Source of the DNA: an uncultured Pelagibacteraceae bacterium
GTDB lineage: Bacteria > Pseudomonadota > Alphaproteobacteria > Pelagibacterales > Pelagibacteraceae
Reading direction: 5' to 3'
DNA: 64,000 nt
NCBI GenBank assembly: GCA_902615435.1
Contig: CACMOZ010000006.1
Span: 1-64,000, forward strand
The notes under the pieces were generated by a model, which was given only the letters and a program-made list of their open reading frames with translations, ran no database searches and was not told where the DNA came from. Positions 1-64,000 of this stretch are shown piece by piece. Positions within the stretch are counted from its first letter, which is position 1. Each line of letters begins with the position of its first letter. The position numbers were made by a program, and so were the translations under genes.

Positions 1-599
1 CGCTATTAGGACCTGATATATGCGCATTAGGCTATAATTCATTATGGATAAATAATCCTACAAATAAAAATCCAGTTTTAAAAAAAACACCACACGTTGA
101 TGCATGGACGGGCACAAGTGAAAATACAATATTTGTTAAACTGTTTCTCACTGACGTAGATAAATTTAATAGTGTTACTATGTACCCAGGAACTAATTTA
201 CAAGGGTTATTACCAGTAAAAAGTAGAACAGTTGATAAAAAATTAAATTTAAAATTTACAGGCATTAATTTAGATAATATTAAAAAAGGTGATTTATTAA
301 TTTGGCATGCATTGACACTTCATTCTACAACTGGTCATAGTGCTAAAAAACAAAGAGTTTCATTTACAACAAGATTTACTTCGACAGAAAGCAAATTTTC
401 ATCACAAGAAAGAGCACTTGGTTATGAAACAGTAACGGTTGGTCCTTTAAATCAAATAAAAAGAATAATTGGAAATGATAATTTACAACCACTTAGAACT
501 TATGGAGGCTATGTTGGTTCAGACAAGAGATTAAAAGATTTATACGATTTAAGTAATTATAATGATGATATTGAAAAATATATTTCATTATTAGAATAA
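1..599 (+). CDS. Fe(II)/2-oxoglutarate dioxygenase, phytanoyl-CoA dioxygenase-like (5' truncated by window edge)
   Basis: Frame of ORF 180..599 stays open to the window start (LLGPDICALGYNSLWINN...TPHVDAWTG...); HVD motif and distal H (LIWHALTLHST) fit a 2OG-Fe(II) oxygenase. Confidence 0.65.
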   Translation, partial: LLGPDICALGYNSLWINNPTNKNPVLKKTPHVDAWTGTSENTIFVKLFLTDVDKFNSVTMYPGTNLQGLLPVKSRTVDKKLNLKFTGINLDNIKKGDLLIWHALTLHSTTGHSAKKQRVSFTTRFTSTESKFSSQERALGYETVTVGPLNQIKRIIGNDNLQPLRTYGGYVGSDKRLKDLYDLSNYNDDIEKYISLLE

Positions 600-1376
600 A
601 TGTTTTTAAAAAAATTTCTTTATACTAATTTTCCAAAACAGTACGGTATGTTTTATGGCTATTTAGCTTTACCTATTAAACTTTTTTTATTTAAATTAAA
701 TATCGAAATTTTTTTTGGGAACAAAGATCAAGATAAGTGGGTAGTGAAAGAGGTGATGAATTATAAAAAAAAAGGGTATTTTATTGATCTCGCTGCAACT
801 GATGGAATACATGAAAATAATACTTACTTTCTTGAAAAAAAATTAAATTGGGATGGTATTTGTATTGAGCCAAATAAAGATTTTTTTAACAAATTAAAAA
901 AAAATAGAAATGTAAGTTGTTTTTGTGAGGTTATTGACAATAAAGTCAAAAAAATTAACTTTTTCCCAAATAAAGGCATCGGAGGTATTGTCGGAGAAGA
1001 ATTTGATAATAATTTTAATAAAAGGGAAAAACTTTTAAAAAGAGCTTTTGAGAATAATAGAATTGAGAAAAGAGAAACAAAGACAATAAGGGATATTTTA
1101 TTGATAAGCAAAGCTCCTAAAGTAATCGATTATTTTAGCTTGGATGTTGAAGGAGCTGAAGAAAATATAATTAAAAACTTCCCTTTCAATGAATATAAAA
1201 TATTGAGCATGACAATTGAAAGACCTACTCCAAAAATAAATGAAATTTTGAAGAGCAATGATATGTTATTTGTAAAAAACTATAAAGTTGATAGTTTTTA
1301 TATAAATAAAATTCTTAAAGATAAAATTGATATTGAGTTTGAAAAATTTTCGCAACTGGATAAAAAAAAATGGTAG
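600..1376 (+). CDS. FkbM family methyltransferase
   Basis: GYFIDLAATDGIHENNTYFLEKKLNWDGICIEPN and YFSLDVEGAEENI motifs typical of FkbM methyltransferases. Confidence 0.85.
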   Translation: MFLKKFLYTNFPKQYGMFYGYLALPIKLFLFKLNIEIFFGNKDQDKWVVKEVMNYKKKGYFIDLAATDGIHENNTYFLEKKLNWDGICIEPNKDFFNKLKKNRNVSCFCEVIDNKVKKINFFPNKGIGGIVGEEFDNNFNKREKLLKRAFENNRIEKRETKTIRDILLISKAPKVIDYFSLDVEGAEENIIKNFPFNEYKILSMTIERPTPKINEILKSNDMLFVKNYKVDSFYINKILKDKIDIEFEKFSQLDKKKW

Positions 1377-2155
1377 AAAAAAATATTAAATCTTTACTTA
1401 AAAATGGATACTTTATTTATAACGTTAAAGATAAAAAAAAACTTAATTTCTTAAAAGATGATATCTTTAAAGAGTCAAAGAAAATTTTAAAAGGGAAGAT
1501 CAAAAAAAATTTTTTCAATGAATTTCATAATATAAATATTTCTAATCAAAAATTAAATGAATATAGACTTAAATTAATGAAAAAAGTAAACGTTGGAGAA
1601 AAATTTTCGAAAAAAGGCTATGAAATCTTCCAAGAAATAATTCAAAAAATTTTTGGTCTAGATATCGTCGCTCAAAAAAATGTAAATCTCGTTATACAAA
1701 AGCCAAACGACCCTTCTCAAATTTCTGTTCACCGAGACGCCCCACCTAATTCAGACTATGAGTTAGTAGTTTGGGTACCATTAGTAAATACTTTCAAATC
1801 AAAAAATATGTATATTTTAGATAAAAATAACACTTCTAAACTTATAAAAAAAATTAAAAAATTTTCAAATAACAATAAAAAAAGTGAAAAAATAATGGAT
1901 TTTTATTATTCATTTGCATTTAACAAATCTAAAAAACATAAACTTAGATTTGGGCAGGCCTTAATTTTTTGGACAGGTTTAATTCATTGTGTACCTGAAA
2001 ATCAAGAAAAAGAAACTCGATGGTCTCTTAACTTTAGATTTAAAAATACATTTTCACCCTATGGCACAAAAGGTTTTCCAGACTATTTTGCTGTAGCTAA
2101 TTCATCTCCAATTACTAAACTAGCTTTAGAGAAGAAAGGTTCCGACTTTAATTGA
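1370..2155 (+). CDS. Sporadic-carbohydrate-cluster type 2OG-Fe(II) oxygenase
   Basis: HRDAPPNSDYELVVWVPL and LIHCVPENQEKETRWSLNFRFKN motifs; sits next to a LIC12192-like protein. Confidence 0.65.
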   Translation: MVEKNIKSLLKNGYFIYNVKDKKKLNFLKDDIFKESKKILKGKIKKNFFNEFHNINISNQKLNEYRLKLMKKVNVGEKFSKKGYEIFQEIIQKIFGLDIVAQKNVNLVIQKPNDPSQISVHRDAPPNSDYELVVWVPLVNTFKSKNMYILDKNNTSKLIKKIKKFSNNNKKSEKIMDFYYSFAFNKSKKHKLRFGQALIFWTGLIHCVPENQEKETRWSLNFRFKNTFSPYGTKGFPDYFAVANSSPITKLALEKKGSDFN

Positions 2156-2538
2156 TGAAAAGCTATCATGCTTGGTTAGATATTGGAGCAGGTAAAGTAA
2201 TTACACAGCCTATGCAAAGAGTCCTATGTCAAAATTTTGCATCTAAATTGAATGGAAAAATAATATTTGAGTTAGGTGAAGATGTAGAGTTTAGTAAAGC
2301 AAAAATACAATTTAAAAAAATGTATACTACAGATTTAAAAGTTGATGGTTTTATTTTTTTAGGTCTTGAACAATTTATAAACCAAAAAAAACTTGAAATT
2401 AATTTAATAAAAGATGTTTTAAAAAAAGGATACGAACTTCACTATATCAGACAAAATTTATCTTTTTTTTCAATTACTGACTTCAAAAAAAGTGTAAATG
2501 ATTTGATTTTGTTCAGCGATTTGAATAAAAGTAACTAA
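2152..2538 (+). CDS. LIC12192-like sporadic carbohydrate cluster protein
   Basis: 128 aa protein overlapping the 2OG oxygenase by ATGA; size and context match the LIC12192 (TIGR04323-like) family; recognised from memory only. Confidence 0.5.
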   Translation: MMKSYHAWLDIGAGKVITQPMQRVLCQNFASKLNGKIIFELGEDVEFSKAKIQFKKMYTTDLKVDGFIFLGLEQFINQKKLEINLIKDVLKKGYELHYIRQNLSFFSITDFKKSVNDLILFSDLNKSN

Positions 2539-2549
2539 GAAAAATTGAA

Positions 2550-3674
2550 ATGAAAGAACACACAGATTTAATTCTTGATGGAACAAAAATAGCTTGGCAT
2601 AAAGATCGAATTGCTTCCTGGCAAAGAGGTGAAAAAATTGCCCCTATAACTATTGATATGGCTTTAACTAGAGCATGTAATTATTCCTGCTCGTTTTGTT
2701 ATGCAATGTTTCAAGAAAACGATAGAAAGATTATTACAAAAGATATAATTTATGGCTTTTTAGACGACTGTGCTGAAATTGGCGTAAAAGGTATAAGCTT
2801 TGTGTCAGATGGTGAGAGCACAATATCCCCAGTTTTTGCTGATGCTTGTAAAAGAGGTCATGAGCTTGGACTTTCAATGGCAGTTGGCACTAATGCCTTT
2901 GTTTTAACTAAATCCAAAGCTGAAGAAGTTTTACCATATTTAACTTATTTAAGAGTAAATTTTTCAGCTGGAGAAAAAAAAAGGTATTCAGAAATTATGG
3001 GAGTTAAAGAAAATCATTTTGAAAGAGTATGTCAAAACATCGAAGACATGATTGCAATTAAAAAAAGAGATAATTTAAAAGTTACTATTGGAATGCAAAT
3101 GGTATTAATGCCAGAAGATGAAGATCAAATTATACCATTAGCAAAACTTGGAAAAAAATTAAGGCCAGATTATTTAATAATAAAACATTGTACAGATAAT
3201 GAAGATGGTGATCTAGGAATAGATTATAATAAGTATGAGAAATTTTATGATAAACTTCGTGAAGCTGAGAAATATTCTGATGAAGACTATAAAGTTGTAG
3301 TCAAATGGTCTAAGATAAAAGACAAAGGTAATTCTGGAAGAAAATATCAAAGATGTTATGGAGCTCCATTTATGTTGCAAATGTCTGGCTCTGGTTTAGT
3401 AGCGCCTTGCGGAGCATTATTTAATGAAAAATATAAAAAATTTCACATTGGAAATATATGTGAAACAAGGTTTAAAGATATTTGGAACTCAGAAAGATAC
3501 TGGTCTGTAATGAATTACTTGTCATCAGAAAAGTTTAATGCTCAAAAAATGTGTGCCTCTTTATGTTTGCAACACAAAGTTAATGAAGCGCTAGACTCTC
3601 ATGTAAAAGGCGACATTGATTTATTAAATCAAGAGCTTCCGAAAAAAATACCTAAACATATTAATTTTATTTAA
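2550..3674 (+). CDS. Radical SAM / SPASM-domain protein
   Basis: CNYSCSFCY radical SAM cluster motif and C-terminal Cys-rich SPASM-like region (CYGAPF...CGALFNEKY...CASLCLQH). Confidence 0.85.
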   Translation: MKEHTDLILDGTKIAWHKDRIASWQRGEKIAPITIDMALTRACNYSCSFCYAMFQENDRKIITKDIIYGFLDDCAEIGVKGISFVSDGESTISPVFADACKRGHELGLSMAVGTNAFVLTKSKAEEVLPYLTYLRVNFSAGEKKRYSEIMGVKENHFERVCQNIEDMIAIKKRDNLKVTIGMQMVLMPEDEDQIIPLAKLGKKLRPDYLIIKHCTDNEDGDLGIDYNKYEKFYDKLREAEKYSDEDYKVVVKWSKIKDKGNSGRKYQRCYGAPFMLQMSGSGLVAPCGALFNEKYKKFHIGNICETRFKDIWNSERYWSVMNYLSSEKFNAQKMCASLCLQHKVNEALDSHVKGDIDLLNQELPKKIPKHINFI

Positions 3675-3691
3675 CTCTAGTTAATAAAAAA

Positions 3692-4573
3692 CTGAAAAAG
3701 AAATACAACAAAATCGTTTTGCTAGGGGCATCAGGCTTTCTTGGAAGCTATATCTTTAAAAGACTTTATTTGCAGGAAAAAAATATAATAAGACAAAGTA
3801 GAAAAAAAAGAAAAAATTTTATAAAAATTGATTTATTAAATAAACGAGAAGTTTTTAAAAAACTAAAAAAAATTAATCCTAAAATTATAATAAATACATC
3901 CGGTATGACTGATGTAGAAAAATGCGAAAATAGTTTTCACTTGGCTTTTAAGTCAAATGTAGTTTCAATTCAGAATGTTTGTGAATATGTTAAGACTTAC
4001 AATAAAAATTGTTATTTTATAAATATTTCTACAGATCATTTATATAACGGAAAAGGTCCTCACAAAGAAGAAAATATAAATTTAATTAATAATTACGCAC
4101 TCACAAAGTATTTAGGTGAGGTAATGTCCTCAAAGATAGATTCGATAAATCTTAGAGTAAATTTTTTTGGTAATAACTTTATTAAAAAAACAGGTTTAGT
4201 AAATTGGTTTATAAATGCATGTAAAAGAAAAAAAAAAATATTTTTATACAAAGATATATTATTTTCACCTCTTGAAATAAATTCCCTTACAGAAATAATT
4301 TCAAAAATAATTAATAAAAGGATTAGTGGTACTTATAATTTAGGATCAAATAATGGAATATCTAAAGCAGAATTTCTTAATTTGATTGGTAAAAATTTAA
4401 AACTTAATTTGAAATTTGCAAAGATCACAAGCTCCAGTAATATTAAGAACAGGGCAAAAAGACCTAATGATATGAGACTCAATAATAAGAAGTTTGAAAA
4501 AAAATTTAAGATTAAATTACCAAATATATATCAAGAAATTCAAAAATTTTGTATAAATTATAATAATTACTAA
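3692..4573 (+). CDS. dTDP-4-dehydrorhamnose reductase-like SDR (RmlD-like)
   Basis: Rossmann GASGFLGSY, NTSGMTDVEKCE, STDHLYNGKGPHKEE and YALTKYLGE motifs. The track starts at TTG 3719 inside the Rossmann strand; the reading frame supports upstream KKYNKIVLLGASG, with CTG at 3692 as a candidate start. Confidence 0.75.
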   Translation: MKKKYNKIVLLGASGFLGSYIFKRLYLQEKNIIRQSRKKRKNFIKIDLLNKREVFKKLKKINPKIIINTSGMTDVEKCENSFHLAFKSNVVSIQNVCEYVKTYNKNCYFINISTDHLYNGKGPHKEENINLINNYALTKYLGEVMSSKIDSINLRVNFFGNNFIKKTGLVNWFINACKRKKKIFLYKDILFSPLEINSLTEIISKIINKRISGTYNLGSNNGISKAEFLNLIGKNLKLNLKFAKITSSSNIKNRAKRPNDMRLNNKKFEKKFKIKLPNIYQEIQKFCINYNNY

Positions 4574-5640
4574 TGATAACATTTAAGATTAATAAAAAAA
4601 GAATTGGAGAAAACTATCCGACATATTTTATTGCTGATATAGCAGCAAATCATGACGGGTCATTAACGAGAGCAAAAAAACTTATAAAGCTCTCTGCTTT
4701 AGCGGGCGCCGATGCAGTCAAATTTCAACATTTTAAAGCTGAGACAATTGTTAGTGATTATGGCTTTAAAAAATTGGGTAAATTTTCTCACCAAAAAAAG
4801 TGGAAAAAGTCAGTTTTTGAGATTTATAAAGCTGCGAGTATAAATAATAAATGGAATTCAGAGTTATATAAAACTTGTAAAAAATACAAAATAGACTTTT
4901 TAACTGCACCCTATGATCTTGAATATATAGATCAAGTTTCAAAATTTATATGTGCCTATAAAATAGGATCTGGAGATATAACATGGCATGAGGCAGTGAA
5001 AAAAATCTCAAAAAAAAGAAAACCAGTTATATTAGCATCGGGTGCATCTAATATTGAAGATGTAAAAAAAGCAATCTCCTTAATATATAAGTACAATAAA
5101 AAAATTGTTTTAATGCAATGCAATACCAACTACACAGCAAGTGAAGAAAATTATAAATTTATTAATTTGAATGCCTTAAACACTTTTAAAAAGATATTTA
5201 AAAATAAAATAGTTTTAGGTCTAAGCGATCATACTTTTGGAAGTGAAACTGTTTTGGGCGCAATATCTTTAGGTGCTAGAGTTGTTGAAAAACACTTTAC
5301 AGATGACAACAATAGAAATGGTCCTGACCACAAATTTTCAATGAACCCAAATACTTGGAGGGAAATGATTGATTCATCAAGAAGATTAGAAAAATCTTTT
5401 GGAAATGGAAAAAAAATAGTTGAAAAAAATGAGATGGATACTGTAATAATTCAAAGAAGATCTTTAAGAGCATCAAAAAAAATCGCTAAAAATACAGTTT
5501 TGAAACATAAACACATAATAGCGTTAAGACCGTGCCCAAAAAATGCAATTTCTCCTGATCAGATTGAAAAAGTTTTAGGAAAAAAAACTCTTAAAAATAT
5601 AAATTTTCATGAACATTTTACATGGAAAAAAATAAGATAA
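4573..5640 (+). CDS. N-acetylneuraminate synthase family protein with C-terminal SAF domain (NeuB paralogue 1)
   Basis: IADIAANHDGSLTRAKKLI, AVKFQHFKAE, GLSDHT, VVEKHFTDD, and SAF-like RRSLRASKKI. Confidence 0.85.
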   Translation: MITFKINKKRIGENYPTYFIADIAANHDGSLTRAKKLIKLSALAGADAVKFQHFKAETIVSDYGFKKLGKFSHQKKWKKSVFEIYKAASINNKWNSELYKTCKKYKIDFLTAPYDLEYIDQVSKFICAYKIGSGDITWHEAVKKISKKRKPVILASGASNIEDVKKAISLIYKYNKKIVLMQCNTNYTASEENYKFINLNALNTFKKIFKNKIVLGLSDHTFGSETVLGAISLGARVVEKHFTDDNNRNGPDHKFSMNPNTWREMIDSSRRLEKSFGNGKKIVEKNEMDTVIIQRRSLRASKKIAKNTVLKHKHIIALRPCPKNAISPDQIEKVLGKKTLKNINFHEHFTWKKIR

Positions 5641-6263
5641 TAATTATACCAACTTTTAATGAACTTAGATCTATTAAAAGAGTCATTAGAGATTGCCCAA
5701 ATAGTTGGAACATATTAGTAGTAGATGATGCAAGCAGTGACGGTACTAATTTATGGTTAAGAAAAAAAAAAATTTCTTTTTTATTAAATAAAAAAAATCA
5801 AGGTTATGAAAGATCTTTAATTAGAGGTTTTAAGCAAGTTATTAAAAATAAAAAAATAAGATATTTAGCAACTATGGACGCAGATGGAGAACATAATCCA
5901 AAATACTTAAAAAAAATGATAAACCATATATCAAAAAAAAATTTAGATATGGTAATTTCTGAGAGAAATAGCTACAACAGATTGAGCGAGGCTTTAGTGG
6001 GAAAAATATTTAAATTAAAGTATGGTATAAAAGATCCTTTATCTGGATATAAAGTTTATAAAGTTTCTGCACTTAAAAAAATTATAAAAAATATTAAAAC
6101 AAATTCTTTTTTAGTAGATATAATTTGTAAATTTAACTCTTTGTCAAAAAAATTAGGAGTGATAAATTCTCAAAGTAGACAGAGAATTTTTGGCCGTCCT
6201 AAAGTAGGTTTTAATCTTTTCGTCAATATAAAGATTATTCTTTTACTAAGATTAATATTTTAA
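5622..6263 (+). CDS. Glycosyltransferase family 2 (DPM1-like)
   Basis: IIIIPTFNELRSIKRVI...VVDDASSDGT...ATMDADGEHNP. Confidence 0.85.
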   Translation: MEKNKIIIIPTFNELRSIKRVIRDCPNSWNILVVDDASSDGTNLWLRKKKISFLLNKKNQGYERSLIRGFKQVIKNKKIRYLATMDADGEHNPKYLKKMINHISKKNLDMVISERNSYNRLSEALVGKIFKLKYGIKDPLSGYKVYKVSALKKIIKNIKTNSFLVDIICKFNSLSKKLGVINSQSRQRIFGRPKVGFNLFVNIKIILLLRLIF

Positions 6264-6279
6264 AATTAAAAAAAACTAT

Positions 6280-7284
6280 ATGTTTGATAAAAAAACTATA
6301 TTTATTACCGGGGGCACGGGCTCTTTTGGAAAAGCATTTACCAGAAAAATTTTAGAAGATTTCAACCCACTAAGAATTGTTATATTCAGCCGAGACGAGT
6401 TCAAACAACATTTGATGATGAAAGACCCATTTTTTAGCAAGCACCAAGATAAGATAAGGTATTTGATAGGAGATGTAAGGGATAAAGAAAGATTAAAATT
6501 AGCTTTTCAAATGGAAATAGACATCTTAATTCATGCTGCAGCTTTAAAACAAGTAGAGACATCTGAGTACAACCCTTTTGAAACTGTAAAAACAAATGTT
6601 TTAGGAGCTCAAAATTTAATTGAATTAGCAATACAAAAAAAAATTAAAAAAATAATTGCTCTAAGTACTGACAAAGCTGCATCTCCAACAAACTTATACG
6701 GAGCAACAAAATTGGTTTCAGATAAATTATTTGTAAATGCAAATAATTATGGCTCTATTTCAAAATTTGCAGTTGTTAGATATGGTAATGTATTCAATAG
6801 CAGAGGATCTGTGGTTGAAGTTTTTAGATCAATGAAGGAAAAAAACATTTTCAAAGTTACAGATAAAAAAATGACCAGATTCAACATTACTTTGGACCAG
6901 AGCATTGAGTTCGTCATAAAGTCCCTAAAAAATATGTTTGGAGGTGAAATATTTGTTCCAAAAATACCATCTTATAAATTAACTGATCTAGTGAAGGCAA
7001 TTTCAAACAATGGAAAAATTAAAATTGTAGGAATAAGGCCTGGAGAAAAACTTCATGAAGAAATGGTAACCTCTTCTGACTCCCTTAATTGCTATGAACT
7101 AAATGACCAATTCATCATATTGCCCTTATCTTTTAAATTTTTAAAATGGAACATTAAAAATTTTTTAAATAAATACAAAACCTCAAAACCAAAAAAATGT
7201 AGAGAAGGCTTCTCTTACAATAGTGTAGAAAATAAAAATTTCCTTAGAATAAAAGAAATTCAAAAATTACTTAAAAAATACTAA
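6280..7284 (+). CDS. pseB: UDP-N-acetylglucosamine 4,6-dehydratase (PseB/FlaA1 family)
   Basis: ITGGTGSFGKAF, IFSRDEFKQ, HAAALKQVETSEYNPFE, LSTDKAASPTNLYGATKL. Confidence 0.85.
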   Translation: MFDKKTIFITGGTGSFGKAFTRKILEDFNPLRIVIFSRDEFKQHLMMKDPFFSKHQDKIRYLIGDVRDKERLKLAFQMEIDILIHAAALKQVETSEYNPFETVKTNVLGAQNLIELAIQKKIKKIIALSTDKAASPTNLYGATKLVSDKLFVNANNYGSISKFAVVRYGNVFNSRGSVVEVFRSMKEKNIFKVTDKKMTRFNITLDQSIEFVIKSLKNMFGGEIFVPKIPSYKLTDLVKAISNNGKIKIVGIRPGEKLHEEMVTSSDSLNCYELNDQFIILPLSFKFLKWNIKNFLNKYKTSKPKKCREGFSYNSVENKNFLRIKEIQKLLKKY

Positions 7285-7302
7285 TCAAAAAATTATATTC
7301 TA

Positions 7303-7965
7303 ATGATCAGCAAAAATGATATAGGAATTTTTTCTATTGCAAGACTTTCAAGCAAAAGACTAAAAAAAAAAATGATTAGAAAATTTTCTAATACAACTTT
7401 AACTGATATAATTTTATCTAAACTATCTAAACTTGGTAACAATGCATTTTTTGCAGGGCATGAGAACATCTTTAAAAAAAAAAGCATTAAACATAAAGTT
7501 AGATTTGTACAAAGAAGCAAGTTATCTTCTATTTCCAATAATTCTTACGCACAAATATTCTCTTTTTTAAAAAAAGAAAAATTTAATTATTTACTTTTAA
7601 TTAATCCATGCATGCCTAACCTTAGAATATCTACTATAAAAAAATTTATTAAAAAAGTTCAAAAACTGAATGGCCCTGCTTTTACAGTTTTTGAAGAAAA
7701 AAATTATTTTTTAAACAAAAAAAATATTCCGCTTAATTTCAAAAAATTAAAAAAAAATGAAACATTAGATACTAAAAAAGTAAAATCGATAAAATCATTT
7801 GCTCATGTTTTTTATTTTTTTGAAAAAAAATATTTTTTAAAGAATGGGCACTATTGGAATTGGAGTAAGCTAAATTACGTTGAACTACAAAAAACGAACG
7901 AATTTTTAGATATAGATAATCTTAAAGATTTTAAAGAAGCTGAATTAGTTTGGAAAAAATTCTAA
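7303..7965 (+). CDS. Divergent acylneuraminate cytidylyltransferase-like protein
   Basis: IFSIARLSSKRLKKKMI N-terminus, LINPCMPNLR and C-terminal DIDNLKDFKEAE cytidylyltransferase features. Confidence 0.6.
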   Translation: MISKNDIGIFSIARLSSKRLKKKMIRKFSNTTLTDIILSKLSKLGNNAFFAGHENIFKKKSIKHKVRFVQRSKLSSISNNSYAQIFSFLKKEKFNYLLLINPCMPNLRISTIKKFIKKVQKLNGPAFTVFEEKNYFLNKKNIPLNFKKLKKNETLDTKKVKSIKSFAHVFYFFEKKYFLKNGHYWNWSKLNYVELQKTNEFLDIDNLKDFKEAELVWKKF

Positions 7966-9224
7966 CTAAAATGTTTAGGAAAATAAATTTATTTTTTTTA
8001 AATATTATTTTATTACCTGTAAGTTTAATAATAATATTATTACGACCATTTGTTTTATTAAGATTTAAGGAACTTTCATCGGAACTTTTTGGTGGTTTTA
8101 TTGCTTTCCCTGAGATTTACCTATGTGAAAAAAAAGAAAAAATAAATTTGCCCAACAAGACACATCTTGATATTTTTTATCCTCATCATTTGGGTTTAAT
8201 TTGTAATTCAGCTCTAATGAAAATGTGGAAGAGAAAATTATTAATTTTACCTTCTGTAATATGCCATCCAATTAACATTCAGCTTTCGACTATAAGTAAA
8301 TTTTTTAATATGAAAAATATTCACGATGTCGGTGATAATACTTCTATGGACAGGGATGTTCACAATCTGTTTAATAAACATAGTATAAATATTTCATTTA
8401 ATTCTGAAGAGAAAATTAATGGAATAAAATTTTTGAGAAAGATTGGTCTTAAAGAAAACGAAAAGTTTGTGTGTGTTGCAGTTAGAGACGGTCAATATAA
8501 TAAAGATTTTTATAAAGATTCTTATGATAATTTGAAACTCAACAGACATGATTACAGAAATTGGAATATTCAAAATTTTATACCTGCAATAGAATATTTA
8601 TTAGAAAAAGGTTATTTTGTTATAAGAGTTGGTAAAAATTCAAAAGAAAAATTAAATATTCAAAATGAAAAATTTTTTGATTATACATTTTCTAATATTA
8701 AAAATGATTTTATTGATATATTTTTAGGAGCTAATTGTCATTTTTGTATAAGCACGGGTTTTGGATACGATATGATACCCCATGTCTTTAGAAGACCAGT
8801 AATTTTTTTGGGTGTACCAATTGGTTTGCTTAATACTTATAGCTCAAAATACATTTTACTTACTAAACATCATGTAGATAAAAAAACACAAAAAAAGCTT
8901 ACCTTAAGCGAAATATTTCAGAAAAATTTGGCTTTTGCACAGGACATTAATGAATTTGAAAATATGAATGTAAAATTAATTGATTGTTCATCTGATGAAA
9001 TAAAGTCAGCTACAATTGAAATGATCGAGCTTATTAAAAATAATTTTAAACAAGATAATAAAAATTCTGAACAAATAAAAAAATTTTGGAGTCTTTACCT
9101 TTCATTTTGTCAGGATAAAAAATACTCAGATAGGCCGCTAGTCAAATACTCGAAAATTCACGGGAAGATCCTAGCTAAGATAAGCCCAAATTTTCTTCTT
9201 AAAAATCAAAATTTATTAAATTAA
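7950..9224 (+). CDS. TIGR04372-like putative glycosyltransferase
   Basis: VAVRDGQYNKDFY...NWNIQNFIPAIEYLLEKGYFVIRVGK...CHFCISTGFGYDMIPHVFRRPVIF resembles the TIGR04372 family. Confidence 0.65.
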   Translation: MEKILTKMFRKINLFFLNIILLPVSLIIILLRPFVLLRFKELSSELFGGFIAFPEIYLCEKKEKINLPNKTHLDIFYPHHLGLICNSALMKMWKRKLLILPSVICHPINIQLSTISKFFNMKNIHDVGDNTSMDRDVHNLFNKHSINISFNSEEKINGIKFLRKIGLKENEKFVCVAVRDGQYNKDFYKDSYDNLKLNRHDYRNWNIQNFIPAIEYLLEKGYFVIRVGKNSKEKLNIQNEKFFDYTFSNIKNDFIDIFLGANCHFCISTGFGYDMIPHVFRRPVIFLGVPIGLLNTYSSKYILLTKHHVDKKTQKKLTLSEIFQKNLAFAQDINEFENMNVKLIDCSSDEIKSATIEMIELIKNNFKQDNKNSEQIKKFWSLYLSFCQDKKYSDRPLVKYSKIHGKILAKISPNFLLKNQNLLN

Positions 9225-9237
9225 TCAAAATTTTTAT

Positions 9238-10953
9238 ATGTTAGAGAAAATTAGCATTTTTTTAAGTAAAAAGCAGCGAACACTTTATTGTATACTTATA
9301 CTTGGTTCTTTTATTGGAGCTTTGTTAGAATTTATTGGTATTGGATCTATACCAATATTTATTGATTATTTAGTAAATGAAAATCAAGAGAGAATTTTTA
9401 ATATTAGATTTGAAGAATTAATAAATTTTAATTTTGATGTTAATAACAAAATATTATTTGCCTCAGTAGTTCTTTCAATGATTTTTATTTTTAAAAATGT
9501 ATATTTTTCATTACTTTTTTATTTTCAAGGAAATTTATTTAGAGAAATTAAAAAAAATAATTCTTTAAAATTATATAAAAAATATATTAATTCATCCTAC
9601 GAAACACATTTGAATATTAACCCTGCTTTAATAAATAGAAATTTACTATCTGAAATAATAGTTTCTGCGAATTATTTAGAAAATTTATTAATGATAATTA
9701 GAGAGTCATTAATAGCTATTTTAATAGTGTTTCTTTTATTGCTTGTAAATACATATATCTCGCTTACATCAATTTTACTTATTATCATTGTTTCAGTGTT
9801 TTTTTATTTATCAATAAGAAAAATTATCAAAAGATTGTCTTCAACAACTCAAAAATTTCGTGCTGATCAAATAAAAAATATTAATCAGGTTTTTGGATCA
9901 ATAAAAGAAAGTAAAATTTTAAATGCTGATGATTTTTTTGAAAGCGAGTTTGAAAATTTCACTGACACTATTGAAAAAAATAATTTTTATATAAATTTTG
10001 TTCAGAAACTACCAAAACTTATAATCGAAGTTTTAGTTATTATTAGCTTAACATTAATTATTACAATTTTTGTTGCTGATGGAAAAAAAGTAATAGATTT
10101 TTTACCTATAATTGGATTATTTGCCGTAGGAACTATAAGGTTATTGCCTTCTTTTAATTTAATTACTTCTAATTTAACTAGGCTGAAATCAGAGTCAATA
10201 TCTTTTAATTATATTGTGAATGAATTTAAAAAACTTAACAATAGTTTTAATGAAAAAAAAAAAGAAGATTTTTCTTTTAAAAAATTTGAAAGTGATATTA
10301 TTTTAAAAAATATTTCTTATAAATATAAAGATAAAGAAGAATTTGTATTAAAAGATTTAAATTTACAAATTAAAAAAGGACAAATGATTGGTCTTATAGG
10401 CGAAAGTGGACAAGGTAAAACCACTCTTATAAATTTAATTATAGGTTTACTCAATCCTCTTAAAGGCGAAATATTATTTGACGGAAAAAATATTAAGAAC
10501 CATATTGCCAACTGGAGATCTTTTATTGGGTTTATTCCACAAGATATTTATCTTTTAGATGACACAATAAAAAAAAATATAGCGTTTGGAATTAGTGAAA
10601 AAAAAATTGAGGTAGAAAAAGTCAATGAAGCTATTGAAAAATCTGAGCTTTCTGATTTTATCAAAAATTTACCAGAAGGTTTAGATACAATTGTAGGTGA
10701 TAGAGGTATAAAAATTTCAGGCGGACAGCGTCAACGAATAGGTATTGCTAGGTCTTTGTATAGAAATCCAGATATTTTAATTTTAGATGAAGCTACAAGT
10801 TCACTAGATAGTGAAACAGAAGGAAATTTTATAAATAATATTAATAAATTTAAGAGGAGTAAAACAGTAATTATTTCTACTCATAAATTTGAAATACTTA
10901 AGGAATGTGACATTATCTATGAAATTAAGAACAAAAATATAAATAAAAAATAA
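9238..10953 (+). CDS. ABC transporter, fused permease/ATPase (MsbA/PglK-like, putative oligosaccharide exporter)
   Basis: N-terminal TM segments; Walker A GESGQGKT, signature SGGQRQRIGIARSLYR, Walker B ILILDEATSSLD. Confidence 0.9.
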   Translation: MLEKISIFLSKKQRTLYCILILGSFIGALLEFIGIGSIPIFIDYLVNENQERIFNIRFEELINFNFDVNNKILFASVVLSMIFIFKNVYFSLLFYFQGNLFREIKKNNSLKLYKKYINSSYETHLNINPALINRNLLSEIIVSANYLENLLMIIRESLIAILIVFLLLLVNTYISLTSILLIIIVSVFFYLSIRKIIKRLSSTTQKFRADQIKNINQVFGSIKESKILNADDFFESEFENFTDTIEKNNFYINFVQKLPKLIIEVLVIISLTLIITIFVADGKKVIDFLPIIGLFAVGTIRLLPSFNLITSNLTRLKSESISFNYIVNEFKKLNNSFNEKKKEDFSFKKFESDIILKNISYKYKDKEEFVLKDLNLQIKKGQMIGLIGESGQGKTTLINLIIGLLNPLKGEILFDGKNIKNHIANWRSFIGFIPQDIYLLDDTIKKNIAFGISEKKIEVEKVNEAIEKSELSDFIKNLPEGLDTIVGDRGIKISGGQRQRIGIARSLYRNPDILILDEATSSLDSETEGNFINNINKFKRSKTVIISTHKFEILKECDIIYEIKNKNINKK

Positions 10954-10958
10954 ATTTT

Positions 10959-11954
10959 ATGAAAAAAATTTTAGTTACTGGATCTGAAGGGTTTATAGGA
11001 TCACACTTAGTTGAAACATTATTGAAAAAAAAATACAAAGTAAAAGCCTTAGTTCAATATAATTCATTTAATTCTATCGGATGGATTAATGACTTAATTA
11101 ATAAGGATAGTAAAAACTTGCAGATTTTTTTTGGCGATATAAGAGATATGTCTTTTATAGATAAAATTATGCAAGATTGTGATGCTGTTTTTAATTTAGC
11201 AGCGTTGATTGGTATTCCTTACTCATATCATGCACCAACTTCTTATTTTGAAACCAATGTTAAAGGGACTTTAAATATATTAGAAGCAGCAAAAAAAAAT
11301 AAAATTAAAAAAGTAATTATTACATCAACTAGTGAGGTTTATGGGACAGGACAGTATTTGCCAATTGATGAAAAACATCCTTTAGTAGGTCAATCACCAT
11401 ATTCGGCTTCAAAAATTTCAGCAGATCAATTAGCAATGTCTTATTATTATTCGTTTGATCTACCAGTTACAATTATACGACCTTTTAATACTTATGGGCC
11501 CAGACAGTCATTAAGAGCAATAATACCTACGATTATACAACAAATGTTAATAAACAAAAAAAGAGAGATAAATTTAGGCAATGTAAAAACTACACGAGAT
11601 TTTAGTTACGTGTCCGATACCGTCGATGGCTTTGTTAAATCTATAAATTCAAAATCTGATGGTGAAATTATTAATCTTGGTTCAGGTTTCGAAATTAGTA
11701 TTGAAGAACTTGTAAGAGAGATCGGACACATATTAGGAGAAAAAGTAATCATAAAAAAAGATAAAAAAAGATTTAGACCAAAAAATAGCGAGGTAGAACG
11801 ATTAAAATCTTCTAATATAAAAGCTAAAAAAATATTAAACTGGAGTCCTAAATTTACTGGAAAAAAAGGTTTAAGAGAGGGAATCAAAAAAACATTAACT
11901 TGGTTTTTAAAAAATAAACAATTTTTACCTAAAAAAAACTCTTATAATATTTAA
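10959..11954 (+). CDS. legB: NAD-dependent 4,6-dehydratase LegB
   Basis: VTGSEGFIGSHLVE, ALVQYNSFNSIGW, AALIGIPYSYHAP, TSTSEVYGT, YSASKISADQ: LegB-specific patterns. Confidence 0.85.
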   Translation: MKKILVTGSEGFIGSHLVETLLKKKYKVKALVQYNSFNSIGWINDLINKDSKNLQIFFGDIRDMSFIDKIMQDCDAVFNLAALIGIPYSYHAPTSYFETNVKGTLNILEAAKKNKIKKVIITSTSEVYGTGQYLPIDEKHPLVGQSPYSASKISADQLAMSYYYSFDLPVTIIRPFNTYGPRQSLRAIIPTIIQQMLINKKREINLGNVKTTRDFSYVSDTVDGFVKSINSKSDGEIINLGSGFEISIEELVREIGHILGEKVIIKKDKKRFRPKNSEVERLKSSNIKAKKILNWSPKFTGKKGLREGIKKTLTWFLKNKQFLPKKNSYNI

Positions 11955-11958
11955 TTAA

Positions 11959-12864
11959 GTGAAGTCCCAAAAAAATTTTTTTTTAAGCATTGGTTATTTT
12001 GCAGATGGTAATTGGGCTTATCAAAATTTAATAAAAATATTTAATGATAAGTCAATTAATATAAAGTTTATTTGTTTAAGAAAAAAACCTGATAAAAAAA
12101 TTAAAATTTTATCAAAAAAAAAAAATATACCGTGCTTCAAATTTGAGAATGTAAATGACGGAAATTCAATAGAAAAAATTAAAAGTTACAAATGTGATTA
12201 TCTTATCTCAATGTCATACGATCAAATTTTTGGAAAAAAAATATTATATTTAATGAAAAATAAGATTATTAATTGTCATGCTGGCTTATTACCATTTTAT
12301 AGGGGAAGAAATATTTTAAATTGGGCTTTAGTCAATGGAGAAAAATACTTTGGTGTAACAACACATTTAATTAACGATAAGATTGATGAAGGTAATATAA
12401 TTAAACAAATAAGAATCAAAATTAATAAATTTGACACTTATGAAACTTTATTAAAAAAAGCAGAAATAAACTGCTCAAATTTACTTTATTCGACTATAAA
12501 AATAATTCAGAAAGGAAAATTTTCTACATTTTCTCAAAAAAAAATTTGTCGAAAAGGGTCATATTTTAGAAAAAGAAATTCAGAAGATGAAAAAATAATT
12601 TGGTCAAAAAGTGCTAAAGAAATTTATAATTTGATAAGAGGAATATCTTATCCTGGACCAAACAGTAAAACAATTATAAATAAAAGAGTACTTAGAATAA
12701 AAAAATCAAAAATCATTAAATTCAAAAATACAAAAAAATTTAAAGTTGGAGAAATTATTAAAAAAACAAAAAATCACTTTATAGTTAACACTGGTTCTGG
12801 AAAAATAAAAATATTAGATTGGTCTCCAAAATTGAAATTAAAAACAGGTCAAGTTTTTTTATGA
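11959..12864 (+). CDS. Formyltransferase-domain protein (sugar N-formyltransferase candidate)
   Basis: NCHAGLLPFYRGRNILNWALVNGEKYFGVTTHLINDKIDEGNII matches the 10-formyl-THF-dependent formyltransferase core; GTG start; located inside the legionaminate gene block. Confidence 0.8.
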   Translation: MKSQKNFFLSIGYFADGNWAYQNLIKIFNDKSINIKFICLRKKPDKKIKILSKKKNIPCFKFENVNDGNSIEKIKSYKCDYLISMSYDQIFGKKILYLMKNKIINCHAGLLPFYRGRNILNWALVNGEKYFGVTTHLINDKIDEGNIIKQIRIKINKFDTYETLLKKAEINCSNLLYSTIKIIQKGKFSTFSQKKICRKGSYFRKRNSEDEKIIWSKSAKEIYNLIRGISYPGPNSKTIINKRVLRIKKSKIIKFKNTKKFKVGEIIKKTKNHFIVNTGSGKIKILDWSPKLKLKTGQVFL

Positions 12865-13859
12865 AAACAATCATCATAGCTGAGGCAGGCGTTAATCATA
12901 ATGGAAATTTTAGAAATGCTAAAAAATTAATTTTAGAGGCTAAAAAAAGTGGAGCTGATATTGTAAAATTTCAAAAATTTAAAGCTGAAAAATTAGTAAC
13001 AAAAAAAGCTAAATTAGCTAATTATCAAAGAAAAAATTACAAAAATATTTCACAATATCAAATGCTTAAGAAGCTTGAACTAAAAGACTCTGACTATAAA
13101 AAACTTTATCAATATTCAAAAAAAATAAAAATTAAGTTTCTCTGCTCATGTTTTGACAAAGAATCGCTTGCTTTTCTTCAGTTTTACAAAAATGATTTTA
13201 TTAAAATTCCATCAGGCGAAATAAATAATTTTCCACTTTTAAAGTATGCAGGGAATTTAAAAAATAAAGTCATATTATCCTCTGGTATGTCAACAATTGA
13301 TGAAATAACTTTAGCAATTAATACAATTATAAAATCTGGGACCCCAAAAAAAAATATATATTTATTGCACTGTAATTCTGATTATCCGACAAATATTAAG
13401 GATGTAAATTTAAGAGCATTTGATCAATTAAAAGAAAAGTTTGGTTTAAAACTAGGTTATTCTGATCACACAACAAGTCAAGAAGTTCCAATAATTGCGG
13501 TAGCTATGGGAGCTAAAATTATAGAAAAACATTTTACATTAAACAAAAACTTGAAAGGTCCAGATCATGCGGCAAGCTTCAATCCAAGAGAATTTAAAAC
13601 CCTAGTTGAGAATATCCGAAAAACAGAAATCATTTTAGGAAAAAATAAAAAAATAGTTACTGCTAGCGAAAAGAGAAATAAATTATCAGTGCGTAAATCT
13701 ATAGTTGCTAAAAGAGCTATAAAGAAGGGGGATAAGTTCAGTACTAATAATATTACCATAAAAAGACCAGGCAACGGTATTTCCCCGTTAAAATTTTTTA
13801 AAATAATTGGTAAAAAGTCTAAATATTCATTTAAACAAGACGATCTAATTAAAGTATGA
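12861..13859 (+). CDS. legI: N,N'-diacetyllegionaminate synthase / NeuB family (paralogue 2)
   Basis: IIAEAGVNHNGNFRNAKKL, DIVKFQKFKAEKLVT, GLKLGYSDHT, IIEKHFTLNKNLKGPDHAASF, SVRKSIVAK; ATG at 12861 (track ORF extended upstream). Confidence 0.88.
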   Translation: MKTIIIAEAGVNHNGNFRNAKKLILEAKKSGADIVKFQKFKAEKLVTKKAKLANYQRKNYKNISQYQMLKKLELKDSDYKKLYQYSKKIKIKFLCSCFDKESLAFLQFYKNDFIKIPSGEINNFPLLKYAGNLKNKVILSSGMSTIDEITLAINTIIKSGTPKKNIYLLHCNSDYPTNIKDVNLRAFDQLKEKFGLKLGYSDHTTSQEVPIIAVAMGAKIIEKHFTLNKNLKGPDHAASFNPREFKTLVENIRKTEIILGKNKKIVTASEKRNKLSVRKSIVAKRAIKKGDKFSTNNITIKRPGNGISPLKFFKIIGKKSKYSFKQDDLIKV

Positions 13860-14995
13860 AAAAAATTGCAATAGTAACTAGTACTAGAGCAGATTATTCA
13901 ATCTTAAAAAATTTAATCTCGCATCTTAGAGAAAATAAAAAAATGAATTTGAAGTTAATAATCAGTGGAACCCATTTAAACAAAAAATATGGATATACAA
14001 TTAAAGAAATAGATAATCTAAATGCTATAAATCATAAAAAAATTGACATTAATATAAAAACCTCATCAGAGGAAAATATCTCAAAAAGTTTTAGTTTAGG
14101 TGTAAAAAAATTTTCAAGTTATCTAAAAAAAAACAAAACTGATCTTGTCATCTTACTAGGTGATAGATATGAAATATTAGCTTTTGCAATATCTTGTTTA
14201 ATTTCAAGAATTCCTATTGCCCACATTCATGGAGGTGAAATAACACAAAGTGTAATTGACGATTCAATTAGACACTCAATTACAAAAATGTCTCAAATTC
14301 ACTTTGTAGCAAATAAAATTTACAAAAAAAGAGTAGCTCAACTTGGAGAAGAAGACTCACGTATATTTATAGTTGGAGGTCTTGGTGCTTATAATTTGTC
14401 TATAGAGAAATTTCAATCTAAAAAGAAAATTTTAAAAAAAATAGGTTTACCATATTTAAAAAAGTATATTTTAATTTGCTTCCACCCCGAAACATTAAAT
14501 AAAAATTCAAATTTAAAAAATTTTAAAAAAATTTTGAATGCTCTTAAGTCTTTTAAAGACCAATTTTTTTTATTTACAATGCCTAATTCTGACCAAGAAA
14601 GTGATTATATTTATCAAGAAATTAAAAAATTTATTTCGAATTCTCCAAATTCAAAATTAATTAAATCTCTTGGAAATAAATATTACAGTTTTCTAAAACA
14701 CTCAGAATTAATTATAGGTAATTCTTCGAGCGGAGTTCTTGAAGCTCCATCCGCTAAAGTACCTTCGTTAAATATTGGCAATAGGCAAACCGGTAGAGTA
14801 ATGGCTAATTCTGTTCTCAATTGTGATTTTAATGAAAAAAACATAAAGAAAAAAATTAGCTATCTATTAAAAATGAAAAAAAAATTCTCCTACAAAAACC
14901 CTTATTATAATGGAAAAACACCATTAAAGATTGTAAAAATTTTAGAAAATTTAAATTTTAATAATTTAATCAATAAAAAGTTTAGGGACATCTGA
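13856..14995 (+). CDS. legG: UDP-N-acetylglucosamine 2-epimerase (hydrolysing), LegG/NeuC
   Basis: TSTRADYSIL, LGDRYEILA, IAHIHGGEIT, IRHSITKMS, GNSSSGVLEAPS. Confidence 0.88.
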   Translation: MKKIAIVTSTRADYSILKNLISHLRENKKMNLKLIISGTHLNKKYGYTIKEIDNLNAINHKKIDINIKTSSEENISKSFSLGVKKFSSYLKKNKTDLVILLGDRYEILAFAISCLISRIPIAHIHGGEITQSVIDDSIRHSITKMSQIHFVANKIYKKRVAQLGEEDSRIFIVGGLGAYNLSIEKFQSKKKILKKIGLPYLKKYILICFHPETLNKNSNLKNFKKILNALKSFKDQFFLFTMPNSDQESDYIYQEIKKFISNSPNSKLIKSLGNKYYSFLKHSELIIGNSSSGVLEAPSAKVPSLNIGNRQTGRVMANSVLNCDFNEKNIKKKISYLLKMKKKFSYKNPYYNGKTPLKIVKILENLNFNNLINKKFRDI

Positions 14996-14997
14996 CC

Positions 14998-16053
14998 ATG
15001 AAAAATCCATTAATTTCATCCAATATTTCAATATCTCAATCAATGAAAAAACTCAGTGAAACTGGACAAAGATGTTTAGTAATAGTTGATATTAAGAAGA
15101 AATTGTTAGGAACCCTTACTGATGGGGATATAAGAAGAAACATTTTATCTGGATATGAATTATCTGATAGTATTAAAAAAATTTATAATAAAAAACCAAT
15201 TTACTTCTTCGAAAAAAATTTTTCTGTTGAAAATGCTAAAAAAATTTTTATTAGTAAGAATATAAATCTAATTCCTATTATCAATTCTCAGAGGAAAGTA
15301 GTTAATTGCCTTACCTGGGATGATGTATTCGAAAAACCCTCCAAAAAAAGTATTATGCCTACTTTAAGCACCGTTATTATGGCAGGCGGGAAGGGCATAA
15401 GAATGAAACCTTTCACAGATGTTCTTCCAAAACCTTTAGTACCAATTAATAATAAACCAATCATAGAACATATAATAGAAAATTTTCTTAACTTTAATCA
15501 AAATAAGTTTTTTTTAACAATTAGTCAAAAAAGCAAAATTTTAAAATATTATTTTAAAGATAAAAATACGAAAAGTTACAAAATTAATTTTGTTACAGAA
15601 AAAAAACCTTTAGGGACAATTGGAGGTTTAAAACTGCTTGAACAGAAACTTACAAGTAATTTCTTTTTAGCTAATTGCGATATTTTGGTTGATGCAAACT
15701 ATCAAGATATCTTTGAACTTCATAAATCTAGGAATAATGATGTAACAATTGTAGCCTCTATAAAAGAGTTTAATATTCCTTATGGAGTATGTGAAATTGG
15801 AAAAAAAGGTTTACTTAAAAATATTAAAGAAAAACCTAATTTTCAATATCTAGTAAATACAGGTTTGTATTTGGTTAATAAGAAAATAATTAATTTGATA
15901 CCAAAAAACAAATACTTTGATTTTACAGATTTGATTAATGTACTTCTAAAAAAGAAGAAAAAAATTGGGGTTTTTCCAATCGCCGATCAAAAATGGATAG
16001 ATGTTGGTCAATGGGACATTTTTGAAAAAAATTTAAAAAAAATTAAAAATTAA
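14998..16053 (+). CDS. CBS-domain nucleotidyltransferase (PtmE-like, GDP-sugar forming candidate)
   Basis: N-terminal CBS pair (GTLTDGDIRRNIL) followed by VIMAGGKGIRMKPFTDVLPKPLVPI. Confidence 0.82.
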   Translation: MKNPLISSNISISQSMKKLSETGQRCLVIVDIKKKLLGTLTDGDIRRNILSGYELSDSIKKIYNKKPIYFFEKNFSVENAKKIFISKNINLIPIINSQRKVVNCLTWDDVFEKPSKKSIMPTLSTVIMAGGKGIRMKPFTDVLPKPLVPINNKPIIEHIIENFLNFNQNKFFLTISQKSKILKYYFKDKNTKSYKINFVTEKKPLGTIGGLKLLEQKLTSNFFLANCDILVDANYQDIFELHKSRNNDVTIVASIKEFNIPYGVCEIGKKGLLKNIKEKPNFQYLVNTGLYLVNKKIINLIPKNKYFDFTDLINVLLKKKKKIGVFPIADQKWIDVGQWDIFEKNLKKIKN

Positions 16054-16754
16054 TGTACCGTGGTAAAAAAATAGTAGCATTAATTCCAGCAAGAGCCGGA
16101 TCGAAAGGGTTAAAAAATAAAAATATAAAAATTTTTAAAAAAAAACCACTTATATACTGGACAATTAAAGCAGCGCAAACTTCCAAATATATTGATGATA
16201 TTATTGTAACTACTGACTCTGAAAAAATATTAAATTTATCTAAAAAATTTAAAATTAAAAATTTAATCAAAAGGCCAAAAAAATTAGCTTTAGATAATAC
16301 TGCAATCAAAGAAGTAATTTTTCACAGTTTTAAATGGATAAAAAAAAAACTAACAAATAATTATGAGTATTTTATTTTGTTGCAACCTACCTCTCCATTA
16401 AGAAACAAAGACCATATTAACAAATTTGTAAGAACTTTTTTTTCAAAAAAAACAAAAAATAGTGAAACCATGATTTCCGTTGCTGCTGCTCCGGTAAAAG
16501 CTAGTTGGTTAATGAGAAAGAGAGGAAAATATTTAAATTTTCTTAAAAAAAATAAGAAAAATTATTTAAGACAAGATTTAGAAAAATTTTATTTACCAAA
16601 CGGAGCTATCTATTTTTCAAAAATTACAACCTTCAAAGGATCTTTTTATGGTAATAAAACAATGTTTTATGAAATGGATATCAAGAGCTCAATTGATATT
16701 GACAATTTACATGATTTTAAAAAAGGTGTAAAAATAAAAAATATTTTGGAGTAA
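16053..16754 (+). CDS. legF: CMP-nonulosonate cytidylyltransferase (LegF/NeuA)
   Basis: VALIPARAGSKGLKNKNI, IIVTTDSEKI, LLQPTSPLRNKDHI, IDIDNLHDF. Confidence 0.88.
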   Translation: MYRGKKIVALIPARAGSKGLKNKNIKIFKKKPLIYWTIKAAQTSKYIDDIIVTTDSEKILNLSKKFKIKNLIKRPKKLALDNTAIKEVIFHSFKWIKKKLTNNYEYFILLQPTSPLRNKDHINKFVRTFFSKKTKNSETMISVAAAPVKASWLMRKRGKYLNFLKKNKKNYLRQDLEKFYLPNGAIYFSKITTFKGSFYGNKTMFYEMDIKSSIDIDNLHDFKKGVKIKNILE

Positions 16755-16757
16755 TTT

Positions 16758-16922
16758 ATGTCTTTATTAAAAGGAAACTTTAAATCAAAAAAAATTAACA
16801 AAAAAAAACTTTCCCAGGAGGAAGAATTGGAGAAAAAGTTTGAGGAAGAAGCTTCAAAGAGAATTGGTGGAAGTATGGTTTATGTTAAAAAAAAGAAGAT
16901 CAATTGGGATTTAAAAGATTAA
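16758..16922 (+). CDS. Small hypothetical protein, 54 aa
   Basis: Open frame absent from the supplied track: MSLLKGNFKSKKINKKKLSQEEELEKKFEEEASKRIGGSMVYVKKKKINWDLKD*; fills the gap between legF and the DUF115 gene. Confidence 0.5.
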   Translation: MSLLKGNFKSKKINKKKLSQEEELEKKFEEEASKRIGGSMVYVKKKKINWDLKD

Positions 16923-16934
16923 AGCATATCTTTT

Positions 16935-17948
16935 TTGAAAAATAACTTAATAGATAAACTTCATAAAAAACTTAATAGTGTAACTTTTAAAAGCCTCTCA
17001 AAGGAAGTTTACACCAATGCTAAATATAATTTTAAATTTATAGATTTTGGTAAGTCTCTAAAGGATTTATTAAAAGTTAATAAAGAAAATAAAAATGCTA
17101 TAATAGTTGGTGGCGGCCCAAGTTTAAGAAAAATTAATCAAATTAAAGTATTAAAAACGTATAAAAAAAAATTTATTATAATTGCTTGTGATGGAGCATT
17201 GTATTATCTTTTAAGTAACAACATAATTCCAGATTTAGTTGTTACTTTTGATCCTCATCCCACAAGAATTATTCGATGGTTTGGCAACACTAATTTAAAA
17301 AAAAAAGATTTAAAAAAAGATGATTATTTTTCAAGGCAAGATATTGAAAAAAAATTTAATAATGAAATTGAATCTAATAAGAAAATAATTTCTTTATTCA
17401 ACAAAAATGCTAGAAAATTAAAAATAGCTTTGTGCACTTCATCTTCTAAATTAGTAGTAAGAAGATTGATTGAGTCTAAAACAAATATTTATTGGTGGAA
17501 TGCTTTTTTAGATGATCCTAATAAAAAGAATAGTCTCACAAAAAAAATATTTAAATTAAACAAATTGCCAATAGTGAACACTGGTGGAAATGTGGGTTCC
17601 GCTGCCTGGATGATGGCTGAAAATGTCTTTAATTGTAAAAATATTGCACTTTTGGGTATGGATTTTGGATACTATAAAGAGACACCTATCCGTGCTACAC
17701 AATATTACGATGTATTACTTAAAATTTGTAAAGATAAATCAAAAATCAGAAACTTTTATTCAACGATATATAATAAAAAACTTAAAAAAAAATTTTACTC
17801 TGATTATGTCTATATGTGGTACAAAAAATGTTTAGTTGAAATGATAAATAATTCAAAAAGTAACACTTATAATTGTACTATGGGCGGTATATTGCTTGAT
17901 AAAAAAATAAAATGGTCTACGTTGGAACAGTTTTGTAAAAAGAATTAA
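16935..17948 (+). CDS. DUF115 / MptE-like (motility-accessory-factor-like) protein
   Basis: AIIVGGGPSLRKINQIK...IIIACDGALYYLLSNNIIPDLVVTFDP, TGGNVGSAAWMMAENVFNCKNIALLGMDFGY. Confidence 0.75.
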   Translation: MKNNLIDKLHKKLNSVTFKSLSKEVYTNAKYNFKFIDFGKSLKDLLKVNKENKNAIIVGGGPSLRKINQIKVLKTYKKKFIIIACDGALYYLLSNNIIPDLVVTFDPHPTRIIRWFGNTNLKKKDLKKDDYFSRQDIEKKFNNEIESNKKIISLFNKNARKLKIALCTSSSKLVVRRLIESKTNIYWWNAFLDDPNKKNSLTKKIFKLNKLPIVNTGGNVGSAAWMMAENVFNCKNIALLGMDFGYYKETPIRATQYYDVLLKICKDKSKIRNFYSTIYNKKLKKKFYSDYVYMWYKKCLVEMINNSKSNTYNCTMGGILLDKKIKWSTLEQFCKKN

Positions 17949-19544
17949 ATGGCTAAAGTACTGTTTATAAACCCTATCGTTAGAGAAGAGGAAGCTCCTA
18001 AACATGTTCCTATGGGAATGGCTCAGTTGTCGGCAATCGCAATTAATTTAGGACATAAAATTCAAGTTTATGATCATAATGCTTGGAGAGCTGATGAAGA
18101 GCAAGTAATCGAGGTAATTAAGGCTGAGAACTGGGATTTAATTGGAATTGGTGGAATTACTACCGCTTATGCATCAATAAAAAAATTAGTAAAATTAATA
18201 AAAAAAATTAAACCAGATCAATTAATTTCATTAGGAGGTGGAGTTCTTACATCGTTACCACAAGAGATGATGAACTGGCTTCCTGAAGTTTCTTTTGGAT
18301 TTATTGGGGAATCATACAAAACATTTCCTGAAGTTTTGTCTATGATAGATAATAAAAAAAATGATTGGTATAAAATAAATGGAACCATATCAAGAAAAGA
18401 AGATGGCGAACTTTACATTTCTCCAAAAAGAGATTTAATCGAAAATTTAGATGAACTTCCATTTCCGGCTTATGATTTATTTCCATTGGAGGAAGTTTAC
18501 TTTAAAAACAGTGCCTTAATGTATTCCGAAGAAGGTATGATGGCTACTCGCAGACTAGATATAAATGCGAGCATAGGATGCTCTTTAATTTGTAAATTTT
18601 GTTACCATTTAGGCATTGCCGGAGATATGCGGTATAAACAAGACGAGACTGGAAAAGTTATAAATATAGAGTTTGATCAACCAAAAAATTACTCGAGAAC
18701 GATTAGATACAATAGCCCAGAGTATGTGGTAAAATTAGCTAAACACATTAAAGATAAATACGATGCTAATTTTGCTTACTTCCTTGATGAAAATTTGATG
18801 ACTATGGATGTCTATTCAAGGAGAGTCTGGATGAAAGAAATATGCAGATTGTGGAAAGAAAATGGCTTGGTTCCAAAAAAGAGAAAAGATGGAACATGGA
18901 CTGGCTTACATTGGTCAGGCACTAGTCACGCAACTTTGTGTGAGCCTAATGTTTTAAAAATGATGAGAGATCATGGTTGTTCTCATTTAGTTTATGGTTA
19001 TGAGCATTTTGATGACAGAATTTTAAAAACAATGGGAAAAGGGTCTACCAGAAAAACAAACTTAAGAAGTTTTTTTTGGACTATTGAATCTGGAATTAGA
19101 CCTATACCTAACCAAATAATTGGTTTTCCAGAAGAAGATTTTGAATCACTTAGAAATCAGATGAAAGCATGGGATGACCTTGGCATGATGGTCAAACCCC
19201 ATTTTGCTACACCGTACCCAGGATCTGAATGGTTTACAATTTACAGAAAGGATATTGAGAAACAATATGCTGGAAGAGGTAAAGCTTTAGGATTAAAAGA
19301 TGATTTAGAGGCTTACATTTTAGATTTGGGTGATGCGAGTAGAATTTCAGCAGTTATTTCAAAAAATTTCAATGCAATCGAATTAGCTGGATTAAGAGAA
19401 ATGATGCTTCATAGACAGTATGATAAAATTGATGCTTATGAAAAAGAGTGGAGGATGAAACATAATATTAAACCAGGTGAACCTTCAACTCTTTGTAAAG
19501 ACAAAAGTAATTTCAAACCAGAAAATCTCAAGACAGTTTCTTAA
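17949..19544 (+). CDS. B12-binding-domain radical SAM protein
   Basis: N-terminal cobalamin-binding-like region (HVPMGMAQLSAIAINLGHKIQVYDHN) and CSLICKFCYH radical SAM motif. Confidence 0.85.
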   Translation: MAKVLFINPIVREEEAPKHVPMGMAQLSAIAINLGHKIQVYDHNAWRADEEQVIEVIKAENWDLIGIGGITTAYASIKKLVKLIKKIKPDQLISLGGGVLTSLPQEMMNWLPEVSFGFIGESYKTFPEVLSMIDNKKNDWYKINGTISRKEDGELYISPKRDLIENLDELPFPAYDLFPLEEVYFKNSALMYSEEGMMATRRLDINASIGCSLICKFCYHLGIAGDMRYKQDETGKVINIEFDQPKNYSRTIRYNSPEYVVKLAKHIKDKYDANFAYFLDENLMTMDVYSRRVWMKEICRLWKENGLVPKKRKDGTWTGLHWSGTSHATLCEPNVLKMMRDHGCSHLVYGYEHFDDRILKTMGKGSTRKTNLRSFFWTIESGIRPIPNQIIGFPEEDFESLRNQMKAWDDLGMMVKPHFATPYPGSEWFTIYRKDIEKQYAGRGKALGLKDDLEAYILDLGDASRISAVISKNFNAIELAGLREMMLHRQYDKIDAYEKEWRMKHNIKPGEPSTLCKDKSNFKPENLKTVS

Positions 19545-19562
19545 TAATTTTTTTACTAAATA

Positions 19563-21350
19563 ATGTATTTTTTAGATAAAAGATCTAAAAATGAAGAACT
19601 TTTGATTTGTAAAAGTTTTTTATTATCGAGAAAAATAACTGAAAAATACGCAAAAAATTTTAATAAGAGTAAATTTTATTCATTTCTCACAAAAAATTTT
19701 TCAAACAAACTTGTTATATCTTATTTTAAGAAAAAATTTTTTTATGAGAACATTAATGTTTTTAATCAAATTATAATAAATGAACATGATAAAAAATATA
19801 ATCGTAAAATAGTTTATAATAGCTCAGAACAAAAAAAGATTTTAAAAACTTTAAACAATAATTTACTTAGTAAGTATAAAATAGATACAATTAATCAAAA
19901 TAAAAATATCAAAAAATTTTTTTTTGGGTTAAAGCCATCATATTATAAATTTTTAAAACTAATTAATTTCAAAAAAAGAAAAATAAATTTTAAAAGACCA
20001 AAAATAGCTATTTCTTTAGTTGAGGGCTTAGACCCACGTTTTAAATCAGATGTATTTTGGGATCCTCAGATTAAAAATAAAAAAGATATTTTAATCTATA
20101 TAGAATCACCATATTTACTAAGAAAATTTAAACAACATATTCCATATATTGAAAAATTAAAAAAAAAAGATGTTGTTATTATTAATCTCTGGGAAGAAGA
20201 GTCTTATAAAAATAACTTTGAAGATCTTTTACAGAAATTAAAAAATATAAAAACCAAAACCTTTTTTGATTATCACCTAAAAAATATTTCAATAGAACTT
20301 ATTGAAAGAGTAAATTTTTGGATAAATTTTTTTAATAAGTACCATGTAAAAATTCATATAGACTCTGACGATCTGAAATTTGATAATATCGCCAAACAAA
20401 TAGCATTAGAACAAGTTGATGGATGTTCAGTAGGTAAAATTAAATCTTATATCACACATAGTTGCCCATTATTTTTTGAGTACTATCATAATGATATTTT
20501 TTTTTGTTGGGGAAAAAGATTAGTGAAAAATATAAAAAAAATGAAAAAGAATGGGATGATGACTAATATTAAAAATCTTGTTATCAGTGGCAATCTTAAT
20601 CAAATAGTTAATGAAGAAATCATAGAAAAAATTTCAAAAATTAAAAGAAATTTTAAGCGATGTGGAGTTACAAAAAAAATTTTAATTTTAGATACTTCAC
20701 ATGATGATAATAAAAATCATAATGAACAATTGATGATGACAAAAAAGGTTAATTACTTTTATAGTAAGATTGTTGATTTTGCCTTAAATAATAAAAAGAT
20801 AGGTCTAATTATAAAACCAAAAAAAAGTCTCGAGTATTTAGACAACGATACAAAGAAAAAGATGCATAGCTTAATTAAAATGAAACAAATCTATGTTGAG
20901 AACAATTTTAAAGTTCCAGTAAAAAACTTTGCTAAAATAAGTGATTTTTCAATATCACTTACTGTAGATAGTTTACCATCGGCAATGTTAGAAGCTTTAT
21001 GTGAAAATAAGAAGCTTAGATGTATCTTTTACGACTATCCAAGATGTTCTAAAAAAGAAAAAATTTTTAGCTGGGGAAACAAAAAAGTTTTTTTTAACAA
21101 TTTAGATGAAATGATAGAAACAGTAGAAAAAGAGATATTTATACCGAGATCAAAAATTGGTATTTTGCCTAAAACTTTTGTGAGTTCTTTAAACCCTTTT
21201 AAACCAATTTTAATTAATGATAAAGCTAAGTTCTACATACAAAATTTGTTGAAACAATTTAAAAAACTCAAGAAAAAAGATAAATCTATTAAAAAAGTAA
21301 ATCATTTGTTTAAAAAAAAATATGGAAACAATTTTATTGTAAAAATCTAA
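19563..21350 (+). CDS. Hypothetical protein, probable surface-carbohydrate glycosyltransferase
   Basis: 595 aa ORF; C-terminal ISDFSISLTVDSLPSAMLEAL resembles a GT-B acceptor/donor loop; no family confidently recognised. Confidence 0.45.
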   Translation: MYFLDKRSKNEELLICKSFLLSRKITEKYAKNFNKSKFYSFLTKNFSNKLVISYFKKKFFYENINVFNQIIINEHDKKYNRKIVYNSSEQKKILKTLNNNLLSKYKIDTINQNKNIKKFFFGLKPSYYKFLKLINFKKRKINFKRPKIAISLVEGLDPRFKSDVFWDPQIKNKKDILIYIESPYLLRKFKQHIPYIEKLKKKDVVIINLWEEESYKNNFEDLLQKLKNIKTKTFFDYHLKNISIELIERVNFWINFFNKYHVKIHIDSDDLKFDNIAKQIALEQVDGCSVGKIKSYITHSCPLFFEYYHNDIFFCWGKRLVKNIKKMKKNGMMTNIKNLVISGNLNQIVNEEIIEKISKIKRNFKRCGVTKKILILDTSHDDNKNHNEQLMMTKKVNYFYSKIVDFALNNKKIGLIIKPKKSLEYLDNDTKKKMHSLIKMKQIYVENNFKVPVKNFAKISDFSISLTVDSLPSAMLEALCENKKLRCIFYDYPRCSKKEKIFSWGNKKVFFNNLDEMIETVEKEIFIPRSKIGILPKTFVSSLNPFKPILINDKAKFYIQNLLKQFKKLKKKDKSIKKVNHLFKKKYGNNFIVKI

Positions 21351-22537
21351 TGAATTTTGAAAAAAAAAATTTAATCAAACTTTATAATTTACCTAAAGAA
21401 ATAAAATTTTGTAAAAATTGCACTATCTCAAATCAAAGACCGAGAATAACTTTTGATAAAAACGGGATTTGTTCTGCATGCAATTTTAGTAAAATTAAAA
21501 AAAAAATTAACTGGGAAGAAAGAAAATTGAAATTTAAAAAACTTTTAGATAGATTTAGAAAAAAGGATGGAAATTTTGACGTTTTAGTGCCATGCAGCGG
21601 AGGTAAAGATGGCAGTATGGTCGCTCACAAACTAAAGTATGAGTATGGTATGAATCCCTTGTGCGTTACTTGGGCTCCACTCAAATATACTGAAATTGGG
21701 AAAAAAAACTTGGATAATTTCATTAATAGTGGATTCGATCATATACTAGGAACTCCCAATCCAACCGTAACAAGAAAATTAACAGAGGCATCATTTAAAG
21801 AAGTTGGAGATCCTTTTCAGCCGTTTATTTATGGCCAAGTTAATTTTCCACTCAATATGGCAGTAAAATACAATATTCCTCTGATAATGTATGGTGAAAA
21901 CCAAGAGGCTGAGTATGGAGGAGATACAACCAAAGCAGAAAAGCCTACAAGAGATGTAGAAGATTTTGCCAAATATTATTTTTCAGGAAAACAGCTAGAC
22001 TCGTGGAAAAAATATGGAATTTCAAATAACGACTTAAAGTTTTTTTCTGGTCCTGAGATCGAAAGTATAAAATCCTCCAAAATTGAAATTCATTTTTTTG
22101 GTTTTTATCATTTTTGGGATCCACAAGAAAATTACTACTATTGTCAAAAAAATACTGGTCTTTCACCAAACGAAGAAAGAACTGAAGGAACTTATTCTAA
22201 ATATGCAAGTTTAGATGATAAGCTTGACGGTTTTCACTTTTACTTGGCTTATATAAAATTTGGAATTGGAAGAGCGACATCTGATAGCGCTCATGAAATA
22301 AGAGATAACAAAATAGATAGAGACGAAGGCATCAGTCTTGTAAAAAAATATGATCATGAATTCCCTAAAAAATACTATAAGGAATTCTTAGAATATTGCT
22401 CTATTACATCCGAAGAATTCGATAAAATCATAGACAGTTGGAGATCAGACCATCTTTGGAGAAAAGGAAATGACGATAAGTGGGTATTAAAGAATCCTAT
22501 TTGGATAAACAATGAGAAAAGTTCGAATAATTCCTAG
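21350..22537 (+). CDS. N-acetyl sugar amidotransferase (PseA/WbpG-like)
   Basis: FCKNCTISNQRPRITFDKNGICSAC, VPCSGGKDGSMVAHKLKYEYGMNPLCVTW. Confidence 0.88.
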   Translation: MNFEKKNLIKLYNLPKEIKFCKNCTISNQRPRITFDKNGICSACNFSKIKKKINWEERKLKFKKLLDRFRKKDGNFDVLVPCSGGKDGSMVAHKLKYEYGMNPLCVTWAPLKYTEIGKKNLDNFINSGFDHILGTPNPTVTRKLTEASFKEVGDPFQPFIYGQVNFPLNMAVKYNIPLIMYGENQEAEYGGDTTKAEKPTRDVEDFAKYYFSGKQLDSWKKYGISNNDLKFFSGPEIESIKSSKIEIHFFGFYHFWDPQENYYYCQKNTGLSPNEERTEGTYSKYASLDDKLDGFHFYLAYIKFGIGRATSDSAHEIRDNKIDRDEGISLVKKYDHEFPKKYYKEFLEYCSITSEEFDKIIDSWRSDHLWRKGNDDKWVLKNPIWINNEKSSNNS

Positions 22538-23282
22538 ATTAGATATTAAAGGTCCAAATTTAATAAAATCCGTCCAATTTGAAGGGCTTAGAGTTTTAGG
22601 GTCACCAAATGATTTTGCAAAAAGGTATTACGATGAAGGCGCGGATGAATTACTATATATGGATGTGGTTGCCAGCCTTTATGGTAGAAACAGTTTAAAC
22701 GACTTAATATCCAAAGCAGCTAAAAATGTATTTATTCCAATTACTGTAGGAGGGGGAATAAGAACAGTTGAAGATGCAATTCAAATTTTCAAATCTGGCG
22801 CTGATAAAGTAGCAATTAATACCGCTGCAGTAAAAAATCCTAATTTAATATCTGACTTAGTACAACGTTTTGGATCTCAAAGTATAGTAGTTTCTATTGA
22901 GGCAAAAAAAATAAAAGATAGATGTTGGAGGGTTTATACAGATTATGGCAGAGAAAAAAGTGAGCTTGATTTATTTAAATGGATAAAGATTTGCGTTGAA
23001 AAAGGAGCTGGTGAAATAATAATTACATCGATTGACAGAGAGGGAACTGGAAAAGGCTTTGAAACCGAAATACTTGAGAGTCTTGGTAATATAGAAATAC
23101 CAATAATATTTTGTGGTGGAATGGGAAAGTTAAATGATATTATTGAAGTCTTAAAGTTTGGTAATGTTGATGCCATATCAATGGCAGACTCAATTCATTA
23201 TGGCAAATTAAATATTTCACAGATAAGAGAATTTGCATTGTCAAAAAATTTAAACTTAAGGAATTTTTCAAATGAAAACTAA
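22512..23282 (+). CDS. AglZ/HisF2 family acetamidino modification protein
   Basis: HisF-like: IIPRLDIKGPNLIKSVQFEGLRVLG, VGGGIRTVEDA, FCGGMGKLNDI; next to HisH and amidotransferase. Confidence 0.85.
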   Translation: MRKVRIIPRLDIKGPNLIKSVQFEGLRVLGSPNDFAKRYYDEGADELLYMDVVASLYGRNSLNDLISKAAKNVFIPITVGGGIRTVEDAIQIFKSGADKVAINTAAVKNPNLISDLVQRFGSQSIVVSIEAKKIKDRCWRVYTDYGREKSELDLFKWIKICVEKGAGEIIITSIDREGTGKGFETEILESLGNIEIPIIFCGGMGKLNDIIEVLKFGNVDAISMADSIHYGKLNISQIREFALSKNLNLRNFSNEN

Positions 23283-23910
23283 AACTTTGATAATTGATTA
23301 CGGTATAGGAAACCTTTTAAGTTTAACCAGGGCGTTGGAATATGTAGGTTCCGAAGTAATTATCTCAGATGATCATAGAAAAATCTTTGACGCATCACAT
23401 ATTATATTACCTGGTGTGGGTGCATTCAAAAAAGCTGTAGAGGTGTTGAAAGAAAAAAAATTAGACGAGATAATTCAAAAAACTTTAGAAAAAAAAAGAA
23501 ATTTTTTAGGAATTTGTCTAGGAATGCAAATTTTGTTAAAAAAAAGTTACGAACATGGAGAAACCAAAGGGCTTGGAATTTTTGATGGTGAAGTGAAATC
23601 TATAAAAACTTTCAAAAATCCAATTGATATAAAAATTCCAAATATTGGCTGGTACAATTTGATTCCCGAATATGAAAAGAAGGAATTTAATATTTTTAAA
23701 AATTTAAATGATAAAGACAATTTTTATTTTGTTCATTCTTTTCTCACAGATATTAAAAATAGTAATGAAAAAAATTTTTCAATTCAATATTCTAATATAA
23801 AAATACCAGCAATAATTTCTAAAAATAATATATTTGGTTTTCAATTTCATCCTGAAAAAAGTGGAAAAGCAGGATTAAAACTTTTAAAAAACTTTACTAA
23901 TTTGGAGTGA
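23272..23910 (+). CDS. HisH-like glutamine amidotransferase (HisH2)
   Basis: IDYGIGNLLSL, LPGVGAF, FLGICLGMQILL (GATase Cys), FGFQFHPEKS. Confidence 0.88.
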   Translation: MKTKTLIIDYGIGNLLSLTRALEYVGSEVIISDDHRKIFDASHIILPGVGAFKKAVEVLKEKKLDEIIQKTLEKKRNFLGICLGMQILLKKSYEHGETKGLGIFDGEVKSIKTFKNPIDIKIPNIGWYNLIPEYEKKEFNIFKNLNDKDNFYFVHSFLTDIKNSNEKNFSIQYSNIKIPAIISKNNIFGFQFHPEKSGKAGLKLLKNFTNLE

Positions 23911-25070
23911 AAAATACTTTGATAATAAAAAAAATACAAAAGTTGTTTTCTAAAAATCACAGACCAATATTTCTTCATGAGCCTGATATTGATGCAAAAG
24001 ATATTGAAAATGTCTCTTTAGCACTAAAACAAAAAAAAATTTCTTCACATGCTAGTATTACTCTCGATTTTGAAAAAAAATTGAAAAGATTTACAAAATC
24101 AAAGTATGTTGTTTCTACAATGAATGGAACATCTGCTCTTCATCTAGCTTTGCTATCGTTAAAAGTAAAATCGAATGAAGAAATTTTAATGCCGTCTTTA
24201 AATTATATAGCAAGTGCAAATGTATGTTTATATATTAATGCAGTTCCACATTTTATTGAAACAAAAAAAAATAATTTAAATATTGATACCGAGTCTTTAG
24301 AAAAATACTTAAATCTAATCACAAAACAAAAAAATAAGAAATGTTATAATCTTAAGACAAAAAGATACATAAGAGCAATTATAGTCCCACATCTTTTTGG
24401 GCATATATACGAAATTGAAAAAATAAAAAAAATTTCAAAAAAATTTAATTTACTTTTCATAGAGGATGCTGCAGAAGCATTAGGTAGTTTTTATAAAAAA
24501 AAGCACGCAGGAACTTTTGGAGATATCGGAATATTAAGTTTTAATGGAAATAAAATTATCAGTTCTGGATCAGGTGGAGCAGTTATAACAAACAATAAGA
24601 AGTTTGCTTTAAAAGCTTTGAAACTTTCTACAATCGCGAAAAAAAAACATTCATGGAAATATGAGTATGATGAAGTAGGTTTTAATTATAGGTTACCAAG
24701 TATAAACGCAGCACTAGGAATTTCTCAACTTAAAAAGATAAACAATTTTATTAAGTTAAAGCGAGATTTATTTAAAAAATATAAAAGTTTTTTTAAAAAG
24801 GAAAATATTTTTGAATTATTAGCAGAGCCAAAAAATTGCAGAAGTAATTATTGGTTACAAACAATTATAATGAAGAATAATAACAAAATTAGTGACAAAA
24901 TATTTAAAAGTTTGTTTTTACTTAAAATATTTGTGAGACCAATATGGAGACCTTTACATTTATCAAATCATTTAAAGAGATTTCCAAAGATGAAATTAAA
25001 AAACACAGAAAATATTGCAAAAAGAATAATTAATCTTCCGAGTAGTTCCTTTTTAATTAAAAAAAAATAA
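23907..25070 (+). CDS. legC: LegC family aminotransferase (DegT/DnrJ/EryC1)
   Basis: HEPDIDAKDIENV, MNGTSALHLALL, VPHLFGHIYEIEKI, FIEDAAEALGSFYKKKHAGTFGDIGILSFNGNKIISSGSGGA, DEVGFNYRLPSINAALG. Confidence 0.85.
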   Translation: MKNTLIIKKIQKLFSKNHRPIFLHEPDIDAKDIENVSLALKQKKISSHASITLDFEKKLKRFTKSKYVVSTMNGTSALHLALLSLKVKSNEEILMPSLNYIASANVCLYINAVPHFIETKKNNLNIDTESLEKYLNLITKQKNKKCYNLKTKRYIRAIIVPHLFGHIYEIEKIKKISKKFNLLFIEDAAEALGSFYKKKHAGTFGDIGILSFNGNKIISSGSGGAVITNNKKFALKALKLSTIAKKKHSWKYEYDEVGFNYRLPSINAALGISQLKKINNFIKLKRDLFKKYKSFFKKENIFELLAEPKNCRSNYWLQTIIMKNNNKISDKIFKSLFLLKIFVRPIWRPLHLSNHLKRFPKMKLKNTENIAKRIINLPSSSFLIKKK

Positions 25071-25099
25071 TTATTAAAAATCTATAAAATCTTTATTAT

Positions 25100-26743
25100 A
25101 TGTTCAGAAGTATTTGTGTATTACAATCCAAAAAAGATTTTGAAATTATTTCACAAACAAATAATTTTGAAACATCTATTTTTTTACCGCTAAATCTAGA
25201 AACTTATCTAATTTGTAAAAAAAGTCGTTTAGAAACAGTAAATTTTGATTTATTATTAGATAATAAATTTCATAAAGATGCTTTAGTAACATCTTTAAAC
25301 TTTTCAAAACTTATAAAATTTAACAGTAAATTAAATTTTAGTTTCAAATATGAAATAATTTCATTTTTAAGACATCGACTTTACTGTGTTATTTTTTTAA
25401 TAGAAGTTTTAGAAAGAGCAAAAAAATTTTACAATTTTAAAGATATTATTGTATCTGGTGTTGAAGGTGGAAATAATATTGCTTCAAAAATTATTGAAAA
25501 TATCTTTAAAAAACAAACAATAAAAATATCATCTAACCCTAAAAATAAAACAAAAAATAAAATTTATACTTATATTTTAAAAAAAAAATTTAAAACAAAA
25601 GAAAAAAATATTTTACTAAGTAACCTAGGCTATAATTTTGATCGAATATCGAAAAATTTTTTAAAAAGAAAATATAACATTTATGTTCCATATTTTGAAA
25701 ACATAAGTTTTTTTAGAAAATTATTATTTTTAAAAAGAAAAATAAATATTTTGAATTTTATTAAAAATAAAAAATTACAAGTAAAAAAAAAGAGTTTTAT
25801 CAAAAAAATTAACTTTAGATATAAAAATAAATTTAATATTTCAAAGTTAATGAATTTATTTTTTTCAGATTATGAATTCTACTTTAATGACCTTTATCAG
25901 AAAATCTTATCTTTAAAAAAAACTATATCGCAAAACAATTTTGATTTATTAGTTTCAAACATTTGTAGAGGTCTTGAGGGCTCTATTTTAGATAACAACA
26001 TTAATACAAAGTCTTTATGCATCTCTCATGGAATAATTTCAAAGTCATGTAACAAATATGATAAAATATATAAAAAATATATTGCTGAGGCTGTATTTAG
26101 CGGAGAGAGTAATTTTTTTTCTATACAATCAAAAATAATGAAAGATTCGTTAAAGACACATAAAATTTCAGGAAAAAAATTATTCACCGGAAATTTAATA
26201 TTTTCAACAAAAGGGAGATTAAACAAAAAAAAATATTTTTTATTTGCTCCCACAGTTAAAAATTTTTACAATATTCAATATTTAGGTGTCGAAACTTTTT
26301 ACGAGTTCTGGGATAATCTAAAAATATTGAATGAAATAGCAAATAATCAAAAAATTAAAATTGTTGTTAAATTACATCCTAATATCCATAATTGTATTAG
26401 CGATATAAAAAGATATTTTAAATATTTAACTTTTTCAAATACCAAAATTCAAAATCTCTTAAGTGACTCGATAGCGCTACTAAGCTATTCTTCAGCTGCT
26501 ATCGAAGATGCATTAAATTCTGAGGTCCCTGTAATTCTTCTAGATTTAAAAAAACGATACAAGCAAATCAATATTTCAAGTAAATCAAAGATTAAAAATG
26601 AAGCTATTTATTATACTTCTGATAAAAACAAACTTGTAGTTCTAATGAAAACAATTCCTAAAATTAAAAATTTCAATTTTTCTAAGTATGTTTACAATCA
26701 AAATATTGAAAAAAACTTTAAAAAAGTATTATCAATCATTTAA
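25100..26743 (+). CDS. Hypothetical protein, possible capsule/glycerophosphotransferase-like glycosyltransferase
   Basis: 547 aa; IKIVVKLHPNIH...LLSDSIALLSYSSAAIEDALNSEVPVILLDL resembles the C-terminal GT-B domain of surface-polymer transferases. Confidence 0.45.
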   Translation: MFRSICVLQSKKDFEIISQTNNFETSIFLPLNLETYLICKKSRLETVNFDLLLDNKFHKDALVTSLNFSKLIKFNSKLNFSFKYEIISFLRHRLYCVIFLIEVLERAKKFYNFKDIIVSGVEGGNNIASKIIENIFKKQTIKISSNPKNKTKNKIYTYILKKKFKTKEKNILLSNLGYNFDRISKNFLKRKYNIYVPYFENISFFRKLLFLKRKINILNFIKNKKLQVKKKSFIKKINFRYKNKFNISKLMNLFFSDYEFYFNDLYQKILSLKKTISQNNFDLLVSNICRGLEGSILDNNINTKSLCISHGIISKSCNKYDKIYKKYIAEAVFSGESNFFSIQSKIMKDSLKTHKISGKKLFTGNLIFSTKGRLNKKKYFLFAPTVKNFYNIQYLGVETFYEFWDNLKILNEIANNQKIKIVVKLHPNIHNCISDIKRYFKYLTFSNTKIQNLLSDSIALLSYSSAAIEDALNSEVPVILLDLKKRYKQINISSKSKIKNEAIYYTSDKNKLVVLMKTIPKIKNFNFSKYVYNQNIEKNFKKVLSII

Positions 26744-26745
26744 AA

Positions 26746-27627
26746 ATGAATAGAATGAAACAAATAACTATTTTAGGCGGCAGTGGGTTTTTAGGATCAG
26801 TTTTAAGTGATCTTTTAGTAGAAAAAAAAAAATATAAAGTTGTTATTTTAGATACAAAAATTAAAAGGCCACTTTTAAAAAATCAAAAATTTATCAAAGG
26901 CAGTATTTTGAACGATAGAAAGCTTCAAAAAGCCATTAAAGGCTCTGATTATGTTTTTAATTTTGCAGCACTGGCAGACCTAGATTTAGCTAAAAATCTA
27001 CCTTTAGAGACAGCTAATATAAATATTATTGGAACCATTAAAGCGCTTATTATGTCTAAAAAAAATAAAATTAAAAAATTTATTCATGCGAGTTCTATAT
27101 ACGCAAATAGTGAACAAGGTGGATTTTATGGTTCAAGTAAAAAAGCAGCAGAGGATTTTATTGAAAAATTTTGGAAAAAATACAAAATTAAATTTTCTAT
27201 TCTAAGATTTGGATCGCTTTATGGTTTAAACGCGGGAAAGAATAATGGAATTAATTTTATTATCGATACGTATCTAAAAAAAAATATCTTAAGCTATAAC
27301 GGTAAAAAAAATGCTGCTAGAAAATATATTCACGTTGAAGATGCTTGTTTAGCATGTATACAAACTATGAATAAAGCTTATGATAATAAGTATTTAAATA
27401 TTACCGGTAAAAAGAAAATAAAAGTAATGAGTTTAATGAGATATATTTCTAAATTATTTGAATATAAAAAAAATATTAATTTTAAAAATTTAGAGATAGA
27501 AGGTCACTATGTAAATGAACCTAGAGTATTTAAACCAAGGCAAGGTACAAACCTATATCTAAAAAAATATAAAAATTTTAATCAAGAACTTATAAATTTA
27601 ATAAAAGAGAGAAAGAGCAAAATATGA
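26746..27627 (+). CDS. NAD-dependent epimerase/dehydratase (SDR)
   Basis: ILGGSGFLGSVLSDLL, FNFAALADLDLAK, YGSSKKAAEDF. Confidence 0.82.
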   Translation: MNRMKQITILGGSGFLGSVLSDLLVEKKKYKVVILDTKIKRPLLKNQKFIKGSILNDRKLQKAIKGSDYVFNFAALADLDLAKNLPLETANINIIGTIKALIMSKKNKIKKFIHASSIYANSEQGGFYGSSKKAAEDFIEKFWKKYKIKFSILRFGSLYGLNAGKNNGINFIIDTYLKKNILSYNGKKNAARKYIHVEDACLACIQTMNKAYDNKYLNITGKKKIKVMSLMRYISKLFEYKKNINFKNLEIEGHYVNEPRVFKPRQGTNLYLKKYKNFNQELINLIKERKSKI

Positions 27628-28364
27628 TTATCGCATTGATGATGGGAAGAGCAGGGAGCAAAGGTTTTAAAAATAAAAATTTAATTAGGATTAATGGAAA
27701 ACGATTATTTGAATATCCTTTAATAGCCGCCAAAAAATCAAAATTAGTTCAAGATATTTATATTACAACCGATTGCCCTGTAATCAAAAAAGTCTCAAAG
27801 TCTTATAACGCAAAAATAATCGATAGGCCAAAAAATCTTAAAGGAGATAAGGCTCTTGGTGACAAAGTATTTGAACATGGATATTTTGAGATTAAGAAAA
27901 GATTAAAGAAAAAAAATAAAAAAATTAAGTACATCGTATTGCTTTTAGCCAATTGCGCAACTGTTAATACAAATATGATAAATAAAGGAATACAGATATT
28001 GAAAAAAAATAAAAAATTTGACTCTGCCGTATCAACTTCAATTTATAATATGTGGAGTCCTTTAAGGGCTAGAAAACTGGCAGGTGATGGTACATTAAAA
28101 CCTTTTGTTCCATTTAAAGCTTTTGGTAATGTTAAAAAACTTAATTGTGATAGAGACTCACAAGGAAATGTTTTCTTCGCTGATATGGGCGTATCAGTTA
28201 TAAGGCCAAAATGTTTAGAAAATTTAGAGAGCGGTCTCTTACCACAAAAATGGATGGGTAAAAAAATTGCTCCAATATATTCAGATGCTGGCTTTGATTT
28301 AGATTTTGATTGGCAGCTCCCTTTGCTAAAGTTTTGGATAAAAAAATATGCAAGAAAAAAATAA
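27624..28364 (+). CDS. Acylneuraminate cytidylyltransferase-like protein
   Basis: IALMMGRAGSKGFKNKNLIRINGKRLFEYPLIAA, DIYITTDCPVI, DLDFDWQLPL. Confidence 0.78.
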   Translation: MIIALMMGRAGSKGFKNKNLIRINGKRLFEYPLIAAKKSKLVQDIYITTDCPVIKKVSKSYNAKIIDRPKNLKGDKALGDKVFEHGYFEIKKRLKKKNKKIKYIVLLLANCATVNTNMINKGIQILKKNKKFDSAVSTSIYNMWSPLRARKLAGDGTLKPFVPFKAFGNVKKLNCDRDSQGNVFFADMGVSVIRPKCLENLESGLLPQKWMGKKIAPIYSDAGFDLDFDWQLPLLKFWIKKYARKK

Positions 28365-29508
28365 TATTTATAAAAAATTTCAAAGTTTTGATAATTTTAA
28401 AAATATTAATAACTTTAATATTAACAATATTGAAAAAAAAATTTTTAGCACTTATCAAAAATTAAAACCTAAGTTATCTAACTATTTTGACACTAAAAAT
28501 TTAGATTTATTAGAAAAAATTATTTCAGATTTAAAATCATCAAATAAAGCAAAGACGGATTTTTCTTTAAAGCCTAATTCTATCGCTGAGATTAATACTT
28601 TTGATAATATTGAAATTCTAAAATATTTAATTAGTAGATATAAATATGAAATCTATCCTTTAGTTAAAAAATTAGATAGCTACCCGCCATTAGTTCAAAT
28701 CGAACCATCATCAATATGTAATTTTAGATGTGTGTTTTGTTTCGAAACAGACAAATCATTTACTAATAAAAAAAATGGTTTTATGGGAACCATGGATTTA
28801 GATATTTTTAAAAAAATAGTTGACGAAATTGAAGGAAATGTAGATTTCGTAACTTTAGCATCTAGAGGGGAACCCTTGGTGGCAAAAAACTTTTCTAAAA
28901 TGCTAGATTATTGTTCCGAAAAATTTTTAATTTTGAAAATTAATACTAATGCATCTTTATTAACCAAGGACAAATGTCACGCAATCTTGTCAAGTGGTGT
29001 GAAAACCATAGTTTTTTCAGCAGATGCTGCAGATGAAAAACTTTATAGCAAGTTAAGAGTGAATGGAGATTTAAAAAAAACTTTAGCAAATATTAGAATG
29101 TTTAAAATGATTAAAGATAAGAATTATAAAACTAATAAGATCATTACTAGAGTATCCGGCGTAAAATTTAATAATGAACAAAAATTTACTGATATGGAGA
29201 ATTTGTGGGGAGAGTTAGTAGATCAAGTTGCTTTTGTAGATTACAATCCTTGGGAAAATTGTTATGAGAAAGAAGAAAATGATATTCAAGAAGCTTGTAG
29301 CGATCTGTGGAGAAGGATGTTCATTTGGTGGGATGGTAAAATTAATCCTTGCGATGTTGATTATAAGTCGCATTTAAGTCCAGGAAAATTTCCAGAAATT
29401 TCAATAAAAGACTCATGGAATTCAGACTTATATAACAAATTACGAAATTATCATTTAAATAAAAAACGAAATAATTTTACTCCATGCAAAGCATGTTCTG
29501 TAGTCTAA
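28348..29508 (+). CDS. Radical SAM / SPASM-domain protein
   Basis: QIEPSSICNFRCVFCFETD and C-terminal WDGKINPCDVDYKSHLS...PCKACS. Confidence 0.85.
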   Translation: MQEKNNIYKKFQSFDNFKNINNFNINNIEKKIFSTYQKLKPKLSNYFDTKNLDLLEKIISDLKSSNKAKTDFSLKPNSIAEINTFDNIEILKYLISRYKYEIYPLVKKLDSYPPLVQIEPSSICNFRCVFCFETDKSFTNKKNGFMGTMDLDIFKKIVDEIEGNVDFVTLASRGEPLVAKNFSKMLDYCSEKFLILKINTNASLLTKDKCHAILSSGVKTIVFSADAADEKLYSKLRVNGDLKKTLANIRMFKMIKDKNYKTNKIITRVSGVKFNNEQKFTDMENLWGELVDQVAFVDYNPWENCYEKEENDIQEACSDLWRRMFIWWDGKINPCDVDYKSHLSPGKFPEISIKDSWNSDLYNKLRNYHLNKKRNNFTPCKACSVV

Positions 29509-30555
29509 ATGAAATTTAAAAGTCATATAAAAAAAATCAAAAGGGTTAATTATGTAAATTTTTCAAGATTAAATTTTACTAGATTAGATAAAAATGAAAA
29601 AATCGATAATTTTAGAAAAAAAATAATTAGTAACTTAAAAGATAAAATTAATTCTAATCTCCTAGCATCATACCCTGAAGTTTCTAAGTTAATTAACTTA
29701 ATATCAAAAAATTTTAATTTGAGTGTTAAAAATATTCTTTTGACAGCTGGTATTGATGGAGCATTAAAGATCATAATTGATGCATTGACAGAAGAAAAAG
29801 ATAAAGTTGTAATTCTTGATCCGACCTTTGCTATGACAAAAATTTATTGTAACTTAGCCAACCTGACGATTTTAAAGGTTAACTATGATAAAAATTTAAG
29901 ATTAAATAATGTTAAATTAATCCAAAATTTAAAAAAAAGACCCAAATTAGTAATTTTATCGAATCCAAACAGTCCAACCGGAACAGTCATAGAAAAAAAC
30001 TATATCTCTGAAATAATAAAAATCACAAAAAAAAGAAATATTCCTTTAGTAATCGATGAAGCTTACTATGAGTTTCATGGGAAAAGTTTAATTAATTATT
30101 TAAAAAAAAATAAAAATTTATTTATCTTAAGAACTTTTTCAAAAGCATTTGGCATTGCCGGTGTAAGAGTTGGATATATAATTTCATCAAAACAAAATAT
30201 CCAATATTTGTCGAAATTTAAGCCGATGTATGAAGTAAATTCAATAGGAATAGAGATAGCAAAGCTTATTTTAAAAAATAAAAAAATCGTCAAAGAGTAT
30301 GTAAGGAATACACTATTATCAAAAAAAAAATTATTGAATTTTCTCAAACAAAAAAATGTTGATTACAAAGATACAAGAGCAAATTTTGTATTAATCGATA
30401 AAAATAAAATAAATAAAAAAATTTTTAACGATTGTAAAAAAAAAAATATTTTAATTTCAAGTAAGATATTTTTTAATAAATTCATTAGAGTCACTGTTGG
30501 CCCACAAAATGAAATGAGGGTTTTTTTTAATATTCTTAAAAAAAATATCAATTAA
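29509..30555 (+). CDS. Class I/II PLP aminotransferase, histidinol-phosphate aminotransferase-like
   Basis: LTAGIDGALKIIIDAL, LSNPNSPTGTVI, IDEAYYEF, RTFSKAFGIAGVRVGYI. Confidence 0.82.
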   Translation: MKFKSHIKKIKRVNYVNFSRLNFTRLDKNEKIDNFRKKIISNLKDKINSNLLASYPEVSKLINLISKNFNLSVKNILLTAGIDGALKIIIDALTEEKDKVVILDPTFAMTKIYCNLANLTILKVNYDKNLRLNNVKLIQNLKKRPKLVILSNPNSPTGTVIEKNYISEIIKITKKRNIPLVIDEAYYEFHGKSLINYLKKNKNLFILRTFSKAFGIAGVRVGYIISSKQNIQYLSKFKPMYEVNSIGIEIAKLILKNKKIVKEYVRNTLLSKKKLLNFLKQKNVDYKDTRANFVLIDKNKINKKIFNDCKKKNILISSKIFFNKFIRVTVGPQNEMRVFFNILKKNIN

Positions 30556-30565
30556 TTTTTGCTCA

Positions 30566-31873
30566 ATGAAATTCTTTGAAAAAAAAATAAATAAAGAAAA
30601 AAATTATTTATTAAAAAAGGCATCACAATATTTAAAAAATAATAATGATGCTTTAAGCAGTCTCAATTATTTATATACTAATGGAGGATCTGCAGGATAC
30701 TACAAATTAAAAACTTTAGAATTAAATGTTAATCGCTTAAAATATTTAAGTGAATACATGAAAGAAGTAGGAGCGAATTTTTTTAAAAGTTTTGACTTAA
30801 AGATAATAACCAATGGGTACTTTAAAAATTCTTATAAAAACATTTACCTGACATGGGGAAATAAAACTAATTTTAGTAAAAATGGTATCTTTAATGATAA
30901 ATATTTTGGGAAAAGCTCTAATGATATAGAAAATTTATGGATTATTATTTATGAAGATCATCTTATACCAAAAACAATTACTAATAATATAATACTTGTT
31001 TTACCTAAAAAAAATAATTTCAGTATTTTTTGTTTTATAAAAAATATTTTATCAATATTTAAAAGTTCTACTTTTTCAAGTTTTAATTTTTTTCGCTACT
31101 TGCCTTTTTCATCAGTTTTCGCAAGTTCTGTAAGTAAAAATCTATTACCTTTGATTAATCATATAAATTTTAAAAATATTTACATACCTTACGAGTCTCA
31201 GCCATTTCAGCAATATTTTATTCAAAATATAAAATTAAATTTAAAAAAAAATATTAAAGTGATAGGTTATATACATTCCTTTTTACCGGCATTGCCTACA
31301 TATTACATTTTTAGAAAATTTAGTCCTGATCAAATACTAGTCCATGGTAGTTTTCAAAAAAGGATACTCGTCAAATATTTGGGATGGAAAAAAAAACAAA
31401 TCCAAGTCATAAAATCATTAAGATTTAAAAAAAAAGATCATCTAACAAAAAATTATTTTTTTATTAGTTATAATTTATCTAAAAATTTTAATAAAAACTT
31501 AATTAACTTTGAATTATTTTTAAAAAAAGTTGAAAATTTTAAATATAAAAATTGTGATATAAAAATTCATCCTGCAAAAAAAGATGATGTAAAACATATA
31601 AATTTAGAACTGAAAATAAAAAAAATTATCTCTAAATTTTCTAAAAAGTTTTCAAGGAACAAATTTTCAAAAAAAATAAATTTTTGTTTTGGCGAAAGCT
31701 CAGTAATTATAGAGTCATTAGAACGCGGGGTTGAAGTAATACATTTTTCGCAGGACCCAGTGTTAGAGGTTTTTGTTGGTGATTTGTGGCAAAATATAGT
31801 AGTAAAGGAAATTAGTAAAAATGTTTACCACTATAAATTGAAAAAAAAGGGTTTATATTTAAAATTTAAATGA
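30566..31873 (+). CDS. Hypothetical protein, probable surface-carbohydrate glycosyltransferase
   Basis: 435 aa; IGYIHSFLPALPTYYIFRKFSPDQILVHGSFQKRILVKYLGW, CFGESSVIIESLERGVEVIHF resembles GT-B surface polymer proteins. Confidence 0.45.
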   Translation: MKFFEKKINKEKNYLLKKASQYLKNNNDALSSLNYLYTNGGSAGYYKLKTLELNVNRLKYLSEYMKEVGANFFKSFDLKIITNGYFKNSYKNIYLTWGNKTNFSKNGIFNDKYFGKSSNDIENLWIIIYEDHLIPKTITNNIILVLPKKNNFSIFCFIKNILSIFKSSTFSSFNFFRYLPFSSVFASSVSKNLLPLINHINFKNIYIPYESQPFQQYFIQNIKLNLKKNIKVIGYIHSFLPALPTYYIFRKFSPDQILVHGSFQKRILVKYLGWKKKQIQVIKSLRFKKKDHLTKNYFFISYNLSKNFNKNLINFELFLKKVENFKYKNCDIKIHPAKKDDVKHINLELKIKKIISKFSKKFSRNKFSKKINFCFGESSVIIESLERGVEVIHFSQDPVLEVFVGDLWQNIVVKEISKNVYHYKLKKKGLYLKFK

Positions 31874-32439
31874 AAGAAAAAAGCTTTCTAAAAAATTATT
31901 TCAGCAATCAAAAAAATTTGATCTCTTTTGATGAAGAAGAACTTGAAAAACTTCAAGAGACAAAAAAAGTACTAATTGAAACAAATAAAAATAAGAAAAA
32001 AACTCTCATATTTGGCAACGGTGGAAGTGCAGCTATTGCGAGTCACTTTAGCGTGGACCTAACTAAAAATGCAAAAATAAGATGTGTAAATTATAATGAG
32101 TCTGATTTACTTACCTGTTTCTCTAATGATTTTGGATACGAGAAATGGGTAGAGAAGGCAATTGAATTTTATAGCGATGAAGGAGACGCACTAATTTTAA
32201 TTTCAGCAGGAGGGAACTCTCCTAATATGGTTAATGCAGCTAATTATGCAAAGAAAAAAAACATTTCTAAGATAATTACATTTACCGGGAATGACAAAAA
32301 TAATAAGCTTTCTAAATTGGGAGATATTAATTTCTGGGTAAACAGCAAAGCTTATAATTTAATAGAGAATACTCACCAAATACTTCTGTTGTCACTTGTT
32401 GATTTGATAATAGGAAAAACAGAGTATCCACCAAATTAA
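31870..32439 (+). CDS. gmhA: SIS-domain phosphoheptose isomerase-like protein
   Basis: LIFGNGGSAAIASHFSVDLTK, LISAGGNSPNMVNAA. Confidence 0.78.
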   Translation: MKEKSFLKNYFSNQKNLISFDEEELEKLQETKKVLIETNKNKKKTLIFGNGGSAAIASHFSVDLTKNAKIRCVNYNESDLLTCFSNDFGYEKWVEKAIEFYSDEGDALILISAGGNSPNMVNAANYAKKKNISKIITFTGNDKNNKLSKLGDINFWVNSKAYNLIENTHQILLLSLVDLIIGKTEYPPN

Positions 32440-32444
32440 GACCA

Positions 32445-33521
32445 TTGAAAAATAAAAATTCTTTTTTAAAAAGTTATAAAAACCTTAAAGTGCTTGTGAC
32501 AGGCACCACAGGTTTCAAAGGTTCGTGGTTAGCTTTTTGGTTGCAACAGTTAGGAGCAAAAGTTATTGGTGTTTCACTTAAGCCTGAAAGGGATGCAATA
32601 TTATTCAATAACTTAGAATTAAAAAAAAGAATAAAACAATATTTTTTGGATATTCGTAATTTCAAAAAATTAAATTATATCGTAAAAAAAGAAAAACCAG
32701 ATATTATTTTTCATTTAGCAGCTCAATCAATAGTTTCTGAAAGTTTTAAAAATCCTTTAAGCACATTCCAGACTAATGTTTTAGGAAGCACAAATATTTT
32801 AGAATGTTATAGAATTAACAATATTTCTAAATTAGTATTTATTACATCTGATAAATGTTATCTCAATTTAGATAAAAATAAAAATTACAAAGAGACAGAT
32901 ATATTAGGAGGATTGGATAATTATTCCTCATCTAAAGCTAGCGCTGAATTAATTTTTTCATCATACTTTAATAGTTATTTTAAAAATAAAGATTATCTTT
33001 CTACAGTAAGTGCACGAGCTGGGAATGTGATAGGTGGTGGAGATATGAAAATTAACAGGATTGTTCCAGATATCATCAAATCATTATTTAATAACGAAAG
33101 CTTGATCTTGAGAAATCCAAAAGCTACTAGACCTTGGCAACATGTGCTCGAGCCATTAAGTGGATATTTATTGTTAGGTCACAAAATTTTACATAAAAAA
33201 TTAAATAATAGATTATTACCCAGCTGGAATTTTGGACCGGAAACAAAAAATTGTAAAAGTGTAGGAGAAATTTCTAGAAAGGTAATTAATAGTTGGGGAA
33301 AAATAAATCATAGAATTAAGATTGATAAAAAAAATTTGTATCATGAGTCAAAACTTTTATCTTTGAACATCCAAAAAGCGAAAAAGGAACTTAAATGGCA
33401 ACCAAGATTAGATTTAAAAGATACGGTTAAATTTACAGTGGACTGGTATAAAAATTATTTAAATGATCAAGATATGGTAAAATTCACAAAAGAACAAATT
33501 CAAGAGTATTTAGATAATTAG
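32445..33521 (+). CDS. rfbG: CDP-glucose 4,6-dehydratase
   Basis: VLVTGTTGFKGSWLAFWLQQLGAKVIGVSL, IFHLAAQSIVSESFKNPLSTFQTNV, TRPWQHVLEPLSGYLLL; TTG start. Confidence 0.9.
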   Translation: MKNKNSFLKSYKNLKVLVTGTTGFKGSWLAFWLQQLGAKVIGVSLKPERDAILFNNLELKKRIKQYFLDIRNFKKLNYIVKKEKPDIIFHLAAQSIVSESFKNPLSTFQTNVLGSTNILECYRINNISKLVFITSDKCYLNLDKNKNYKETDILGGLDNYSSSKASAELIFSSYFNSYFKNKDYLSTVSARAGNVIGGGDMKINRIVPDIIKSLFNNESLILRNPKATRPWQHVLEPLSGYLLLGHKILHKKLNNRLLPSWNFGPETKNCKSVGEISRKVINSWGKINHRIKIDKKNLYHESKLLSLNIQKAKKELKWQPRLDLKDTVKFTVDWYKNYLNDQDMVKFTKEQIQEYLDN

Positions 33522-33525
33522 TTTT

Positions 33526-34740
33526 ATGTCGCGTTGTAGAATTTGTAGAGGCAAATTAATCAAGATAATTGATTTTGGAAAAATAGCTTTGGTTGGTGAT
33601 TTCCCTAAAAAAAAAATAAAACAAAAAAAATATAAAATTTCTCTTAATTATTGTAAAATTTGTAAACATGTTCAAATAGCTGAAATTTTAAATCCAAACC
33701 TTCTATTTAAAGAATATTTCTGGGAAACAGGTATATCTAAAAGCAATATTTATTTGATGGAAGGAATTATTAAAAAAATAAAAAGATTTAAAATAAATGC
33801 TAAATCTAAAGTTTTGGAAATAGCAAGTAATGATGGTTCATTTTTAGAATTAATAAAAAAAAAATTTAAATGTTTTGTTCTTGGTATTGATCCAGCGAAA
33901 AATTTAAAAAAAATTTCAGATAAAAAAAAGGTACTCAGTATTAGCGATTATTTTAACTCAAAATTATCAAGAAAATTATTATCAAGATTTGGTTATTTCG
34001 ATTTTATCTTTGCAAGAAATGTAATAGCACACGTTTCAAATCCTAATGAGATTTTTAATGGAGTAAAAAACTTATTGACAGATGAAGGTACATTTATCTT
34101 AGAAGTTCCTCACTTAGGAAATATTTTTCAATTTAATCAATACGATAATATATTTCATGAACATGTAGGTTTTCATAGTCTTAAATCGATAATAGATTTA
34201 TCTCAAAACAATTCTTTAAAAATTTTTGATGTTGAAAAAATAGATTCTCAAGGTGGATCTCTAAGATGTTATATTTGTAAAAAAAGTTCTAAAAAGACAG
34301 TTTCAAAAAAAGTGTTTCAAATTTTTGATAAAGAGAAAAAACTTGGATTATTTTATCCAAAAGAATTAAAAAAGTTTAAACTGAAAATATTGAGCCATAT
34401 AAATAGTATGAAAAATTTAATTCAAAGTTTAAAATTGAAAAATAAAAAAATTTCTGTGTACGGTGCATCTGGAAAAGGTCAAGCTTTGTTACAATTTTGT
34501 AACTTAAGATATAACAATATAGATTGCGCTTATGATAAAAGCAAACTTAAACAAGGAAGATATACACCTGGAACTTTTATCAAGATAAAAAAACCCTCAA
34601 AATTAAAGAGACAAAATACAGATTACTTGCTTATTTTATCTTGGAATATTAAAAATGAAATAATTAAACAAGAAAAAAAATTTAAACATAAGGGAGGAAA
34701 ATTTATTGTCCCTTTTCCCTCTCCTAGAATAATAAGTTAA
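33526..34740 (+). CDS. Class I SAM C-methyltransferase (NDP-hexose methyltransferase type)
   Basis: N-terminal zinc-binding CRICRGKLIKIIDFGKIALVGDFP...CKICKHVQIAE; methyltransferase EIASNDGSFL; C-terminal VYGASGKGQALLQF. Confidence 0.82.
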   Translation: MSRCRICRGKLIKIIDFGKIALVGDFPKKKIKQKKYKISLNYCKICKHVQIAEILNPNLLFKEYFWETGISKSNIYLMEGIIKKIKRFKINAKSKVLEIASNDGSFLELIKKKFKCFVLGIDPAKNLKKISDKKKVLSISDYFNSKLSRKLLSRFGYFDFIFARNVIAHVSNPNEIFNGVKNLLTDEGTFILEVPHLGNIFQFNQYDNIFHEHVGFHSLKSIIDLSQNNSLKIFDVEKIDSQGGSLRCYICKKSSKKTVSKKVFQIFDKEKKLGLFYPKELKKFKLKILSHINSMKNLIQSLKLKNKKISVYGASGKGQALLQFCNLRYNNIDCAYDKSKLKQGRYTPGTFIKIKKPSKLKRQNTDYLLILSWNIKNEIIKQEKKFKHKGGKFIVPFPSPRIIS

Positions 34741-35442
34741 ATGAAAGTAGTAATACTAGCTGGTGGATATGGTACTCGATTATCTGAATATACCGACACA
34801 ATACCTAAACCTATGGTACCTATTGGTGGTAAACCAATCTTAGAACATATTATGGATATCTATTCAAATTTTGGACATAAAGATTTCTATATTGCTTTAG
34901 GATACAAAGGAGATGTAATTAAAAGTCATTTTCAAAATTTTAAAAAAAAAGACTGGAAGATAAATCTTATAGAGACCGGATCAGATACATTAACTGGTGG
35001 AAGATTAAAAAGATTAGAGAATTTTTTGTCAAAAGAAACTTTTTTACTAACCTACGGTGATGGTATATCTAACATTGATATAAATAAATTAATTGAATTT
35101 CACAAAAGCCACAAGCAAATGGTTACGATTTCTGCAGTTAGACCTCCAGCAAGATTTGGCTCTTTAAGTTTAAAAGGAAATAACGTAATCAAATTTCAAG
35201 AAAAAAAACAATTAGGAGAAAGTTGGATAAATGGAGGATTTTTCGTAGTCAATCCTGAATTTTTTAAGTTTTTAAAAGATGATAAGACTGTTCTTGAAAA
35301 AGAACCTTTAGAGAGTATTACAAATCTTAAAAAATTAAAAGCATACAAACACGAAGGCTTTTGGCAGTGTATGGACCATAAGCTAGATAAGGATTATCTA
35401 GAACAATTAATAGTTGAAAAAAAAGCACCCTGGATCATATGA
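34741..35442 (+). CDS. rfbF: Glucose-1-phosphate cytidylyltransferase
   Basis: VILAGGYGTRLSEYTDTIPKPMVPIGGKPILEHIM, YGDGISNIDI, WINGGFFVVNPE. Confidence 0.92.
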   Translation: MKVVILAGGYGTRLSEYTDTIPKPMVPIGGKPILEHIMDIYSNFGHKDFYIALGYKGDVIKSHFQNFKKKDWKINLIETGSDTLTGGRLKRLENFLSKETFLLTYGDGISNIDINKLIEFHKSHKQMVTISAVRPPARFGSLSLKGNNVIKFQEKKQLGESWINGGFFVVNPEFFKFLKDDKTVLEKEPLESITNLKKLKAYKHEGFWQCMDHKLDKDYLEQLIVEKKAPWII

Positions 35443-36341
35443 AGCGTTTACTAGTTGTCGGTGGAACAGGTTTTATCGGCTATCATATTATAAAAGAGGC
35501 TAAAAAAAAAAATTTTTTAGTTACAAGTTTGTCTTTGAATAGGGCAAAAAAAAAAAGATTTCATAAAGATGTAGAATATATTAAGGCAGATATTTCCAAA
35601 CTTTCAAATTTAAGAAAAAAAATTAAAAAAAAATTCAATTATGTGATAAATGCTGGGGGTTATGGATTGCAACCAAATTATGGTAAAGAAGGAGATAAAT
35701 TAATTAAAGTTCATTTTAACGGATTAATTAATCTTCTAAAAGTTTTACATATTTCAGAAATTAAAAAATTTATTCAAATTGGAAGTTCCTCAGAATACGG
35801 CAAAGCAAATTCTCCATATAAAGAAACACATTTTTGCAGGTCAAATTCCCCTTATTCTTATGCTAAATTATCAAGTACCCGTTTTTTAATAAATCTTTTT
35901 AAAAAAAAAAAATTTCCAGTTACTGTATTAAGACTTTTTCAAGTTTATGGTCCTAAGCAAGACAATAATAGAATTTTGCCCTTTTTAATTGATAATTGTT
36001 TAAAAAATAAAGAGTTTTTAACTACTAAAGGAAATCAATTGTGTGACTTTTGTCATATTGATGATGTTGTAAAAGCAATTTTTAAAAGTTTATCATCAAA
36101 AAAAGTAGACGGTGAAATAATTAATATAGGAACAGGCAAGCCAATAAAAATAAAATTTCTTATAAAATTAGTAAAAAAATTGATTGGTAAAGGTAAACCT
36201 AAATTTGGTGGATTGAAATATAAAACAGGCACTAACATGAAAAATTTTCCAAATGTTCTGAAAGCTAAAAGAACAATAAATTGGAGCCCAAAAATAACTC
36301 TTTTAAACGGACTTAAAAGAACAATAAAAAGCTATCAATGA
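35439..36341 (+). CDS. NAD-dependent epimerase/dehydratase (CDP-sugar reductase/epimerase candidate)
   Basis: VVGGTGFIGYHII, GSSSEYGKANSPYKE, SPYSYAKLSS, RLFQVYGPKQ. Confidence 0.82.
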   Translation: MKRLLVVGGTGFIGYHIIKEAKKKNFLVTSLSLNRAKKKRFHKDVEYIKADISKLSNLRKKIKKKFNYVINAGGYGLQPNYGKEGDKLIKVHFNGLINLLKVLHISEIKKFIQIGSSSEYGKANSPYKETHFCRSNSPYSYAKLSSTRFLINLFKKKKFPVTVLRLFQVYGPKQDNNRILPFLIDNCLKNKEFLTTKGNQLCDFCHIDDVVKAIFKSLSSKKVDGEIINIGTGKPIKIKFLIKLVKKLIGKGKPKFGGLKYKTGTNMKNFPNVLKAKRTINWSPKITLLNGLKRTIKSYQ

Positions 36342-37225
36342 AAAAACAACCTTTAGTAAGTATTATTATGAATTGTTTAAATGGCGAAAAATATCTAAGC
36401 AATGCAATAGATAGTGTAATAAAACAAACTTATAAAAACTGGGAGTTGATTTTTTGGGACAATCAGTCAACGGACAATTCAGCAAGTATTCTAAAGAGAT
36501 ACAAAGATAAAAGAATTAAGTATTTTTATTCAAAAAAAAAAACTGTTTTATATAAAGCTAGAAATGAGGCTATTAAAAAATCGAAAGGTGAATTCTTAGC
36601 ATTTTTGGATGTTGATGATATATGGACAAGAAATAAATTATCTTTACAAATTCCAAAGTTTGAAAATAAAAAAATAGGTTTAGTTTATAGTAATTTTTAT
36701 AAGTATAAAAATTTCAAAAAAGATTTAGCATACAAAACGAAATTACCAAGCGGCAAGATAACAAATTCTATTATAAACAATTATCAAGTTCCATTTTTAA
36801 CCGTTGTTTTAAGAAAAAAATTTATCAATAAAAATAAAGTGTTTGATTATAAGTATGATCTTCTCTCTGACTATGATTTTGTACTAAATTTTTCTCTAAA
36901 ACATTATTTTCAAAGTATAAATAAACCATTAGCATTGTACAGAATACACGATAATCAATTACAAAAAATCATGATGTTTTCCCAAGCTGATCAGTTTTGT
37001 AATTGGTTCAAAAATAAAAAAATTAAAATAAAATTTAAAAAATATAATTTATCTTCAATATACAAAAAGTATGAATACTACGATTTGTTAAGAAACTTAA
37101 ATAAATCGAGAGTCAAGTTTTTTTTAAAGATTATCAAAAAATTTGACTTTAAAAATATTATAAAAATTAGCATATTGATTTTTTTTCCAAAAAAAATTGC
37201 CTTTAAATTTTTTGAAAATGTTTAG
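36338..37225 (+). CDS. Glycosyltransferase family 2
   Basis: VSIIMNCLNGEKYLSNAIDSVIKQTYKNWELIFWDNQSTDNS, FLAFLDVDDIW. Confidence 0.88.
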   Translation: MKKQPLVSIIMNCLNGEKYLSNAIDSVIKQTYKNWELIFWDNQSTDNSASILKRYKDKRIKYFYSKKKTVLYKARNEAIKKSKGEFLAFLDVDDIWTRNKLSLQIPKFENKKIGLVYSNFYKYKNFKKDLAYKTKLPSGKITNSIINNYQVPFLTVVLRKKFINKNKVFDYKYDLLSDYDFVLNFSLKHYFQSINKPLALYRIHDNQLQKIMMFSQADQFCNWFKNKKIKIKFKKYNLSSIYKKYEYYDLLRNLNKSRVKFFLKIIKKFDFKNIIKISILIFFPKKIAFKFFENV

Positions 37226-37985
37226 CTCAAATAAAAATATCGATATAATTATGCCCAATTTTAATAAAGAAAAATATATTGGAAAAGCAATCCAGTCTGT
37301 ATTGAAACAGTCTTATAAAAATTGGAAGCTATTTATTATAGATGATAATTCTTCTGATAATTCTAGAGAAGTAATATTAAATTATAAAAAAGACAAAAGA
37401 ATTAAATTTTTTTTTCTAAAAAAAAATAAAGGCCCCTCTTATTGTAGAAATTTAGCTATTAAAAAGTCTAAATCAAAATTTGTCGCATTTCTAGACTCCG
37501 ATGATTATTGGATGACCAATAAGCTAAAAACTCAAATTAAATACATGATTAAAAATAAATACTCTTTTACATTTACAGATTATGTTCCAATTTTATATTA
37601 CAAAAATATCAAAAAACTTAAAAAAACAATAATTACGAGTAAATTGAATTTTGAAAATTTTATTAACAATTCTTCAATAAATACATCAACAATGATTTTA
37701 GAGAGAAAATATATTAAAGGAGTGAAATTTAGGAATCTTAAGTTAATGGAGGATTATATTTATAAATGTGAATTAATGAAAAAAACCAAAATACCTTTTG
37801 TAAAATTTCCAAAGGCAACAGCAATCTACAGAATTATTAATAAATCTAGAAGTTCAAAAAAATTAATTAATATTGTTAATCTTTGGAGATTGAACAAAAA
37901 ATATAATAAGCTTAGTTTTTTTAAAAATTTAATTTCGATATTTTTTATAAGCTTAAATTCAATTAAAAAATATGGATTAAAATAA
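37218..37985 (+). CDS. Glycosyltransferase family 2
   Basis: IDIIMPNFNKEKYIGKAIQSVLKQSYKNWKLFIIDDNSSDNS, FVAFLDSDDYW; likely start ATG 37218 (track begins 37197). Confidence 0.85.
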   Translation: MFSSNKNIDIIMPNFNKEKYIGKAIQSVLKQSYKNWKLFIIDDNSSDNSREVILNYKKDKRIKFFFLKKNKGPSYCRNLAIKKSKSKFVAFLDSDDYWMTNKLKTQIKYMIKNKYSFTFTDYVPILYYKNIKKLKKTIITSKLNFENFINNSSINTSTMILERKYIKGVKFRNLKLMEDYIYKCELMKKTKIPFVKFPKATAIYRIINKSRSSKKLINIVNLWRLNKKYNKLSFFKNLISIFFISLNSIKKYGLK

Positions 37986-38060
37986 GGGCGTGTAGTTCAG
38001 TGGTAGAACGCTACGTTGACATCGTAGAGGTCATAAGTTCAATTCTTATCACGCCCACCA
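37986..38060 (+). tRNA. tRNA-Val(GAC), CCA encoded
   Basis: Acceptor GGGCGTG/CACGCCC, anticodon arm CTACG-TTGACAT-CGTAG, T-arm TTCAATTC, CCA end; begins immediately after the preceding stop codon. Confidence 0.95.
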
Positions 38061-38092
38061 TTAATTCAGTAAAAAAGCTTATTTCTTAACTA

Positions 38093-38121
38093 TTTACTTC
38101 CTATTTTAAAAATAATATAAG
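38093..38121 (+). promoter_or_regulatory. Putative sigma70 promoter of 5S rRNA
   Basis: TTTACT (38093-38098), 17-bp spacer, TATAAG (38116-38121), about 6 nt before the predicted 5S 5' end. Confidence 0.5.
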
Positions 38122-38126
38122 TCTTT

Positions 38127-38242
38127 GCCTGGTAATTTTTGCGAAGGGGCCACACCCGATCCCATTCCGAACTCGGAAGTTAAGTCCTTCAGCGCCGATG
38201 GTACTTTGTCTTAAGATATGGGAGAGTAGGACGTTGCCAGGC
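38127..38242 (+). rRNA. rrf: 5S ribosomal RNA
   Basis: GCCTGG...CCAGGC helix I, CCACACCCGATCCCATTCCGAACTCGGAAGTTAAG core, GGGAGAGTAGGACGTTGCCAGGC end. Confidence 0.95.
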
Positions 38243-38252
38243 TTTAAAAATT

Positions 38253-38378
38253 ATGAAAATAGCTAGCTCATTAAAATCACTTAAAAAAAGAGACCTTAAC
38301 TCCAAACTAGTTAAGCGCAGAGGAAAGCTATACGTAATAAATAAAAAAAATCCAAAGTTTAAAGCTCGTCAAGGTTAA
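38253..38378 (+). CDS. rpmJ: 50S ribosomal protein L36
   Basis: Not in track; [41 protein letters not shown]. Confidence 0.93.
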
Positions 38379-38380
38379 AG

Positions 38381-38491
38381 ATGAGTGATAACGATTTTAA
38401 AAAAACTTACAATGGTTTCACCAAGTTTGTTTTATGGGGAACTATAGCAGTTATAGCAATATTAGTGATATTAGCAATTACGTTACTTTAA
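38381..38491 (+). CDS. Small aa3-type cytochrome c oxidase subunit IV-like membrane protein (36 aa)
   Basis: Not in track; MSDNDFKKTYNGFTKFVLWGTIAVIAILVILAITLL*: short N-terminus and one TM helix, directly upstream of pntA. Confidence 0.7.
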   Translation: MSDNDFKKTYNGFTKFVLWGTIAVIAILVILAITLL

Positions 38492-38508
38492 AATCAAAAA
38501 AATTAAAA

Positions 38509-39603
38509 ATGATAGTCGGCTCAATTAAAGAAAATACAGTATTAGAAAAAAGAATTTCCTTAACTCCTGAGTCAGCAAAAAATATCATTGGACTTGGGTT
38601 AAAAGTTTGTATCGAAAAAGGATACGCACTTCACCTTGGAATTGATGACAATGAATATAAAAATATCGGAGTTGAGATAAAAGCATCGTCTAAAGAAGTA
38701 TTTAATTCAAGCGACTTAATAACGAAAGTAAATTGTCCTTCGGAGGATGAAATTGGAATTTTAAAAGATAATTCCATTTTAATTGGGATGCTTAATCCAT
38801 CAAAAAATAGAAACCAAATTGATAAAATTATTAAAAAAAAGATAAAGCTTTTTTCTTTAGAATTATTACCTAGAATTACTAGAGCTCAATCAATGGACGT
38901 TTTATCTTCCCAATCTAATTTAGCTGGATATAGAGCCGTAATTGAAAGTGTTGCAGAATTTGAAAAAGCTGTACCTATGATGATGACAGCTGCGGGCACA
39001 GTGCCAGCAGCTAAAGTTTTAGTTATTGGAGCAGGTGTAGCAGGATTACAAGCTATCGCCACTGCTAAAAGGTTAGGTGCAATTGTTTCAGCAACAGATG
39101 TAAGAGTTGCATCAAAAGAGCAAGTAGAAAGTTTAGGTGGAAAATTTTTAACAGTGGAACAAAATGAAGATATGGAAACTACTGGTGGATACGCAAAAGA
39201 AGCATCAGATGAATATAAAAAGAAACAAGCTGAAATGATGAGAGATGCTCTTAAAAAAAATGATATAGTAATATGTACGGCATTAATTCCTGGAAAGCCT
39301 GCTCCAAGAATTTTAACAGAGGATTTAGTTAAACTTATGAAACCCGGGTCTATCGTTTATGACTTAGCAGCAGAGCAAGGAGGAAATTCTGCGTTTTCAG
39401 AAGCTGGTAAGATTAATTCAGTCGATGGGATAAAGATAATAGGTGTTAAAAATTTAATGAATAATTTACCACTCACTGCCTCAAATTTATATGCTAAAAA
39501 CTTGTTTAGTTTTATACGTAACTTGTATAGTAAAGAGAAGAAAGATTTTAATATTAATTTAGAAGATGAAATAATAGAAAAATCTTTAATCAAAAGCTTT
39601 TAA
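38509..39603 (+). CDS. pntAA: NAD(P) transhydrogenase subunit alpha part 1
   Basis: MIVGSIKENTVLEKRISLTPE, SRAQ-like TRAQSMDVLSSQ, VLVIGAGVAGLQAIATAKRLGA; start refined to ATG 38509 because the track start 38434 overlaps the small COX IV ORF. Confidence 0.9.
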   Translation: MIVGSIKENTVLEKRISLTPESAKNIIGLGLKVCIEKGYALHLGIDDNEYKNIGVEIKASSKEVFNSSDLITKVNCPSEDEIGILKDNSILIGMLNPSKNRNQIDKIIKKKIKLFSLELLPRITRAQSMDVLSSQSNLAGYRAVIESVAEFEKAVPMMMTAAGTVPAAKVLVIGAGVAGLQAIATAKRLGAIVSATDVRVASKEQVESLGGKFLTVEQNEDMETTGGYAKEASDEYKKKQAEMMRDALKKNDIVICTALIPGKPAPRILTEDLVKLMKPGSIVYDLAAEQGGNSAFSEAGKINSVDGIKIIGVKNLMNNLPLTASNLYAKNLFSFIRNLYSKEKKDFNINLEDEIIEKSLIKSF

Positions 39604-39605
39604 TC

Positions 39606-39917
39606 ATGGAAATAGATCCGTTTATATTTAGATTAAGTATTTTTATTTTATCAATTTTTATTGGTTACTATGTGGTATGGAGTGTTACACCATCTCTTCA
39701 CACTCCGCTGATGTCAGTTACCAATGCTATTTCATCGGTTATTATTGTAGGTGCTATCATTTCAGCTTTAGCTGGAACTTCCGATAGTATTTTTAATACG
39801 TCAAGTATTTTTGGATTTATAGCTATTATTTTAGCAGCGATAAATATTTTTGGAGGGTTCTTAGTGACCCAAAGAATGCTTCAAATGTACAAAAAAAAGA
39901 AAGATAAAAAGAAATGA
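39606..39917 (+). CDS. pntAB: NAD(P) transhydrogenase subunit alpha part 2
   Basis: Hydrophobic 103 aa protein with VTPSLHTPLMSVTNAISSVIIVGA. Confidence 0.92.
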   Translation: MEIDPFIFRLSIFILSIFIGYYVVWSVTPSLHTPLMSVTNAISSVIIVGAIISALAGTSDSIFNTSSIFGFIAIILAAINIFGGFLVTQRMLQMYKKKKDKKK

Positions 39918-41317
39918 TCTCGGCAAATCTTGCAGCAATTTTTTATTTAGTATCTGGAATATTATTCATTCTCGCTCTAAGGGGATTATCTTCACCGGAT
40001 ACATCTAGACAAGGAAATTACTTTGGAATTGCTGGAATGATAATCGCAATTGTTGTGACATTCCTATCAATTGGTAATTTTTCTACATCATTAGTTTATG
40101 TAATTATATTTTTAGTTATTGGAGGAGCAATCGGTGCTTATATAGCTTTTAAAATTCCAATGACTGCAATGCCAGAATTGGTTGCTGGTTTTCATAGTTT
40201 AGTTGGTTTAGCAGCTGTTTTTGTAGCTATCGCAGCTTTTTTAAATCCTGCAGCTTTTAATCTAGGAAATGTTGGTAATATTAAATTAGCCAGCCTAATC
40301 GAAATGTCCATCGGAGCAGCAGTAGGAGCAATAACTTTTTCAGGTTCTATTATAGCTTTTTTAAAGTTAAGAGGAATAATGTCTGGTGCTCCTATTACTT
40401 TTAGTGGCCAGCACATTTTAAATTTGATCCTAGGAATAAGTATTTTTGTTTTAATTTTTTATTTATGTAAAACTCAGTCCACAAATATTTTTTGGACAGT
40501 AATTGTTATCTCTTTTCTTGTAGGTGTTTTATTAATCATACCTATTGGTGGAGCAGATATGCCTGTAGTAATTTCAATGCTCAATTCTTACTCTGGATGG
40601 GCTGCAGCAGGTATAGGTTTTACATTAGAAAATACTGCTTTGATTATTACAGGTGCACTTGTCGGATCCTCTGGAGCGATACTTTCATATATAATGTGCA
40701 AAGCTATGAACAGATCTTTTGTAAGTGTAATTCTTGGAGGTTTTGGAGCAGACAATTCTGCTGAAGACAAAAAAGAAAAGAAGGATCAAAAACCAGTTAA
40801 AAGTGGTAATGCAGAGGATGCAGCTTTTCTGATGAAAAATGCTTCCTCAGTAATAATAGTTCCAGGTTATGGTATGGCTGTTGCTCAAGCTCAACATGCT
40901 CTAAGAGAAATGGTAGATAAATTAAAAAAGAACGATATTAAAGTTACCTATGCAATCCATCCAGTAGCAGGTAGAATGCCTGGTCATATGAATGTATTGT
41001 TAGCTGAGGCTAATGTCCCTTATGACGAAGTTTTTGAATTAGAGGATATAAACAATGATTTTGCTAATTCTGATGTTGCATTTGTAATTGGAGCAAATGA
41101 CGTAACTAATCCTGTAGCGAAAACAGATCCCAAAAGCCCAATATTTGGTATGCCAGTACTTGATGTTGAAAAATGTAAATCTGTTTTATTTGTTAAAAGA
41201 AGTTTGTCACCTGGTTACGCTGGAATAGATAATGAACTTTTTTATAAAGATAATACTCTTATGTTATTTGCCGATGCTAAAAAGATGACAGAAGATATTG
41301 TTAAAAATTTGGATTAA
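39914..41317 (+). CDS. pntB: NAD(P) transhydrogenase subunit beta
   Basis: GGADMPVVISMLNSYSGWAAAGIGF, VPGYGMAVAQAQHALREM, AGRMPGHMNVLLAEA. Confidence 0.93.
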   Translation: MISANLAAIFYLVSGILFILALRGLSSPDTSRQGNYFGIAGMIIAIVVTFLSIGNFSTSLVYVIIFLVIGGAIGAYIAFKIPMTAMPELVAGFHSLVGLAAVFVAIAAFLNPAAFNLGNVGNIKLASLIEMSIGAAVGAITFSGSIIAFLKLRGIMSGAPITFSGQHILNLILGISIFVLIFYLCKTQSTNIFWTVIVISFLVGVLLIIPIGGADMPVVISMLNSYSGWAAAGIGFTLENTALIITGALVGSSGAILSYIMCKAMNRSFVSVILGGFGADNSAEDKKEKKDQKPVKSGNAEDAAFLMKNASSVIIVPGYGMAVAQAQHALREMVDKLKKNDIKVTYAIHPVAGRMPGHMNVLLAEANVPYDEVFELEDINNDFANSDVAFVIGANDVTNPVAKTDPKSPIFGMPVLDVEKCKSVLFVKRSLSPGYAGIDNELFYKDNTLMLFADAKKMTEDIVKNLD

Positions 41318-42015
41318 TGAAAACAAAAATATTCTGTGATATAGCTGATTATAAGACAATAAAATTTTACAACAGTAAATCTTTTGTTGATGGTTTTACT
41401 ACCAATCCAAGTCTTATGAGATTAGCAGGAGCAAAAAATTATAGAGATTATTCTTTAGAAATTTTGAAGATTTGTAAAAAAAAACCAATTTCTTTCGAGG
41501 TATTTGCTGATAATTTTCAAGATATGCTTAAGCAAGCTTATGAAATAAATTCTTGGGGAAAAAATGTTTATGTCAAAATTCCAGTTGTCAATTCCAAAGG
41601 GGTTTTTACCGGATCTGTTATCAAAGAACTAAGTCAAAAAGGAATAAAGCTTAATATAACTGCAGTTTACACATTCGAGCAAACTAAAAAGATTTACAAA
41701 AAATTGAACAAAAAAACTAAATCTATTATCTCAATATTTGCTGGCAGGATGTCAGATAAAGGAAAAGATCCTCTTCCTATTTTTAAAAAGAGTATATCTT
41801 TAACGAAAAATAATAAAAACATTGAAATTCTTTGGGCGAGCACAAGAGAAGCTTATAACTACACGCAAGCTAGACAAATAAATTGTAATATAATTACTAT
41901 GCCACCAAAGGTAATAAATCAAATTAATGGATTTGGTAAAAGTTTTAAATCAATGACTATTGATACAGTTAAAGGTTTTCTTACTGATAGTAAAAAATCT
42001 AGATTCAGTCTTTAA
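41317..42015 (+). CDS. Transaldolase / fructose-6-phosphate aldolase family
   Basis: CDIADYKTIKF, DGFTTNPSLM, VYVKIPVVN, LNITAVYTFEQ, WASTREAYNYTQA. Confidence 0.85.
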   Translation: MKTKIFCDIADYKTIKFYNSKSFVDGFTTNPSLMRLAGAKNYRDYSLEILKICKKKPISFEVFADNFQDMLKQAYEINSWGKNVYVKIPVVNSKGVFTGSVIKELSQKGIKLNITAVYTFEQTKKIYKKLNKKTKSIISIFAGRMSDKGKDPLPIFKKSISLTKNNKNIEILWASTREAYNYTQARQINCNIITMPPKVINQINGFGKSFKSMTIDTVKGFLTDSKKSRFSL

Positions 42016-43835
42016 GAGGCTTTAGCTCTTGATTGTCTTTTTCTTTCATGAGGATCTAATATAAGTTTTCTAAGTCTACAAGATTTAGGTGTTATTTCTA
42101 AGGCCTCATCCGTGTTTAGCATACTTAATTGTTCTGCAATAGCCATTTTTCTAACGGGAGTTAAAACAACATTTTCATCTGTGCCTTGTGTTCTCATATT
42201 TGTTAACTTTTTTCCTTTTAAAACATTAATTTCAAGGTCACCACTTTTCGAGGAAAGCCCAACTATCATACCTTCATAAACTGGGTCATTATGTGTTACA
42301 AACATCTCACCACGAGCTTGCAAGTTAAAAATTGCAAATGCAACAGCTTTACCATTTTCTATTGAAATTAAAGCACCATTCCTTCTTCCTTCCATATCTC
42401 CAGTATAATCCCCATAAGAATGAAAAATTCTGTTTATTACTCCACTACCTTTTGTAAGAGTTAAAAAACGACTTGTGTAACCCATTAATCCTCTTGTCGG
42501 AGCATGAAAAATTAATCTTTTTTTGTTTTTTCCAGTATCTTTTAAATCAATTAATTTACCTTTCCTTCTGTTCATTGAGTCAATAACTTTTGATGAAAAT
42601 TCTTCATCTAAATCCATTGTTATTTCTTCAAATGGTTCAAGTTTATTTCCTTTATCATCTTTTTTAATTAATACTTTTGGCGGGCTTACGGTCATTTCAA
42701 ATCCCTCTCGTCTCATTTGTGTCAAAAGAATTTCCAACATTAGTTCACCTCTTCCACTTATTACAAAAGCATCTTTATCGTCGTTCTCCTCAAAATTTAT
42801 ACCTACGTTATTTTCTGCTTCTAGTATAAGACGGTCCCTTATCTGAGTACTCGTTAATTTTTTTCCCTCTGTTCCAGCTAAAGGAGAGCTATTTACTGTA
42901 ATGGTAATTGACATAGTAGGGGGATCTATAGGTGTTGCATCGATAGGTTCTTTAATTTCCAGGTCACAAATAGTATCAGCAACATTTGCTTTTTCTAATC
43001 CTGCAACAATCACTATATCTCCAGCTTCACCTTCATCAATAGGAACTTTTTTCGTACCTTCATATCTAAAAATTTTTGTTAACCTGCCTTCATCAACTTT
43101 TTCTCCTTTTAAATTTATCGCCTTTATTTGCTGATTTGCTCTTGCAGTACCTTGCGCAATCCTACCAACTAGACTTCTGCCAAGAAAACTATCAGCATAC
43201 AAAAGAGTGGAAAGCATTGCGAAAGGTTTTGTTTTATCAAAAGCGGTTGGTTTGACATGTTCATTTATAAGGTTTAATAACGGTTGTAAATTTTCTCTTG
43301 GTCCATTTATTTCTTTAGATGCCCAACCAGATCTCCCGCTTGCATATAAAACAGGAAAATCTAATTGCTCTTCGTTGGCATCAAGACTTACAAATAAATC
43401 GAATGTTTCATTTAGAACTTCATTTGCTCTTTGATCAGGTTTATCTAATTTGTTAATTATAACTATTGGTCTTAAGCCTTGCTTTAAGGCTTTAGAGAGA
43501 ACAAATTTTGTTTGAGGCATAACACCTTCTGCAGAATCTATCAGCAACAAAGCTCCATCAGCCATATGCAAAACCCTTTCAACCTCAGCTGCAAAATCTC
43601 TATGGCCTGGAGTATCAATAATATTTATTCTGGAGTTTTTCCAATTTATTGAGGTAGGTTTTGCTAGAATTGTAATTCCTCTTTCTTTTTCTAACTCACC
43701 TGAGTCCATCACCCGTTCTTCAACATTTTCGTTTTCTCTAAATGTCCCGCTTTGTTTCATTAGACTATCTATTAAAGTTGTTTTGCCATGATCAACATGT
43801 GCAATAATAGTTATATTTCTGATCGTATTATTCAT
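42012..43835 (-). CDS. typA: Ribosome-associated GTPase TypA/BipA
   Basis: AHVDHGKTTLIDSL, ERGITILAKPTSI, DTPGHRDFAAEVERVL, NKLDKPDQRANEVL. Confidence 0.95.
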   Translation of the reverse strand: MNNTIRNITIIAHVDHGKTTLIDSLMKQSGTFRENENVEERVMDSGELEKERGITILAKPTSINWKNSRINIIDTPGHRDFAAEVERVLHMADGALLLIDSAEGVMPQTKFVLSKALKQGLRPIVIINKLDKPDQRANEVLNETFDLFVSLDANEEQLDFPVLYASGRSGWASKEINGPRENLQPLLNLINEHVKPTAFDKTKPFAMLSTLLYADSFLGRSLVGRIAQGTARANQQIKAINLKGEKVDEGRLTKIFRYEGTKKVPIDEGEAGDIVIVAGLEKANVADTICDLEIKEPIDATPIDPPTMSITITVNSSPLAGTEGKKLTSTQIRDRLILEAENNVGINFEENDDKDAFVISGRGELMLEILLTQMRREGFEMTVSPPKVLIKKDDKGNKLEPFEEITMDLDEEFSSKVIDSMNRRKGKLIDLKDTGKNKKRLIFHAPTRGLMGYTSRFLTLTKGSGVINRIFHSYGDYTGDMEGRRNGALISIENGKAVAFAIFNLQARGEMFVTHNDPVYEGMIVGLSSKSGDLEINVLKGKKLTNMRTQGTDENVVLTPVRKMAIAEQLSMLNTDEALEITPKSCRLRKLILDPHERKRQSRAKAS

Positions 43836-43837
43836 TT

Positions 43838-43914
<77 letters not shown>

Positions 43915-43919
43915 ATTAA

Positions 43920-44138
43920 TTATTTTTTTTTTATGTTAATAGCTTGAAGTTTATCTTTTTCTTCTTTTATGTCGTAAACGATTTTTTGCTCCTCTTTCAA
44001 AACTCTTAACTTTGAATTTTCTAATGCTGATACATGAAGGAAAATATCTTTTTTTGTTTCATCATCAGTAATAAATCCATAACCTTTTTTGGCGTTAAAC
44101 CATTTCACTTTACCAGATGGCATTGTTAATCCTCTCAT
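43920..44138 (-). CDS. Cold shock domain protein
   Basis: MPSGKVKWFNAKKGYGFITDDETKKDIFLHVSALE; the real start may be the internal MPSGK. Confidence 0.92.
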   Translation of the reverse strand: MRGLTMPSGKVKWFNAKKGYGFITDDETKKDIFLHVSALENSKLRVLKEEQKIVYDIKEEKDKLQAINIKKK

Positions 44139-44149
44139 TTTAAATAAAT

Positions 44150-44344
44150 TTAGTACCTATTCTTTAGTTTTTGTAGTTTTTTTATTCTTTTAAGATTTTC
44201 TGTTTGTACTCTTTTTTTCTTTTCAGAGGGTTTTTCGTAAGTGCTTTTCATTTTCATTACTTTAAAAAAACCTTCTTTTTGAAGTTTTCTTTTTAGAACT
44301 CTTATTGCTTGTTCTACATTATTATCTTTAACATCTATTTTAAT
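44150..44344 (-). CDS. rpsU: 30S ribosomal protein S21, apparent ATT start
   Basis: Not in track; minus-strand frame (ATT)KIDVKDNNVEQAIRVLKRKLQKEGFFKVMKMKSTYEKPSEKKKRVQTENLKRIKKLQKLKNRY*, preceded by GGAGG and a 5-nt spacer. Confidence 0.88.
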   Translation of the reverse strand: MKIDVKDNNVEQAIRVLKRKLQKEGFFKVMKMKSTYEKPSEKKKRVQTENLKRIKKLQKLKNRY

Positions 44345-44395
44345 AAAAACCTCCAGTTAATTTTCATGCTAGTTATCATTAGAAAATCTATTTGT

Positions 44396-44980
44396 CTATA
44401 GAGAAGCGGCTTGAGCTTTTTTTTCCTCTCTAATTTTGGCTTTTTTTTCTCTTTCTACTCTTCTTTTAGCCTTCTCTAAGCTTTTTTGAAAAGCTTCCTG
44501 AGTACAAAGCGCCAAAATTACAGGATCTCTTGGTTTTAAATTAGAAAAATTCCAATAGCTTCTTTTTCTAATTAAAGAAACTGTACCCTTAGTACTTCCA
44601 ACTAGTTTAGAAATTTGACCATCTGTTAATTCAGAAGCATTTTTACATAACCATAAAATTGCGTCAGGTCTATCTTGTCTTTTTGATAGCGGCGTATATT
44701 TTGGTCTTTTTCTCTCTTTTACTTCAACCTCTTCAATCTTTTTTAATAATTTTAATTTTTTTTCTGGATCTTTAGAACAAGTTTCTATCTCATCTCTTGA
44801 AAGTTGCCCTGCCAGAATAGGATTATAAGCTTTAATACCTTTAGCAACGTCTCCATCAGCAATTCCTTTTATTTCTAGTTCATGAAGATTACAAAATTCA
44901 GCTATTTGTTTAAAAGTCAATGTCGTGTTTTCTACTAACCAAACAGCTGTGGCTTTTGGCATAAATGGAATATCTGTCAT
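44396..44980 (-). CDS. trcR: DUF1013 / TrcR-type cell cycle transcriptional regulator
   Basis: MPKATAVWLVENTTLTFKQIAEFCNLHELEIKGIADGDVAKGIKAYNPI. Confidence 0.85.
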   Translation of the reverse strand: MTDIPFMPKATAVWLVENTTLTFKQIAEFCNLHELEIKGIADGDVAKGIKAYNPILAGQLSRDEIETCSKDPEKKLKLLKKIEEVEVKERKRPKYTPLSKRQDRPDAILWLCKNASELTDGQISKLVGSTKGTVSLIRKRSYWNFSNLKPRDPVILALCTQEAFQKSLEKAKRRVEREKKAKIREEKKAQAASL

Positions 44981-44983
44981 AAA

Positions 44984-45208
44984 TTATTTTTTTGATCTAA
45001 GATTACTAAATTTTTTATTGTATTTACTCACTCTACCTTTATCTAAAACTTTCTGTGTTCCACCTGTCCAAGCGAAATGAGATTTTGGATCAATGTCCAA
45101 TTTTAAAACATCATTTTCTTTGCCCCAAGTCGATCTAGTTTCAAACTCAGTACCATCGGTCATTACAACTTTTATTTTGTGATAATTTGGGTGTATGTTT
45201 TTTTTCAT
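44984..45208 (-). CDS. rpmE: 50S ribosomal protein L31
   Basis: [31 protein letters not shown]...[28 protein letters not shown]. Confidence 0.94.
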
Positions 45209-45249
45209 GAGCGGAGTTTTATATTAATAATTGTTTACACTCAATATCT

Positions 45250-46038
45250 TTATTTTTTAATTAATCCCCTTAATTCTTCATGAATAAAGGAGTTAGATGC
45301 CAAAATGTTCTTTTTTAAAGGCAACTTTTCATCCTCCTCAAAAAAATCTACATAACCTCCAGCTTCTTTTAAAATTATAATACCTGCAGCTATGTCCCAA
45401 TAGTTAAGTTCTCTTTGCCAATATCCATCAAACCTTCCACAAGCTACATAAGCTATATCTAAGGCAGCGCTTCCAAACTTTCTAACATTAGAAACATTTT
45501 TTGAGACATTAATATATTCAGAAAAAATTTTATCTTTAATTTTACTAGCTCCTTTAGGGCCGCCAGTTACTATGAGAGCATTATTGATTTTCTTTTTATT
45601 GGAAACTCTTATTCTTGAATTATTGAGGTAAGATCCATTACCCTTTTCAGCACAAAACATTTCATTCATAATAGGATTAAATATAGCACCACATTTAATT
45701 TCACTATTTTCTTCATAAGCAATTGATATTGCAAATTGAGGTATGCCATTTAAAAAGTTCATTGTTCCATCTATTGGATCAATTATCCATCTATTTTTCA
45801 AATTAGATTTATTTATTATTCCCGTTTCTTCAGTTACTATCCCGTAATCCGGGTGAGCTTTTTGTAATTCGTCTATTATAATTTTTTCAGTTCTTTTATC
45901 TGCTGATGTTACGAAATCTCCAGGACCTTTAGTTGAAACTTGTAAATTTTCTATTTCTCCAAAATCTCGTATAAGCGATCTCGATGCTTTCATACATGCT
46001 CTTACTATTAAATTAATTTGAGGAGAATTTAATCTCAT
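45250..46038 (-). CDS. suhB: Inositol monophosphatase family protein
   Basis: TSADKRTEKIII, EETG, WIIDPIDGTMNFLNGIPQFAIS, YWDIAAGIIILKEAGG. Confidence 0.9.
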   Translation of the reverse strand: MRLNSPQINLIVRACMKASRSLIRDFGEIENLQVSTKGPGDFVTSADKRTEKIIIDELQKAHPDYGIVTEETGIINKSNLKNRWIIDPIDGTMNFLNGIPQFAISIAYEENSEIKCGAIFNPIMNEMFCAEKGNGSYLNNSRIRVSNKKKINNALIVTGGPKGASKIKDKIFSEYINVSKNVSNVRKFGSAALDIAYVACGRFDGYWQRELNYWDIAAGIIILKEAGGYVDFFEEDEKLPLKKNILASNSFIHEELRGLIKK

Positions 46039-46601
46039 TAATTGACTCTTTTTACATATTCAAGTGTTCGAGTATCAATAATTATCTTTTCTCCACTTTC
46101 TATAAATGGCGGGACATTAATTTTAATACCACAATCAAGAAGAGCAGGTTTATAAGATGATGAAGCTGTTTGGTTTTTAATGGCAGCATCCGTAGTTTCA
46201 ATTGTACATTCAATATTTTTTGGTAACTCAATTGATATCGGCTTATCTTCCATAAAAGAAATTGTAACTTCTAAATTTTCTTTCAATAATTTATATTGTT
46301 CTCCAGCTATAGATTTCGATATTTCTACTTGCTCATAAGTATTGTTATCCATAAAATGGCAACTATCTCCATCTAAATACAAAAAATTAAATTTTTTTTC
46401 ATCAACTTCCGCTTTTTCTACTGTTTCGCTTGATCTAAATCTTTCATTCAGCTTTGTACCCTTGATAACACTTTTTAATTCTACCTGATTAAAGGCCCCG
46501 CCTTTACCAGGCTTAACATGTTGAGTTTTAAGAACATTCCAATAATCATTTTTATGTTCAATTATCATTCCAGGTTTTATTTCAATAGCAGTTATTTTCA
46601 T
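46038..46601 (-). CDS. efp: Elongation factor P
   Basis: TAIEIKPGMIIEHKNDYWNVLKTQHVKPGKGGAFNQVELKSV. Confidence 0.94.
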   Translation of the reverse strand: MKITAIEIKPGMIIEHKNDYWNVLKTQHVKPGKGGAFNQVELKSVIKGTKLNERFRSSETVEKAEVDEKKFNFLYLDGDSCHFMDNNTYEQVEISKSIAGEQYKLLKENLEVTISFMEDKPISIELPKNIECTIETTDAAIKNQTASSSYKPALLDCGIKINVPPFIESGEKIIIDTRTLEYVKRVN

Positions 46602-47200
46602 TTGAATTTTCTAATCGCAAGTTCCGGTTTTAATTTGGGGTTATCCCAAATAAAACTTGATATTGCAATATATTTTGCCCCTGCTCTTATTAATTTTTTG
46701 TAATTTTTATTATTTATTCCACCTATTGCTACAATAGGTTTTTTTACGTTCTTTTTTGCCCATCTCAAAATATTAATATTAGCTTTTATCGTATTATGCT
46801 TAAGTTTGGATTTAAAAAAAGATCCAAAAGCAATATAACTTGCGTTATTTTTAATTGCATAATTTGCAAGTTTTTTTGAGTTATGACATGTGATACCAAA
46901 TATTTTGTTTTTTAGTTTTTTTCTAGCTTTTGAAAACGATCCATCGTGTTGACCCATATGACATCCATCAGCGTTTATTTTCGATGCTAAAATAAAATTA
47001 TCATTAATGATAAACTTTACTTTATGCTTAGTGGTAATTTTTATAATTTTATTTGAGAAATGAAGAAGTTTTTTTTGACTCAAATTTTTTAATCTTAATT
47101 GAAAAAACTTCACATTCTTAAAAGACAATACTTTATCTAAACTAGTTAAGAAATTCTGATCAATTTTATCAGGTGAAATTAAGTATACTAATTTCTTCAA
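46598..47200 (-). CDS. thiE: Thiamine phosphate synthase
   Basis: FFQLRLKN, FIINDNFILASKINADGCHMGQHDG, PIVAIGGINNKNYKKLIRAGA. Confidence 0.85.
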   Translation of the reverse strand: MKKLVYLISPDKIDQNFLTSLDKVLSFKNVKFFQLRLKNLSQKKLLHFSNKIIKITTKHKVKFIINDNFILASKINADGCHMGQHDGSFSKARKKLKNKIFGITCHNSKKLANYAIKNNASYIAFGSFFKSKLKHNTIKANINILRWAKKNVKKPIVAIGGINNKNYKKLIRAGAKYIAISSFIWDNPKLKPELAIRKFK

Positions 47201-47205
47201 ATGTT

Positions 47206-48222
47206 TTAGGCCGCAAATTCTTTCTCTAATTCTTCAGACCACTCCCCTTTAGATGACAGACCATTCATTTTAGCTCTATGGTTAAAGGCTTTTTGAATAT
47301 TTTCTGTATTTTCTTGATTTTTTCCAAATTCCTTTAGTGCACTTGCTTGCAACCCTCTTCCATAAGAAAAAGTAATTAAAAAATTACTATCATTTATTTT
47401 GTTTATTTCATTAAGATTTTTACTAGACTCAATTTCAGACTGTCCACCCGATAAAAAGGCAATTCCAGGAACATCACTTGGAACATTTTTCTTTAAGCAG
47501 TCCAAAGTTTTTTTTGCAATTTCTTCTGCATTAGATTTATCTTTGCACTCCGAACCAGGTATAACCATATTAGGTTTAAGAACTGTTCCTTTCAAATCAA
47601 CTTTATGTATTTCTAGTTCGTTATAACACTCATTAAGTACATTTGTTGTAACCTGATAGCATTTATCAATGTTATGTGAACCATCCATCAAAACTTCTGG
47701 TTCTACTATCGGTACCATTTTAGCTTCTTGAACTAAAGCAGCGTATCTTGCTAATGCGTGGGCGTTAGACTTAATAGATTGGGCAGATGGAAATTTATCT
47801 GAAATTTTATAGACAGCTCTCCATTTAGTAAATCTCGCACCTAAATCATAATACTCTTTTAATCTTTCGCGTAAACCATCTAAACCCTCTGTTACAGTTT
47901 CATCACTAGATCCTGCAAGAGGTTTAGCACCTTTATCCACTTTTATTCCTGGTACAGCCCCATGTCTAGATATTAATTCTGGAATTGATGGACCCAAGGT
48001 AGTTTTCTGTCTTATTGTTTCATCAAATAAAATTACTCCACCAATAAAATCTTTCATAGCACTTGAATTAAAAAGAGTTTGTCTAAAATTTAGTCTATTT
48101 TTTTCTATGTTTTCAACATTTATACTTTTAAATCTTTTAGCTATTGTTCCAGTGCTTTCATCTGCAGCAAGGATACCTTTTCCTTTAGCGCACATTTTTT
48201 TAGCTATTTCATTTAAAGTCAT
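47206..48222 (-). CDS. fba: Class I fructose-bisphosphate aldolase
   Basis: MCAKGKGILAADESTGTIAKRF, GVILFDETI, GARFTKWRAV, PIVEPEVLMDGSHN, LKPNMVIPG, FLSGGQSEIE. Confidence 0.94.
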   Translation of the reverse strand: MTLNEIAKKMCAKGKGILAADESTGTIAKRFKSINVENIEKNRLNFRQTLFNSSAMKDFIGGVILFDETIRQKTTLGPSIPELISRHGAVPGIKVDKGAKPLAGSSDETVTEGLDGLRERLKEYYDLGARFTKWRAVYKISDKFPSAQSIKSNAHALARYAALVQEAKMVPIVEPEVLMDGSHNIDKCYQVTTNVLNECYNELEIHKVDLKGTVLKPNMVIPGSECKDKSNAEEIAKKTLDCLKKNVPSDVPGIAFLSGGQSEIESSKNLNEINKINDSNFLITFSYGRGLQASALKEFGKNQENTENIQKAFNHRAKMNGLSSKGEWSEELEKEFAA

Positions 48223-48231
48223 AGCGATTAT

Positions 48232-49422
48232 TTATTTTAAAACACTTATACCAGGCAAGTCTTTTCCTTCTAGGTACTCTAAAAATGCTCCTCCTGCTGT
48301 TGATAAGTGAGAGAAAGTAAGTTTGTCACTACTTTTATTTATTGCTGCGAGAGTGTCTCCACCTCCAAGAATAGATATTAAAGATTTTTCAATAGTATTT
48401 TTAGAGATATTTTCTGCAATCGATAATGTGCCTTTTAAGAAGTTCTCATTTTCAAAATACCCGGCTGGTCCATTCCACAGAACAGTATTTGACTCGTTAA
48501 TTTTTTTTTGAATTTTTTTGATTGTATTGGAGCCGATATCTAAAATTATTTCATTTTCTTGAACTTCATCAAGATTTTTATTTTTACCGGTTCCTTCAAA
48601 GTCTGTTCCTACCATGCAATCTTCAGGTACTAATATTTTACAATTATATTCCTCTGCTTTTTTATAAATATTAGTTATTATTTCTTTTGTATTTTTTTCA
48701 ATTAAAGATTTACCAACTTTTAAATTCTTATAAACGAAGAAATTATTAGCCATTGCCCCAACAATCACTATATTGTTTACTTTTTTTATAAGATTAGTAA
48801 TAACATTAATCTTTGTAGAAATTTTTGATCCTCCGATAATACAAGTGACTGGTTCTTTTTTATTTTTTATAACAAGATTTATTGCCGTTATTTCTTTTTT
48901 TAATAATGGACCAGCATAATTTTTTTTAACAAATTTTGTTATACTGTGCACTGAAGCTTGTTTCCTATGGGAGCATGAAAATGCATCATTAATATAAATG
49001 TCCCCAAGTTCACCTAACTTTTTTGAAAAATCTTTGCAATCTTCTGTTTCTTCTTTAAAAAATCTTATATTCTCAATTAATATTACCTCGCCCCCTTTTA
49101 GGTGAGAAAATTTTTCTTTAGTTTCACCATCAAAAGTTCCTCTAAAAAAATAAACATTGGTTTTAAGCGCATCTTTGAGATATTTGTAGATGGGCACTAA
49201 AGATAGGTCAGGGACATTAATTCCTTTTGGTCGACCTAAATGACTAATAATTATAATTTTTGCTTTTTTTTCAATTAGTCTATTTATAAAAGGTAAACAT
49301 AAAGTTATTCTTGTATCATCTTTTATAACTTTGTCTTTAATTGGAACATTTAAATCTAATCTAAGAATTATCTTTTGATCTTTGATTTCTAAATCGTCAG
49401 GAAAGAAATTTATTTCATCCAT
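48232..49422 (-). CDS. pgk: Phosphoglycerate kinase
   Basis: LRLDLNVPIKD, ISHLGRPKG, IENIRFFKEE, FSCSHRKQASV, LWNGPAGYFE, SILGGGDTLAAI. Confidence 0.94.
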   Translation of the reverse strand: MDEINFFPDDLEIKDQKIILRLDLNVPIKDKVIKDDTRITLCLPFINRLIEKKAKIIIISHLGRPKGINVPDLSLVPIYKYLKDALKTNVYFFRGTFDGETKEKFSHLKGGEVILIENIRFFKEETEDCKDFSKKLGELGDIYINDAFSCSHRKQASVHSITKFVKKNYAGPLLKKEITAINLVIKNKKEPVTCIIGGSKISTKINVITNLIKKVNNIVIVGAMANNFFVYKNLKVGKSLIEKNTKEIITNIYKKAEEYNCKILVPEDCMVGTDFEGTGKNKNLDEVQENEIILDIGSNTIKKIQKKINESNTVLWNGPAGYFENENFLKGTLSIAENISKNTIEKSLISILGGGDTLAAINKSSDKLTFSHLSTAGGAFLEYLEGKDLPGISVLK

Positions 49423-49431
49423 CGACTTCTA

Positions 49432-51414
49432 TCACTCTCTCAATTTTTTTTGAATAAAATTTGTTATATCTTCTTCTGATAATTTAAAATGGTTGTAAAT
49501 TTCTTTATAAGGAGCACTTTCACCAAATTTATCTATACCTAAATTGGCACCTTTATTTTTAATATATTTTTGCCAAGACATTATACTTCCAGCTTCTAAT
49601 GTGATGATCAATGAGTTTTCTTCTAAAATATCTTTCCGGTAATTTTCAGGTTGTTTATCAAAAAGCTCCATACATGGCATTGAAACTACTTTTGAGTGGA
49701 TATTGTTTTCTTTAAGTTTAGTTTGAACTTTTAAGGCAAGTTCTACCTCAGTACCTGAAGCAATTAATGTTACATTGCTCTCATGCGAAGTTAAATTAAC
49801 TACATAGGCTCCTTTTTCACATTTATTCTCTTTAGATTTGCTTGGATTGATGTAAGGAACTTTTTGTCTCGATAAAGCAATAGCACTTGGGGTATTTTTA
49901 CTTTTTAAAGCTATTTCCCAACATTCAAACGTTTCGTTAATATCTGCTGGCCTGAAGACATTTAAATTCGGAATTGCTCTCAATCCAGTAAGTTGTTCTA
50001 TAGGTTGGTGAGTAGGACCATCTTCACCAAGACCAATCGAGTCGTGTGAAAAAACATAAATTACCTTAAGACCCATCAAAGCAGAGAGTCTTATAGAGGG
50101 TTTACAATAATCTGAGAAAATTAAAAATGTTCCACCATAAGGTACTATACCTCCATAAAGCGCTAAACCATTCATAACTGCTGCCATACCATGTTCTCTA
50201 ACTCCGTAATGAATATAATTTCCGTTAAAATTTTTAGAATTAATAATTTTTGAATTATTTGTTTTTGTATTATTAGAACCACTTAAATCTGCAGAACCAC
50301 CTATTAATTCAGGAAGAAAAGCAGAAATTTTTTCTATAGCAGCCATCGAGCATTGTCGTGTAGCTAAACTTGGCTTAGTTTCAAAATGTTTATCTTTTTC
50401 TTGACGAATTAAATTTTCTAAACCGTTCAAATCCAATTTCTCATTAGCGCCGCTAAGTTCATTTTTTATTTTAGGATTTTTTTTATTTACTATTTCAAGC
50501 CATTCGTTTTCCAGTTGCACACCCTTGTTACCTATATTTCTCCATTCATCTAGTATTTCTTGAGGCACTTCAAATGGCTGGTTGTTCCATCTTAGTTTTT
50601 TTCTTACTAAAGCTATTTCTTCATCCCCTAAAGGAGAGCCATGAGAGGAAGCTTTACCAGATTTATTAGGTGATCCAAATCCTATTATAGTTTTACAAGA
50701 TATTATTGTAGGTTTTTTTGATTTTGATGCTTTTGTAATCGCTTTTGAAATTTGTTTTTCATTGTGACCGTCTACCTCTAGGAAGTTCCAGCCGTACGAC
50801 TCAAATCTTTTTTTATAATTATCTGAAACACTAAGCGATGTTGAACCGTCAATTGAAATTTTATTATTGTCAAAAAAAACTATTAAATTCTTTAATTTTA
50901 GGTGACCAGCTAGACTCATTGCTTCATGACTAATTCCCTCCATTAAGTCTCCATCACTTGCAATAACATAAGTTTTATTATTGATTACTGTGGAACCAAA
51001 CTTTTTTCTAAATATTTCCTCAGCTATTGCCATTCCAACCGCATTAGCTAATCCTTGTCCTAAAGGTCCGGTAGTTGTTTCTATCCCAGTTCCTTTTTTA
51101 TATTCTGGGTGTCCAGCACAAATAGAGTTTAATTGTCTAAAATTTTTTATGTCCTCTATGGTTATGCTTTTGTAACCACAGAGATAAAGTAAAGAGTAAA
51201 GTAACATTGAACCATGACCTGCAGACAATATAAATCGATCTCTATTAATCCATTGGGGATTTTTGGGATTAAACCTCAGGTGGTATTTAAATAATACAGT
51301 TACGACATCGGACATTCCCATTGGCATTCCTGGGTGACCCGAGTTTGCTTTTTGCACAGCGTCAATTGATAAAAATCTAATTGCGTTGGATAATTGATTA
51401 AATTTAACAGTCAC
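49432..51414 (-). CDS. tkt: Transketolase
   Basis: [38 protein letters not shown]-type [33 protein letters not shown]-like. Confidence 0.95.
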
Positions 51415-51457
51415 TTTTTACTACCTATATAGACTTAAACTAACTATATCAATATTA

Positions 51458-51466
51458 TGGTATAAT
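51458..51466 (+). promoter_or_regulatory. Extended -10 promoter candidate (TGGTATAAT) upstream of the zapA operon
   Basis: TGnTATAAT at 51458-51466, 5 nt before ATG 51472, in the divergent tkt/zapA intergenic region. Confidence 0.45.
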
Positions 51467-51471
51467 TCTTT

Positions 51472-51795
51472 ATGAGTAATTTTGAAAAGAAAGAACAAAA
51501 TTTAAACCAACTTATTGATAAATTAAATTCATTATCTTTAAGTTATTCACAGCCAAATTATGAGTTAGAAAAAATTAGAACTGAAAAAAATGAATTAAAC
51601 AACCAAAAAAAAGAAATTGAAAAAAAAAATGACGAATTGATGAGAGAACATAAATATTTAAAAGAAAAAATAAAAAAATTACAATTAGAGGTAAATAAAA
51701 GATCTGAACTAGAAGATAAGTTTAATCAGGACATCGAAGAATTAAGCAAAGAAACTGAAAATTTAGTTAGTGAGATAGATAAATGGCAAATGTAA
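51472..51795 (+). CDS. Small coiled-coil protein (DUF4164-like)
   Basis: 107 aa heptad-rich protein overlapping zapA, typical alphaproteobacterial zapA neighbour. Confidence 0.55.
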   Translation: MSNFEKKEQNLNQLIDKLNSLSLSYSQPNYELEKIRTEKNELNNQKKEIEKKNDELMREHKYLKEKIKKLQLEVNKRSELEDKFNQDIEELSKETENLVSEIDKWQM

Positions 51796-52229
51796 ATATA
51801 AAATTTAATAACAAAGATTATTTGCTTTCATGTGATGATGGTCAAGAAGAGTCGCTGAAAAAACTAGCAAAATTTTTAGATAAAAAGTATACCGAATTAA
51901 AAGATAGACTTGGGAATATAGGAGAAAATAAGCTTTTATTGATCACAACGATTCAATTAATTGATGAATACTTTGATTTAAAGCAAAAAATCACAGACCA
52001 GAAAAAAAAATTAGACGAAATTTCAAACAAATTTAAGGAAATCAGGTCTCTTGCAATTAAATATAAAGAAGGAAAGGATATAGAGATTAAAAATCTTACG
52101 AAAGAATTAGACAGTTTTAAAAGAACTATAGAAAAAAATAATTCTTTATATGAGTCAATGCTTGATAAAACTACTCAATCACTGGAAAAAATAATCTCAA
52201 ATACAGAGTCGCTGTCTAAAATACAGTAG
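51783..52229 (+). CDS. zapA: Cell division protein ZapA
   Basis: VNIKFNNKDYLLSCDDGQEESLKKLAKFLDKKYTEL. Confidence 0.85.
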   Translation: MANVNIKFNNKDYLLSCDDGQEESLKKLAKFLDKKYTELKDRLGNIGENKLLLITTIQLIDEYFDLKQKITDQKKKLDEISNKFKEIRSLAIKYKEGKDIEIKNLTKELDSFKRTIEKNNSLYESMLDKTTQSLEKIISNTESLSKIQ

Positions 52230-52781
52230 ATGCAGCAAAAAATTCAATTAAGAAAAAAATATTTTCTACTAAGAAAGAAAAAATACTTCAAAATTGAAAA
52301 AAGTTTTTTTTTACCTTTATTGAAATTAATTAATTTAAGATTTAAAAAAAGGCGGTTTAAAATTGGCTTATATTATCCATCAAATTTTGAGTTGAACGTT
52401 CTAGAAATTCTTAAATTTGATAATATTTTGTCTCAGGATACTTTACTTCCAGTCACTGATAAAAAGAGTTTTATGAATTTTTTTTCTTGGAAAAAAAATG
52501 ATGTTTTATTTGTAAATAAATTTGGAATTTTGGAACCGGCAAAAGATCAATTAAAAGTTCCTGATATTATACTTGTTCCAATATTAGCGTTTGATAAAAA
52601 AAAATATAGATTAGGATACGGTAAAGGGTTTTATGATCGCTATCTAAATAAATATTTAAAAAAATTTAAAAATATTTTGACTGTTGGTGTTGCTTTTTCA
52701 TTTCAAAGGCATCATAAACTTCCGATAAATCGAAATGATGTTAAATTAGACTTTATTCTAACCGAAAAAGGAATTTATTAA
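52230..52781 (+). CDS. fthC: 5-formyltetrahydrofolate cyclo-ligase
   Basis: IILVPILAFDKKKYRLGYGKGFYDRYL, VGVAFSFQ. Confidence 0.9.
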   Translation: MQQKIQLRKKYFLLRKKKYFKIEKSFFLPLLKLINLRFKKRRFKIGLYYPSNFELNVLEILKFDNILSQDTLLPVTDKKSFMNFFSWKKNDVLFVNKFGILEPAKDQLKVPDIILVPILAFDKKKYRLGYGKGFYDRYLNKYLKKFKNILTVGVAFSFQRHHKLPINRNDVKLDFILTEKGIY

Positions 52782-53587
52782 TGAACTTACTAATTTTAGG
52801 AGATATTATGGGTGCTTCTGGTAGAAAAGTATTAACTGATAAATTACCCGATCTAATTAAAATTTATAATATTGATTTTGTTATTGTAAATGGCGAAAAT
52901 GCAGCTGATGATGGTAAAGGCATTACTCAAGAAATTACAGAAGAGTTTTTTAAAATCGGAGTTGATGTAATTACCTCAGGAAATCATATTTGGGATAAGA
53001 AAGAAACAATAGATTTAATAGAAAAAGAAAATAGACTTTTGAGGCCTGCAAATCTAGTTAATGGTTCTCCAGGAAGAGGGTATAAAATTTATTTTTCAAA
53101 AGATAAAAGATTTAAAGTTGGAGTGATTAATCTTATGGGAAATGTTTTTATGAGAAAAACAGATGATGTTTTTAAAACAGCTAAAGAAATTTCCAACAAA
53201 ATGAAATTGACAAAAGATGTAGATTTTTTAGTTGTAGATTTTCATGGTGAGATCACAAGTGAAAAAATGGCAGCTGGTCATTTTTTTGATGGTCGTGCAA
53301 CATGTGTTATAGGAACTCATACCCATGTTCCTACTGCTGATACTCGAATTTTAGAGGGAGGAACAGCTTACCAAACAGATATAGGTATGTGTGGAGACTA
53401 TAATTCTGTAATTGGAATGAATAAAGAAAATTCAATAAAAAGATTTTTAAAGGAAAAAGATGCAGTTAGTCATTACCCTGCAGAAGGAGAGGGAACTTTA
53501 TCTGGAGTAATTGTTGAAACAAATTCTGAAAATGGTTTAGCAAAAAAAATCACCAGATTAATATATGGAGGTAGTTTAGCTAATTAA
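52781..53587 (+). CDS. YmdB-like (TIGR00282) metallophosphoesterase
   Basis: ILGDIMGASGRKVL, IVNGENAADDGKGIT, GVDVITSGNHIWDKKE, VVDFHGEITSEKMA, GTHTHVPTAD. Confidence 0.92.
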   Translation: MNLLILGDIMGASGRKVLTDKLPDLIKIYNIDFVIVNGENAADDGKGITQEITEEFFKIGVDVITSGNHIWDKKETIDLIEKENRLLRPANLVNGSPGRGYKIYFSKDKRFKVGVINLMGNVFMRKTDDVFKTAKEISNKMKLTKDVDFLVVDFHGEITSEKMAAGHFFDGRATCVIGTHTHVPTADTRILEGGTAYQTDIGMCGDYNSVIGMNKENSIKRFLKEKDAVSHYPAEGEGTLSGVIVETNSENGLAKKITRLIYGGSLAN

Positions 53588-53589
53588 TT

Positions 53590-54318
53590 ATGGCAGGACA
53601 CTCACATTGGGCTGGTATAAAACATAAAAAAGGTAGAGCTGACAAAGAAAGATCTAAAATTTTTTCTAAACTATCCAGAGAAATAACTGTTGCTGCAAAA
53701 CTTGGAGACAAAGATCCAAATATGAATGCTAGACTAAGAACAGCCATACAAGCAGCTAAGCAAGCCAACATGCCAAAAGATAATATTTCAAGAGCAATCA
53801 GCAAATCAGAAATAAGTGGCAACAAAAATTATGAGAGTTTAAGGTATGAGGGATTTGGACCATTTAATATTGCATTAATAATTGAAACGCTTACCGATAA
53901 TAAAAATAGATCAGCATCAGGTATAAGAACAGTTTTACAAAAAAATGGTGGAAGATTAGGAGAGTCAGGATCAACCGCCCATATGTTTTCTAATTGCGGT
54001 ATTATTCACATTGAAAAAGATAAAATCAAAGAAGAAGAAATATTCGAAATCGCAATAAATGCTGGTGCAAAAGACTGTGTTAACTTGGATAAAATTTTCG
54101 AGATAATTACTGAAAAAGAAGATTTTTATAAAATAAAAACTGAGCTAGAAAAAAAAATTGAAACATTCAATTATTCTTCTATAGAATGGAGACCTATTAA
54201 TTTAATAGATTTAGCTAAAGATGAGTGCGAGCAGCTACTGGAGGTTTTAAACACTTTAGAAGAATTAGATGATGTTCAAAACATCTTTACCAATGCCAAT
54301 ATGAAAAATTTACAATAA
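53590..54318 (+). CDS. yebC: YebC/PmpR family DNA-binding protein
   Basis: MAGHSHWAGIKHKKGRADKERSKIFSKLSREI. Confidence 0.95.
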   Translation: MAGHSHWAGIKHKKGRADKERSKIFSKLSREITVAAKLGDKDPNMNARLRTAIQAAKQANMPKDNISRAISKSEISGNKNYESLRYEGFGPFNIALIIETLTDNKNRSASGIRTVLQKNGGRLGESGSTAHMFSNCGIIHIEKDKIKEEEIFEIAINAGAKDCVNLDKIFEIITEKEDFYKIKTELEKKIETFNYSSIEWRPINLIDLAKDECEQLLEVLNTLEELDDVQNIFTNANMKNLQ

Positions 54319-54809
54319 TGAAAATTATAGGAATAGATCCTGGGTTGAGCGGAGCAATAGCAATATTAGAGGACAAAAAGGTCTTAAAAATATTTGATAT
54401 TCCTGTGATGTCTGAAGGAAAAAAAAATAAAAGACAATTAAATAGTGCTTTACTCGTAAACCTATTGAAAGAAAATATTAATAATAGTGAAGAGGTAGCT
54501 GTTGTTGTCGAACAAGTAAACGCTATGCCCGGACAGGGAGTAACTAGCATGTTTAATTTTGGCCAAACTTTTGGAGCTATTAAAGGTGTATGCGCTGCTT
54601 TAGAGTTGCCAATTTACTTTGTTAGACCCTCAAAGTGGAAAAAACATTTTGAACTGATTAATTCTTCAAAAGACTCAAGTAGAACAAAAGCTATAGAAAT
54701 GTACCCTAAACTCTCTAATCAGCTTACGAAAAAAAAAGACGTCAATAAATCCGACGCTATTTTGATTGCCAGATACTTTAGCGAAACCAGATTAACTGAA
54801 GAAAATTAA
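54318..54809 (+). CDS. RuvC-like Holliday junction nuclease (phage/MOC1-like subtype)
   Basis: IGIDPGLSGAIAIL, VVVEQVNAMPGQGVTSMFNFGQTFGAIKGVCAAL, KSDAILIARYF: RNase H-fold catalytic acids, but motifs differ from canonical RuvC. Confidence 0.75.
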   Translation: MKIIGIDPGLSGAIAILEDKKVLKIFDIPVMSEGKKNKRQLNSALLVNLLKENINNSEEVAVVVEQVNAMPGQGVTSMFNFGQTFGAIKGVCAALELPIYFVRPSKWKKHFELINSSKDSSRTKAIEMYPKLSNQLTKKKDVNKSDAILIARYFSETRLTEEN

Positions 54810-54866
54810 ACCCAAATTAATTAATAACGCCAAATTCATGACACAATCTAAAAGTAATCAATCTTA

Positions 54867-55547
54867 ATGGAACAAGATGTAGCAGCTCAAGTAGTAGGAT
54901 TAGGTGGCGCAACCGACTTCTCGTTGTGGAAACTTTTCTTAAGAGCTGATTTCGTAGTAAAATTTGTAATTATTTTATTAATTGCTTGCTCAATTTTTTC
55001 TTGGGCACTTATATTTGATAAATTTAAATTATTTAAGAATATTAATAAATCAATTGAAGATTTTGAAAAAAAGTTTTGGAAAGCAAAATCTGCTGAAAGT
55101 TTCAATAATAGTTTACCAGCTAATTCAAACGATCCTGCCGTATTGATATTTAAGTCTGCTATGGGTGAATTATTAAAGACAAAAAGACAGTCTTCAGCAG
55201 TTCAAGCGGCAAGAGTTGGAAGAGTTTTAGAAATTGCGACTGATACTGAAATGAAAAAAGTAGAGAAAAATTTTACTTTTTTAGCCACTGTGGGATCAAC
55301 AGCTCCTTTTATTGGTTTGTTCGGAACTGTTTGGGGGATAATGAACTCTTTCCAATCGATTGCAATATCACGAAATACTAGCTTAGCAATTGTTGCCCCT
55401 GGGATTGCAGAAGCTTTGTTTGCAACTGCTTTAGGGCTATTAGCTGCTATACCTGCAGTTGTGGCTTATAATAAATTTAATAACGACTCTCAAAAATATT
55501 TTTCTAGAATAGAAAATTTTTCTAAAAGATTTTTATCTATTATTTAA
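54867..55547 (+). CDS. tolQ: Tol-Pal system protein TolQ
   Basis: FLATVGSTAPFIGLFGTVWGIMNSFQSI, APGIAEALFATALGLLAAIPAVVAYN. Confidence 0.95.
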   Translation: MEQDVAAQVVGLGGATDFSLWKLFLRADFVVKFVIILLIACSIFSWALIFDKFKLFKNINKSIEDFEKKFWKAKSAESFNNSLPANSNDPAVLIFKSAMGELLKTKRQSSAVQAARVGRVLEIATDTEMKKVEKNFTFLATVGSTAPFIGLFGTVWGIMNSFQSIAISRNTSLAIVAPGIAEALFATALGLLAAIPAVVAYNKFNNDSQKYFSRIENFSKRFLSII

Positions 55548-55548
55548 A

Positions 55549-55962
55549 ATGGCATTTAAATTTAATCGCTCAAAAAAAGAACCAATGAGTGAAATAAATG
55601 TAACACCATTTGTAGATGTAATGTTGGTTCTTTTAATTATTTTTATGGTGACCGCTCCATTGTTGACTGTCGGTGTTCAAGTTGATTTACCAGAGTCAGC
55701 AGCAGACTCTCTTCCTGACGATCAAGAACCGCTAACTTTAAGTATTAATTCAAAGGGGGAAATTTATATTCAAGAACACCAAGTAACTTATCAGAAGATG
55801 ATCCCTAAATTATTAGCAATAGCAAAAAATAGGACTGATACAAGAATTTATGTGAGGGGCGATAAAAATATTAATTATGGAAGAGTATTAGAGGTTATGG
55901 GAACACTATCAGGAGCAGGATTTTCAAAAGTTGCTTTAATTTCTGAGCCTTATAAAAATTAG
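55549..55962 (+). CDS. tolR: Tol-Pal system protein TolR
   Basis: MSEINVTPFVDVMLVLLIIFMVTAPLLT. Confidence 0.95.
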   Translation: MAFKFNRSKKEPMSEINVTPFVDVMLVLLIIFMVTAPLLTVGVQVDLPESAADSLPDDQEPLTLSINSKGEIYIQEHQVTYQKMIPKLLAIAKNRTDTRIYVRGDKNINYGRVLEVMGTLSGAGFSKVALISEPYKN

Positions 55963-55970
55963 GATGATTT

Positions 55971-56780
55971 ATGGTAAGAAGTTTAATTTATTCCATTACT
56001 TTTCACTCTATACTAGTTTTACTTACAATTTTGAGCTTACCTTTTATGCTTAGAGAACCAGTAGATCTTCCTCCTATAGTCTCTGTTGAACTTATACAGA
56101 TTACAGACAAAACAAGTATTCCTTATGCACCAAAAGCCAGAAAAATAATTGAAGAAACCAAAAAAAAAGAGGAAGAAAGATTAGTTTCAGAACAAGCGCC
56201 GCCAGCTGCGAAAGCTAAAGAGAAACCAGATAGAATTCCACTGCCAAATGAAAAAAAAGAACAAAAACAAATTGTTAAAAAAAAACAAAATCCCGAGGAA
56301 GTAAAACCAGAAATAAGGCAAGTTTCAGAATTTGAAAAAAAAGAAATTATAGATACTAATCAAATAGCTGCTTTGATAGATAAGGCGAAAGAGGTAGAGG
56401 CAGTAAAAAAAAAAAAAATTGATAAAGTTACGCAAAGTAGCCAAAAAAATTCATTTGCTTCTGGCTTGACACTTTCACAAGAGGATGCGTTAAGAGCTCA
56501 AATTTTTGGTTGTTGGACTATACCTTTAGGGTTACCTTATGATGAAGATTTACTTGTTAGAATTAAACTTCAATTAAAAAAAGATGGAACAATAGTAAAA
56601 TCGGAAATTTTAGATCATCAAAGAATGAACAGACCAGGTCAAAAATTTTATAAAGTTTTAGCCGAAAGTGCTTTAAGAGCAGTTAGATTATGTCAACCTC
56701 TCAAAGTGCCACCAACGGGCTATGATAAATGGAAAGATTTACAATTAAACTTTAATCCAACAGAAATGTTAAAAGGTTAG
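55971..56780 (+). CDS. tolA: TolA-like protein
   Basis: N-terminal TM, Lys/Glu-rich middle, C-terminal TonB/TolA-like domain; between tolR and tolB. Confidence 0.88.
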
Positions 56781-56781
56781 A

Positions 56782-58119
56782 ATGAAAAAAATTTTTACGG
56801 CTTTTTTATTTAATATTTTTGTAATCAGTCCTTCTTTTGCTTTAATTGAAATTGACATTACTCGAGGAAATTTAGATCCTTTACCAATAGCAATTTCTCC
56901 TTTACATGTAGACGTAAAATCTGAAAATTACGACGGTATAAAAATAAAAGATCTTGGTAATGAAATTTCGAAAATAATAGAAGATAATTTTAGAGCAACA
57001 GGTTTGTTTAATCCTCTTAAAAAAGAGGCTTTTGTTCAGAAACCTGACATTGCACATTTAAAACCAAGATTTGAAGACTGGAGATTAATAAAAGCACAAG
57101 CTCTTGTAACTGGTAAACTTCTTATTAAGGAGAGTAAATTAAAAGTAGAATTTAGACTTTGGGATCTAGCTGCTGCTAAAGAAATGACTGCTTTAGCCTT
57201 CACGACAACCCCATCTAATTGGAGAAGAGTAGCTCATATCATTTCTGATAAAATCTATGAAAGACTTACTGGTGAAGAAGGATATTTTGATACTAGAATA
57301 ATTTATGTTGCAGAAAGTGGCCCAAAAAATCAAAGAATTAAAAAATTAGCAATAATGGATCAAGATGGCGCTAACACGAAGTATTTAACTTTAGGCAATG
57401 AATTAGTTTTAACCCCAAGATTTAATCCAACAAATCAAATGGTAACTTACATGTCTTATTTTAGAAATATGCCAAGAGTTTACTTGCTTGATATTGAGAC
57501 TGGCACACAAGAGGTAGTTGGAAACTTTCCAGGCATGACATTTGCTCCTAGATTTTCACCCGATGGAAAGAAAATCGTTATGAGTTTTGCTAAAGATGGA
57601 AACTCTGATATTTATACTATGGATTTAGACTCAAGAGTAGTCGAGAGAATAACTGATCATTCTTCTATAGATACCTCACCTTCATTCTCACCCGATGGAA
57701 AGTTTATTGCATTTAATTCTGATAGAAGTGGTTTACAACAAATTTATGTAATGCGAAGCGATGGAAGCGGCGTTAAAAGAATTACTTTTGGTAAGGGCAT
57801 TTATGGAACACCAGTGTGGTCTCCAAGAGGAGATTTAATCGCATTCACAAAAATGCGTAAAGGTAGATTTTACATAGGCGTGATGAGAGTAGATGGTACT
57901 GGTGAAAGACTTTTAACAGAAAATTACTATCAAGAGGCGCCCTCTTGGTCACCCAATGGAAGGGTTTTGGTTTTTTATAGAGAAACTAAAGCTGGATCTA
58001 AGGGAGAGGGTTTTTCAGCTAAATTATGGTCAATTGATATTACAGGGTATAATGAAAGAAGGCTCAAAACAGAAACTGATGCCTCAGACCCATCTTGGTC
58101 CTCTCTTTTGTCAAAATAA
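56782..58119 (+). CDS. tolB: Tol-Pal system beta-propeller protein TolB
   Basis: Signal peptide; repeated [24 protein letters not shown] / [22 protein letters not shown]. Confidence 0.95.
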
Positions 58120-58198
58120 GCTATAATTTTATGCAAAATACACTTGAATAATATTAAATAATTTGAAATAAAATCACAGTAATAACCTAGGGGAAAAA

Positions 58199-58675
58199 AT
58201 GATGTTTAATAAGAGTTTAAAAAATATATTACTAGTAATCTTTGCTACTTTAATTTTAAGTGCATGTTCCACTGCTAAAAAATCTGGAAACATTGATGGC
58301 GACGTATATACTGGAAAAGAGACAGTTAAATACTTAGCTTCAGGTGTTCCTGACAGAGTATTTTTCGCAACGAACAAGTCTTCTTTAACAACAGCTTCAA
58401 GAGCCACTTTAAGAAAACAAGCTACTTTCTTGAGAAAAAATAAAAACCTTAATGTTACAATCGAAGGTCATGCCGATGAAAGAGGAACTCGAGAATATAA
58501 CTTGGCGTTAGGAGAAAGACGAGCGAACGCTGCTAGAGATTACTTAATGACTTACGGAATTTCTGGAAAAAGAATTTCTGTAATCAGTTACGGTAAAGAA
58601 AAACCTGTTAATCCTGCTTCAACACCATTAGCTTGGTCTCAAAACAGAAGATCTGTAACAGTAAAAGTAAATTAA
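58199..58675 (+). CDS. pal: Peptidoglycan-associated lipoprotein Pal
   Basis: Lipobox LILSACS; FFATNKSSLT...NVTIEGHADERGTREYNLALGERRANAARDYL. Confidence 0.95.
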   Translation: MMFNKSLKNILLVIFATLILSACSTAKKSGNIDGDVYTGKETVKYLASGVPDRVFFATNKSSLTTASRATLRKQATFLRKNKNLNVTIEGHADERGTREYNLALGERRANAARDYLMTYGISGKRISVISYGKEKPVNPASTPLAWSQNRRSVTVKVN

Positions 58676-58695
58676 TTTATATTTATATACTTAAA

Positions 58696-58733
58696 AGACC
58701 CTTTAATACTTTGTATTAAGGGGTCTTTTTTTT
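58696..58733 (+). terminator. Rho-independent terminator downstream of pal
   Basis: AGACCCTTTAATAC-TTT-GTATTAAGGGGTCT (14-bp stem, one G:U) followed by a run of T. Confidence 0.9.
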
Positions 58734-58761
58734 GCCATTTTATGAAACTAAAAAAAGAATC

Positions 58762-59718
58762 ATGTTAACTAAGTTTAAATCAGGATTTGTTTTTTTATCG
58801 ATTGTATTTTTTGCTAATTTTGTATTGGCAGAAGAAGAGGAAATTTATTTAAAATCGATTTCAGATCAGATTCAAGTTATTACTAAAGATCTTAAAACTC
58901 TAGAAAAAGCTGTATATCAAAAATCTGATTTAGTCACAACAAAATCTTCCAACCTAAATAATTCTGATGGATTAAACGAAGATATAATGACAAAGCATCT
59001 TTTAAAATTAAATGAAATAGAAGATCAATTTAGAGAGCTTACCAATAAATTTGAGGAGGTAAATTTTAAATTAGATAAATTATCATCTCGAGTAACAAAA
59101 ATTCAGTCAGACACTCAATTAAGATTTACAGATTTAGAAAGTGGATCAATTAGTAATACTACAGAAAAAAATAAGACATTACCTGGATCAAGTAAACCTC
59201 AAGATTTTGGAGCAGCTCCTGGTTACCAAACTTCAAATCTACCAAAAGAACAATCCATTAGTTCAGTTGAAAGCGCTCAAACTGTTATTTCCGAAGAACC
59301 AGAAAAAAGAGAATCATTGTTACCAGATAAACCAGCGAACGAACAATATGAATTTGCAGTTAGTTTTATGAAAGTTGGAGATTACGAAACAGCTGAGTTT
59401 GCTTTAAGAGAATTTATAGATAAAAATAAAGATCACGATTTAGCAGGAAGCGCTCAGTATTGGTATGGAGAAACATTTAGAATAAGACAATTATATTCAG
59501 ACGCTGCAACAGCTTATTTAGACGGTTATCAGAACTATCCAAAAAGTAAAAAAGCACCTGACAATCTCTTAAAATTAGGAATTACGATGGTTCAGCTTGG
59601 TGAAAAAGATCAAGGCTGTAAAATGATTTCGGGAATCAAAAAAGAATATCCAAAAGCAAACAAGTCTGTGTTACAAAAAGCTCAATATGAGCAAAAAAAA
59701 TTCAAGTGTAAGTCTTAA
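58762..59718 (+). CDS. cpoB: CpoB/YbgF Tol-Pal associated protein
   Basis: Signal peptide MLTKFKSGFVFLSIVFFANFVLA, coiled coil, TPR-type YEFAVSFMKVGDYETAEFALREFI; the track start 58732 lies in the terminator T-tract, so refined to ATG 58762. Confidence 0.88.
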   Translation: MLTKFKSGFVFLSIVFFANFVLAEEEEIYLKSISDQIQVITKDLKTLEKAVYQKSDLVTTKSSNLNNSDGLNEDIMTKHLLKLNEIEDQFRELTNKFEEVNFKLDKLSSRVTKIQSDTQLRFTDLESGSISNTTEKNKTLPGSSKPQDFGAAPGYQTSNLPKEQSISSVESAQTVISEEPEKRESLLPDKPANEQYEFAVSFMKVGDYETAEFALREFIDKNKDHDLAGSAQYWYGETFRIRQLYSDAATAYLDGYQNYPKSKKAPDNLLKLGITMVQLGEKDQGCKMISGIKKEYPKANKSVLQKAQYEQKKFKCKS

Positions 59719-60703
59719 AAACGGATTTAAAGATTATAAAGACATATCAAATATTTTCTTAAATTTTAAAAAAAAATTAGATAGTTTAAATTGTAATAAC
59801 TTTTTAGTAGCAGTATCAGGTGGTCCTGACAGCTTGGCTTTGGTGGCTTTGACTAAAGCATACGCATATTATAAAAAAACTAAATTTTATTATGTGCTAG
59901 TTAATCATAATATTAGAAAAGGCTCTCTTCAAGAAGCAAAAAAAGTTAAAACTTTACTTAAAAAAGAAAAGATCAATCTAAAAATTTTCACTAATAAAAA
60001 AAAAATTTACAAGAATATTCAGTCTGAAGCTAGATCTATTAGGTACGATATACTTTTTAAATATTGTAAAAAAAATAAAATAAAAATACTTCTGACTGCC
60101 CATAACCTTGAAGATCAAGTCGAAACCTTTTTTATAAGACTTTCTAGAGGAAGTGGATTAAAAGGACTTTCTTCGATGAAATCACTTAGCACGGTGGATA
60201 GGCAGCTTAAATTATTTAGACCTTTACTAGATATTAAAAAAAATTTTTTGATAGAAATTTCCAAAAAAATTTTTGGGAAATATATTAAAGATCCATCAAA
60301 TAAAAATATGAAATATTTAAGAACAAAAATAAGAAATTTAAAAAAACCTCTAGAGAAAAGCGGCATTACATATGAGCAAATTTTCAGATCTATTCAAAAT
60401 TTATCATCAAGCAAAATTACACTAGAAGAGTACTTAAAAAAAATTTTTAAAGAATTAATTAAAAAAAAAAATAAAGTAGTTTATTTAAACTTTAATAAAT
60501 ATCATAATCTTGGCCATTATACTAAAATTGCTGTTTTGAATGAGTCGATCAAAAAAATTAAAAATAATTATTATGATCTTAGGTCTAAAAAAATTCAAAA
60601 TTTGATAATTAATCTTAAAAAAAGAGACTTTAAAAAATCAACCCTTGGGGGATGTATTTTTTTTAAAAAGGGTGAAAATTTATGTATAAAAGAGGAAAAA
60701 TAA
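59687..60703 (+). CDS. tilS: tRNA(Ile)-lysidine synthase
   Basis: [53 protein letters not shown]. Confidence 0.93.
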
Positions 60704-60800
60704 TAAAATTTTAAGTAATTGGAAGCATTTTGTCTTATTTACAACTTATTTAACTCTAAAATATACTTGTTTAATATTAATTAATGATTATTTAAGAATT

Positions 60801-62696
60801 ATGAATATAAAGAATTTAATAATGTGGGTCATCATAGTCTTACTATCAGTAGGACTTTTCAACATGTTTCAAGATCCAAATAAAGTGGGAGCAGAAAAAA
60901 ATACGCTTCCTTTTTCAAATTTCTTGAATGAAGTAGATGCTGGTAGGGTAGTCGAAGTACAAATTCAAGGAAACAATATTTCAGGAATTTTAGCTAATGG
61001 AAAAACTTTTAAAACTTATTCTCCAAATTATCCAGAGTTAGTCGATAAGCTCTCGTCAAAAGGTGTAAGCATAGTAGCTTCACCTACGGAGGATAAAATG
61101 CCTTCACTCTTAGGAATATTATTATCTTGGTTTCCAATGCTTTTACTTATCGGAGTTTGGATATTTTTTATGCGTCAAATGCAAGGGGGCAAAGGCGGAG
61201 CCATGGGATTTGGAAGATCAAAAGCTAAATTACTAAATGAAGCTCAAGGTAAAGTTACATTCAACGATGTCGCTGGCGTAGAGGAGGCTAAAGAAGAAGT
61301 TGAAGAAATTGTTGAGTTTCTTAAAGACCCAAAAAAATTCAGCCGTCTTGGTGGTAAAATTCCTAAAGGTGCGCTTTTAATTGGCCCTCCAGGAACAGGA
61401 AAAACTTTATTAGCTAAAGCTATAGCAGGAGAAGCTAACGTACCTTTCTTTTCGATTTCAGGTTCTGACTTTGTAGAAATGTTTGTAGGTGTGGGAGCAT
61501 CAAGAGTTAGAGATATGTTCGAACAAGGAAAAAAACATTCACCTTGTATTATTTTTATAGATGAAATTGATGCGGTTGGAAGAAGTAGAGGGGCAGGTTT
61601 AGGCGGAGGAAATGATGAAAGAGAGCAAACTCTAAACCAACTATTGGTAGAGATGGATGGTTTTGATACTAACGAAGGAATTATTTTAATAGCTGCAACA
61701 AATAGACCAGATGTTTTAGATCCCGCTCTATTAAGACCTGGAAGATTTGACAGGCAAGTTGTTGTAGGTAATCCCGATATAATTGGAAGGGAGGCGATCT
61801 TAAAGGTTCATGTTAAAAAAATTAGTACTGGACCTGATGTAAAATTAAGAACAATAGCAAGAGGAACCCCTGGGTTTTCTGGAGCAGATTTAGCAAATCT
61901 AATAAACGAGTCTGCATTGTTAGCAGCTAGAAAAAATAAAAGAGTTGTAACTATGTCAGATATAGAAGAAGCTAAAGATAAAGTTATGATGGGTGCCGAG
62001 AGAAGATCCATGGTTATGTCAGAAGACGAAAAAAAACTTACTGCTTACCATGAAGGCGGTCACGCAATTGTGGCTTTAAATGAGAAAGCATCCGATCCAA
62101 TTCACAAAGCAACTATAATTCCAAGAGGTAGAGCTCTAGGTATGGTTATGAGATTACCAGAAAGAGATCAACTTTCAGTTACCAGAGAAAAAATGCACGC
62201 TGATATAGCGGTGGCAATGGGCGGAAGAATTGCAGAAGAAATAATTTTTGGACACGATAAAGTTACATCTGGAGCATCATCAGATATAGATATGGTAACT
62301 AAAATGGCAAAGAATATGGTTACAAAATATGGAATGAGCTTAGAACTAGGGACAATTGCATACGGGGAAAATGAGGAAGAAGTTTTTTTAGGAAGATCTG
62401 TAACAAAACAACAAAATATGTCAGAGGAAACAGCAAAAAAAATTGACGCTGAAGTAAAGAAAATCGTCGACAAGGGATATGAAAGAGCAAGAAAAGTGCT
62501 AACAGAAAAAATCGATGATTTACATAAGATAGCTAAGGCATTACTGATCTACGAAACGCTCTCAGGAGATGAAATTAGGGATTTAATTTTAAAAGATATT
62601 AAACCAACAAGATCGTTTAAAGATGATAAAGAGGATGACGGAAAAGCCTCTTCTGCTCTTGGGTCCTTAGGATTAAAACCAAAACCAGCTATTTAA
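60801..62696 (+). CDS. ftsH: ATP-dependent zinc metalloprotease FtsH
   Basis: [54 protein letters not shown] zinc site. Confidence 0.97.
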
Positions 62697-62700
62697 AAAC

Positions 62701-63759
62701 ATGAAAAAATATTACACTCGTGCGTGTAATTTTTTTTATGGTTCTGAGTCAAAAAAATTAATTAAAAAAAGATTATCATTACCACTTTGCGGGGAAAAAA
62801 ATATTTCGTTCAATCAAGTTGAAATTTTTACTAAAGAAAACAAGAAAATTGCCTCTAAAATCATAGATATTAAAAATATAAATAAATTACCTGATAATAT
62901 AAAAAAAAAAATATTAAAAGACTTAAAAAAAATTACAGCAAAAAGATATTTTTTGTCAAAGAAGAGTCATACTATCATGGGAGTTTTGAATATGACGCCA
63001 GATAGCTTTTCTGACGGAGGTAAATTCAATTCTTTCAAAACAGCCTTTCAAAGAATTGAAGAAATGAAAAAAGCTGGAGCTGATGTTATTGATATTGGGG
63101 GTGAGTCAACTAGGCCTGGATCGAAGATTATCTCTCAAAAAGATGAACTTAGGAGAGTGAGAAAAGTAGTAGAAAAATTTAAAAAAAAATTTCCTAAAGC
63201 TTTATTTTCAATTGATACAAGAAAATCTCTGGTAATGAATTTTTCATTAAAAAATGGTGTAGATATAATTAATGATGTTTCATGTTTTAAATTTGATCCC
63301 AATTCTTTCAAAATTATTAAAAATAAAAACCTTTGGAAAATAATTCATCACATGAAAGGAACTCCCCAAACCATGCAAATAAATCCAAAATATCGCCATG
63401 TCTTAATCGACATATATGATTTTTTTGAGAAGGAAATTAAAAAATTTAAAAAACAAAAATATAATAAAAAATTAATATTAGATCCCGGGATAGGTTTTGG
63501 AAAAAACTTGAAACATAATTTGATGATACTGAGTAAGATTTCTTTATTTCATTCACTAGGATTTCCTATATTAATTGGAACATCTAGAAAAAGATTTATA
63601 AGTCAAATTTCTAGAAAATATGATACGAAAGAAAGAATTGGCGGAACTTTGTCGTCAATAATTTTTTCTTTCTCACAAGGAATAAAAATGTTTAGGGTAC
63701 ATAACGTCGAAGAGGTTAAACAAGGACTTTTGGTATTTGAAACTTTATTAAATAAATGA
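62701..63759 (+). CDS. folP: Dihydropteroate synthase with ~90-aa N-terminal extension
   Basis: IMGVLNMTPDSFSDGGKF, DVIDIGGESTRPGSKII, SIDTRKSLV, LDPGIGFGKNLKHNL. Confidence 0.92.
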   Translation: MKKYYTRACNFFYGSESKKLIKKRLSLPLCGEKNISFNQVEIFTKENKKIASKIIDIKNINKLPDNIKKKILKDLKKITAKRYFLSKKSHTIMGVLNMTPDSFSDGGKFNSFKTAFQRIEEMKKAGADVIDIGGESTRPGSKIISQKDELRRVRKVVEKFKKKFPKALFSIDTRKSLVMNFSLKNGVDIINDVSCFKFDPNSFKIIKNKNLWKIIHHMKGTPQTMQINPKYRHVLIDIYDFFEKEIKKFKKQKYNKKLILDPGIGFGKNLKHNLMILSKISLFHSLGFPILIGTSRKRFISQISRKYDTKERIGGTLSSIIFSFSQGIKMFRVHNVEEVKQGLLVFETLLNK

Positions 63760-64000
63760 AAAAAAAATATTTTGGTACCGACGGAATAAGAGGAACAGTC
63801 AATATTGGTAATATTAATGGTGAAAAATTTTTTAAATTTGGTTTAGCAGCGGGTACCTATTTCAAAAATCTTAAAAAAAGGAAACAAGTTGCTATAATTG
63901 CAAAAGATACAAGGTTATCTGGCTATACACTTGAACCAGCTCTAGTATCAGGTTTAGCTTCAGCTGGTATGCATATTTTTACTCTAGGACCGTTACCAAC
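63756..64000 (+). CDS. glmM: Phosphoglucosamine mutase (3' truncated by window edge)
   Basis: MKKKYFGTDGIRGTVNIGNINGEKFFKFGLAAGTYF...IIAKDTRLSGYTLEPALVSGLASAG; ATG overlaps folP TGA. Confidence 0.92.
   Translation, partial: MKKKYFGTDGIRGTVNIGNINGEKFFKFGLAAGTYFKNLKKRKQVAIIAKDTRLSGYTLEPALVSGLASAGMHIFTLGPLP

What the first reader, a model, noticed from the sequence alone, without database searches (positions are those of the whole stretch)
1370..7965. Second, non-canonical nonulosonate-like module fused to a 'sporadic carbohydrate cluster'
A second NeuB with SAF domain, a PseB-type dehydratase and a divergent CMP-transferase are present, but no adjacent PseC, PseH or PseG. Instead there are a 2OG-Fe oxygenase, a LIC12192-like protein, a radical SAM/SPASM enzyme and an RmlD-like reductase. 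The precursor and product of this NeuB are not predictable from known pathways, so this is a candidate for an undescribed sugar acid.
Basis: inference. Interest (0 to 1): 0.75.

Follow-up and report, generated by a model that had tools for sequence, protein, structure and literature searches.

The report
Uncharacterised sialic-acid-like sugar gene module
A marine SAR11-type bacterium carries a five-gene kit for a sialic-acid-like surface sugar that skips the usual nitrogen-adding steps; the same kit recurs in distantly related bacteria, archaea and phages, so its still unidentified product can be predicted and tested.

Summary
(1) RmlD-like reductase, NeuB+SAF, an unlisted GT2 enzyme, PseB and a divergent CMP-transferase (3671-7965) are a conserved nonulosonate module. 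The NeuB has its own clade. In 66 loci from many phyla an RmlD-family reductase lies near it in 53 (43 immediately upstream), PseB in 48, a CMP-transferase in 52; about 20 viral contigs carry it too. PseG reaches cut-off in 1 of 35 genomes with this NeuB, PseC in 2. (2) The 2OG-oxygenase, LIC12192-like and radical-SAM genes (1370-3674) are neighbours in the same variable island, not partners: oxygenase and LIC12192-like genes occur in 1 of 92 other NeuB1 loci; SAR11 co-occurrence is at chance. Most likely PseB's 4-keto sugar is reduced rather than aminated, so NeuB makes a 3,5,9-trideoxy nonulosonate with a 7-hydroxyl. The chemical precedent is fusaminic acid; orthology to its producer was not found. 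The enzyme freeing the sugar from UDP is unidentified in 24 of 35 genomes; stereochemistry is open. All function is inferred. New variant of a known kind.

The parts
3671..4573 (+). RmlD-family (PF04321) SDR reductase; frame open upstream of the TTG at 3719, true start codon unclear
   Evidence: Y-x3-K and GxxGxxG invariant in the 58 aligned members
4573..5640 (+). NeuB1: nonulosonate synthase with SAF domain, own clade
   Evidence: model mean pLDDT 92.4, TM 0.89 to N. meningitidis NeuB 1xuu
5622..6263 (+). GT2 / polyprenyl-phosphate-sugar-synthase-like enzyme, overlaps NeuB1 by 19 bp
   Evidence: homologue directly downstream of NeuB1 in most SAR11 loci and 19 of 66 loci overall
6280..7284 (+). 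PseB-type UDP-GlcNAc 4,6-dehydratase
   Evidence: 433.7 vs 407.75; in 48 of 66 NeuB1 loci
7303..7965 (+). divergent CMP-nonulosonate synthetase-like protein
   Evidence: weak; 49 bits to NeuA-type profile
1370..2155 (+). TIGR04324 2OG-Fe(II) oxygenase; neighbouring module, not part of the NeuB1 core
2152..2538 (+). LIC12192-like protein, partner of the 2OG oxygenase
2550..3674 (+). radical SAM/SPASM enzyme; homologues elsewhere lie without this NeuB
600..1376 (+). FkbM-family methyltransferase; 58% homologue beside the oxygenase/LIC12192 pair in L046
3..599 (+). truncated PhyH / TIGR04324-like oxygenase at contig end
10959..16754 (+). separate legionaminate-type set: LegB-like, formyltransferase, NeuB, NeuC, CBS-nucleotidyltransferase, NeuA (LegC-like at 23907-25070)

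Best explanation
The five genes at 3671-7965 make and activate one nonulosonic acid. PseB converts UDP-GlcNAc to a UDP-4-keto-6-deoxy-HexNAc. The RmlD-family reductase reduces the 4-keto group to a hydroxyl, in place of PseC amination and PseH acetylation. A still unidentified enzyme releases the 6-deoxy-HexNAc. NeuB1 condenses it with phosphoenolpyruvate to a 5-acetamido-3,5,9-trideoxy-nonulosonic acid with a free 7-hydroxyl, the cytidylyltransferase forms the CMP-sugar, and the product goes into a surface glycan. The oxygenase, LIC12192-like and radical-SAM genes next door belong to other modules of the same variable island. Shown: gene identities, NeuB1 clade, conserved neighbourhood, absence of PseC/PseG. 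Inferred: every catalytic step, the product, the role of GT2. Stereochemistry is open: fusaminic/Pse-like if PseB inverts C5, 9-deoxy-Neu-like if it retains C5 and C2 is epimerised.
For: NeuB1-clade loci from SAR11, SAR86, Psychrobacter, Neptuniibacter, Bdellovibrio-like, Anaerolineae, Bacteroidota, Firmicutes, Methanolobus and others. Of 66 loci with at least 3 genes on each side: RmlD-family reductase 53 (43 at position -1), PseB 48, CMP-transferase 52, DegT aminotransferase only 12, NeuC 2. Reductase immediately upstream in 47/79 NeuB1 vs 0/16 other NeuB genes (Fisher 7e-6). Psychrobacter L097 and Oxalobacteraceae L104 carry the same five functions in a row: PseB, NeuA, RmlD, NeuB1, GT2. 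PseG over cut-off in 1/35 and PseC in 2/35 NeuB1 genomes; in the Psychrobacter genome the PseG lies on the contig of a second NeuB, not of NeuB1. IMG/VR contigs carry PseB-RmlD-NeuB1-GNAT or RmlD-NeuB1-GNAT, one soon after a phage tail-fibre J gene. Reductase catalytic residues invariant in all 58 aligned. A natural nonulosonate with 7-OH and 9-deoxy exists beside 6-deoxy-L-AltNAc in the F. nucleatum ATCC 25586 O-chain (PMC13014188, PMC7371886).
Against: No UDP-sugar hydrolase: 24 of 35 NeuB1 genomes reach cut-off for neither PseG nor NeuC. NeuB1 has Gly where PseI-type enzymes have Phe at the C2-specificity position of PMC7371886, which fits a manno-type C2 that PseB alone would not give. 13 of 66 loci have no RmlD-family gene within six genes, and 12 have a DegT aminotransferase. 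Fusobacteriaceae mostly lack NeuB1 (2 of 62 genomes), so the fusaminate link is chemical, not by orthology. The window's CMP-transferase is weakly recognised. Loci are not phylogenetically independent (many Anaerolineae).
Confidence: 0.58

Rival explanations
1. PseB and the RmlD-like reductase make a separate UDP-6-deoxy-HexNAc for the polymer (such as 6-deoxy-L-AltNAc), while NeuB1 uses another free sugar; the genes sit together only because both sugars go into one glycan.
For: No hydrolase links the UDP-sugar to NeuB1. NeuB1+GT2 alone lie between housekeeping genes in two SAR11 genomes, although one of these has PseB on another contig. F. nucleatum O-chain contains both 6-deoxy-L-AltNAc and a trideoxy nonulosonate (PMC13014188).
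Against: Reductase immediately upstream of NeuB1 in 47/79 loci against 0/16 for other NeuB genes; phage contigs move RmlD-NeuB1-GNAT as a unit without PseB.
Confidence: 0.22
2. An ordinary pseudaminate pathway whose PseC, PseH and PseG lie in the missing DNA upstream of the contig.
For: The window starts at a contig end and the genome is 86.75% complete; PseB passes its cut-off.
Against: The same NeuB1 module lacks PseG in 34/35 and PseC in 33/35 genomes; NeuB1 is below the PseI cut-off and lacks the PseI-type Phe.
Confidence: 0.1
3. One reading: 2OG oxygenase, LIC12192-like protein, radical SAM enzyme and NeuB together make one new sugar acid.
For: Adjacent and co-directional here; one other SAR11 contig (L094) has the oxygenase/LIC12192 pair about 4 kb upstream of PseB, on the opposite strand.
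Against: 1 of 92 NeuB1 loci; SAR11 co-occurrence 2 observed vs 1.4 expected.
Confidence: 0.06

Closest known systems
Pseudaminic acid pathway (PseB-C-H-G-I-F)
   Same: PseB-type first step, NeuB-family synthase with SAF domain, CMP activation
   Different: No PseC or PseG in almost all carriers; reductase instead; synthase in a separate clade with Gly not Phe at the C2 position
[quoted passage not shown]
   Same: Predicted product class: 9-deoxy, 7-hydroxy, one nitrogen at C5
   Different: No biosynthetic genes assigned in the papers read; NeuB1 found in only 2 of 62 Fusobacteriaceae genomes
sps legionaminic acid pathway of Bacillus subtilis (PMC7439481)
   Same: UDP-linked, PseB-like first enzyme (SpsM), NeuB with SAF (SpsE), SpsF-type CMP transferase
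   Different: Uses aminotransferase SpsC, acetyltransferase SpsD and hydrolase SpsG; no RmlD-type step in the nonulosonate route
Legionaminate-type set in the same window (10959-16754, 23907)
   Same: NeuB + CMP transferase in the same island
   Different: Complete with NeuC and LegC-like aminotransferase; its NeuB passes the NeuB equivalog cut-off
Sporadic carbohydrate cluster families TIGR04323/TIGR04324
   Same: Neighbours at 1370-2538
   Different: A separate two-gene unit, not a NeuB1 partner

Membership tests
NeuB/PseI nonulosonate synthases | NeuB TIM barrel plus SAF domain, PF03102 + PF08666 | tested here: met
   fold match to 1xuu TM 0.89
NeuB/PseI nonulosonate synthases | catalytic Lys, His pair and SAF Arg retained | tested here: met
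   K50, K130, H220, H241, R319 invariant; role assignment from knowledge of N. meningitidis NeuB
Pseudaminate synthase PseI | TIGR03586 equivalog cut-off | tested here: not met
   228.8 vs 340.25 bits
Pseudaminate synthase PseI | Phe at the C2-specificity position | tested here: not met
   Gly in window NeuB1 (position from PMC7371886)
Pseudaminate pathway | PseC and PseG in the genome | tested here: not met
   none over cut-off in G000, which is incomplete
Pseudaminate pathway | PseH in the genome | not tested
   no family search made; none seen adjacent
Fusaminic acid biosynthesis | 7-hydroxy 3,5,9-trideoxy nonulosonate product | not testable with these tools
   needs chemistry
Fusaminic acid biosynthesis | synthase orthologous to that of the known producer | tested here: inconclusive
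   NeuB1 in 2 of 62 unnamed Fusobacteriaceae genomes; F. nucleatum itself could not be identified among them
TIGR04324 SpoChoClust_2 | curated cut-off | tested here: met
   193.1 vs 150 for 1370-2155
TIGR04323 LIC12192 | curated cut-off | tested here: not met
   18.4 vs 55; homology supported by synteny and alignment

The most novel reading that the evidence does not exclude
PseB-reductase-NeuB1 is a fourth, widespread nonulosonate pathway beside Neu, Leg and Pse, shared by bacteria, archaea and phages, making 7-hydroxy-9-deoxy nonulosonates and using an unknown sugar-releasing enzyme.
Probability: 0.45. Interest if true: 0.75.

Novelty: new variant of a known kind. Interest (0 to 1): 0.55.

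Why it matters
In the one NCBI-annotated record examined this synthase is only called 'N-acetylneuraminate synthase family protein'. If the prediction holds, many environmental genomes now read as sialic-acid producers make a different sugar, the orphan fusaminate-type chemistry gains a candidate route, and phages are seen carrying a surface-sugar pathway that could change host receptors.

Tried and rejected
Joint pathway with the oxygenase/LIC12192/radical-SAM genes: rejected on co-occurrence. NeuB1+GT2 as a stand-alone pathway (two SAR11 genomes with the pair between lysC/ubiG-like and argJ/secA genes): weakened because G674 carries a PseB on another contig. Fusaminate by orthology: not supported. 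Hydrolase in the conserved neighbourhood: none found; viral cassettes instead carry a PIG-L deacetylase and a formyltransferase. Fold of the LIC12192-like protein: model too poor (pLDDT 57.7), fold search without significant match. Literature search found no paper with 'sporadic carbohydrate cluster' or LIC12192 in the open library.

Full report
What is there. The window lies at the start of a contig of a 1.04 Mb, 86.75% complete genome; gene content and the named relatives found point to SAR11/Pelagibacterales (inference). Co-directional genes run from a truncated oxygenase at 3 through FkbM (600), a TIGR04324 2OG oxygenase (1370), a LIC12192-like gene (2152), radical SAM/SPASM (2550), RmlD-like (frame open from 3671), NeuB+SAF (4573), GT2 (5622), PseB (6280), a divergent cytidylyltransferase (7303) and a TIGR04372 glycosyltransferase (7950). 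RmlD, NeuB and GT2 overlap by a few bases and PseB and the transferase follow within 20 bp, as in one operon. A second, legionaminate-type set follows at 10959-16754 with LegC-like at 23907.

Two modules, not one. The TIGR04324 oxygenase and the LIC12192-like gene are adjacent in many SAR11 islands that lack this NeuB. Their homologues lie near NeuB1 in 1 of 92 other NeuB1 loci (L094). In 297 SAR11 genomes 25 have TIGR04324 and 17 have NeuB1; 2 have both, against 1.4 expected. The radical SAM enzyme has close homologues without NeuB1 in L044 (64%), G008 (50%) and two viral contigs.

The NeuB1 module. NeuB1-clade proteins were collected from 297 SAR11 genomes, the 80 best loci of a scan of GTDB genomes and IMG/VR. 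The clade groups together with support 1.0 and shows FIADxAANHDG, KIGSGDITW and MQCNTNYT; one scan pattern was MQCNTNY, so its invariance among the scanned loci is partly by construction, but the SAR11 proteins found by whole-protein search have it too. Of 66 loci with at least three genes on each side, 53 have an RmlD-family reductase (43 immediately upstream), 48 PseB, 52 a CMP-transferase and 50 a GT2, GT1 or GNAT gene immediately downstream; 12 have a DegT aminotransferase and 2 a NeuC. The reductase is immediately upstream of 47/79 NeuB1 genes and 0/16 other NeuB genes from the same collection. Distances of reductase, PseB, GT2 and the CTP1-type transferase track NeuB1 distances, the NeuA-type transferase does not. 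These counts are not corrected for relatedness; many loci are Anaerolineae.

What it lacks. In 35 genomes with NeuB1, PseG passes its cut-off in one and PseC in two. The exception with both, Psychrobacter G730, has PseG on a contig with a second NeuB, apart from NeuB1. NeuC passes in ten, so 24 have neither known sugar-releasing enzyme. Several genomes are incomplete.

How it most likely works. PseB gives a UDP-4-keto-6-deoxy-HexNAc; a reductase with intact Y-x3-K placed beside NeuB1 would give a 4-hydroxyl, hence a 7-hydroxyl in the nonulosonate. Such a sugar is known: the F. nucleatum ATCC 25586 O-chain holds 6-deoxy-L-AltNAc and 5-acetimidoylamino-3,5,9-trideoxy-gluco-nonulosonic acid (PMC13014188). 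NeuB1 itself is in only 2 of 62 Fusobacteriaceae genomes, so this is precedent, not membership. The Gly at the C2-specificity position (PMC7371886) argues against a PseI-like substrate and leaves a 9-deoxy-Neu-type product possible; PseB-like SpsM of B. subtilis is a retaining enzyme (PMC7439481), so C5 inversion by the window's PseB cannot be taken for granted. The window also has a WbuX/WbuZ/HisH set of the kind that makes acetamidino groups, found near NeuB1 in L086 and L090 as well.

Phage carriage. About 20 IMG/VR contigs carry NeuB1, often as PseB-RmlD-NeuB1-GNAT followed by a PIG-L deacetylase and a formyltransferase. In L210 RmlD-NeuB1-GNAT lies just downstream of a tail-fibre J gene. 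Phage-borne nonulosonate-modifying genes are known in Acinetobacter prophages (PMC12053666).

Verdict. Everything about function is inferred from sequence and neighbourhood.

Noticed in passing
L192-L214 (IMG/VR viral contigs): Viral contigs carry the PseB-RmlD-NeuB1-GNAT cassette, often with a second short NeuB, PIG-L deacetylase, formyltransferase and NeuA; L210 has RmlD-NeuB1-GNAT just downstream of a tail-fibre J gene.
   Followed up: partly
2152-2538 and homologues in alignment A3: LIC12192-like proteins match the serine-recombinase (resolvase) catalytic domain in a profile comparison (hhalign probability 76.8; seven other families under 1), though comparison with PinE alone gave nothing and the structure model was too poor to test it.
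   Followed up: partly
21350-23910: WbuX (361.8 vs 203.2 bits), WbuZ-like and HisH genes: an acetamidino-forming set in the same island, also near NeuB1 in L086 and L090.
   Followed up: partly
L080 9397-11090, L089 9057-10754: NeuB1+GT2 pair sits alone between housekeeping genes (lysC, ubiG-like, DUF1178 / argJ, secA) in two SAR11 genomes; in L089 NeuB1 is interrupted by a stop.
   Followed up: partly
L094, L096, L115, L121, L150: An aldo/keto reductase and a cytidylyltransferase-aminotransferase class III fusion recur beside the NeuB1 module; the domain make-up recalls phage EpaA (cytidylyltransferase + aldo/keto reductase), which with EpaB 8-epimerises pseudaminic acid (PMC12053666).
   Followed up: no
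L043 3976-9600: A TIGR04324-like domain is part of a 1874-residue open frame in one SAR11 genome.
   Followed up: no
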